Source: Bacillus sp. J37 (lineage in GTDB: Bacteria > Bacillota > Bacilli > Bacillales > Bacillaceae). From it: a stretch of 36,970 nt of DNA. Where the stretch lies: contig NZ_JAEK01000049.1 in assembly GCF_000518865.1 (NCBI RefSeq), positions 1 through 36,970 of the forward strand. Direction: 5' to 3'. Positions 1 through 36,970 of this stretch are shown here, piece after piece. The notes beneath the pieces were generated by a model, which worked only from the letters and a program-made list of their open reading frames with translations, was not told the DNA's origin and did not search any database. Position 1 is the first letter of the stretch, and the number at the start of each line of letters is the position of its first letter. A program made the position numbers and the translations under genes.

Positions 1-125
1 AAATAGGGGTTCAGTCGGAAATCTTTATTATAACTCGAACGGAAGAATGCGGATTTGAGGAGCGGGATTTCGGAAGGGTTTATTTGGGGTATACATAGGA
101 GGAAAGAAGAATTTAGTTTGGTTTG
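1..125. repeat. Left-end repeat, imperfect inverted copy of the right end
   Basis: Read against the reverse complement of about 36860-36970, this stretch aligns by eye with gaps. Shared blocks include TCGGAAATNTTTATT near the outer edge and TCGGAAGNGTTTA followed by TACATAGGAG further in. It contains no gene. It is either one end of a large element or a dispersed intergenic repeat at which the contig breaks. Confidence 0.5.
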
Positions 126-215
126 TAATATTTCATCTATAATATGGAAAATAGAGAAAAGAGTGCAGTAGAGCATTACGTACTCAATCTTAACTCAGTT
201 TTATAGATTCAAGTA

Positions 216-239
216 ATAAAAAGGAGAATGTTCTCCTTT
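216..239 (-). terminator. Intrinsic terminator of the interrupted minus-strand gene
   Basis: A 9-bp perfect stem (AAAGGAGAA at 220-228, TTCTCCTTT at 231-239) with a 2-nt loop is followed on the minus strand by TTATT. It lies about 40 bp beyond the stop codon at 280. Confidence 0.65.
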
Positions 240-279
240 AGGTCTTTTATTTCCTTTCGTATTCAATGTCACCGATAAT

Positions 280-884
280 CTATTTTTCTTCTGCTAAAGT
301 TTTCAAATCCTTAAACTTTTTCAGAGTCAAAAGCTCTGTATTGTGAGACTTTAATATCTCATGTAAGGCTTCCTCTGGCGAAACAACCCTCCCATAATCT
401 TTTTCTCCTTGCCATTGTGTACCGTAAATGAGTACATACCTGCCATCTTTTAGCTTAGTGATACCCAAATGCCTTCCTACTCCACCATTTGTCCAATTGT
501 GACCATCCCAATAATCAAGGATTTCATTGTATTTAACCCTTGTTACTACTTTGGTATAAATGACTGTATTAGAATGTACATTTTTGCTCGTCTAAGCATG
601 TACACTTTTGCTTGTTATAAGGCTATCTATACAAGTGAGTGCATAATTACAACTTGACATGGAGCCTCTGCGGGCATGACTATACAGCCAAAAAGCCAGC
701 AATAACAAGGGCCGGCTAGCAAATCAAGGCTATCATGCCCGCCACTCCATGTAAAGTTGTAATATACAGGGGAAATCAAAAATGTACATGGTTAAACGAA
801 CGTTTTTGTACATTCTTAATTAAGCATTTGTACTTTGGAATGGAATTCGTCTTCGAACACATTGATTCGATATAAAGTTGTCAT
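280..884 (-). pseudogene. Small unknown gene split by a MITE-like insertion
   Basis: The 5' part starts at ATG 882-884 after AAAGGA and encodes MTTLYRINVFEDE and nine more residues (22 in all) before a TAA formed at the junction with the insertion. The 3' part resumes at 570 with a coherent reading NTVIYTKVVTRVKYNEIL, then a W/G-rich stretch (DYWDGHNWTNGG) and the charged C-terminal 62 residues ending at 280. The net 251-bp insertion (247 bp plus a 4-bp duplication) shifts the frame; removing it restores MLNTVIY and a protein of about 117 residues. The 62-residue piece alone would need a TTG start at 468. I do not recognise the family. A terminator follows at 216-239. Confidence 0.75.
572..818. 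mobile_element. 247-bp MITE-like non-autonomous insertion
   Basis: The outer ends are inverted repeats (GAATGTACA at 572-580, TGTACATTC at 807-815). On both sides a second TGTACA-type motif follows about 20 bp further in. Inside, arms at about 643-681 and 729-765 form a second long inverted repeat (TTACAACTT, CATGGAG, CGGGCATGA and their complements), so most of the element folds back on itself. ATTA at 568-571 and at 819-822 is a 4-bp duplication, and the flanking gene becomes continuous when the element is removed. There is no transposase ORF. The repeated sites near each end recall IS21-family ends, but that family assignment is a guess. Confidence 0.75.
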
Positions 885-1035
885 ATTCACATCATTCCTT
901 TCATTTTTTATTCATTATCATCATATCGTGTTGAGATTTATATCAATACTAAAAAAAGTTCGAGCTGGTTCTAGCTCAAAGAGTTTGACTGTAAATTTGA
1001 TATTATTTGCTTGGTATGGGGAGCCTGTTCCTTAT

Positions 1036-1081
1036 CCGAAGGTTTTTCCGGTATTTTTCCCGGCAGACCTTCGGTTTTTTT
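1036..1081 (+). terminator. Orphan intrinsic terminator
   Basis: CCGAAGGT (1036-1043) pairs with ACCTTCGG (1067-1074), with further GC pairing inside, and is followed by a run of seven T. No plus-strand gene precedes it, so it may be the remnant of a lost gene or attenuator. Confidence 0.6.
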
Positions 1082-1670
1082 GTGTAAAATTCGTTGGGGT
1101 TCCAATTGTAGTCCAATCCCATTTTCAATCAAAATTCAATCCGAATCCAATCGTTTTTTTAATTCTATATTCCTCCAATCCTTTGTTCAGCAAGGGTTTA
1201 GTCCAACTCAAGTTCTTTTTCAGTTGGTTTCCTCACGCTATTGAATCGGTATCCTTTCTAGTGTTTTTTTCACACGTTTTAAATCAAATGGCCCCTCACC
1301 ATCTACTCCGTATTTATTCGAAAAGGAACGAAATTTTTTTATAAAAATCATTGCGAAATCGGTACAATTTTGGGCGAAAATCGGGAAAAAGGCGGGAACG
1401 TAATTATTCTATAACAGAAAATGGAAGGTAATGTGAAGGGGGCGTGTGGGAAGGTTAATTATTCGATTGGGGACATAGTAGATGGACTTGGATTTTCATA
1501 AATGAGGTAAATGGAGATAGGGATTGTTTGTACCTGATGTTCAAAGTAATTGATAATGGGGATACTAACTAAAGAAATAAATGGACGGAGAAAAAAGAAA
1601 CCCCCTCCTAAATTACTTAGGAAGATTTGTTTGATGGATCACACTGTATGTAATGCGTACTAGCACAACT

Positions 1671-1885
1671 ATATAGTTGCTACTTTCTACTTCCCCATGC
1701 TAAATAGTTGGTATCCGAACGGCAAAGGTATCGGGAAGGAGCAGCGGGCAACCCATATGTATTCAATCCTTAAACAATTAGTTGTTTTCATCACAAATCA
1801 ATCAAAATTCAGGCTAGATTCCATTAGCGGGTCCAGTTTTGTTTCTGTTGTTCAATAATTATATAATCCTTTGTCCAATAAGGAT
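1671..1885. repeat. Dispersed intergenic repeat, copy A
   Basis: This block resembles 13359-13600 in order and spacing: a TAGTTG/TAGCTG-CTACTTTC block, TAAATAGTTGGT, AACGGCAAAGG, CGGGAAG, GAGCAGCGG, GCGGGTCCAGT and CCTTTGTCCA or CCTTGTCCA. It is non-coding. A looser partial match lies at about 1117-1200. Confidence 0.6.
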
Positions 1886-1972
1886 CCAATCATCTAAACT
1901 GCTTTTCTTTTCGTTTAAAATTCCTAATAAATAAAACCCAGAAGTCCTGCTCCATTAATTATGGAAGCATAT

Positions 1973-2001
1973 TTGACAATAATAAAAGATGCAAGTAAAA
2001 T
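1973..2001 (+). promoter_or_regulatory. Sigma-A promoter of the tetR-type gene
   Basis: TTGACA at 1973-1978, a 17-bp spacer, and TAAAAT at 1996-2001. Its transcription start would fall at the edge of the operator-like palindrome, consistent with autorepression. Confidence 0.65.
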
Positions 2002-2010
2002 AAAACGTAT

Positions 2011-2042
2011 AATCAATATTTTGATTGTACAATCAATATTTT
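2011..2042. promoter_or_regulatory. Probable TetR-family operator
   Basis: A perfect 16-bp palindrome TTGATTGTACAATCAA (2021-2036) lies between two direct copies of AATCAATATTTT (2011-2022 and 2031-2042). It sits between the promoter and the TetR-family gene, the usual place for an autoregulatory operator. Confidence 0.55.
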
Positions 2043-2083
2043 ATTTGGATAAGTAATATGATTTAAAGGAGATGTTTTTAAAA

Positions 2084-2680
2084 ATGGGTGAATCTTTTAT
2101 TGCGGAAGCACGAAGAGAGCAGATTATTCAATCTTGTATTGACACACTTGAAGAAGTTGGTTATACAAAAGTGAGTTTAACTAAAATTGCCAAAAAGGCA
2201 AAGGTGAGCACAGGTTTAATTTCTTATCATTTTTCCGACAAGATGGATTTAATTAATCAAACTTTACTGTACTTGTTAGAAAAAAAATTGGATTTTATTA
2301 GTGGAAAAGTGGTTCAAGAGGAAACACCTACTTCGCAATTAACTGCATATATTGAAGCGTGTTTGGCTTATCAAGTGGCTAACTTTAAATATAATATCGC
2401 ATTAATTGAGATTGTCTTTAATGTTGAAAATGAAGAAGGAATTCCATTCTATAGAGCTGACAATGGGGAAGAAGACGAAGATCCAATATATACATTGCTC
2501 AAAGAGATTCTATTAGATGGGCAACAAAAGAAGGAGTTTTCTAATCAGTTTGATGTTGAAATGATCTGTGTCCTGATTCAAGGAGCAATTGAGGAAAGTA
2601 TGCTTAAACATAATAAAACCTTTAGTTTTGAGAAATATAAAAATGAATTAATTAAAATGGTGTTAAAAATAGTCATATAG
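2084..2680 (+). CDS. TetR/AcrR-family transcriptional regulator
   Basis: Predicted repressor of about 198 residues. The N-terminal ~60 residues form a TetR helix-turn-helix: REQIIQSCIDTLEEVGYTK, then LTKIAKKAKVSTGLISYHF, with the family's typical SYHF at the end of the recognition helix. The C-terminal part is an all-helical ligand/dimer domain of unknown ligand. An upstream in-frame ATG at 2072 touches the GGAG itself, so ATG 2084, 12 nt after AAAGGAG, is the better start. It carries its own promoter and palindromic operator and is followed after 62 bp by a membrane protein gene that it may control. The family call is firm; target and effector are unknown. Confidence 0.88.
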   Translation: MGESFIAEARREQIIQSCIDTLEEVGYTKVSLTKIAKKAKVSTGLISYHFSDKMDLINQTLLYLLEKKLDFISGKVVQEETPTSQLTAYIEACLAYQVANFKYNIALIEIVFNVENEEGIPFYRADNGEEDEDPIYTLLKEILLDGQQKKEFSNQFDVEMICVLIQGAIEESMLKHNKTFSFEKYKNELIKMVLKIVI

Positions 2681-2742
2681 CACTAATTTAGGAAATAGAA
2701 TCATCTATTAAAAAAAATAGAATGAAGGAGTAAAAAAATAAT

Positions 2743-3417
2743 ATGAAAGATACATCCACAATTGGTATGGGTTTCTTGGAAAAGCTCTTTGCTGTTTTAT
2801 TTCCTATTGTGTTAGGAACGATTGGTTGGTTTCTTCCAAGATTATTGGATTTCATCATAAAAATTCCGCTTTTTAATGATTCAAAGGTCATTGTACTCTT
2901 GGAGTCACTTGACCCTTTTTGGACTTCTATTGTCTTGATGATTATAGGTGCGATTATAGGGGTTCTTTTGTCATTAACAGTCTATAGTGAAGCCTTGAAA
3001 GTGAGTATTAGTGATACAGAAATTTTGATTAATAAAGATGATAAAGAAAATAGAATTAACAGTTCAGACGTAAAAGAAATCTTTATGGAGGATCAAACAG
3101 TTATCATTACAGGTAATAAAGGACAAGAATTATTGAGAGAAAAGACAGACATAAAAAAAGGAATCATACGAGAAAAATTCCTGAATCATCACTATCCTTG
3201 GAGTGAACAGGATTCATATGCCGATCAATATAAACTCTGGACGCTTGAAGATCGCACGGTTGGAGAAAATGTCTATGCCATCTTATATGAACGTAGGAAT
3301 GCAATTAGAGAAGGAGATAAGAAAAAAATAAAACATTTAAGAATGGACTTAAATGAACTTGGAATAGTTGTGAAAGATGAGGGAGAGGTTCAATATATAC
3401 GTAATATTCATAACTAA
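2743..3417 (+). CDS. YqeB-like two-helix membrane protein
   Basis: 224 residues. Two hydrophobic segments, about residues 11-33 (FAVLFPIVLGTIGWFLPRLL) and 58-80 (SIVLMIIGAIIGVLLSL), anchor a hydrophilic C-terminal domain of about 140 residues that should face the cytoplasm. The layout and the GWFLPRLL segment resemble B. subtilis YqeB-type proteins of unknown function; I make this match from memory. GAAGGAG lies just upstream of the ATG. It follows the TetR-family gene on the same strand without an obvious terminator, so the two probably form a regulator-target pair. Any role in drug or envelope stress is inference. Confidence 0.6.
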   Translation: MKDTSTIGMGFLEKLFAVLFPIVLGTIGWFLPRLLDFIIKIPLFNDSKVIVLLESLDPFWTSIVLMIIGAIIGVLLSLTVYSEALKVSISDTEILINKDDKENRINSSDVKEIFMEDQTVIITGNKGQELLREKTDIKKGIIREKFLNHHYPWSEQDSYADQYKLWTLEDRTVGENVYAILYERRNAIREGDKKKIKHLRMDLNELGIVVKDEGEVQYIRNIHN

Positions 3418-3463
3418 TATTGTCTCTATTATTTCAAAAAATATGATTTGGATGTGATGAGTA

Positions 3464-4369
3464 ATGAGTAAAACAAAAAAGGAAGTATTGGAAATTGCAG
3501 AAAAACATGGTCTCCAATTGATAGAGGACTTTTTTGTTTTTAATGAATCTGGATTAGACTTTCAGGTGGTATTTGCTAAGGATCAGGAAGGAAAAGAATG
3601 GGTGCTGCGTATTCCGAGGCGGTTTGATGTATTCCCTAGAACAAAGGCAGAAAAAACAGCACTGGACTTAATAAACAAGTATGCTAGTTTTGAAGCTCCT
3701 GATTGGGGAATTTACACAGAAGAGCTGATAGCGTATAAAAAGTTAAATGGAGTTCCAGCAGGAACCATTGATCCTGAAGCTAAAAGATATGTTTTTGAAA
3801 TTGATGAAAATAATATACCGAAATGTTTTTATCAGACGCTTGGAAAAGTATTGGCTACACTTCATAGCATTCCAAGGGAGAAAGCATCTGAAGCAGGTGT
3901 TATAGTTCAAACACCAGAGGAAGTAAAACAAATCATGAAGAATCGTATGGATGCGGTTAAGGAAAAATTTGGTGTGGGAGAGCCGTTATGGAATAGATGG
4001 CAGACGTGGTTGAATGATGAAGAAATATGGCCAAAAGAAACCGGACTGATTCATGGAGATTTGCACCCAGGACATATCCTCGTTGAAAGTTCAGGAAATG
4101 TAACGGGGTTAATTGATTGGACAGAAGCAAAGGTAGCTGATATTTCCACTGATTTCGTTGGCCATTACAGAGTATTTGGTGAAGAAGGTCTTGATACACT
4201 TATCAAGGCTTACAAAGAAGCTGGAGGGTATCATTGGCCTAAGATGAGGGAACATATTATTGAATTAAATGCTGCTTACCCTGTTGGAATTGCCGAATTT
4301 GCCTTAATATCTGGGATGGATGAATATATTCAGATGGCAAATAAAGAATTAGGTTTAGCTGGAATGTAA
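3464..4369 (+). CDS. mph: Macrolide 2'-phosphotransferase (Mph family)
   Basis: 301 residues, the usual Mph length. These cytoplasmic kinases inactivate macrolides by phosphorylating the desosamine 2'-hydroxyl, mostly using GTP. The catalytic loop HGDLHPGH is at residues 197-204 and the metal-binding IDWTEAK at 217-223. The N-terminal lobe has the family's WVLRIPRR (about 46-53), where the strand lysine of eukaryotic kinases is replaced by the Mph pattern. A weak GGATGTGATG precedes the ATG. No leader ORF is visible in the 46-bp gap after the membrane protein gene. Family membership is firm; which macrolides it accepts cannot be read from sequence. Chromosomal mph genes of this kind are common in the Bacillus cereus group and relatives. 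Confidence 0.88.
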
Positions 4370-4486
4370 TTTGAAATTACATTAAGTAGCGGGTAGTGGA
4401 CGCAGGGACATGGGGACAGGACTCGGATTAGTTATTGCCAAAAGTTTAATGGTAAAAATGAATATGAAGATGAGGTGTCATTAATT

Positions 4487-4909
4487 ATGAAACCAAGAAT
4501 CACAGTAATCACATTAGGTGTAGATGATTTGGAAAAAGCATTAGAATTCTACCGTGATGGATTGGGACTACCCACAGAAGGTATTGTAGGTAAAGAATTT
4601 GAGCATGGAGCAGTAGCCTTTTTTGAACTACAATCAGGTTTGAAACTTGCTATTTGGAAACGAGAAGATATTGCATATGAGGCAAAAGTTACACAGGCTC
4701 CAGCAAGTCCTACTGAATTTACAATTGGTCACAATGTAAATAGTAAAGAAGAAGTAGATAAGGTATTAGAACAAGCCGAAAAAGCGGGTGCAACAATAAC
4801 GGACCCTGCACACAACACTTTTTGGGGTGGATATTCCGGTCACTTTCAGGACCCGGATGGGCATTTGTGGGAAGTAGTCTGGAACCCAGCTTGGGAGATA
4901 GAGGAATAG
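4487..4909 (+). CDS. VOC-superfamily (glyoxalase/bleomycin-resistance fold) protein
   Basis: About 140 residues with two beta-alpha-beta-beta-beta halves typical of a single VOC unit. It opens with ITVITLGVDDLEKALEFYRDGLG and ends with WGGYSGHFQDPDGHLWEVVWNP, the classic YF-DPDGH-WE motif that carries a metal-ligand Glu. A GTG at 4475 is in frame, but ATG 4487 is 9-10 nt from GATGAGG and matches the normal family start. The substrate is unknown: family members include thiol transferases, dioxygenases and drug-binding proteins. Its place between resistance genes suggests detoxification, but this is only context. Confidence 0.85.
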   Translation: MKPRITVITLGVDDLEKALEFYRDGLGLPTEGIVGKEFEHGAVAFFELQSGLKLAIWKREDIAYEAKVTQAPASPTEFTIGHNVNSKEEVDKVLEQAEKAGATITDPAHNTFWGGYSGHFQDPDGHLWEVVWNPAWEIEE

Positions 4910-4950
4910 ACATGTGTTAAGGAAAGAGTATTATAGGGGATGTTTAAATT

Positions 4951-5682
4951 ATGAAACAAAACAAATATGATGATGCTGTGTTTTTTTCTGAATATGAAAA
5001 AATGCCAAGATCAGTTAAAGGGCTTGAAGGTGCAGGAGAATGGCCGGTTTTAAAATCCTTATTTCCAGAGTTGAAAAATAAGAGTGTACTTGACTTGGGG
5101 TGCGGATTCGGTTGGCATTGTCGATACGCACGTGAACACCAAGCAAGTTCGGTAATTGGAGTAGATATATCCGAAAAAATGCTTGAAACAGCCCGTGAAA
5201 AAACAGATGATCCTTTAATTACGTATATTAAAATGCCAATTGAAGACATCAATTTTTCGGACGCACAATTTGACGTAGTGATCAGTTCTTTAGCTTTTCA
5301 CTATATTAAATCGTTTGATACTATTTGCGAAAAAGTTTATCAATATTTAAAACCTGGAGGTTCTTTTATTTTTTCCGTGGAACATCCGATTTTTACTTCT
5401 CGGGACGAACAAGATTGGTATTATGATGATCAAGGAAATCGCCTTCATTGGCCAGTGGATAATTACCAATCAGAAGAAGTACGTAATACAACTTTTCTAA
5501 CCGAGAATGTGATCAAATATCACCGTACAATTTCTACTTATATTAATGATTTAATTCATATAGGTTTTAAAATAAAAGCGGTTAAGGAACCTATGGCTAC
5601 GGAAGAAATGGTAAGGAATGATCCAGGGATGAAAGATGAAAACAGAAGACCCATGTTTTTAATCATTTCAGTAGAAAAGTAA
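4951..5682 (+). CDS. Class I SAM-dependent methyltransferase
   Basis: 243 residues. Motif I is VLDLGCGFGWH (46-56), followed by the acidic residue of motif II in VIGVDISEKML, then FDVVISSLAFHYI (motif IV) and LKPGGSFIFSVEHP (motif VI). The EHPIFTSRDEQDWYYD segment is typical of a Bacillus family of UbiE/MenG-like small-molecule methyltransferases with unknown substrates. It follows the VOC gene by 41 bp with a GGGGATG site upstream. A 12-bp imperfect hairpin (5717-5750) ends the unit. Methylation of a drug or metabolite is possible but not shown. Confidence 0.85.
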   Translation: MKQNKYDDAVFFSEYEKMPRSVKGLEGAGEWPVLKSLFPELKNKSVLDLGCGFGWHCRYAREHQASSVIGVDISEKMLETAREKTDDPLITYIKMPIEDINFSDAQFDVVISSLAFHYIKSFDTICEKVYQYLKPGGSFIFSVEHPIFTSRDEQDWYYDDQGNRLHWPVDNYQSEEVRNTTFLTENVIKYHRTISTYINDLIHIGFKIKAVKEPMATEEMVRNDPGMKDENRRPMFLIISVEK

Positions 5683-5716
5683 TAGTAATAGTTTGCTAAA
5701 TAAAAAGTACACAAAT

Positions 5717-5750
5717 AGAAATCTGAGAACAGTAATTTTCTGAGATTTCT
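5717..5750 (+). terminator. Hairpin after the methyltransferase gene
   Basis: AGAAATCTGAGAA (5717-5729) can pair with TTCTGAGATTTCT (5738-5750) with a single G-G mismatch. There is no good T-run, so it is a weak terminator or an mRNA-stability hairpin ahead of the adenylyltransferase gene. Confidence 0.4.
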
Positions 5751-5799
5751 TCGTATACGGCACATAAACTACTTTTCAACAAATTGGAGGATTAATACA

Positions 5800-6657
5800 A
5801 TGAGAAGTGAACAAGAAATGAAGAATTTGCTCATTAGTTTTGCTAAGAACGATAATCGAATTCGCTTGGTAACTTTGGAAGGTTCACGTGCAAACAAAAA
5901 CATTCCCCGTGATTCATTGCAGGATTATGATATTTCTTATTTTGTAACAGATATGGATTCCTTCAAAAAGAATGATGAATGGCTGAATGTTTTTGGGAAA
6001 CGTTTGATAATGCAAAAACCGGAAGACATGGAGCTTTTTCCGCCGGAGTTAGGGCATTGGTTTTCCTACCTTATGCTATTTGAAGATGGCAATAGAATTG
6101 ACTTAACACTTATTCCGATAAACGAAGTAGATGATTACTTTTCTAATAGTGATGGGCTAGTAGAAGTCCTACTTGATAAGGGTGGTCTTGTCAAAAATAA
6201 AGTGGTCGCAAATGATCGGAAGTATTGGATTAAAAAGCCCACAGCAAGAGAATTTGATGATTGCTGCAATGAATTTTGGTGGGTTTCTACATATGTAGTA
6301 AAGGGATTGGCTAGAAAAGAAATTCTATTTACAATTGACCATTTGAACGAGATAGTACGGCCTAATCTGTTAAGAATGATGTCTTGGCAAATAGGATTAG
6401 AGCGAGGGTTTACCTTTAGTGTGGGGAAAAACTATAAATTTATTGAACAGTATTTACCGAAAGATGATTGGGAAACATTACTCACAACTTATTCTGAGAG
6501 TAGCTACTCAAACATGTGGAAGTCTTTATTTACTTGTTATGAGTTATTTAGAAAATACTCTAAATCTGTGGCAGAAAGTCTTGGATATAAGTATCCAGAT
6601 TATGACGAGGCCATCACGAAGTATACGCAAAACATTTATCAGTCATTGAATGAGTAA
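5800..6657 (+). CDS. aadK: Aminoglycoside 6-adenylyltransferase, AadK/ANT(6) family
   Basis: 285 residues, full length for AadK/ANT(6)-I. The enzyme transfers AMP from ATP to the 6-position of streptomycin. The nucleotidyltransferase signature is LEGSRANKN (26-34) followed by LQDYDISYFV (40-49), giving the two metal-binding aspartates; the third comes from the DGNRIDLTLIP strand. The C-terminal half is the helical substrate domain (EFWWVSTYVVKGLARKE). TTGGAGG lies 10 nt before the ATG. It converges on the cat gene, sharing the 6658-6777 gap. Enzyme class is firm; the activity range is inferred from the family. Confidence 0.92.
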   Translation: MRSEQEMKNLLISFAKNDNRIRLVTLEGSRANKNIPRDSLQDYDISYFVTDMDSFKKNDEWLNVFGKRLIMQKPEDMELFPPELGHWFSYLMLFEDGNRIDLTLIPINEVDDYFSNSDGLVEVLLDKGGLVKNKVVANDRKYWIKKPTAREFDDCCNEFWWVSTYVVKGLARKEILFTIDHLNEIVRPNLLRMMSWQIGLERGFTFSVGKNYKFIEQYLPKDDWETLLTTYSESSYSNMWKSLFTCYELFRKYSKSVAESLGYKYPDYDEAITKYTQNIYQSLNE

Positions 6658-6717
6658 TAAAGGTCAAATATAGGTGAGCTAATCAGAACTAGGTAAAGAT
6701 AGGGTTTGAATATAATT

Positions 6718-6746
6718 AAGAAAAGGAGTCACCAAAGCAACTCCTT
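6718..6746 (-). terminator. Terminator of the cat gene
   Basis: On the minus strand AAGGAGT and ACTCCTT form a 7-bp stem around a 10-nt loop, followed by TTCTTAATT. It lies about 30 bp past the cat stop codon and can also stop readthrough from the convergent aadK gene. Confidence 0.6.
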
Positions 6747-6777
6747 AACTAAATTTATTAAGCTACATCATCAATAC

Positions 6778-7428
6778 TTATGAGAGCCAATCAAGGCAGT
6801 TATTAGAAAGTTGCTGTAGTTCCTCTATAAAAATACTAGCATGAAATCCATCACAAACCGCATGATGTACCTGTAAAGAAATAGGCAATAATATTTTATC
6901 TTCCTGATTACAGTATTTTCCGCCAGTAATTATTGGTAATAAGTAGTTATGATTATTATTTACGTTTAGGTTGAAGCCAGTAAAACTAACCCATGGAATA
7001 CTAGATATAGGAAAGGAATTCTCTGGTACATTTTCTTTTATGAAAAATCCTTTAACCTCTGAATATTGTTTCATATCGTCTTGAAAGTTTTTATAGAAGA
7101 CAGGAAATTCATCAGAGAATTCGGTCCATATGCTTGAGAATGATTTGTTATCATTATGGAAGATTGTATAGCTAGGCAACAAACTTTCCCAATAACCCAG
7201 AGTACCATCATCTTTTAAGCAAGTTCTAAATTCTTTATGAGAATTTACTATTCTAGTGACCATGTAAATAAAGGATGGATATAGCTTTATCCCTTTGTTC
7301 CTGAGCTGTTCCAATAACGTTGTAATATCTATATTTGCTGTAATACTAAATGTGCACTTCTGATTTAAGTAATGCTCGAAATACGGCAATCTATCCCATT
7401 TTTCTTTTTCAATTAGATTAAATTTCAT
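6778..7428 (-). CDS. cat: Chloramphenicol O-acetyltransferase, type A
   Basis: 216 residues, the standard type A CAT length. The trimeric enzyme acetylates the 3-hydroxyl of chloramphenicol with acetyl-CoA. The catalytic motif HHAVCDGFH is at 188-196. Other family marks are the N-terminal WDRLPYFEHYLNQKCTFSIT and the IPWVSFTGFNLN strand. The ATG at 7426-7428 is 8 nt from a perfect AGGAGG that is buried in a 15-bp hairpin. A 9-codon leader ORF overlaps the hairpin, as in inducible Gram-positive cat genes, so expression is very likely drug-inducible at translation. It is the only minus-strand gene in the resistance cluster and is divergent from the APH-family gene. Confidence 0.95.
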   Translation of the reverse strand: MKFNLIEKEKWDRLPYFEHYLNQKCTFSITANIDITTLLEQLRNKGIKLYPSFIYMVTRIVNSHKEFRTCLKDDGTLGYWESLLPSYTIFHNDNKSFSSIWTEFSDEFPVFYKNFQDDMKQYSEVKGFFIKENVPENSFPISSIPWVSFTGFNLNVNNNHNYLLPIITGGKYCNQEDKILLPISLQVHHAVCDGFHASIFIEELQQLSNNCLDWLS

Positions 7429-7433
7429 TTGAT

Positions 7434-7472
7434 TAGCCTCCTAAAAATGTGTTTTTGATTTTTAGGAGGCTA
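7434..7472 (-). promoter_or_regulatory. cat translational attenuator hairpin
   Basis: Perfect 15-bp inverted repeat: TAGCCTCCTAAAAAT (7434-7448) and ATTTTTAGGAGGCTA (7458-7472) with a 9-nt loop. In the minus-strand mRNA it sequesters the AGGAGG of cat. A ribosome stalled on the leader ORF would open it, as shown for cat-86 and pC194 cat. Confidence 0.92.
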
Positions 7473-7491
7473 ACTTGTCTGCTTTCACCAA
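7462..7491 (-). CDS. cat leader peptide MVKADKLAS
   Basis: Nine codons starting at TTG (7489-7491), after GAGGTGAGGG, and ending at TAA (7462-7464), so its last codons and stop lie inside the attenuator stem. The peptide MVKADKLAS closely resembles the cat-86 leader MVKTDKISS, whose nascent chain inhibits peptidyl transferase and places the stalled ribosome on codon 6. A GTG start at 7488 is also possible. This is the sensor for chloramphenicol induction; the mechanism is inferred from cat-86. Confidence 0.88.
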   Translation of the reverse strand: MVKADKLAS

Positions 7492-7524
7492 TACCCTCAC
7501 CTCATAAATAATGCTTTAAATAAG

Positions 7525-7553
7525 ATACTAAATCATTTGAAATTCATATTCAA
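7525..7553 (-). promoter_or_regulatory. cat promoter
   Basis: On the minus strand TTGAAT (7548-7553), a 17-bp spacer and TAGTAT (7525-7530) lie upstream of the leader peptide, leaving about 25-30 nt of 5' leader before its start codon. Confidence 0.7.
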
Positions 7554-7591
7554 CCATTCTAATACGCATATGTATGGCTTTTTACAATAAT

Positions 7592-7620
7592 TAAAGGGCA
7601 ACCTCGAATTGTGTTATACT
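7592..7620 (+). promoter_or_regulatory. Possible extended -10 promoter of the APH-family gene
   Basis: TGT followed by TATACT (7615-7620) is an extended -10 element; the -35 region is poor. It lies about 37 bp before the phosphotransferase start and is divergent from the cat promoter. Confidence 0.45.
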
Positions 7621-7656
7621 TTTTCCGTGTTGTAAGTTTTTACTGGAGGGGCTAGG

Positions 7657-8604
7657 ATGAATCAAGTAAAAAGTATATTAAAAGACTTTTATGACATAGA
7701 GATTAATGTTGTGTCGCCTCAGCAGGGTGGTTGGGCATCCCTCGCATATAAAGTGTCAAATAAAAATCAAAGCTATTTTTTGAAGGTATATGAAAAAAGC
7801 AGAGCTTCCACACCGAAGTTGACTGCTCTGATTGATCAATATGTTCCAATCTTGGTATGGCTTATAAAGAATAGCAATTTAAAAGGGAAAATCTCCGTTC
7901 CTATGATGACAAGTGAAAGAAAATATAAATGTGAAGATGAGTATGGGATTTATTTGCTTTATGAATATATTGAGGGGGAAACGATTGGGGATCGAGATTT
8001 AACAGAGAATCAGGTTTATCAGCTTTCAAAGATCATAACAGAGCTTCATTCATATAGTGATAACATTCCAATTGGGACTGATGCTTTTATAGAAGATTTT
8101 GAGGTTCCATTTTTACCGATGTTGAGACAAACATTGCAAAAAGGGAGAAATGATTTTCCGTCTGAGGTATGGGAATTGATCCATTCCTACATTCTACAAT
8201 TAAATGATCTGATTTATACACTTGAGGAGCATTCACAGAACTTGAAAAACTCAAAATTAAGAATGGCCTTATGTCATACAGATTTACACAATTGGAATTT
8301 AATGCAGTCGGGACAAGAGCTAATATTAATTGATTGGGAAGGATTGAAACTAGCCCCGCCTGAAGCTGACTTGATGTTCTTAGATGATAAACCCTACTTT
8401 AATGAATTTTTAAGAATCTATCGGAAAACTCATCAAAACTTTTCAATTAATCCTGAAGCAATGACCTTTTATAAGGGAAAGAGACGATTGGAAGATATAT
8501 GGGAATTTATGGAACAACTTTTATATGATAAACAAGGGGAACAAGAAAGAGTTATAACGATGAACTATTTACAGGAAGAGTTGAATGAAATAAATAAATG
8601 GTAA
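7657..8604 (+). CDS. APH-family phosphotransferase, spectinomycin-kinase-like
   Basis: 315 residues. The C-terminal kinase core has the catalytic loop CHTDLHNWNLM (206-216) and the metal site LIDWEGLKLAPPEADLMF (224-241). The N-terminal lobe has GGWASLAYKV as a nucleotide loop and YFLKVYE with the strand lysine. The DWEGLKLAP-EAD arrangement recalls APH(9)-type spectinomycin phosphotransferases, but related kinases act on other small molecules, so the substrate is open. GGAGGGG precedes the ATG by 6 nt. It heads a short plus-strand run with the methyltransferase at 8645 and the nucleotidyltransferase at 9369, which may be co-transcribed. Confidence 0.82.
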   Translation: MNQVKSILKDFYDIEINVVSPQQGGWASLAYKVSNKNQSYFLKVYEKSRASTPKLTALIDQYVPILVWLIKNSNLKGKISVPMMTSERKYKCEDEYGIYLLYEYIEGETIGDRDLTENQVYQLSKIITELHSYSDNIPIGTDAFIEDFEVPFLPMLRQTLQKGRNDFPSEVWELIHSYILQLNDLIYTLEEHSQNLKNSKLRMALCHTDLHNWNLMQSGQELILIDWEGLKLAPPEADLMFLDDKPYFNEFLRIYRKTHQNFSINPEAMTFYKGKRRLEDIWEFMEQLLYDKQGEQERVITMNYLQEELNEINKW

Positions 8605-8644
8605 GGTAAATCTATCCCATTGTTGAATAGGAGGGGGTGAACAT

Positions 8645-9331
8645 ATGAGTATTACAGGATCACAGTTTGATAAAGTGGCTGAAGAGTATGACTTTGTAAC
8701 TAATCTTCTGAATGACAATACCTTTTTTATTGCTAATATGCCAATAGAAAAAGGGAGAGCATTAGATATTGGATGTGGGACGGGAATATTAGTCTATGAA
8801 TTATCCAATTACTTTAGCGAGGTAGTTGGTATTGATATATCGGAAGGGATGCTTGAGTTTGCCAACAAGAAGCGTCAGTGTTCGAATATTTCATACTTGA
8901 AGATGGATGCAGAAAATCTTAGTTTGGGGTATAAGTTTGCTTATATCGTAAGCAGGACGACTTTCCATCATTTGAGGGATATATCAATTGTAATTAATCA
9001 AATGAAAGAATTGCTGTACGAAGGTGGGAAAATTGTTATTCTTGATAATGTGTCTAAGGTTGAAACCCCACCAACGTACGTTTACATATTAGGAGCAATC
9101 CAAGAATTTCTTCCTAACTGTTTCAAATTCGGTGTGAAAAATGCTGTGAGAGTATTCAAGTATAACACTTCAAAGTCGTGGCTCGAACATTTAGCATCTG
9201 ACAAGTACCTTTCAGAACAGAAATACTATGAGATATATGGAAAATTATTGCCTAATTGTACCTTTCGTAGAATGAATTGGGCAATGGGGATTATTTGGGA
9301 AAAACCGATTGTTTCGATGATAACTGAGTGA
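8645..9331 (+). CDS. Class I SAM-dependent methyltransferase
   Basis: 228 residues. SAM-binding motif ALDIGCGTG (39-47), then VVGIDISEGMLEFA (motif II), YLKMDAENL (motif III) and a TTFHHLRD segment typical of UbiE/MenG-type enzymes. The C-terminal third (FRRMNWAMGIIWEKP) is like Bacillus methyltransferases of unknown substrate. AGGAGGGGG lies 7 nt before the ATG, and the gene follows the APH-family gene by 40 bp, so co-expression is likely. It is not closely similar to the other methyltransferase at 4951 outside the SAM fold. Target unknown. Confidence 0.85.
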   Translation: MSITGSQFDKVAEEYDFVTNLLNDNTFFIANMPIEKGRALDIGCGTGILVYELSNYFSEVVGIDISEGMLEFANKKRQCSNISYLKMDAENLSLGYKFAYIVSRTTFHHLRDISIVINQMKELLYEGGKIVILDNVSKVETPPTYVYILGAIQEFLPNCFKFGVKNAVRVFKYNTSKSWLEHLASDKYLSEQKYYEIYGKLLPNCTFRRMNWAMGIIWEKPIVSMITE

Positions 9332-9368
9332 ATGTTATTAACCATAGGATAAAAATAGGAGTTGAAAA

Positions 9369-10205
9369 TTGTTGAGCGTAGAAAACATTTTACAAGAAAT
9401 TAACAATGAATTAAAAGATGTCCCGGGCATTGTTGGAGTGGTATTAGGAGGATCAAGATCAAGAGGTACGAATCACCCAACTTCCGATATAGATATTGGA
9501 ATATATTATGATACATCGGCAGGGTTTGATGTCAGAGGGGTTAGTGAAGCTGCTACTAGATTGGATGATGACCATAGAGAAAATCTAGTTACATCTTTAG
9601 GTGAGTGGGGTGCCTGGATAAATGGTGGTGGTTGGATTGTCGTTCAAGGGTACCATGTAGATTTGATTTTTCGGGATATAAAAAGGGTATCTCAAGTAAT
9701 TGATGATTGTTTACAGGGCAAGGTTTCTACTCATTATCATACAGGACATCCACATGCCTATCTAAATGTTATGTATATGGGGGAAATCTCCATTTGTAAA
9801 ATATTGTATGAATGTACCAATCAAATTTCAGATTTAAAAGCTAAGACTAGCCCTTATCCAAAATCATTAAAGGATGCCATAATCGGCTATTTCATGTTTG
9901 AAGCATCTTTTTCTTTGATGTTTGCGAAGGACAATGTGGATAAGGATGATATTACATATGTTACGGGGCACTGCTTCCGAACTATTTCATGTTTAAATCA
10001 AGTATTATTTGCTTTGAATGATGAATACTGTATCAATGAGAAAAAAGCTGTCCGAATGATTGAGAGCTTTAATCAGAAACCCAATAATTATAAGAAAAAC
10101 ATCGACCAGATTGTTACATTAATTTCTTCCGATTCAGATCATACGAGTGAAGCGGTTAAAATGTTGCATGACCTTGTGTCGGAAACGGAAAAGATACTAA
10201 AATAA
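9369..10205 (+). CDS. Nucleotidyltransferase-domain protein
   Basis: 278 residues from a TTG start 7 nt after AGGAG; a second TTG at 9372 is equally possible. The nucleotidyltransferase signature GGSRSRGT (27-34) and SDIDIGIYYD (39-48) supplies two metal-binding aspartates, with a third probably in YHVDLIF. The C-terminal half is helical. This is the ANT/minimal-nucleotidyltransferase fold, like the family of putative kanamycin-type or DUF4037-like enzymes, but it is clearly different from the AadK-type gene at 5800. Adenylylation of a drug is plausible from context; the substrate is unknown. It ends the run that begins with the APH-family gene. Confidence 0.8.
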   Translation: MLSVENILQEINNELKDVPGIVGVVLGGSRSRGTNHPTSDIDIGIYYDTSAGFDVRGVSEAATRLDDDHRENLVTSLGEWGAWINGGGWIVVQGYHVDLIFRDIKRVSQVIDDCLQGKVSTHYHTGHPHAYLNVMYMGEISICKILYECTNQISDLKAKTSPYPKSLKDAIIGYFMFEASFSLMFAKDNVDKDDITYVTGHCFRTISCLNQVLFALNDEYCINEKKAVRMIESFNQKPNNYKKNIDQIVTLISSDSDHTSEAVKMLHDLVSETEKILK

Positions 10206-10258
10206 ATATCAAGTTGAAGGTAAATAACCGTCTCTAATTGTAAAAGCACTATTTATCT

Positions 10259-10287
10259 TTGACTTTTTGTAAAAGAGAACCTATAAT
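10259..10287 (+). promoter_or_regulatory. Strong promoter of the ErmD-type leader
   Basis: TTGACT (10259-10264), 17-bp spacer, perfect TATAAT (10282-10287). It drives the leader peptide ORF at 10328 and, beyond two terminators, the rRNA methyltransferase gene. Confidence 0.85.
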
Positions 10288-10327
10288 AATCACTATACTT
10301 TTAAACGTTAAGGAGGATTATTAAAAA

Positions 10328-10372
10328 ATGACACATTTTATGAGACTACGATTCCCAACTTTGAACCAGTAA
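10328..10372 (+). CDS. Macrolide-sensing leader peptide MTHFMRLRFPTLNQ
   Basis: 14 codons from ATG (10328-10330), 11 nt after a perfect AAGGAGG, to TAA (10370-10372). From memory the ermD/ermK leader peptide is MTHSMRLRFPTLNQ, so this differs by one residue (Ser4 to Phe). In ErmDL the Arg-Leu-Arg motif stalls the ribosome when a macrolide or ketolide occupies the exit tunnel. Here the leader precedes two terminators and an RlmA-type gene rather than an erm gene. It is too short for ordinary gene finders. Confidence 0.92.
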   Translation: MTHFMRLRFPTLNQ

Positions 10373-10542
10373 TTGAATACGTTCAAAGGCTCTGTTTGTG
10401 TATGCAGAGTAAACGGGATTAGTCTGTCCTTTTTTAATAATCTTCATTTCATAGTTATTCACCACATCCAGCAATTTATTTCCCCCAATCAACTTATGGG
10501 TGGATCCTTATTGCCTGTTTATGTGTGGAAAATATGTAATGT

Positions 10543-10578
10543 AAGGAAAGGCGACTTATTTGCCTTTCTTTATTTTTG
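10543..10578 (+). terminator. First terminator of the attenuator
   Basis: GAAAGGC (10546-10552) pairs with GCCTTTC (10562-10568), with partial extension on both sides, followed by TTTATTTTTG. It would stop transcription about 250 nt after the start unless antiterminated. Confidence 0.75.
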
Positions 10579-10687
10579 TCTAATTTAACCTTTCGTTGTT
10601 TAGATCAAGGGCAGGTTTTATTTGCTGACGGCTTTTAATAGCTCCCCCTAATAGAATAAGGATGGGTCTCTTTCCCTTTACTCTCAA

Positions 10688-10716
10688 ATCACAGGCAGAT
10701 GCTTGTGATTTTTTTA
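10688..10716 (+). terminator. Second terminator of the attenuator
   Basis: ATCACAGGC (10688-10696) pairs with GCTTGTGAT (10701-10709) with one G-U pair, followed by seven T. It ends just 20 bp before the start codon, next to the AAAGGAAG ribosome binding site, so it gates the methyltransferase gene directly. Confidence 0.8.
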
Positions 10717-10735
10717 TTTGAAAGGAAGAGAAACC

Positions 10736-11635
10736 ATGATTAATAAAGAAAAAAGTGCTGAATTAGTTAATAAATATGTTCATGTATTTAGTTGTCCGCT
10801 TTGTAAAAGTCCAATGAAGGTCACTCATTTAAAGAGCCTAGTCTGCCTGAATAATCATACGTTTGATTTTGCGAAACAAGGCTATGTAAACATGATGACT
10901 CATTCTACAAATAGCCATTATGCCAAGGAATTATTTAAAGCACGACAAAAAGTCATTATGGAAAATAACCTTTTTGCCCTCCTACACAAGGAAATTTCAG
11001 AAATTATCATTGAAAATATGGATGCTTTAAAGGGTGAAATTATAATTTTTGATGCAGGGTGTGGAGAAGGATCACATTTACAAAGGATCTTAGATGAATG
11101 TAAGAATGAAACAATTGCAGGAATTGGTTTAGATATTTCAAAAGAGGGCATACGAATGGCGGCACGCAATTACAAAAAGTCCATTTGGCTTGTCGGTGAT
11201 TTAGCAAATTCACCATTACAGGATCAATCATGCCATATCATTTTGAATATCCTATCACCTGCAAATTATAAGGAATTCCAAAGGATCTTAGTACCTAATG
11301 GTCTCATTATTAAAGTTGTTCCTCGTTCAAATTATTTAAAAGAACTACGAGAAGCACGATTCGATGAGAAAGATAAAACGTCTTATAAAAATGATGAAAC
11401 GGTATCTCTTTTTAAACAGCATTTTCATCTTATGGACACTTTCGAAATTAGTTATACCAAGGGACTAAATGTAAAAGATTTAACAAATTTAACTCAAATG
11501 TCGCCACTTTCCTGGAATATGAGCAAGGACGATATGGAACAAATTATAAATCGTGGAATTTCCAGGATTACCATTGACTTAGATATTTTGGTAGGAATAA
11601 ATAAGTCAAATAATACTAATGAACGGCCAAATTAG
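10736..11635 (+). CDS. rlmA: RlmA/TlrB-type 23S rRNA (guanine-N1)-methyltransferase
   Basis: 299 residues from ATG 10736, after AAAGGAAGAG; the in-frame TTG at 10718 would include the ribosome binding site and is rejected. An N-terminal zinc site (C20-x2-C23, C37-x3-H41) leads into HTFDFAKQGYVNMM, the hallmark of RlmA proteins. The SAM motif is FDAGCGEG (105-112). Family members methylate N1 of G745 (RlmA-I) or G748 (RlmA-II/TlrB) of 23S rRNA in the macrolide/tylosin tunnel region; in Firmicutes G748 is usual. Control by a macrolide-arrest leader fits a role in macrolide response. The exact base modified is inference. Confidence 0.88.
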   Translation: MINKEKSAELVNKYVHVFSCPLCKSPMKVTHLKSLVCLNNHTFDFAKQGYVNMMTHSTNSHYAKELFKARQKVIMENNLFALLHKEISEIIIENMDALKGEIIIFDAGCGEGSHLQRILDECKNETIAGIGLDISKEGIRMAARNYKKSIWLVGDLANSPLQDQSCHIILNILSPANYKEFQRILVPNGLIIKVVPRSNYLKELREARFDEKDKTSYKNDETVSLFKQHFHLMDTFEISYTKGLNVKDLTNLTQMSPLSWNMSKDDMEQIINRGISRITIDLDILVGINKSNNTNERPN

Positions 11636-11741
11636 ACTCGAAAAAGTGTAATGGGTGTCCCATAGCTGTACCATTTTCTATAACAATTTGATTATCAATA
11701 AATGGAATATAAATAATCCTACGAAATAGGGGGAGTAAACG

Positions 11742-11765
11742 ATGCAATTTTTATTATTCTTTTGA
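11742..11765 (+). CDS. Short leader peptide MQFLLFF
   Basis: Seven codons from ATG (11742-11744), about 6 nt after GGGGGAG, to TGA (11763-11765). It lies 80 bp upstream of the ABC-F gene, and its stop codon overlaps the first base pairs of a hairpin. Very short hydrophobic leaders of this sort precede inducible antibiotic-resistance ABC-F genes (for example the MYLIFM leader of msrD). Which drug would stall it is unknown. Confidence 0.7.
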   Translation: MQFLLFF

Positions 11766-11817
11766 TACGGGCTTTAACTTGAAATAAAGGCTCGTATCGG
11801 TCCTAGCTATCGGTACG
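11764..11817 (+). promoter_or_regulatory. Mutually exclusive hairpins before the ABC-F gene
   Basis: Hairpin 1 pairs GATACGGGCTTT (from 11764) with AAAGGCTCGTATC (to 11798), about 12 bp with two wobbles. Hairpin 2 pairs CGTATCGGT (11793-11801) with ATCGGTACG (11809-11817). They share CGTATC, so only one can form. A ribosome stalled at the end of MQFLLFF would block hairpin 1 and favour hairpin 2. Neither hairpin has a T-run or covers the GGGAGGT of the ABC-F gene, so the output step is unclear. Confidence 0.55.
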
Positions 11818-11846
11818 AAATCACCAATTTTCGGGAGGTAGCAAAA

Positions 11847-13310
11847 ATGGAAGAAATATGTTTTGAATTAGAAAATGTTGAACTAACTTATTTAGATAAA
11901 ACTGTATTAGTGATTGAGCGTTTAGCTGTTCATCAGTTTGATCGCATCGGTGTTGTCGGGGAAAATGGAGCAGGAAAAAGTACGTTATTAAAGTTACTAG
12001 CGGGTATAGTTCAACCGTCAAACGGAAAAGTGAAAAGTCATGTAGACTTTGCTTATTTTGATCAATTAACTGTACCAGGGCCAGCAGAGGTGGATTATGA
12101 CCTAAAAGGAAAGCTGTCTATCCCTGAAACAGACATCAATAATTTCAGCGGTGGGGAACAAACAAGGCTGAAACTAGCTCAATTTTTTTCAAACTATCAT
12201 GAAGGTTTATTAATTGACGAGCCAACCACGCATCTTGATGCAGAGGGTGTAGAACTTTTTATCGGTGAATTGGCTTACTATTATGGTGCACTCGTACTCG
12301 TGAGTCATGACCGGTATGTATTAGATAAACTTGTGACGAAGATTTGGGAAGTCCAAGATGGAATTGTAACGGAATATACAGGGAACTATTCGGATTACGT
12401 CGTACAAAAAGAACTTCAGAAAAGGCAACAGCAGGAACAACATGACAAGTATTTAAAAGAAAAATCACGTCTTATCAAAGCCGCAGAAGAAAAGATGAAG
12501 AAGGCTGAAAAAATTACACAGGCCAATGGACATATGTCCAAAAAAGAAACAAAAGCAAAGGCGAATAAAATGTTTATGACGAAATCCAAGGATACAAGTC
12601 AAAAGGCAGTCCAAAGAGCAGCAAAAGCAATAGAGCAAAGAGTAGAACAACTTGAAGCGGTGGAAGCACCGAAAGAAGAGCAAATCATTCGATTTCACCA
12701 GTCTAGTGCTTTGCAATTACACAATAAATTTCCGATAATGGCAGATCAGTTAAGGCTAAAGGCGGGGGAGAAGACACTTCTTGATAAATCGGGTTTTCAA
12801 TTCCCGTTAGGCAAGACCATTGCTATTACAGGTAAAAACGGTTCAGGTAAAACAACGTTGCTTCGGCATATTTTACAGCGTGGTGAAGGGATTACGATTT
12901 CGCCAAAAGCGGTTATCGGCATTTATGAACAAATGGACTATCAGTTTACAAAGGATGAATCTGTACTGGAATTTATGAAAGATAGAAGTGATTTCGATGA
13001 GAGCAAAATTCGTTCTGTTCTACACTCTATGAATATTACAGGAAATGATTTAAAAAAGAATGTCCGGAATTTAAGCGGTGGAGAGTCTATTCGTCTAATA
13101 TTGTGTCAGTTATTCTTAGGAAGATACAATATACTCATTTTGGATGAGCCCACGAACTTTTTGGATGTTTTTTGTATTGAAGCGTTGGAACGGTTTTTAA
13201 AAGGATATGAAGGAACTGTACTATTTGTATCGCATGATCGAACCTTTGTTGATAGAGTGGCTGATTGTGTTTATGTCATAGAGGATCAAAAGTTAGTATT
13301 AAAAAGCTAA
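11847..13310 (+). CDS. ABC-F ribosomal protection protein (Msr/Vga-like)
   Basis: 487 residues, two ATP-binding domains and no membrane segments. First domain: Walker A GENGAGKST (38-46), signature SGGEQ (101-105), Walker B LLIDEPTTHLD (121-131). Second domain: Walker A GKNGSGKTT (about 334-342), signature LSGGES (about 410) and LILDEPTNFLD (about 430). Between them is a long charged linker (about 185-275), the part that enters the ribosome in this family. ABC-F resistance proteins displace macrolides, lincosamides, streptogramins or pleuromutilins. The first domain is compact, as in Msr/Vga types. GGGAGGT lies 7 nt before the ATG. Drug spectrum cannot be assigned; a housekeeping ABC-F is less likely given the leader. 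Confidence 0.88.
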   Translation: MEEICFELENVELTYLDKTVLVIERLAVHQFDRIGVVGENGAGKSTLLKLLAGIVQPSNGKVKSHVDFAYFDQLTVPGPAEVDYDLKGKLSIPETDINNFSGGEQTRLKLAQFFSNYHEGLLIDEPTTHLDAEGVELFIGELAYYYGALVLVSHDRYVLDKLVTKIWEVQDGIVTEYTGNYSDYVVQKELQKRQQQEQHDKYLKEKSRLIKAAEEKMKKAEKITQANGHMSKKETKAKANKMFMTKSKDTSQKAVQRAAKAIEQRVEQLEAVEAPKEEQIIRFHQSSALQLHNKFPIMADQLRLKAGEKTLLDKSGFQFPLGKTIAITGKNGSGKTTLLRHILQRGEGITISPKAVIGIYEQMDYQFTKDESVLEFMKDRSDFDESKIRSVLHSMNITGNDLKKNVRNLSGGESIRLILCQLFLGRYNILILDEPTNFLDVFCIEALERFLKGYEGTVLFVSHDRTFVDRVADCVYVIEDQKLVLKS

Positions 13311-13358
13311 TGTAAAAAATGGGTAGGGATGTAAAGGGGTCATTATGATCTTAGAGAT

Positions 13359-13600
13359 GTAGCTGTTACTTTCCTCTTCCCTCTGCTAAAAAGTTACTAC
13401 CTACTGTTAAATAGTTGGTTTCCAAACGGCAAAGGAAGCGGGAAGAGCAGCGGACAGTCAATTATGTAATTAATCGTTACTCAATCGGTTTTTTCAATCA
13501 AAAATCAATATTATATCGGGGCGGGTCCAGTAGGACTTCGTCCCGTTTCTTTATGTCCAATATCCCTTCAATCCCTTGTCCATAGCGTGTTCAGGTGTTT
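13359..13600. repeat. Dispersed intergenic repeat, copy B
   Basis: Diverged copy of 1671-1885 with the same ordered blocks (TAAATAGTTGGT, AACGGCAAAGG, CGGGAAG, GAGCAGCGG, GCGGGTCCAGT). Near GGGTCCAG it can fold by pairing GGACTTCGTCC. It is non-coding and sits just after the ABC-F gene. Confidence 0.6.
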
Positions 13601-13711
13601 TCCATATCGTTTTCTATACAGTACGAAAGAACACGGAATAGAAGTAGGGAGAGATGTATTAAAAGGGTTTTTCATTTTCCCCTTTAAGGGTCAGTTTTCT
13701 AACGTATGGGT

Positions 13712-13742
13712 AGGCCACTTTAGTATAAAGTAGCCTATTTCT
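13712..13742 (+). terminator. Terminator-like hairpin
   Basis: AGGCCACTTTA (13712-13722) pairs with TAAAGTAGCCT (13726-13736) with one mismatch, followed by ATTTCTT. It lies about 400 bp after the ABC-F gene, with no closer terminator visible, so it may end that transcript. Confidence 0.45.
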
Positions 13743-13836
13743 TGCTTCTTAACAGTGATTATAGTCAATGAATTTCTTATAATGTTAGGTTCCACATTAT
13801 ATATGTTTTTACAGTCTATTAAACATGAATAAGGCC

Positions 13837-13865
13837 TTTTCATGCACCAATCTTTACGCTATAAT
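13837..13865 (+). promoter_or_regulatory. Promoter of the 18-codon ORF at 13905
   Basis: TTTTCA (13837-13842), 17-bp spacer, perfect TATAAT (13860-13865). Confidence 0.55.
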
Positions 13866-13904
13866 TTAATGTAACGAACAATTGTTTGGAAGGTTGGAAT
13901 CAAT

Positions 13905-13961
13905 ATGAATTGCTTTAGTACACAAAAATATAAATCATTTTTCATAAAACTCGTGTCCTGA
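13905..13961 (+). CDS. 18-residue leader-like peptide MNCFSTQKYKSFFIKLVS
   Basis: Starts at ATG 13905, 11 nt after GGAAGG, downstream of a TATAAT promoter, and ends at TGA 13959-13961. Its last codons form the left arm of a terminator (13949-13980), so translation of its end must disrupt that hairpin. This is the layout of an attenuator leader. The next gene is the XRE regulator at 14124. I do not recognise the peptide. The unit at 17078-17216 has the same design. Confidence 0.6.
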   Translation: MNCFSTQKYKSFFIKLVS

Positions 13962-13980
13962 AAAGGATGCGGGTTTTTTT
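13949..13980 (+). terminator. Terminator overlapping the 18-codon ORF
   Basis: ACTCGTGTCC (13949-13958) pairs with GGATGCGGGT (13965-13974) using several G-U pairs, followed by a run of T. The stop codon of the small ORF lies in the loop. Confidence 0.7.
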
Positions 13981-14123
13981 GTTTTTTGCCTACCGACAAG
14001 TAGACAGTTTTTATCTTAAACGTTTAAATCATCAATTCCGAAGTGAACTATTCGAAGCAATTTAGATTAGTAACCTAATTAAACAGTTGTAAACAATTAA
14101 AACATTAAAAAGGGGTGGCAAAT

Positions 14124-14504
14124 GTGTCAAAAGACAGAAAGATTCCTAGTGAATTTGCCAAAACGATGGAGCAGTATCGAATTAAAAAGGGAATTTCATT
14201 AAATAAACTTGCAGCCGATTGTGGGGTCTCTCCTGCCTATCTATCTAGGATAAAAACTGGAAAAAGAAATGCCCCTTCAGTTCCGATTGCAATGACTATT
14301 GCAAGGGAGCTTGACATACCCGCAGAGAAAATACTGAAAATGTTGGGAATGAATGAGGAAGTAAAGGAGCTTTTTGATTTACTGTCCGATAATGAATTTA
14401 CGGTTAGAGGGCAATTGGTTGAACCTAATGTCAGAGAGTCAATAATAGGCATTCTGAGGGGTGTTTTACCTTACTTGATGAAAGGAGATACTAGAAATGA
14501 GTAA
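14124..14504 (+). CDS. XRE-family helix-turn-helix regulator
   Basis: About 126 residues. The helix-turn-helix is at about residues 12-60: AKTMEQYRIKKGISLNKLAADCGVSPAYLSRIKTGKR, a textbook XRE motif. GTG 14124 is 8 nt from AAAGGGG and is preferred over the in-frame GTG at 14115, which overlaps that site. The remaining ~65 residues may form an oligomer interface. The 3' end overlaps the nuclease gene by 8 bp, so the two are translationally coupled and the regulator probably controls the pair. It lies downstream of the leader/terminator unit at 13837-13980. Confidence 0.85.
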   Translation: MSKDRKIPSEFAKTMEQYRIKKGISLNKLAADCGVSPAYLSRIKTGKRNAPSVPIAMTIARELDIPAEKILKMLGMNEEVKELFDLLSDNEFTVRGQLVEPNVRESIIGILRGVLPYLMKGDTRNE

Positions 14505-15471
14505 ACAAGGTTCAAAAAAGGAAACAATTTTTACTCTCTATCTTAAAGAGAATCCCGAAGTCATTCAAAAAATAATCGGAATCCAGATTGAGAAAATGAG
14601 AATGGAGTACAATAACGGCTCCCAAAGAGTCGATTTACATGGAGTAAACAAGGAAAGTAAAATTGATATTTTTGTAGAGTGTCAGATTACAACTGCCGAT
14701 GAGGATCACTTTTTAAAAACAAAAGATTTAATTAATAATACGGCCGAAGGATATGTAATTTGGATTGCATCTAAGTTCCGAAAGCGTTCTTTTATAGAGG
14801 ATATAAAGGAACTACTTCGGAATAGTCCGAGAAAATATATCAATTTTTTTGCTGTTGAGATAGATTCCGAAGTTATTGAGCATATAAAACTGTTGAATAA
14901 ACAATATGAATTAGATGTTTTAGGAAATTTGGAGCTCATTCATCAGATTAAGCAGCCGTTGAAATTAGTTGATTACTACTTTCAAATGCCACCATCTCAC
15001 ATTGGTAAAGCATATATTGGCGAAGCACAATATGACTTTAACCGGGAGGATGACGTAAAAGACTATATGCTAGATCAACTGTGTGAACGAATGCCTTATT
15101 ACTTAAACTTCCATAGCTCTAAAAAGCATTCACAAAATAGCAAAGTAATGCAAATTGGGGCAGGGTTGGATGAAGTTATGTACCATTGTTCAGTACATGA
15201 TGTGCGAAACCGAGCGTTTGTGGAAATCCGTTTTGGGCCTAGTAAAGAAGATTGGTTTCATGCTTTTGAAAATAAAGCAGAGTCTCTGAGAAGAGAAATA
15301 CATCCCTTGATTCGTTTCAACGATAATAAGCGAAGCATAGGCTTTTACACCACAGTTAACCAAAACGATATTCCGAGAACTGTTAGCATTTTGGTGGAAG
15401 TTTTTGAGAAATTTATTAATTATTTCTCCCAATTTACCTATGGAAAGAAAGGGATAAAAGATTCAGCTTAA
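14497..15471 (+). CDS. PD-(D/E)XK-like nuclease with DUF4268-like C-terminus
   Basis: 324 residues. The N-terminal domain has a PD-(D/E)XK-type core: QRVDLHG (Asp about 46), KIDIFVECQ (Glu61 and Gln63 as the E-x-Q variant), followed by TTADEDHFLK and GYVIWIASKF. The C-terminal part (about 195-310), with RAFVEIRFGPSKEDWFHAFE, resembles DUF4268, a domain often attached to restriction-like nucleases. GAAAGGAG precedes the ATG, and the start lies inside the XRE gene. A regulator coupled to a nuclease suggests a defence or addiction role, but no methylase or immunity gene is recognised nearby. Function inferred from fold only. Confidence 0.7.
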   Translation: MSKQGSKKETIFTLYLKENPEVIQKIIGIQIEKMRMEYNNGSQRVDLHGVNKESKIDIFVECQITTADEDHFLKTKDLINNTAEGYVIWIASKFRKRSFIEDIKELLRNSPRKYINFFAVEIDSEVIEHIKLLNKQYELDVLGNLELIHQIKQPLKLVDYYFQMPPSHIGKAYIGEAQYDFNREDDVKDYMLDQLCERMPYYLNFHSSKKHSQNSKVMQIGAGLDEVMYHCSVHDVRNRAFVEIRFGPSKEDWFHAFENKAESLRREIHPLIRFNDNKRSIGFYTTVNQNDIPRTVSILVEVFEKFINYFSQFTYGKKGIKDSA

Positions 15472-15552
15472 ACAGAATGGAGTAGACTACGTTCCCCGAA
15501 AATCCGTATTTGACTAAGCGAAAGAAAGTAAACTTTTAGGAGAGATGAACAA

Positions 15553-15807
15553 ATGACAAATGATGATATTAAAGTGCTGCTTAACAATCAACTAAAATCA
15601 ATAGAAAAAATAGTAAATGAAAGTTTTGAAAAACTGAACGAAAGGATGGACGCACTGGAAGCGGGGTTCGAATGTAACCAGGAACGATTCGACGTTCTCG
15701 AAGAACATGTCGTTTCGCTTGTAGAAGACATGAATGAAATTAAAAAGAAATACAGTGGTTTGGAAAATGCAGTCTTGGAACATAATGGGGAAATTGCTGG
15801 GCAGTAA
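15553..15807 (+). CDS. Small coiled-coil protein
   Basis: 84 residues, highly charged, with heptad-like spacing of hydrophobic residues from about 5 to 75 (LKSIEKIVNESFEKLNERMDALEAGF, then LEEHVVSLVEDMNEIKKKYSGLE). There is no signal peptide or membrane segment. AGGAGAG precedes the ATG. It lies 80 bp after the nuclease gene and 18 bp before the next ORF, so it may belong to the same transcript. Such short coiled coils occur in phage and plasmid DNA and as oligomerisation modules. Function unknown. Confidence 0.65.
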   Translation: MTNDDIKVLLNNQLKSIEKIVNESFEKLNERMDALEAGFECNQERFDVLEEHVVSLVEDMNEIKKKYSGLENAVLEHNGEIAGQ

Positions 15808-15825
15808 GGATGGAGGGCTATTATA

Positions 15826-16260
15826 GTGGATTCTTCAACTTTTAGAATAGTAAATATCTATGCTCAATCAGATATGAGTGCAGAAAGTGTTATCGTAGGA
15901 TCAAGAGCAGGGTTAGAAACATTGAAACAAGCTCTGGAGTTAGCTCTGGATAATGGAGAGAGCAGTTGCCGTGTAGCACCAAATGATTTGGAAACGTACG
16001 AAATAAAGGTTCTCGTCAACAACGAGCCACTGGATTCTCCTTTCTGGAGCAAGATGAAGTTACCCTATAGTGAATTGGACGATTGCTGCAAAGAAACCGA
16101 AAGTCCCCGTTACTATCTTGACTTTGGAGTTAGAAGTTCAGAAGATTTACGAAGAGTAGAACCCTTGATGAAAGACTATAAAAGAATCAGTGAAAAGATA
16201 CGACCCCAATATTTTGTTGGGCAGAAAAAAGATATGTATCATTCGGATCATAGAAGTTAA
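15826..16260 (+). CDS. Unknown protein, paralogue of the 18597 gene
   Basis: 144 residues from a GTG start with GGAGGG upstream. No recognised domain. Residues about 20-90 align with 18597-19019: SVIVGSRAGLETLKQALELA against DVVIVSNKTALLRLKDTIEH, then LETYEIKVLVN and FWSKMKLPYSELDD against FETYGIKIILN and FWKRLQLPFFEVDE. A later SSEDLRRVEP matches NSDDLRNAEL. It is cytoplasmic and acidic. Two diverged copies among small accessory genes are typical of polymorphic immunity-type families, but no toxin is visible, so I give no function. Confidence 0.7.
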   Translation: MDSSTFRIVNIYAQSDMSAESVIVGSRAGLETLKQALELALDNGESSCRVAPNDLETYEIKVLVNNEPLDSPFWSKMKLPYSELDDCCKETESPRYYLDFGVRSSEDLRRVEPLMKDYKRISEKIRPQYFVGQKKDMYHSDHRS

Positions 16261-16550
16261 TTTAGTAGTCAAAAACAATATCAATTTAGGCTGGATCAAG
16301 TAGTTGGTCTAGTCTTTTTCTTTGTTAAATAGGCCTGTAATCGCTTGTTCAATAAAGGGTCCTGTATAGCTAGGAAACAAACGAAATAGGGGACTTTGTT
16401 ATAAGATAAATGTGTATACACTTTCCCTATAAGTTGTTAATTGTAACATTTTTTCTTTAATGGATTCTGAATAAATCAACACTTATTCAATAAAATGTTA
16501 ACACTTTTAGGGTAAGCAAATAATGTTAAAAACATCTTTTCTATTCTCTT
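16261..16550. other. Intergenic stretch with possible repeat remnant
   Basis: No gene. About 16262-16360 vaguely resembles the 3' part of the dispersed repeats at 1671 and 13359 (a CAATCA/CAATTTAGGCTGG block, then TTGTTCAATAAAGG). A GTGTATACAC palindrome at about 16411-16420 is the only other structure noticed. Confidence 0.35.
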
Positions 16551-17027
16551 TTATTCCTCAATTTCTACTTCCCAATCCTCAATATAGTCCGAACCAAGTA
16601 GTTCTTTTATTTCCTCTTCGGTAGAATCGCTTTCTCTTTTCATTTTAAGATATTCAAATTCCTCTTTTGGTACCAAGTATTTTCCTGGCTTTCCATCCAA
16701 TTCTTTGCAAGAAAGGTATCCTTGTTCGATCCAACATATTACTTTTTCAACCGCCACCTCGTAAAAATCGGCTACTAATTGTGGAGATACAAATAACACA
16801 TCCGCATTAGTATCTTCCCCTTGGTTCTTTCTGTCAATTTGCTGAAGAATTTCTTCTGACTTTTTATCCTGTTTTCTTGTAGTGATGAAATTATCTTCAG
16901 GTATCATCCAATCTCCGTTCTCTGCTAGGTAGGCACCTCGAAACCTTTCCTTCTCACACATTCTTTGAATGGTATAAGGGTGTAACCCTAACTTTATTGC
17001 CACTTCATTGATTGTTAAACAATACAT
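16551..17027 (-). CDS. Double-HTH (excisionase/MerR-like) DNA-binding protein
   Basis: 158 residues. Residues about 4-50 (LTINEVAIKLGLHPYTIQRMCEKERFRG, then WMIPEDNF) form a winged-helix HTH_17/excisionase-type motif. A second similar unit lies at about 78-128 (VSPQLVADFYEVAVEKVICWIEQGYL, then YLVPKEEF). The tail is strongly acidic. GGAGAGG lies upstream of the ATG on the minus strand. Two such domains in one small protein suggest a recombination directionality factor or a regulator in mobile DNA. No integrase is visible in this window. It is the only minus-strand gene of this region. Confidence 0.7.
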   Translation of the reverse strand: MYCLTINEVAIKLGLHPYTIQRMCEKERFRGAYLAENGDWMIPEDNFITTRKQDKKSEEILQQIDRKNQGEDTNADVLFVSPQLVADFYEVAVEKVICWIEQGYLSCKELDGKPGKYLVPKEEFEYLKMKRESDSTEEEIKELLGSDYIEDWEVEIEE

Positions 17028-17077
17028 ATTTTCACCTCTCCTTTCTTTGCTGTGTAAAATTATGTAAATTTATTACC

Positions 17078-17106
17078 TTGATTATCGCATTAATCTAAAT
17101 TATAAT
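17078..17106 (+). promoter_or_regulatory. Promoter of the 18-codon ORF at 17139
   Basis: TTGATT (17078-17083), 17-bp spacer, perfect TATAAT (17101-17106). Confidence 0.7.
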
Positions 17107-17138
17107 TCAATATAATAAAATGAAAAGCAGGGAATATT

Positions 17139-17195
17139 ATGAATCAAAAAATCATTCAAAATAGATTTCAATATATTAATGAGCTCACATTCTAA
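17139..17195 (+). CDS. 18-residue leader-like peptide MNQKIIQNRFQYINELTF
   Basis: ATG 17139 after a GCAGGG site, stop TAA 17193-17195. The last codons (GAG CTC ACA TTC) form the left arm of the terminator at 17182-17216 and the stop is in its loop. Same length, start (MN) and layout as the ORF at 13905. It probably acts as a translation-sensing leader for the small membrane protein at 17305 or the DUF1385 gene at 17519, or it is a free-standing small transcript. Confidence 0.6.
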   Translation: MNQKIIQNRFQYINELTF

Positions 17196-17216
17196 CTAAT
17201 GGATGTGAGCTTTTTT
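17182..17216 (+). terminator. Terminator overlapping the 18-codon ORF
   Basis: AGCTCACAT (17182-17190) pairs perfectly with ATGTGAGCT (17203-17211), followed by six or more T. Confidence 0.85.
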
Positions 17217-17304
17217 ATTGCCAAAAGGCAAAAAAGACCAGCAGTAAAAAGGTTTGAACAATACTGATAACTTATTATTAATGCTTAAAGAAGGAGGGAT
17301 TCGT

Positions 17305-17403
17305 ATGTGGCTACTAATCGTTTCAGTTTTGGCTATCGTTATTACCATTTCATTGGGTGCAGTTTCTGGAACAATTATTTGGAAGTCAAAAAGAAGAAAA
17401 TAA
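17305..17403 (+). CDS. 32-residue single-pass membrane peptide
   Basis: ATG 17305 is about 9 nt after AAGGAGGG, and the ORF ends at TAA 17401-17403. It has one hydrophobic segment (about residues 2-25, LLIVSVLAIVITISLGAVSG) and a basic tail KSKRRK, so it should sit N-out/C-in in the cytoplasmic membrane. It lies between the leader/terminator unit and the DUF1385 gene. Candidates are a small toxin, a regulator or a membrane-protein partner; nothing distinguishes them here. Confidence 0.65.
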   Translation: MWLLIVSVLAIVITISLGAVSGTIIWKSKRRK

Positions 17404-17518
17404 ATCATCTAAAGTTTGATATTTATTCAGAAGGAAGGTTTTCTAACTGTAATGAGCTTTACCAAATTCGCAGGTCATCATAATTTGAATGTCCCAAAGT
17501 TAATAGGAGAGATAGAAT

Positions 17519-18253
17519 ATGGAAATAAACGGAGGAAGAGCAGGATTTAATTATGTGAGTTTTACCGGGGGAAAGTATCAGGTATTAGCCCGGTTTAAGG
17601 ATAGGAAAATCACAACAGAAACAAGAATGAATAGGGATGATAACAAAATAGCCATCATTCTTTCGAAGATCCCTTTTATTCGTTCTTTTTTTATGCTATT
17701 TCAAGTTTTAATTGAATTTTGGAAACGTTTTTTGCTAGTGATAATAGTCTTTTTTCTAGTGAAGTTTTTATTGATTGAAGGATCAAACTCTGAATTCTCA
17801 TATACCATCCCCATTAACACCTTAGAGTTTTTATCCATTTTATTAATTATAGTTAGTCTAATTATAAAAATAAGTCCCGTGGCAAAGTATCATGCGGCAG
17901 AGCATAAGGCCTTTTCAGCATATGAGAAAGGTCTGAATTTAACGATAGAAAACGTAAGAAAGCAGCCAAGGACGCATGGGAAGTGTGGCACGAATTTGGT
18001 AGCATCCTATTTCATCTGCTTCTCTATATTATTTATGGTATTTGGCGACTCCATTTGGTTGTATCTAGGGGCATGGAGCATTGGATTCGAAATTTGGCGA
18101 AATGAGCCAAAAATAATTTGGGGTTCAATAATAATAATTGGTAAGGCTGCACAATATCTTCTTTTTACTTCAAAGCCTCAAGACAAGCATTTAATTGTTG
18201 CAATAGAGGCACTTAAAAGATTAGAAGAGAAGGAATTAGCAAATGAAGATTAA
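17519..18253 (+). CDS. DUF1385 (YqhQ-like) membrane protein
   Basis: 244 residues with about four hydrophobic segments (about 55-85, 101-118, 161-185, 199-213). The DUF1385 marks are present: an N-terminal GGRAGFNYV-like element, HAAEHKAFSAYE (125-136; family HGAEHK) and RTHGKCGTN (151-159; family HPRCGTN). These His/Cys/Glu residues suggest a membrane-bound metal-dependent enzyme, but the reaction is unknown. AGGAGAG precedes the ATG. It overlaps the next gene by 11 bp, so the two are translationally coupled. It is shorter than YqhQ (about 300 residues), so it may be a divergent accessory copy. Confidence 0.82.
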   Translation: MEINGGRAGFNYVSFTGGKYQVLARFKDRKITTETRMNRDDNKIAIILSKIPFIRSFFMLFQVLIEFWKRFLLVIIVFFLVKFLLIEGSNSEFSYTIPINTLEFLSILLIIVSLIIKISPVAKYHAAEHKAFSAYEKGLNLTIENVRKQPRTHGKCGTNLVASYFICFSILFMVFGDSIWLYLGAWSIGFEIWRNEPKIIWGSIIIIGKAAQYLLFTSKPQDKHLIVAIEALKRLEEKELANED

Positions 18254-18590
18254 ATTCCTAAACATGGAAAAATATTTAGAGTTCACACTCAGAGGAGTCA
18301 GTGTGGGGATGAATGGTAAGAAAAGAGATCCGGAGAGAATCGGAAGGGTTATGAGTTTGCTTCAAGAAATATGGGAATCAAATCCCGATATGCGTTTCTT
18401 TCAGTTAATAGATTCAATTCAACATGAATATTCATCCAGAAATGGCGGATTTGGAAAGCGGGTAGGGTTTGAGATGAATTCTAAGAAATATGAGAGCCCC
18501 CTTACATATATAGACCTCTTTTACCTAGAAGACAAAGAATTAGAGGTATTCTTACAGAATTATATTAATCAGTATGGAAATAGGGAGTGA
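18243..18590 (+). CDS. Small DUF1040-like protein
   Basis: 115 residues. The central part RDPERIGRVMSLLQEIWESNPDMRFFQLIDSI resembles DUF1040/YihD-type proteins (a helix followed by W-x4-PD-x3-QL); this is by eye. The C-terminal tail LTYIDLFYLEDKELEVFL also fits such small proteins. The start lies inside the DUF1385 gene (11-bp overlap), and the next gene begins 7 bp after its stop, so it sits in a compact operon. Function unknown. Confidence 0.6.
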   Translation: MKIKFLNMEKYLEFTLRGVSVGMNGKKRDPERIGRVMSLLQEIWESNPDMRFFQLIDSIQHEYSSRNGGFGKRVGFEMNSKKYESPLTYIDLFYLEDKELEVFLQNYINQYGNRE

Positions 18591-18596
18591 TACAAA

Positions 18597-19019
18597 ATGA
18601 ACAATGAAAAGGACCGTGAAGGACCACCATTATTGTATGTCTTTTCTCAAAGGAAACCACACGAAGATGTTGTCATTGTTTCTAATAAGACAGCTCTACT
18701 TCGATTAAAGGATACCATCGAGCATACACTTGAAAATGGGGTAGGAGACTGTACGGGCATTTTCTCCGACTTTGAGACATATGGTATTAAAATTATTCTA
18801 AATGATGAGAGTTATGATACGGAGTTCTGGAAAAGGTTGCAATTGCCGTTTTTTGAGGTTGATGAAAATGAAGAGGGGGTTCTGTCAGTTGAAGACATTA
18901 TTGGCTTCGATATAAAAAACTCAGATGATTTAAGAAATGCAGAACTAGAAATGGATGAGTATAGAAAGTATAGTAAAGAGATGAAGGAAGTTGCAAAAAA
19001 GAAATCAAGGAGATTCTAA
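18597..19019 (+). CDS. Unknown protein, paralogue of the 15826 gene
   Basis: 140 residues, acidic, no recognised domain, no signal or membrane segment. It aligns with the 15826 product over about 100 residues: VIVSNKTALLRLKDTIEHTLENG, DFETYGIKIILND, FWKRLQLPFFEVDE and NSDDLRNAEL. The spacing is nearly constant, so the two are true paralogues. The C-terminus ends in a basic KKKSRRF. It is packed 7 bp after the DUF1040-like gene and immediately followed by the ankyrin gene. An immunity-like or scaffold role is speculation. Confidence 0.7.
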   Translation: MNNEKDREGPPLLYVFSQRKPHEDVVIVSNKTALLRLKDTIEHTLENGVGDCTGIFSDFETYGIKIILNDESYDTEFWKRLQLPFFEVDENEEGVLSVEDIIGFDIKNSDDLRNAELEMDEYRKYSKEMKEVAKKKSRRF

Positions 19020-19020
19020 T

Positions 19021-19381
19021 ATGGAGTATATTATGATACTTGATTCTAATGATTTATTAAAACTCGAAGAATATTTGAGTAATCACGAAGTTAATGAACA
19101 AGTAAATGGAGAAACTCTCATTTACTGGGCTGTGTTTCATAACAAGCTACCTGTTGTTAAAAGATTAATTGAATTGGGAGCTGATCCTAATCAAAGGAGT
19201 ATCGGCAGGTCTATATTAGAAATCGGGCTCCTATTTCGGATTCCTTGAGGTTTGCAAGGTACTCCTTGAAAATGGAGCGGAGATTGATGAAGATTGCTTC
19301 CGAAGAGCCGAAAATGGTTGGGATGGGTTTAGGCAAAGTGAAATAATTGAATTGTTACATGAGTGGCAAAAAGGTAATTGA
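19021..19381 (+). pseudogene. Ankyrin-repeat protein gene with a frameshift
   Basis: ATG 19021 follows AAGGAG. The first frame gives residues typical of ankyrin repeats (NGETLIYWAVFHNKLPVVKRLIELGADPNQR) and then stops at 19246-19248 after LLFRIP. Moving one base near 19225 (at GGGCTCCTAT) restores YFGFLEVCKVLLENGAEIDED, a second ankyrin unit, and runs to TGA at 19379-19381. The intact protein would be about 119 residues. It is either a real frameshift mutation or a sequencing error; nothing suggests programmed slippage. Confidence 0.75.
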
Positions 19382-19416
19382 ACCCCCTGATACTTAATTC
19401 TCAGGGGTCTTTTTAG
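19382..19416 (+). terminator. Terminator of the ankyrin-gene operon
   Basis: CCCCTGA (19384-19390) pairs with TCAGGGG (19401-19407), followed by TCTTTTT. It overlaps the 3' end of the convergent minus-strand gene. Confidence 0.8.
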
Positions 19417-19918
19417 GTTGATAGGTTTTGATAAAATCAAGAAGGCACTTACTGTAGATTTCTCTAAGCCGAATGTGTGAAAATCTACTAGAATACAAGT
19501 CAGAGAACGCCTTATAAATGTCCTCGTTTACCTGAATCGTTCTAGTGATAGTTGTGCTGCTAGAGTCATATATTTCTGGCTCTAATATCAATTCATTTTC
19601 ATGTACATGCAAAATCCCCTTTAATTCTTCAAGATGTTCAGCAACAAATTGCAATGTTTCCTCCATTTTGTTTTCGTTAGAACCTGATTGGAGATATTTC
19701 TTGTATTCATCAATTGGCATAATTCGATCGTACTGTTTGCTAGTTTTGTTGTACTGAAAAGATGCGTTATCTCTCATGATTTTTGAGAAAGTAGATTCAG
19801 ACAATCCTAATTTAGTAGCCGTATTTTTTAAATGGCAATCTTCCTCCTCTTTAAGCATTTTATTCACTAACTCTACTTTCTCTAGTGCAGATAAACTCAT
19901 AAATTTTTGTGTATCCAT
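19394..19918 (-). CDS. Putative DNA-binding protein of mobile-element type
   Basis: 174 residues. The N-terminal ~55 residues look like a helix-turn-helix (LEKVELVNKMLKEEE, then TATKLGLSESTFSKIMRD). The C-terminal ~55 residues (TITRTIQVNEDIYKAFSDLY, then FSHIRLREIYSKCLLDFI) resemble a second small DNA-binding or dimerisation unit of ribbon-helix-helix style. The start is preceded on the minus strand by AAGGGGGAATC. It is divergent from the XRE gene at 20105, and the gap between them contains three copies of ATTTGTCNTA. Such proteins accompany plasmids and integrative elements. Exact role unknown. Confidence 0.6.
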   Translation of the reverse strand: MDTQKFMSLSALEKVELVNKMLKEEEDCHLKNTATKLGLSESTFSKIMRDNASFQYNKTSKQYDRIMPIDEYKKYLQSGSNENKMEETLQFVAEHLEELKGILHVHENELILEPEIYDSSSTTITRTIQVNEDIYKAFSDLYSSRFSHIRLREIYSKCLLDFIKTYQPKKTPEN

Positions 19919-19957
19919 AATGATTCCCCCTTTAATTTTTTTTACCTTTTATACTAG

Positions 19958-20060
19958 ATTTGTCTTAAAAGAATTATTCCTTTCTAATAGCGAAATTTGT
20001 CCTATTAAGTAGTAATTATTTTTAGTCTAACTGCTTAGTATATAAGGTCTTATGACAAAT
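19958..20060. promoter_or_regulatory. Three operator-like ATTTGTCNTA sites
   Basis: ATTTGTCTTA (19958-19967), ATTTGTCCTA (19995-20004) and, inverted, TATGACAAAT (20051-20060) lie in the divergent intergenic region. Their repetition between two regulator genes suggests binding by one of the two products. Confidence 0.45.
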
Positions 20061-20104
20061 CAGGAACTGATCTAAGCATCAGTGAATACATAGGAGGAAA
20101 TGCA

Positions 20105-20389
20105 ATGGAACAACAAGGAAATAGGGAAATTCTTGATATGGTTGAAAATCATTTTGGTGAATATGTTGAGCAATTAAAGAATCAAAGAGGATATAGCTTG
20201 AAGGATATTTCTGATAGGACAAACCTCTCGCCAAGTTTCATCTTCAGACTTATCAAAGGCTATCGTGGCTGTGAGTTGACAACTCGTCTGAACATCCTGA
20301 TAAATGGCTTTGGATTAGAAGAATTAGCTGAGGACTATATTAAACAGGTTTTAAAAGACAAAGAATCTCTAAAGAAGATTACAGGATGA
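20105..20389 (+). CDS. XRE-family helix-turn-helix protein
   Basis: 94 residues. HTH at about 22-60: EQLKNQRGYSLKDISDRTNLSPSFIFRLIKGYRG, with the XRE serine/threonine spacing. The C-terminal tail is short and charged. TAGGAGG lies 7 nt upstream of the ATG. It is divergent from the 19394 gene across the ATTTGTCNTA sites and is followed by a strong terminator, so it is monocistronic. Likely a repressor of a mobile-element module, possibly of the nearby replication-like gene; inference. Confidence 0.8.
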   Translation: MEQQGNREILDMVENHFGEYVEQLKNQRGYSLKDISDRTNLSPSFIFRLIKGYRGCELTTRLNILINGFGLEELAEDYIKQVLKDKESLKKITG

Positions 20390-20403
20390 GAAAATAAAGG
20401 ATT

Positions 20404-20434
20404 GCTACTGATTTTTCTTTCAGTAGCTTTTTTT
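20404..20434 (+). terminator. Terminator of the XRE gene
   Basis: GCTACTGA (20404-20411) pairs with TCAGTAGC (20420-20427), followed by seven T. Confidence 0.88.
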
Positions 20435-20497
20435 ATTGAAATCCTAAGGCCAAGATAATATTATTATCGAGAGTTTTATTTAACAATTCGGAAAAAT

Positions 20498-20720
20498 AGG
20501 ATCACCGAAACATAAACCATAAATATATGTGTGAAAATAGATAAGAACTTGGCTTTCCTATAAGAAAAAATCCCTTGACTATGAACAATCAGGAGGTAAA
20601 TTTGGATCGTATTTATGCCACAGGTAATTTAAAGCCATAACAAATACTTAAATTGATTGAAGTAAGGCACCCGTTCAGGCATTATTACGTGAGTAAAGTC
20701 TAAAATTTGAGTTCTTATGT
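20498..20720. repeat. Duplicated non-coding block, copy 1
   Basis: Begins with 23 bp (20498-20520) identical to 20921-20943, including GGATCACCGAAACATAAACC. It then matches copy 2 patchily: TGTGAAAATA, TAAGAAAAAA, TGAACAAT, AGTAAGGCACC and a late TTGAG-TTCTT. Confidence 0.6.
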
Positions 20721-20920
20721 AAGAGTGGAATATACAGTAATTGGTATATTAAGCCTATATTGAGACCGAATCGAGCACATTATGGAAGAAAATTATTCAA
20801 AGAAATCTATTTAAACCCTATATAGTCTGTTTTCAGCCCGTTTCGAGTACACCAAAGAAAAAATATACAGTTGAATAAGGAAATAGGGCTTCGCATAATT
20901 GGCATTCTGTTTAAAAAATC

Positions 20921-21230
20921 AGGATCACCGAAACATAAACCATTAATATTGTTGTGAAAATAAAGAAGTCCTAGCATTACTTTAAGAAAAAAAACGCTCT
21001 TAATTGTGAACAATTAGATGGCAATAAATCTAATAGAGGCATGGCTTAACTAGGAATGAACAATCCCAAAGATTTGAAACATACATATAAATATTCCTAG
21101 CCTATTTAAAACATAGTAAAGGAAAATAGATTAGGATTAAAATAACTTAAAAAAGAAGAGTTAGTAAGGCACCAGTTTGGCAATATCAGCAGTTATAGGC
21201 ATTTAATTGAGGTTCTTGCAACCATATAAA
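20921..21230. repeat. Duplicated non-coding block, copy 2
   Basis: Second copy of the 20498 block, 423 bp downstream and with an insertion relative to copy 1. The same ordered blocks are present, ending with AGTAAGGCACC (near 21164) and TTGAGGTTCTT (near 21208). Confidence 0.6.
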
Positions 21231-21261
21231 CGTTTTCCCCTTGACGAAATACACATCCAAT

Positions 21262-21311
21262 AGAGCGAAAGTTTTACCTAGTTACTATAGTAATGAAATA
21301 AGTTTCGCTCT
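21262..21311. promoter_or_regulatory. Large hairpin upstream of the replication-like gene
   Basis: AGAGCGAAA (21262-21270) pairs with TTTCGCTCT (21303-21311). Inside lies a perfect 12-bp palindrome TTACTATAGTAA (21282-21293). There is no T-run, so it is not a terminator; it may be a protein binding site or replication-origin structure. Confidence 0.5.
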
Positions 21312-21467
21312 CAATTTAATGTACCTGTTTATAGGGGTTCTATTTGAAGTAATCTAATAAGTAATGTCCTCAAAACTAACTAAGACTTCCTCGAACATCA
21401 ATTGTTTTATTCCTTTAAAGTAAATTATCTATCATATATTAACAATGTTCGAAAGGAGTAGGCTGCT

Positions 21468-22361
21468 ATGAATGCAAAAGACAACGAATCTGGTTATCTA
21501 GTTACCTCCTATACACAGGGGTTTGATTCTAAGGAAGAGGCTATGGGTAATATAAGGCAAGTACAGGCTTATTTAGACAATGCAAACATTAAGAATAAAA
21601 GCCATTACAAGGCTACGAGCAAACAGTTTGTGAGGATGAATGAAGACGGTACTCCACACGCAATGGGTGTTTGGAAAGAATCTGAAAGGACAAGGGGGAA
21701 AATTGAGGCATATCTGTCCAACATGTATTGGTTCAATTTTAATGATTTATCGAACATTCACCCAGATTCCTTACCGAAAGTAATTTCAGATATAAAGAAC
21801 GGTCCGTTTCGCTATCTCCAGGAGTCATTTTCAAGTGGGTCGGAACTCATTGACAATAAGTATCACTTATATCTCCCAGTAACTGAGCTTAGAGATGTAG
21901 ACTTTGAAGTTCAACAGTTGATTTATGAATGGGTACGTGATGATCTGGAAATCAAACTTGGAATCCAGTTAGACAAAAGCACTTATCTTCATAAAAACAT
22001 CCTGGCTTCAAGAAATAAAGTGATTGTGAATGAAGATGCTCCTGTTTTTGACCTAAAGCCATATTTGGCAAAATTTAAGCGAATTGAAAAGGTCTTAAAA
22101 AAGCGAAATAAAAACTTTGGGAAAGAAGATGTCATTCATTATGTCGTGAATGAAGAATTTAAAGAAAAAAAGATTATTTCAATGGTTAATTTCAATGAGT
22201 TGTTTAAGGCATTTAAAGTAGAGAATTTTGCAAATGGCTTAACTTACAAAGAAAGGAACTACCTGTTCATGGTTTTGAACAATCTGCAAGAAGAAGGACA
22301 AATTACAGAAATACAAAAATACGAACTAGCGGAGGTGCTTTGCAATGGAAAAAGCAATTAA
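21468..22361 (+). CDS. Possible plasmid-type replication/primase-like protein
   Basis: 297 residues. The N-terminal ~180 residues contain YHLYLPVTELRDVDFEVQQL, an aspartate-serine stretch QLDKSTYLHKNILASRNK, and an alternating pattern that recalls archaeo-eukaryotic primase-like replication proteins of plasmids; this is weak and by eye. The C-terminal part is helical and basic (FKRIEKVLKKRNKNFGKED). GAAAGGAGTAGG precedes the ATG. It follows 1 kb of non-coding, duplicated, hairpin-bearing DNA, which fits a replication module, and it is translationally coupled to the truncated ORF at 22345 (17-bp overlap). Function is a hypothesis only. Confidence 0.45.
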   Translation: MNAKDNESGYLVTSYTQGFDSKEEAMGNIRQVQAYLDNANIKNKSHYKATSKQFVRMNEDGTPHAMGVWKESERTRGKIEAYLSNMYWFNFNDLSNIHPDSLPKVISDIKNGPFRYLQESFSSGSELIDNKYHLYLPVTELRDVDFEVQQLIYEWVRDDLEIKLGIQLDKSTYLHKNILASRNKVIVNEDAPVFDLKPYLAKFKRIEKVLKKRNKNFGKEDVIHYVVNEEFKEKKIISMVNFNELFKAFKVENFANGLTYKERNYLFMVLNNLQEEGQITEIQKYELAEVLCNGKSN

Positions 22362-22731
22362 TGAAGTCAATGAATTTAAAGGGTATCAAGATGTAACAGC
22401 AGGAACAATGATTCACATTCTAAGGAAATACGGAATAGAAACAGGAAACATTTTCACTTACGTTGAAAAATTTGCTATACAACCAGATGTAACAATGAAC
22501 ATTAAAGGGAAAATTTACGAAAATAAAGGAGCATTTATGAAAATAAGTGCTTCTAGCACATTTATCTCATTTATATATGCTACTATCAGAGTTCCGACCA
22601 CGGTTCCAACTATTGCAGAAACAGTTGGGTGTTTTAAAATCTCCTTCATTTATTCACTCCTCCTTTCCAAATTAAAATCAATGAAGTTAATTTTATGGTC
22701 ATTAAATAGAATAGGGTCTTTTTCTCGATAA
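22345..22731 (+). pseudogene. Truncated ORF fused to antisense sequence at a junction
   Basis: GGAGGTG precedes ATG 22345, and the first ~65 residues (MEKAINEVNEFKGYQDVTAG, later GIETGNIFTYVEKFAIQPDV) look coding. After about 22540 the frame runs antisense through the minus-strand genes at 22515-22649 and 22650-23231 and loses protein character. The original 3' end has been lost by recombination. It was probably the second gene of the replication-like operon. Product unknown. Confidence 0.6.
22515..22649 (-). CDS. 44-residue membrane protein, probably truncated
   Basis: Starts at ATG 22647-22649, immediately after the TAA of the HEPN-like gene, with GGAGGAG in that gene's last codons. It encodes MKEILKHPTVSAIVGTVVGT followed by LIVAYINEINVLEAL, a glycine-rich membrane segment, and ends at 22515 right at the recombination junction. 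Short proteins that start with -HPTVSAIVG- usually continue with another domain, so I read this as the N-terminal remnant of a longer membrane protein coupled to the HEPN-like gene. Confidence 0.6.
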   Translation of the reverse strand: MKEILKHPTVSAIVGTVVGTLIVAYINEINVLEALIFINAPLFS

Positions 22732-23231
22732 TAATTTTCTGCAGCTAAACAAATGGACTCACATAATTTGTCAATATTAACTCTAACAGTTTTTGTTTTC
22801 GTTATTTTTGAATCATTACTAGACTGGTGTGCCCAAGATAAACCAAAGGAATCTGCTCCACCTATTGCTAATTCAAATTCATATGAATAGTAAAAATCTG
22901 CATCTTCTTTGTTGCCCCAGTTTTTTATATTCGAATTTCCATCATGTAAGAAAGAACAGCGTAAAGAATAACACATTTCACCTGTAAAATATGGTTTTTT
23001 TGCTTTAGTGAAATCTTTTGTCCAACCTGTGTTATCTGCAAAATATTGGTTCGCCCAATTGTCAAACCATGTTGCATATTGTTTTCCTACATTTCGTTTT
23101 CCATTCTTGTGTTTAAAATGTGGATATTCAATTTCCCCACAAATATCAGGTAAAGTTAAGGATAGTGCAAGTGCTGATAAATAACTTTTATTGTTTAGAG
23201 CAAGGTTGATGTCCTTTATTTTATCTAACAA
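22650..23231 (-). CDS. HEPN-like protein
   Basis: 193 residues from a TTG start with GAGGAG 6-7 nt upstream on the minus strand. The segment YFTGEMCYSLRCSFLHDGNS contains R91-x4-H96, the HEPN RNase signature, in the typical helix context. Earlier helices include YLSALALSLTLPDICGEIEY. HEPN proteins act as RNases or as non-catalytic partners in abortive-infection and toxin systems. It is translationally coupled to the truncated membrane protein at 22515. No MNT-type antitoxin is present. Family by motif; activity unproven. Confidence 0.6.
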   Translation of the reverse strand: MLDKIKDINLALNNKSYLSALALSLTLPDICGEIEYPHFKHKNGKRNVGKQYATWFDNWANQYFADNTGWTKDFTKAKKPYFTGEMCYSLRCSFLHDGNSNIKNWGNKEDADFYYSYEFELAIGGADSFGLSWAHQSSNDSKITKTKTVRVNIDKLCESICLAAENYYREKDPILFNDHKINFIDFNLERRSE

Positions 23232-23299
23232 TATTATTCTCCTCTATTAATAAAGAATCGGTTTCAAATTTTCTCCATATTCAATCCTCATTTACATGA

Positions 23300-23809
23300 T
23301 CATTCGATGGATTTATATCTATAAATCTCGTATTCCATGGTGTCTAGTTTGCTTGTCCATCTTAATCCTGAAATTTCAGGAAGTAGATCCCTGTGATCTC
23401 CCCAATTCAAAATATGAATATCCTGAAGCTCGGCATCACGAATTAGCGATAGACTCTTTGAGTTATAGGCCGGCTTGTGAACACTAATTAGAAGTCTTTC
23501 GGCCAAATCAATTTCTTTTGACCATAATTCATCATTTGGTGTGCTTACACCAGCAAGACGACCTGCATAGATTTTTAGCTGCTTAGAATCATTTGTGTTC
23601 CACCAATTTTCTTGCGATACTCTCTTCCCTATAGTTTGCTGGTCAGCCTTACCTATATATAATAAAACATCTTTCCCGTAGACTAAGTGTTTCCCGTAGA
23701 TTTGATAGATTCCTTAGTCGTGTGAATCATCGGTCAATAGATTCAACTCATCCAATGTAAATGGACCCTGCCACTCAATTTGGATTAGTTTCAATGTTCT
23801 TTTCTGCAT
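23300..23809 (-). pseudogene. GIY-YIG nuclease-family gene with an in-frame stop
   Basis: Start ATG 23807-23809 follows GGAGG. The first 31 codons end with LNLLTDDSHD, then TAA (23714-23716), then the same frame continues GIYQIYG, LVYGKDVLLYIGKA (the GIY and YIG motifs), WSKEIDLAERLLI and LNWGDHRDLLPEISGLRW to TGA at 23300. So 170 codons are intact except for codon 32, probably once a Tyr codon (TAC/TAT to TAA). An internal restart could still make a protein lacking the first strand. Divergent from the operon at 23921. Confidence 0.78.
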
Positions 23810-23920
23810 TATGGTTTCCTCCATTTAAAATATGAAGTTATATTTCTATGAAAATTATACCAATATTTCATAATTAAATTGTCGAAATTTGGTAAAATAT
23901 TCATAGAAGGGGTTGATTTT

Positions 23921-24262
23921 ATGTTTCCTGCGGAAATAACAATACGAAATAAAAACTATCAAATGATTGATTATTACTTAACTGAAAATGAATTAAAGGC
24001 ATTATTAAAATATAACCCATATGAAGTGTATGCCATTGTAAATGAGAGTTTGGAAAAAGAAGAACCTTTGTTGACGACGTTTCTAGTATTGTACTCTGAT
24101 GATTTTGAGGACAATATAATCCTGTATGATGTATCTAGGCAAATCCATACAACTATAACAACAGAGGTATTCTTTCTAGCGAAGGGCTATATAGAATTTA
24201 TTGATGTTGGTATGGTAGATCGCTATCCAATTAAATTCTATAAAAAGGAAGAGGACATATGA
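23921..24262 (+). CDS. Unknown protein, first gene of the four-gene operon
   Basis: 113 residues from ATG 23921, after AGAAGGGG; the in-frame TTG at 23879 has no ribosome binding site. It begins FPAEITIRNKNYQMIDYYLTENELKALLKYNPYEVYAIVNE, is acidic, and has no signal, membrane segment or recognised domain. The 3' end overlaps the HsdR-N-like nuclease gene by 4 bp (ATGA), so the two are translationally coupled. It may be an adaptor or immunity-like partner for that nuclease; this comes from context only. Confidence 0.7.
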   Translation: MFPAEITIRNKNYQMIDYYLTENELKALLKYNPYEVYAIVNESLEKEEPLLTTFLVLYSDDFEDNIILYDVSRQIHTTITTEVFFLAKGYIEFIDVGMVDRYPIKFYKKEEDI

Positions 24263-25422
24263 AGATATATAAAAATGGAAGAAAGAAGCTAATATATGAT
24301 CCTTGCCGACAAATTTTACTTCAGTATACGCCTGAAGAAGAGGTTAGACAAAAAATAATTCAAGTATTAATTGAAGAGATGGAAATACCAAGGGATACAA
24401 TTAGCACAGAATTTCCTCTTAACCATATTGATTCAACATCAAAGCAGAGAGCTGATATAGTAGTTTGGAATAAAGACCGAGATGGTAATGAACATGCCCT
24501 GTTAGTATTAGAAATAAAGGCTAAACATGTTGAACTAACCGATCATACATTAGAGCAGGTCAAATCTTACAATGAAATTCTTAATGCAAAATATATTGGA
24601 GTTTCCAATGGTAAGCAAATGCAATTGTATGAAGTAATGAATGATAATGTAGTTCCTTTAACTAATGAACTCTATACATATACGGAATTGTTAAAGGGAA
24701 AGGTCGAATATACGAGATTCCGTGAATTACGAAGACTGCCATATGAATTGACGACATATGACCGTTATATAAGGTTTTTGCTTCAAGAAGGTTATATTGG
24801 AGAGGGTACTCTTGTGGAAATGCACCCGTTTATTTCAGAGCTGCAAAATTTCATTTTATGTGGTGAATTCAATAAAAGGGGAGAATACCGGACAGAAATT
24901 GTGAAGGATTTATCTTACGGGAAATTTTCATTTGGAAATGCAAGTGGTGGAAGTTTTCCAGGATACTATCGGAGTCTTATAGTTAAAGATTTAATTGGAA
25001 AACATTCTGTCTATCGAATAGGGATATTTGGGACATCAGTATTAGTGAATGACCCTGTTTATGGAAATCGAAATGGAAACACTTATTTAACGGTTGCCGT
25101 TGATGATTCGGGACTTTCTACAAACATACTACAATTAAATATTGATCAGTTTAGTTCATTCTCTAAGGAGCAAGAATCATATATGATTTTTCACAATGGG
25201 CGGCGTAATGGAATTACAAATCATCAAGTAATTGAAAAAGTAAAACAGTTTTCTCCTAGCCTAATTGTAGATGAAAAAATATATCTTGGGTCCTTACCAG
25301 CACAAGGTTCAATTTCAACAAAGGATGGTTCAGATTTTATTGAGAGATTAATAGAATATGCAAGTGTGCGTGTAAATTTAGCAGAAAAGAAAAAGAAAAA
25401 ACAGAAGTTAAAGGGAAAATAG
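24259..25422 (+). CDS. HsdR-N-like (PD-(D/E)XK) nuclease
   Basis: 387 residues. The N-terminal domain matches the type I restriction HsdR N-terminal nuclease fold: PEEEVRQKIIQVLIEEM (Glu about 27-28), QRADIVVW (Asp66), LLVLEIKAKH (Glu85, Lys87) and then a helix LEQVKSYNEILNAKYIGVSNG. Together these give the D...E-x-K metal site. The rest (about 150-380) is unassigned and ends in a lysine-rich KKKKKQKLKGK. There is no helicase domain and no HsdM/S partner nearby, so it is not a type I enzyme. It is coupled to the genes on both sides. Predicted role: DNA cleavage or degradation in defence. Confidence 0.75.
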   Translation: MKIYKNGRKKLIYDPCRQILLQYTPEEEVRQKIIQVLIEEMEIPRDTISTEFPLNHIDSTSKQRADIVVWNKDRDGNEHALLVLEIKAKHVELTDHTLEQVKSYNEILNAKYIGVSNGKQMQLYEVMNDNVVPLTNELYTYTELLKGKVEYTRFRELRRLPYELTTYDRYIRFLLQEGYIGEGTLVEMHPFISELQNFILCGEFNKRGEYRTEIVKDLSYGKFSFGNASGGSFPGYYRSLIVKDLIGKHSVYRIGIFGTSVLVNDPVYGNRNGNTYLTVAVDDSGLSTNILQLNIDQFSSFSKEQESYMIFHNGRRNGITNHQVIEKVKQFSPSLIVDEKIYLGSLPAQGSISTKDGSDFIERLIEYASVRVNLAEKKKKKQKLKGK

Positions 25423-26178
25423 ATGAATAAGGAGATAAGAATGGCTGATTTAAAAGTAGTTGTGTTAAATAAATTTAATGAAATACTTACAAGTGCTGAG
25501 ATAGAAAAACAAATTGAGATACTTCAAAACTCTAATTATTGGTATAAGTATTCATATAGTCCATTTGTAAAAAGGTTTAACGAAACAAGGGGTACTTCTG
25601 GTGTAGATGTATGGACTGAGAGAGTTGCTTTAGTATATTCATGGCTTCCTAAAATCCCACGTTCCTCATTTGCAACAGACTTACGGGAGATACAAGAAAT
25701 TATAAATAAATTGACAGAAATAGAGAGATATTTTTATAATGCTGAACTTTTGTCAATTGAAAGGACTGCCTACCAAGGAGAATATCAAGGAGAAACCGCT
25801 TTTTCCTCTTGCAATGGATATTACGATATGGGACTTAGAGATTTTTTAATTCCTGCAGGAAAACTATTGCATGACACAGTAAGATTGGACACTCAACTTT
25901 CATCAACAACAAAGCTCTTGCATTTTATGTGCCCTAATCTTTTTCCCATTTTTGATACAAAGGTATGTAAGCAAATTTATGGTCCTAGTGCAAATCAGAC
26001 ATATTCAAAATATCACTCATATGTATTTGGATTAAAAGAGTTTCTCGAAAATAGTGAAATTGTTTTTACATTAAAACATCATGCAGAAAAAATGAATGTC
26101 TCAGTTTTATATATAGTTGATCTAGTCTTATTTAACTATGCTGAGAAATTCCCATTTGAAAAAAAAGAGAGTGAATAA
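25423..26178 (+). CDS. Unknown protein, third gene of the four-gene operon
   Basis: 251 residues. It begins immediately after the nuclease stop codon and ends overlapping the next start. No named domain recognised. A central segment TKLLHFMCPNLFPIFDTKVCKQIYG resembles a motif seen in several helical families of unknown function (a K-L-L-H-F, then P-x-F-P-I-x-D pattern). Mostly helical, cytoplasmic, slightly acidic C-terminus. The tight packing says its product works with the nuclease and the zinc-binding protein. No enzyme activity can be assigned. Confidence 0.7.
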   Translation: MNKEIRMADLKVVVLNKFNEILTSAEIEKQIEILQNSNYWYKYSYSPFVKRFNETRGTSGVDVWTERVALVYSWLPKIPRSSFATDLREIQEIINKLTEIERYFYNAELLSIERTAYQGEYQGETAFSSCNGYYDMGLRDFLIPAGKLLHDTVRLDTQLSSTTKLLHFMCPNLFPIFDTKVCKQIYGPSANQTYSKYHSYVFGLKEFLENSEIVFTLKHHAEKMNVSVLYIVDLVLFNYAEKFPFEKKESE

Positions 26179-26954
26179 TGATGAAACAATGTTGGAATTG
26201 TAAGAAAATAATTAATGTAAAAGAGTTTGTTTGGAGTGTGGGACCGGAGGTATTTTGTTCAGCAGATTGCTTACCCGAAGGTGTACTTAATGAAAGGTAT
26301 GCAATGGATTATGTCGGGCTACTATCAAATTATAACGAGATTGAAGATAAAAGATGGCCAATTACTGAGTACGAAGAAAGGCAAGATTTGTTGTCAGAAA
26401 TTGATTATTGTATTACGCAATTTGAAGAATACAATCTGGGAGATTTAGAAGGCTCATTTTACAAACAAGAGCTTCGTAAGTTGAATAATGATTTTTTAGA
26501 ACTCCGAGATAGGGTTTCGTCCTGTTTCTTGACGAAGGAAAATTTGCTGAGAGATATTGGTTTTTATGTTAAATGGGAAGGTATTATTGGAGAAAGTTCA
26601 TTGGAAACTGCTAGTATATTAAAACAATTATTGCAGAATGTTTTAAATGAATCTGACAGTAGTCTCTTTATTATGTATAACTGGGAACTGAATCCTGAAA
26701 CTGAATCCCGGAATATTGTGTATGTAATTGGAAACGAAGAATATACGGAGGATGAATGGAAGCATCCGGTCATTGAGCAACTTTACAATGTTTCAAAGAG
26801 CTATTTTGATTCATTTACGAATTTAGAAGTCGACCCTGAAGAACTATTTGACTATCAAGAACTTGCCAAATGTCCGAAATGTGGTTGCATGGAACCTTCG
26901 GAAGATTTTTGGTATGAAGAAAAATATCATATGCTTGTGTGTAGTACGTGTTAA
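26178..26954 (+). CDS. Zinc-ribbon protein, fourth gene of the operon
   Basis: 258 residues (or 257 from the second ATG at 26181). It has cysteine clusters at both ends: C5-x2-C8 with C27/C31 (CWNC, then FCSADC), and C232/C235/C237 with C255/C258 (CPKCGC, then CSTC as the last residues). Between them is an acidic, helical region (ETASILKQLLQNVLNE). Terminal zinc ribbons suggest nucleic-acid or protein binding. The start overlaps the stop of the preceding gene. A 114-bp gap separates it from the PIN-like gene, which also carries a terminal zinc ribbon. Function unknown. Confidence 0.72.
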   Translation: MMKQCWNCKKIINVKEFVWSVGPEVFCSADCLPEGVLNERYAMDYVGLLSNYNEIEDKRWPITEYEERQDLLSEIDYCITQFEEYNLGDLEGSFYKQELRKLNNDFLELRDRVSSCFLTKENLLRDIGFYVKWEGIIGESSLETASILKQLLQNVLNESDSSLFIMYNWELNPETESRNIVYVIGNEEYTEDEWKHPVIEQLYNVSKSYFDSFTNLEVDPEELFDYQELAKCPKCGCMEPSEDFWYEEKYHMLVCSTC

Positions 26955-27068
26955 AGTGATAAAAAATGCTTCATCGTGATAAAAAGACAAAGGGTATTTA
27001 AAGACAATTATGAAGGGTCGGCATGTAACTTTTCTCGTTCATAAAATTTTAGATGAGGGGACTATCTA

Positions 27069-28556
27069 ATGACTAATCAAATTGAAAAACTAGAATTCAT
27101 CAGCAGTGATTCTGTTGATGTTTCTGCACTTTTTACAGATAATTATGTAGTCGTATGTGATACCAATGTATATTTGGGTTTGTACCGATTTTCACCGGAT
27201 TATGCTAATTTTGCTTTGGAATGTTTAAAGGAAATTCAAGCATATCTAATGCTTCCTTATACTGTTAAAGTTGAATATCATAAGCACTATCAAGCTCTAT
27301 TCAAACGTCGTCAAGATGTTATTGAAAATTCAATACAGGACACCATGAATTTAATTGAAACTCAAAGGAATAAATTAAAAAACAGTTGTGCTACTTTAAT
27401 TACTCGCCAATTTCCTGGGGCAGAGGAATTTCAGGATGAAATTGATAAAAAATATGATGAATTAAAAAGTATGCTTACAGATTACTTTGATGAGAGAAGT
27501 GTCTTAACGCTTATACAAGATAGTTGGACAAGTGATGTAGTAAAGGAATTAGTCCAAGATTTACTAGACAATAATCAGATAATGGAAGACTTCACTAGAG
27601 ATGAGATATATGGGATTTGTGAAGATGGTGAAAATAGATATAAGAAGGATATACCTCCAGGATATAAAGATGGAAAGAAAAAAGATGGGATTCGTAAATA
27701 TAGTGATTTGATTTTATGGAAAGAAGTAATAAGATTTGCTAAAGAAAAGCAGAAGAATATCATTTTTGTGACAGATGATGTTAAGCCAGACTGGTGGAAA
27801 ATTGAAAACGATAAATATGAATTTTTACCACAACTGGTGCAGGAATTTGAAAAAGATACAAAGACCAGGGCATCAACAAATGGTGGTGTTACTGGGCATT
27901 CGATGAAAATTGTGCCATTTGTTTCTGCAGATTTTTATGAAGCTGTTTCTAAGAGTATGGGGGTTCCAAAATCCGATGTAGTAGATCAAGCACTAAAAAT
28001 TACTGATAAAGATTACATAGATAGTATTCAATATCGAGTATTTGACTATGTAATTAACGAGCTTACATATTCTGGATATAGCTACGTTGATGAGTCAGTT
28101 TTGACATATTCGGGTTCTGAGGGTATTGATGACTGGGAAATTGAAAATTATGATTTAAGTAGTTTTGCTATGGTTGAACGTGATGATGATCAAATAATAT
28201 ACGAATTGGTATACAACGTGCAAATGAGTAGCTATTCTTATGATTATTGGGGAAGAGATGAAGATACTAAGGAAGTTGTCACTTCACCTGCCTACCAGCA
28301 TGGAGTAGTGGGGGAAGTTACAATCAGCGTTGTTAGAACTGTGGATATGCTGCTGGATTTTGAAGATTCAAGTGAGTTTGACTCCGTTGAAATTATTTCT
28401 AGTGATTTTGAGGAAAGATATTATCGCTCTTGTTTTGAAGATGACTATGATGATATTCCAAATGCTTACGGCATGTGCCCGGATTGTGCGAAAAAAATCA
28501 ACGTAGAGAATGATGGTGGCAATGGCTTTTGTGCAGACTGTGCACCTAATCATTAA
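27069..28556 (+). CDS. PIN-like (DUF4935) protein with C-terminal zinc ribbon
   Basis: 495 residues. The PIN-like nuclease core has VVVCDTNVYLGLYR (Asp31), VKVEYHKH (Glu69), the diagnostic IPPGYKDGKKKDGIRKYSDL (Asp213) and IIFVTDDVKPDWW (Asp236/237), giving the usual acidic metal site. Residues 300-460 are unassigned and rich in acidic and Tyr residues. The C-terminus holds C470-x2-C473 and C488-x2-C491. DUF4935 proteins are predicted RNases often found in defence islands. GAGGGG precedes the ATG. It is probably monocistronic; the gaps are 114 bp upstream and 115 bp downstream. RNase activity inferred from fold. Confidence 0.8.
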   Translation: MTNQIEKLEFISSDSVDVSALFTDNYVVVCDTNVYLGLYRFSPDYANFALECLKEIQAYLMLPYTVKVEYHKHYQALFKRRQDVIENSIQDTMNLIETQRNKLKNSCATLITRQFPGAEEFQDEIDKKYDELKSMLTDYFDERSVLTLIQDSWTSDVVKELVQDLLDNNQIMEDFTRDEIYGICEDGENRYKKDIPPGYKDGKKKDGIRKYSDLILWKEVIRFAKEKQKNIIFVTDDVKPDWWKIENDKYEFLPQLVQEFEKDTKTRASTNGGVTGHSMKIVPFVSADFYEAVSKSMGVPKSDVVDQALKITDKDYIDSIQYRVFDYVINELTYSGYSYVDESVLTYSGSEGIDDWEIENYDLSSFAMVERDDDQIIYELVYNVQMSSYSYDYWGRDEDTKEVVTSPAYQHGVVGEVTISVVRTVDMLLDFEDSSEFDSVEIISSDFEERYYRSCFEDDYDDIPNAYGMCPDCAKKINVENDGGNGFCADCAPNH

Positions 28557-28671
28557 AATTCTCATGAAATAATTTAATATTGAGTAATACCAGTAAAATT
28601 GAAATTGTGGATTTATGATTTGGTAAACAGTTTTCTGAGATTAATAGACTTAAATTTAGAAGGAGAAAATA

Positions 28672-29406
28672 ATGAAAAGTGAAATTACCGAAGCAGCAGA
28701 AAAATTACTAAGGGGTTTCAAAGAAATCGTAGAAATAAGAGACGTATCAAAACACATTGCAATTCCACCAATTACATTAACTGGTATTAATGAGGCGATT
28801 GAGGCAATTGAGGAATTTTTATATAATAATAATCCACAAGAAAATGACTGGGAGGGATTTGATACATTATTATCAAAGCTGGTCGTTAGACATGCTGGAG
28901 AAATAAATGTGCCAGATGAATTTAGCGTATCACCAGAAATAAAGAAGTCCTTAAAAGGAAAATCTGGAGAGCATTTTGTTGCAGGGGAACTTTTTAGAAG
29001 AAATACTATTGTCGCTTTACCACCTCAAAACACTCCATTGTTCGATTTAATTGTTACAAGTCCGAATGGCATGAAAACTTGTATGGTTCAAGTAAAAACC
29101 TCATTTTACGACAACACATACGGTGTTGTATGGGAATTAAATGAAAATTTCACTCGACACACGAGTAGAGACGATCTATTTGTTGTATTAGTAGATGCTA
29201 GAAAACAGCCGGAATATTTTGTTTTTGCCTATAATGACTTGGTTGATTTAGTAAATAAAATACTTGAACTAACATCTATGAAAAGTAAGAGAACTGGTAG
29301 TCGAATATTTATTTCATATGCAGATACATTTGAATTAAGTATCGCAGAGGTGTTCTACAGTAAAAAGAGCTTAGATTGGGATGTTTTACTGAACTATTTA
29401 AAATAG
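28672..29406 (+). CDS. PD-(D/E)XK-like (resolvase-fold) protein
   Basis: 244 residues. The C-terminal two thirds show a Holliday-resolvase-like nuclease core: GKSGEHFVAGELFRR (Glu100), PLFDLIVTSPNG (Asp125) and MVQVKTSF (Q140-V-K142), the G-x-x-G-E...D...Q-x-K pattern. The N-terminal 90 residues are helical, with IEAIEEFLYNN. AGAAGGAG lies upstream of the ATG and a strong terminator follows, so it is transcribed apart from Gabija. Alternatives are a DUF4365-like protein or another dispensable nuclease. Its role in the island is unknown. Confidence 0.65.
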   Translation: MKSEITEAAEKLLRGFKEIVEIRDVSKHIAIPPITLTGINEAIEAIEEFLYNNNPQENDWEGFDTLLSKLVVRHAGEINVPDEFSVSPEIKKSLKGKSGEHFVAGELFRRNTIVALPPQNTPLFDLIVTSPNGMKTCMVQVKTSFYDNTYGVVWELNENFTRHTSRDDLFVVLVDARKQPEYFVFAYNDLVDLVNKILELTSMKSKRTGSRIFISYADTFELSIAEVFYSKKSLDWDVLLNYLK

Positions 29407-29426
29407 ACCAAGAGTACCATTTACTA

Positions 29427-29458
29427 CCCTGATTTCGTTTGGAAATCAGGGCTTTTTA
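29427..29458 (+). terminator. Terminator before the Gabija operon
   Basis: CCCTGATTTC (29427-29436) pairs perfectly with GAAATCAGGG (29442-29451), followed by CTTTTT. Confidence 0.9.
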
Positions 29459-29469
29459 ATGAAATATTT

Positions 29470-29503
29470 AGTTATTCCAATATTTTCTATTATATACTAA
29501 TAG
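29470..29503 (+). promoter_or_regulatory. Possible Gabija promoter with inverted repeat
   Basis: TATACT (29493-29498) is a possible -10 box with a poor -35. It overlaps the inverted repeat CTATTA (29487-29492) / TAATAG (29498-29503), a possible operator. It lies about 30 bp before the gajA start. Confidence 0.35.
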
Positions 29504-29531
29504 TAGAAGAATAGAGAAAAGAGGAGCATAT

Positions 29532-31421
29532 ATGTATATTTCCGAAGTTAAAATTTTAAACTATAGAAGTTTTGAGCAATTTAATGTTAGTTTGAATGAT
29601 GGCCTATCAATTATTATAGGGGAAAATAACGTAGGAAAATCAAACTTCTTAGAGGCTCTAAGTCTTATCTTTAATAGTAATTATTCTATTAGGAAAAGAA
29701 CGCTACTACAGGAAGACTTCTGGAACGGTTTAATCATCAGAGATGTTTGGCCAGAGGTTGTAATTGAAGCAACTTTAAAGGGGATTGATACAGAAAATGA
29801 ACTTGCAATTACCAGTAGATGGTTAACTAGAAAACCAGGAGAAGGTAGACTAACTTACAAATTTAGACCGAAGGCTAATATATCAGTGAAACCTCCAACT
29901 AGAGCTATATCTATTGAAAAGATTCAGCTTCCATTAAATGAATATGAGTGGGTAATATACGGTGGAGAACGTGAAACGCTAGATACCTTTGATTTTAATA
30001 TGCTATCGAAGTTTGGGATTGAGTATGTAGGAGCACTTAGAGATGCAACAACAGAACTTAAAAAGTCATCTGGACAGTTGCAACGGATTCTTAGAAATTT
30101 TGATATTAAAGAAGCAGAGCTTAAAAAAATTGCAGATAAGATTGATGAGCTTAATAGACAAATAACTAAAGGGAAGGAAATTCAAAAGGTCCAAAGTGAT
30201 ATTAATAGATACCTAGGACGAATAACCGGCATATCAAGTCAAACAGTAAAAATACAAATGGGAGAAAGTGATTATGATTCTCTATTGAAAGATTTGAGGG
30301 TGTTAATTGGAACAAATGAGGATAATGTCCACTCTGTTGAAATGAACGGATTAGGATATAACAACTTACTTTATATCAGTCTTTTGCTTACACAATACAC
30401 TGCTATAAAAGAAAAAAGAATACAAAACCACGATTATATGTATCCTATTCTAATTGTGGAGGAGCCTGAAGCACATTTACATAGTCACTTGCAAAAATTT
30501 TTGGCAAACTATTTATTTGAACAAAAGGTAGCTGGACAAGTCATAATGACTTCTCATTCTACCCACGTTAGCTCCCATTCAAGTTTAGATAGCTTAATAA
30601 TATTTTATAAGGTTGAAGGGGAGACGATTTCTAATCGTGTAGGGTCCATTTTTGACTTGAAGGTAAAAGAACACCGTCAATATAAACGATATTTAGAAAG
30701 ATGGTTGGATGCCACAAAATCAGATATTTTCTTTGGACGAAAGGTACTTTTGGTAGAAGGAATTGCCGAAAGACTTCTAATGCCCAAATTCTTTTCTATG
30801 TTATATAAAGAAAAAATAGTTATTAACGGTGAGGAAGTAGAACGTGGAAAGACTCTTGAGGGCGAGGGGATTTCAATTATTTCAGTTGACGGAGTTGCTT
30901 TTCGCCCATTTTTACAGTTGTTTGGACAGAATGGATTGAATATTAAATGTGCAGTTTTGACCGATAGTGATCCGGCGGCAATACCTGTTAAAGACAACGA
31001 AGGAAATGACATAATTTTAGGTAATAATAAGATTTTAAAAGAAGAGGCTTATCCGTCAAAAATGGGGGAAATTGAAAGCTGTCAAAGAACTCTTAACCTA
31101 TTAAATGATTTCCATTCTACTCCAAATGTCTATATTTCTAATAATATAAAAACATTTGAATATGACTTATTACTTGAAAAAAATACCTCTTTCTTTTCAG
31201 AACTTATTCAAGAGAATAAATTGGGAACGCAAGAAAATCGAGAAAGAATTCTTTTACTTAAAGGGAAGGATTTCGCTAGAGATTGCTACAATCTAATTTC
31301 TAAAGAAAAAGGGGAGTTTGCTCAATTAGTATTAGATAAATTAAACGAGGGTAAAAGGTTAAATATCCCTTCATATATCAAACAAGCGTTTGACTTTTTA
31401 TTAGAGGAAGAAGGTGAATAA
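29532..31421 (+). CDS. gajA: GajA-like OLD-family ATPase/nuclease (Gabija)
   Basis: 629 residues. The N-terminal ABC-type ATPase begins MYISEVKILNYRSF, with Walker A GENNVGKSN (30-38), Walker B region LIVEEPEAHLHSHLQ (about 308-322) and TSHSTHVSS (about 340). The C-terminal TOPRIM domain has LLVEGIAERLLMP (about 402-414) and AVLTDSDPA (about 474-482), the metal-binding Glu and Asp. In Gabija, GajA forms a tetramer that nicks or degrades DNA and is restrained by nucleotides until phage infection lowers them. It is longer than the B. cereus GajA (578 residues). It overlaps gajB by 8 bp. Pairing with a UvrD-like helicase separates it from solitary OLD proteins. Confidence 0.88.
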   Translation: MYISEVKILNYRSFEQFNVSLNDGLSIIIGENNVGKSNFLEALSLIFNSNYSIRKRTLLQEDFWNGLIIRDVWPEVVIEATLKGIDTENELAITSRWLTRKPGEGRLTYKFRPKANISVKPPTRAISIEKIQLPLNEYEWVIYGGERETLDTFDFNMLSKFGIEYVGALRDATTELKKSSGQLQRILRNFDIKEAELKKIADKIDELNRQITKGKEIQKVQSDINRYLGRITGISSQTVKIQMGESDYDSLLKDLRVLIGTNEDNVHSVEMNGLGYNNLLYISLLLTQYTAIKEKRIQNHDYMYPILIVEEPEAHLHSHLQKFLANYLFEQKVAGQVIMTSHSTHVSSHSSLDSLIIFYKVEGETISNRVGSIFDLKVKEHRQYKRYLERWLDATKSDIFFGRKVLLVEGIAERLLMPKFFSMLYKEKIVINGEEVERGKTLEGEGISIISVDGVAFRPFLQLFGQNGLNIKCAVLTDSDPAAIPVKDNEGNDIILGNNKILKEEAYPSKMGEIESCQRTLNLLNDFHSTPNVYISNNIKTFEYDLLLEKNTSFFSELIQENKLGTQENRERILLLKGKDFARDCYNLISKEKGEFAQLVLDKLNEGKRLNIPSYIKQAFDFLLEEEGE

Positions 31422-33240
31422 AGAATTGACTGATAATGATAATTTCCGTAAAAGTATTGCAATTGCACCGTTAACTCAATCTGTTGTAGTTCAAGCGGGA
31501 CCTGGAAGTGGAAAAACTACATTATTGATTCAAAGATTGAAACATATTATCGAAAAACGTCCTATGTCTTTCTCAGGTATTGCATGTATTACCTATACCA
31601 ATGCTGCAAAGGATGAAATCATTGGTCGTTTACAAAAAGAAGGAGTGCAGTTACCAGCAGGACTTTTTATAGGGACCATTCATTCTTTTTTATTAGATTT
31701 TGTGATAAAGCCGTATTCACATTTTGCGAGAAAGGACCGTACATCTTATAAACTGGCTCCACCTGGTTTTGCAAGGGGTTACAAAACCGAGATAAGAAAC
31801 ATATTGAATAGCCCTAATTATTTCATTGATGAATCCACCTTGGCGGCGTTTGAAAGTTTAGGAAGAGATGAAAATGGATTTCCTTGCTGCTTTAAAGAAA
31901 AGATTTCTCCAGAGGCGACTAGAAAGTGGAAGGACTTTATTAAGGAAAAAGGATACATTGATCAACAAGATGTTATATTTTTATCTTATCTAATACTTAA
32001 TAAGTATGAACATATAAGGAAGGCAATTAGTTCAAGGTTTCCCTTTATTTTAGTGGATGAGTTTCAGGATGTAACATCATATCAGGATAAAGTGTTCTCC
32101 ATGTTAGTCCGTTCAGTATTCTTTTTCGTCGGAGATAAAAACCAATCTATTTTTAGTTTTACCGGTGCAAAACCTGAATTTTTTCAATCTAGGATTAAAG
32201 ATAAAAAATTCTTGAATTACAGGTTAACTAATAATTTTCGTAGTACAAAGCATATTGTAAAGTTTACCAACCGTAAAACTAATGTTCAACAAGAGGAAGC
32301 TGGTGACAATGCAGCCAGTAACCAAAAAGTATTATTTATAAAAAATATTGAGGAACTTTCTGAGGTTATACCATTATTTCACTCTATACGTAAAAAAGTA
32401 AGATGTGATGAAAAGTATAATCCCTACATGATATTAGCAAGAAAGAATGAGTATTTATCCAATATATCTCACTTAATACACAAACAAAATGTTGAAATTA
32501 ATCCGTTTCTTAAAAAACTAAGCAAAGAACACTATCGTCGCTTTAAAATATTACAAAACATTTTATTGGCCATTTCCCATAAAAAAGAAAATCAATTTGA
32601 AGATTCAGTCGAAAAAATGGCAGAAGCACTTAGTTATCTTATTTTTAATGAACATCCAAGTTTTGTGTCTTTAGCAGAGATCGGATACAACAAATTCATG
32701 TGGAGGAAATTACAAATATTTACGTTGCATTTTTTGATTGGCCTAAATCTAAAGGAAACCTCAGTAGAATCACTGTTTATACAATTAAAAGAATTCCTAT
32801 CTGAACAATCGAAAAAATTATTTGGAAAATCAATCGGTAATAAACTTAGAATGCTTAGTTACGATTGGAAAAATCAAGTGAGGGCTTCTAAGAAAACTAC
32901 TGTTTCAGATTTATTAGAGGATACAGGTAACTATGACAATAGTTCAGATTTTCAAAGTCATGTGTTTAATATACATACAGCAAAGGGACAAGAGGCAGAG
33001 TGTGTTTTAGTTATAGCTGAATCAGAAACTCAATTGCTAGAGTGGCTGGGAGATAATAATGATTCTGAAGAGGCACGTGTAGGTTATGTAGCATTTTCAA
33101 GAGCGAGAAAACTATTGTGTGTCTGGGCACCTTCTATTAAAGAGGAAAACTATAAATACCTCGAACAAAATATAGAATTCGTAGATAAGTCGTACTACGA
33201 TAGCAATCTAGTAATAGATGAAGAGTTAATTATTTCTTAA
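31414..33240 (+). CDS. gajB: GajB-like UvrD/Rep-family helicase (Gabija)
   Basis: 608 residues from a GTG start inside gajA, with GAGGAAG upstream. Superfamily 1 helicase motifs: QAGPGSGKTTL (27-37, Walker A), ITYTNAAKDEI (about 60-70, motif Ia), FILVDEFQDVTSYQ (about 209-222, motif II), GDKNQSIFSFTGA (about 237-249, motif III), LTNNFRST (about 270, motif IV), HTAKGQEAECVLV (about 516-528, motif V) and VAFSRARKLLCV (motif VI). GajB senses DNA ends and couples with GajA in defence. It is longer than the reference GajB (494 residues) but has all motifs. The 8-bp overlap ensures coupled translation. Confidence 0.87.
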   Translation: MNKELTDNDNFRKSIAIAPLTQSVVVQAGPGSGKTTLLIQRLKHIIEKRPMSFSGIACITYTNAAKDEIIGRLQKEGVQLPAGLFIGTIHSFLLDFVIKPYSHFARKDRTSYKLAPPGFARGYKTEIRNILNSPNYFIDESTLAAFESLGRDENGFPCCFKEKISPEATRKWKDFIKEKGYIDQQDVIFLSYLILNKYEHIRKAISSRFPFILVDEFQDVTSYQDKVFSMLVRSVFFFVGDKNQSIFSFTGAKPEFFQSRIKDKKFLNYRLTNNFRSTKHIVKFTNRKTNVQQEEAGDNAASNQKVLFIKNIEELSEVIPLFHSIRKKVRCDEKYNPYMILARKNEYLSNISHLIHKQNVEINPFLKKLSKEHYRRFKILQNILLAISHKKENQFEDSVEKMAEALSYLIFNEHPSFVSLAEIGYNKFMWRKLQIFTLHFLIGLNLKETSVESLFIQLKEFLSEQSKKLFGKSIGNKLRMLSYDWKNQVRASKKTTVSDLLEDTGNYDNSSDFQSHVFNIHTAKGQEAECVLVIAESETQLLEWLGDNNDSEEARVGYVAFSRARKLLCVWAPSIKEENYKYLEQNIEFVDKSYYDSNLVIDEELIIS

Positions 33241-33352
33241 AAAATCTATATGTACTCTTCATAGATTAGATGGCCTGTTATTTATTCTCTAAAATGTTAA
33301 TAAGACAAATCAAATTGGACTTTGGTGGAGTATCCTTGGGGGTGATTAGTTG

Positions 33353-34540
33353 GTGGACTTAAAATATATGACTCAGGATGAAAGAGAGAAACTTTACGAT
33401 GAAGTATGGAATAAACCACTTGCTGAAATAGCAGGAAAATATAAGGTTTCAGAAGCCACAATGCGAAAGCATTTAAAGAGGCTGATGATTCCATTACCGC
33501 CGAGGGGGTATTGGCAGAGAATAAGAAATGGTGAATCAGAAGAAAGAATTGATTTGCCACCAGTATATGGGACTTTAAAGAAATATATTAGAAACTATGT
33601 TATAAAACATAGAACTGATATTGATTCATTATCAGATGCAGAACTAACTTCTAAAGAAGAGCTACATTTATTGAGAGATGAAACAAAAAAACTCATTATT
33701 GAAAAATGTACCAACATTGAAATTGGTCATCAACTTAGAAACCCGCACCAATTAATTTCAAAACACAAAGAAGAAACACAAAATAGAGTGAAAAAAGGCA
33801 GGAAAATAAAAGGAACTCAAAAAAATATAGACCAGACAAGTAAAATTATTGAAAACGATGCTATCTTGCCTATCCATGTTTCTCGACCCAATCTTAATAG
33901 GGCTTATAGAATCCTAGATACCATAATAAAAACCCTAGATGATATGGAAGGAAAAGTAAGGGTTGAAACGAAAGAAAATCGGGACATTGCTTATTTTTTC
34001 ATTATATATACAGCTTTTCAATTTGAATTAGATGAAAAGGGTAGTAACTTAATTTTAAAAATAACCGCAAATGACTGGATGAGCTTTACAAATAAAAGTA
34101 AGGTAAATACTGAATTTAAAGATATGACAGAACTTCCTTTAGAAAAGCAAGTTGGTAAGATTATTTATCAGATGTTTGTGATTGCGAATAACTTTTTTGC
34201 TGATTACAAAATGGAAGAGCGAAGTGACCAAAGAGAGCAAGATGAAAGAGAAAGACAGAGAAGACTAGAACAAATGCGAAAAGGTGAGTTAGAGGAAATC
34301 AAGCAACTAAGCCAGGCTGTTGACGATTGGGATAAGGCAAGAAAAATTAGAGAATTCGCAGATGATATGGAATTAAATGTTCAAGAAATAAACGATATAG
34401 CAAAAAAAGAGAAACTATTAAATTGGGTAAAATGGGCGAGAAGTAAGGCGGACTGGATAGATCCACTGCTTGAGAAAGAAGATGATTTGTTAGGGAAAAA
34501 GGTAAGTTTTTTTGATCAAATTGTAGAGGAAAAGGAGTGA
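33353..34540 (+). CDS. Defence-island HTH protein of unknown function
   Basis: About 395 residues; GTG 33353, 8-9 nt after GGGGGTG, is preferred over the adjacent TTG 33350. The N-terminus DEREKLYDEVWNKPLAEIAG, KYKVSEATMRKHLKRLMIPLPPRGYWQRI is a helix-turn-helix unit (about residues 8-55) with the characteristic P-P-R-G-Y-W end seen in many uncharacterised bacterial proteins. The middle is a mixed fold and the 290-380 region is a charged coiled coil (EQDERERQRRLEQMRKGELEE). It lies 109 bp after gajB and 59 bp before the kinase gene. It may be the regulator or DNA-binding partner of the kinase; I cannot assign an activity. Confidence 0.7.
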   Translation: MDLKYMTQDEREKLYDEVWNKPLAEIAGKYKVSEATMRKHLKRLMIPLPPRGYWQRIRNGESEERIDLPPVYGTLKKYIRNYVIKHRTDIDSLSDAELTSKEELHLLRDETKKLIIEKCTNIEIGHQLRNPHQLISKHKEETQNRVKKGRKIKGTQKNIDQTSKIIENDAILPIHVSRPNLNRAYRILDTIIKTLDDMEGKVRVETKENRDIAYFFIIYTAFQFELDEKGSNLILKITANDWMSFTNKSKVNTEFKDMTELPLEKQVGKIIYQMFVIANNFFADYKMEERSDQREQDERERQRRLEQMRKGELEEIKQLSQAVDDWDKARKIREFADDMELNVQEINDIAKKEKLLNWVKWARSKADWIDPLLEKEDDLLGKKVSFFDQIVEEKE

Positions 34541-34599
34541 TTAAGCCTTAATATAAACAATATTTATTAAACTTAATAAATTTTGAAGGGAAAAACAGA

Positions 34600-36846
34600 A
34601 TGGGAAAAAAGTGGAGATATATTAATGACCGATATGTATATAAACCAAAATTAAAATTAGGTCAAGGTGGAAACGCTACTGTTTACATTGCTAGGATTGC
34701 AAAAGAAAAAGAAAGTAAGGAATTTGCTCTGAAAATTTTAGATGATTCACCAAATAATTTCAGTGAGAAAATTGAAAGATTTAAAATAGAAACAGAGCTA
34801 GTTATGAGTATCCAAAATGAAATAAATGGAGTAATTCCTATTTATGATTTTAATTTCAAAGAAAATGAAAGTGAAAAGTTTTGGTATATCATGCCTCTAG
34901 CCACCCCAATTAACGAACATTTTACTTATGATACAAGCATTGATGAAAAGGTAAAGTGTATCATTGAAATATCAAGAGTAATGACTCAATTACATAGAAA
35001 AGATATTGTTCATAGAGATATTAAGCCAAGCAATATTTATTTTTATGATAACAGCTACGCATTGAGTGACTTTGGTTTGGTTGATTATCCAGAAAAAAGC
35101 GATTTAACAAGAATAGGAGAACCAATTGGTGCAAAAGCAACAATAGCACCAGAAATGAAAATAGACGCTATTAATGCAGATGGGAAAAAAGCAGATGTTT
35201 ATTCTTTAGCTAAGACCCTATGGATGTTACTTGTTGGAAAAGATTATGCTTTTGAAGGTACATATAACCCAGAGAGTGAACTAATGGGTTTAAGAAAATT
35301 TTATAAAAGTATGCACCTTGTAGAGCTTGAACAATTATTAATTGATTCAACATTGGATAATCCTTATCTAAGGCCATCAATAGAAGAATTTTCACAAAGA
35401 TTAATAGGGTGGTCTAATATATACAATGATTTTAAAAGGAGCAATCTTAGTCAGTGGAGGTATATTCAGGAAAGATTGTTTGTAAAGGCTATACCAAAAA
35501 TTGCTGCTTGGGATGATATTGATGACATAATTACTGTTTTGAACCTATTGGGAAGTATGCCTAATTTGAATCATATGTTTATTCCTTCTGGTGGTGGTCA
35601 AGATTTGGATAATGCTGAAAGGGCAACTGAAGTAGGGTGTATAAGGCTAAAATGTGGTGGTGGATATTATATTATTAAGCCTAAAAGATTAATAGTTGAG
35701 AGTATTGATAAGGATTTTATGTGGAGTTACTTTCGGTTAGAGCTCGATAACTTGAATCCTATTTTTAGCACTGACGATAATCAAATGAGGGAACTTCTAA
35801 CGGAGGATTTACCTGGACACTATATTTCTTGGAAGAATGGTAATTACGGGTATTATGACGATGGAAGTAAGTTGCCGGATGGTTACAATCTAGTTGACCG
35901 TTTTCTTCAGGGATCATTTGTATTCTTTTCAAAGGCATCTGTTTACAATGATATTGCAGGTACCTATGATGCAAGACATAACAAGATGGATGCAGAAAAA
36001 TATAGAGCATATATAGAGCAAATGAAGAAAGACTATACGGGTATTGACTTTGATCATTTTTATTCAAAATACAACCAAGATACTTTGAGAGAAGAAATCC
36101 AACAATCAAATAATCAAGATGAGATAGATTTTATAAATTACGAACGTGTCATTGAGTTTGTAAACAAAAATTACAAGACATGGGATTTTTCAAGTATTTG
36201 TGGAAGGTTTCAAGGTTCCCCAAATGAAAATGTAGTTTTTTCTCTACAATTTAATTTTACTGTATCTGATTTTTTTTCTCCCACTCTCTATATATCAGAG
36301 AAAGGGAATATTGAAGAAGATCAAAAAAAACTCTATCTTTACACTTATACTTCAGATGATAGGTTTATTTTTGGGAAGTTTGAAGACGCAGTATGTGCAA
36401 TTAAGGAAATGGAGTCGTATATTCAGTATGAATGTGAACAAAAAGGACTATTGTGGGAAGAGAATATCATTTACTTTTCAATAAAATTGCATAAGATTAA
36501 ATCTCCAGCACACTTATTTACAAAAACGGAATTAGAGGCTGAACTAAGGAATGGTGATGATTCAAAACATAATACTCTTGTTATTGATTCGAATGGTTAT
36601 TTTAAGTTAGTAGAAGATGATGAATACATTAAACAACGTTATCCAGTAAGACATGAATCTTTTAATGCTTATAATAATTATGTTGGTCAATATTCTTCAT
36701 TAAATCATTTAGACGACACTTATCTATCTTCATTACAAGGTTGGCTAAGATATTTGAAAACGGGTAAAAGTCAGTATATTTCCTATATCTCTGAAAATTC
36801 GAATGAAGTGGAACTAATTAATTCAATAAAAGAATATATGGAGTAA
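34600..36846 (+). CDS. Ser/Thr protein kinase with large unknown C-terminal region
   Basis: 748 residues. A complete Hanks-type kinase domain spans residues 14-275: glycine loop GQGGNATVY (21-29), Lys45 in FALKIL, catalytic HRDIKPSN (138-145), DFGLVD (157-162), APE (184-186) and DVYSLAKTLWMLL. All catalytic residues are present, so it should be active. There is no transmembrane segment or PASTA repeat, unlike housekeeping PrkC. The remaining ~470 residues (from ERLFVKAIPKIAAWDDIDDI) match nothing I recognise and may be the sensor or effector. It closes the defence island, like other phage-triggered kinases. GAAGGG lies upstream of the ATG. Confidence 0.85.
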   Translation: MGKKWRYINDRYVYKPKLKLGQGGNATVYIARIAKEKESKEFALKILDDSPNNFSEKIERFKIETELVMSIQNEINGVIPIYDFNFKENESEKFWYIMPLATPINEHFTYDTSIDEKVKCIIEISRVMTQLHRKDIVHRDIKPSNIYFYDNSYALSDFGLVDYPEKSDLTRIGEPIGAKATIAPEMKIDAINADGKKADVYSLAKTLWMLLVGKDYAFEGTYNPESELMGLRKFYKSMHLVELEQLLIDSTLDNPYLRPSIEEFSQRLIGWSNIYNDFKRSNLSQWRYIQERLFVKAIPKIAAWDDIDDIITVLNLLGSMPNLNHMFIPSGGGQDLDNAERATEVGCIRLKCGGGYYIIKPKRLIVESIDKDFMWSYFRLELDNLNPIFSTDDNQMRELLTEDLPGHYISWKNGNYGYYDDGSKLPDGYNLVDRFLQGSFVFFSKASVYNDIAGTYDARHNKMDAEKYRAYIEQMKKDYTGIDFDHFYSKYNQDTLREEIQQSNNQDEIDFINYERVIEFVNKNYKTWDFSSICGRFQGSPNENVVFSLQFNFTVSDFFSPTLYISEKGNIEEDQKKLYLYTYTSDDRFIFGKFEDAVCAIKEMESYIQYECEQKGLLWEENIIYFSIKLHKIKSPAHLFTKTELEAELRNGDDSKHNTLVIDSNGYFKLVEDDEYIKQRYPVRHESFNAYNNYVGQYSSLNHLDDTYLSSLQGWLRYLKTGKSQYISYISENSNEVELINSIKEYME

Positions 36847-36859
36847 AGTATTCACAACA

Positions 36860-36970
36860 AAATCTTTTCTCTCCTATGTAACCCAATATTAAACTCTTCC
36901 GAACCAAAAAAAACATTTCCGATTCAGGCTCGATTACAGTGAAAATAAACATTTCCGATTTTCGACTCTG
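36860..36970. repeat. Right-end repeat, inverted relative to the left end
   Basis: Its reverse complement aligns with 1-125 in ordered blocks. It also contains the 14-mer AAACATTTCCGATT twice, at 36911-36924 and 36947-36960, spaced 36 bp apart, like repeated transposase-binding sites or a dispersed repeat. No gene. Confidence 0.5.

Follow-up and report, generated by a model that had tools for sequence, protein, structure and literature searches.

Organization of the rlmA-msr locus

The window considered here is a stretch of 36,970 nucleotides from Bacillus sp. J37 (contig NZ_JAEK01000049.1). An intact gene at positions 10736-11635, on the + strand like every operon feature described in this section, encodes a protein of 299 amino acids assigned by profiles and a structure match to the RlmA/TlrB class of 23S rRNA guanine-N1 methyltransferases. 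Behind it lies the gene of an Msr-family ABC-F ribosome protection protein of 487 amino acids (11847-13310; 775 bits, cut-off 680).

The initial annotation had placed a strong promoter and an ErmD/ErmK-type leader ahead of rlmA, and both readings are borne out. The -35 (TTGACT) and -10 (TATAAT) hexamers, 17 nt apart (10259-10287), match the consensus at 11 of 12 positions and are conserved in relatives: upstream of 63 of 71 homologous leaders the best promoter match reaches at least 10/12, where base-shuffled stretches would be expected to give 2.1. Judging from the promoter position, the transcript probably starts near 10294. A Shine-Dalgarno sequence, AAGGAGG (10310-10316), is kept in alignment A1 and serves the 14-codon leader MTHFMRLRFPTLNQ (10328-10372), which is recognized by reading of the sequence, by a pattern scan and by alignment. 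Besides its own Shine-Dalgarno, this leader has the MRLR motif and nucleotide homology to the leaders of Erm loci. By analogy with ErmDL, stalling is predicted once Leu7 (10346-10348) occupies the P site and Arg8 (10349-10351) the A site.

A terminator scan of 10150-11900 detects four terminator-like sites, where shuffles average 0.9. The pair on the + strand consists of the terminator-like hairpin T1 (10541-10573) and the terminator T2, whose hairpin (10686-10711) is followed by a U-rich tail (10686-10719 in all); folding recovers both. When the full leader is folded to minimum energy, the rlmA Shine-Dalgarno (10720-10730) comes to be paired around T2. As a whole, the 446-nt leader folds better than any of 100 dinucleotide shuffles (z -6.58).

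A second leader peptide, MQFLLFF (11742-11765), detected by an ORF and Shine-Dalgarno rule, lies with a hairpin (together 11742-11799) ahead of msr, so the window operon may hold two attenuators in series. By a simple rule of the same kind, a peptide of this type precedes Msr in only 2 of 15 rlmA-msr loci (the window and L039), in 7 of 8 mef-msr loci and in the one erm-msr locus scanned.

The RlmA-class methyltransferase

Assignment of the first gene to the RlmA/TlrB class, also proposed at the outset, is confirmed by several matches. The product has an N-terminal Zn ribbon (Pfam Zn_ribbon_RlmA, PF21302, 48.6 bits, cut-off 27) and a class I SAM methyltransferase domain (PF13649, 34 bits, cut-off 27), and it matches the E. 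coli RlmA structure, PDB 1p91, with an E value of 3e-26. Among NCBIfam models the best is that of 23S rRNA (guanine(745)-N(1))-methyltransferase; the product scores 153 bits, short of the equivalog cut-off of 303 set for RlmA-I (G745), and it also matches the NCBIfam models of G748 enzymes (Erm32, ChrB, MyrA) below their cut-offs. Going by the host group, the target base is probably G748 (RlmA-II/TlrB). A genome search finds the window copy as the one RlmA gene of this genome.

A tree of RlmA proteins was drawn from 112 of 120 sequences, eight duplicates or fragments (L001, L010, L077, L094, L102, L114, L121, L122) being left out, and leaders were sought up to 750 nt upstream. Twenty proteins with an RLRFP(T/A)LN leader fall inside one group of 33 (support 96/81), and 29 with a MIIQF(I/M)R(Y/F)R leader fall inside another group of 34 (96/79, not starred). 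The RlmA family therefore came under two different macrolide-type leaders. The remaining 63 have neither leader within the 750 nt; in one of them (L127) the module lies farther off, about 1.1 kb upstream of rlmA (L215). Five proteins inside the MRLR-leader group (L126, L130, L132, L133, L134) show no such leader in this interval.

Predicted alternative folds of the leader RNA

In the free transcript of the window, 10314-10444 folds on itself, covering the leader Shine-Dalgarno, the start codon and the MRLR codons, and T2 forms with a probability of 1.0. When the footprint of a ribosome at the stall site is blocked, 10383-10436 pairs instead with 10652-10708, a predicted antiterminator whose 3' strand overlaps the 5' arm of T2; the probability of T2 drops to 0.07, and to 0.00 if the Shine-Dalgarno is covered too. 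It must be noted that these are equilibrium predictions which ignore the order of transcription, with hairpins mapped in the other leaders through alignment A2.

Both folds are supported by the alignment of 70 leaders. For the antiterminator, 89.0% of the cells are paired, a share that falls to 45-52% on sliding by 1-3 columns; both sides have changed at 9 pairs and in 31 cells, where shuffles give 4.6 and 11.9. The uninduced fold is paired in 96.9% of cells, with 30 double-side-changed cells against 16.9 in shuffles. Variation extends to the wobble base of the Leu arrest codon, with 20 double-change cells, though this base is unpaired in 29/70. The TLN codons, which lie past the stall site, pair with 10381-10388, and may be kept for this reason.

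In the free fold T2 is formed (probability at least 0.7) in 61 of the 70 leaders. In 42 of these 61, including 14 of the 17 of the RlmA class, it falls to 0.3 or below once the Shine-Dalgarno and the stall site are covered together; a control cover of like size on the spacer does so in 3/61. The stall-site footprint alone is effective in 24/61 (6/17 of the RlmA class), while covering only the 5' stretch is effective in 17/61, which counts against the stall model. Three RlmA-class leaders keep T2 above 0.3 despite a covered Shine-Dalgarno (L010, 0.82; L045, 0.39; L112, 0.89), and in three Erm leaders (L005, L017, L048) and one Msr leader (L119) the antiterminator prevails even without any cover. 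The leader of the Mph locus (L073), the only one of its class in the alignment and the most divergent of all, forms neither T1 nor T2.

T1 behaves differently in these folds. It is formed in 67 of the 70 leaders and relieved by ribosome cover in three of those 67. Folding predicts it whether the leader is occupied or free and does not support a role as regulated terminator, which counts against the model of control set out below. T1 may be leaky, or it may be passed with help from the stalled ribosome that equilibrium folding does not display. The earlier proposal that two successive terminators make up an attenuator stands, then, as regards the presence of both and a predicted mutually exclusive fold for T2; relief of T1 is not seen. 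The long-range antiterminator is an addition to that reading, and the folds point to the second terminator (10686-10711) as the conditional one. A leader-internal hairpin followed by six U residues (10430-10435) was also considered as a terminator of its own and rejected, the U-tract being paired with the leader Shine-Dalgarno region in the same fold.

The same leader ahead of other resistance genes

A degenerate MRLRFPTLN pattern was scanned over 84,980 species genomes, longer stretches being added for truncated ones, and the first gene behind each match was classed by tblastn against one reference protein per class. Of 72 places, 25 have Msr as the first gene, 17 have RlmA, 17 Erm, 10 Mef and one Mph; the other two are a contig end (L002) and a chance match in Bergeyella (L012). 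Since the leader-then-rlmA arrangement recurs in 17 of the 72, it is not a product of chance. As far as the available sequence reaches, rlmA is intact in all 17 of these loci, and Msr follows it in 14, L069 showing a 71-residue Msr match only; no Msr is found behind rlmA in L026/L118 and L066/L114 within the stretch examined.

Pieces of rlmA (69 amino acids matched) lie between the leader and an intact Msr gene in L112 and L103, the remnant-bearing L035/L112 being tallied among the 25 Msr-first places. In L115 (L050), tallied as Mef, a piece of mef (164 amino acids matched) occupies the same position. These remnants suggest that loss of the first gene can produce leader-msr arrangements.

Homology is not confined to the peptide. 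By blastn, window positions 10257-10453, or most of that part, are 86-94% identical in Msr, Mef and Erm loci, the last including L017, L029 and L048, and 10529-10722 also matches L010, L014 and, partly, L065 and L053. Upstream regions of rlmA homologues, whose comparison for MRLR leaders had been suggested, give the same answer: 10257-10453, or most of it, is matched at 81-100% identity in 26 of 120. Alignment A2 (70 leaders, five gene classes, 16 Erm loci) extends this homology through T2; besides the contig-end and chance matches, it leaves out L018, which is short, and L016, which is identical to the window. The 5' part of the leader also occurs in 23 of 72,556 plasmid records, among them five from Priestia, where the gene behind it is annotated as an RNA methyltransferase, and one from Macrococcoides canis with mef(F).

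A tree of the leader RNA requires 20 changes of gene class, where the minimum possible is 4 and the mean of shuffles is 37.3. With 8 of 66 inner branches starred, the resolution of this tree is too poor for a number of gene exchanges to be given.

A wider RNA family

A covariance model, R1, was built from 50 leaders for the part from the Shine-Dalgarno to the hairpin. With E values up to 0.001 it has matches in 130 of the 397 genomes that sample the order and in 11 of the 398 that sample the phylum. Within the order sample, 113 of at least 150 matches were examined (30 loci, 80 fetched stretches, C29, C51 and L234). The next gene in the 121 R1 loci examined is Mph in 36, Msr in 26, a Mef-like MFS transporter in 23, Erm in 10, HflX in 10, RlmA in 9, and another gene or none in 7 (L213, L218, L219, L236, L277, L308, L317), the classes resting on blastp to one reference per class or on clustering, apart from the HflX and Mef-like representatives. 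One HflX representative was confirmed (TIGR03156, 438 bits, cut-off 217); the Mef-like representative scores under the Mef cut-offs. In L213 the next ORF is, by eye, a sugar-type ABC ATPase, and in L219 a short ABC permease-like piece, suggesting orphan modules or long spacers.

The assigned leader carries an R/K-X-R/K motif in 107 of the 121 loci. By the ORF rule used it is absent in 14, of which 5 belong to the 10 Erm loci, and no leader peptide is assigned in L235, L311 and L313. At the gathering score, Rfam gives no match in the window (a relaxed search yields two sub-gathering matches, E 0.28 and 1.4) and, in four other loci, none except a group II intron in L016.

The genome of the window itself holds three copies of the module, one before rlmA-msr (the window), one before Msr (C29, L076) and one before a Mef-like transporter (C51, L238). 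The initial annotation had spoken of a sensor module reused for another gene; the reuse turns out to be broader, extending to six gene families. On balance, we lean towards the view that a single attenuator RNA family has spread between genes by duplication and recombination, and that in roughly one in three of the order's sampled genomes it couples proteins of at least six unrelated families (Erm, RlmA, Msr ABC-F, Mef-like MFS, Mph and HflX) to one signal, the macrolide-stalled ribosome. One cell could then hold a regulon of several copies built in cis, and the decision would fall at the second terminator, not the first, by means of a helix whose arms are some 270 nt apart.

Leaders of macrolide resistance genes have so far been described mostly gene by gene. 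Here one RNA, alignable from the Shine-Dalgarno to the second terminator, precedes proteins that share only the class of drug they defeat; the sensor, rather than the resistance gene, is therefore the conserved and movable unit, and the covariance model can serve as a finder for inducible resistance genes. No report of one RNA family common to the six genes was found in the open-licence literature.

Relation to known attenuators

A close relative is ermK/ermD of the Bacillus licheniformis group, controlled by transcription attenuation with the leader MTH(S/A)MRLRFPTLNQ. The window shares with it the leader peptide, the arrest motif, homology of the leader RNA, and both hairpins with their order, and the Erm loci L041, L051 and L057 align with the window leader. 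Truncated ermK transcripts of two sizes, about 210 and 333 nt, have reportedly been seen, and these would fit T1 and T2. The window differs in its target, which is rlmA-msr and not erm, and in the distance from the leader pattern to the gene start (about 370 nt, against about 260 in the three Erm loci). ErmDL itself is described as stalling with erythromycin and telithromycin in PMC8298421.

Control of an rlmA gene by macrolide attenuation is not new in itself, because tlrB (yxjB) of B. subtilis, an RlmA-II enzyme acting on G748, is induced by tylosin, not by erythromycin, through the leader MIIQFIRYR, according to PMC6851288, whose authors predict 180 RXR leaders ahead of tlrB homologues. Like the window, that system, as outlined there, has an RlmA-class gene behind a short RXR leader, a terminator and a hairpin covering the Shine-Dalgarno; it differs by its NusG pause, its tylosin response and its leader peptide. 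Leaders of the type MIIQF(I/M)R(Y/F)R lie mostly some 120-160 nt before rlmA and are not that of the window, where MTHFMRLRFPTLNQ is at 408 nt; nor does model R1 match in G019, G026 and G033, which have a MIIQFIRYR-type leader before rlmA. What appears to be new is an rlmA gene under the shared ErmD-type switch: an ErmD-type leader before rlmA was not found reported in the open-licence literature, subscription papers being mostly outside that scope.

Judged by its described features, rli80-hflXr of Listeria is also similar. It has a 14-residue RLR leader, with a terminator, an antiterminator and an anti-antiterminator supported by mutants, and responds to lincomycin and erythromycin (PMC6310831). 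HflX is a class found behind R1 (10/121); the target gene is another than in the window, and the dual response to lincomycin and erythromycin belongs to rli80. A table in PMC4335068 covers the MRLR-type leaders of erm(D), erm(K), ermJ, mef and msr genes; those of mef(E)/mel and msr(A) (MTASMRLR, MTASMRLK) likewise combine MRLR-type arrest with transcription attenuation, and several R1 matches carry MTASMRLR before Mef-like, Mph or Erm genes. The same source sees no homology between the mef(E) and ermK RNAs, whereas in the Mef loci of the present order homology is found by blastn and in alignment A2.

A model for control of the rlmA-msr operon

We consider it quite probable that the operon is controlled by a macrolide-sensing transcription attenuator of the ErmD/ErmK kind. 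The model joins the parts of the locus, their homology, the conserved alternative pairings and the gene classes, all established at the level of sequence, to steps of stalling and read-through that we infer. Without drug, the leader would be translated without pause and its mRNA would fold on itself (10314-10444); 10652-10708 would stay free, T2 would form, transcription would end and the rlmA Shine-Dalgarno would be covered. When a macrolide or ketolide occupies the exit tunnel, the ribosome would stall at Arg-Leu-Arg and the leader fold could not close; the 3' half of that fold (10383-10436) would then pair with 10652-10708, blocking T2 and allowing rlmA and msr to be transcribed. RlmA would methylate helix 35 of 23S rRNA, probably at G748, against tylosin-like 16-membered macrolides, and Msr would protect against 14/15-membered ones. 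The switch would be one member of the homologous RNA family found ahead of at least six unrelated gene families.

There is a mismatch in this scheme, the sensor type being known for erythromycin and telithromycin and the enzyme family for tylosin resistance. It is possible, if rather unlikely, that the leader senses erythromycin-like and ketolide drugs only, msr being the useful gene and rlmA a passenger or a side benefit. The drugs known to stall ErmDL (PMC8298421) would agree with this, as would the presence of Msr behind rlmA in 14/17 loci, its rank as the most frequent first gene (25/72) and the rlmA remnants ahead of intact Msr in L112 and L103. However, rlmA is the leading gene of the operon and, as far as their sequence reaches, all 17 RlmA-first loci have it intact; two of these (L114, L118) have no Msr in the stretch examined. 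Why an erythromycin/ketolide-type sensor precedes an rRNA methylase of the tylosin-resistance kind has become a testable question.

A mainly translational switch, in which most transcripts would pass or stop at T1 and T2 whatever the drug and the stalled ribosome would free the rlmA Shine-Dalgarno, seems improbable. Pairing of that region around T2 in the full-leader fold and the unrelieved T1 are consistent with it, and both layers of control act in B. subtilis tlrB according to PMC6851288; against it, T2 and its U-rich tail are kept in position and sequence in the 17 RlmA-class leaders and in other classes too, and the 5' arm of T2 takes part in the antiterminator pairing. That the leader is a drug-unresponsive relic in this host, rlmA being expressed at a low constant level, is barely credible: T1 is always predicted to form, but across 70 leaders the codons of the peptide, its Shine-Dalgarno and the two hairpins are conserved, and so, through compensatory changes, is the alternative pairing.

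Genomic neighbourhood

To judge by sequence identity, the block that carries the operon moves. Window positions 6975-13981 are 99.99% identical in Heyndrickxia acidiproducens DSM 23148, whose genome measures 3.3 Mb against 5.3 Mb here, which looks like a recent transfer between species; 6231-13347 are 97% identical in Neobacillus mesonae MER TA 107. The short H. acidiproducens contig (L016) runs into a group II intron (RF02001, L016 1-142).

Further resistance genes adjoin the rlmA-msr operon (3464-10205). They encode a Mph(B)-like phosphotransferase (3464-4369, under cut-off), ANT(6) (5800-6657) and CatA (6778-7428), both above cut-off, an APH(9)-like kinase (7657-8604, under cut-off) and a nucleotidyltransferase (9369-10205). 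At the far side of the window lies a Gabija anti-phage system, GajA and GajB (29532-33240; PADLOC E values 6e-156 and 5e-79); behind it, 34600-36846 encodes a protein whose match to PD-T4-6 is of the kinase type.
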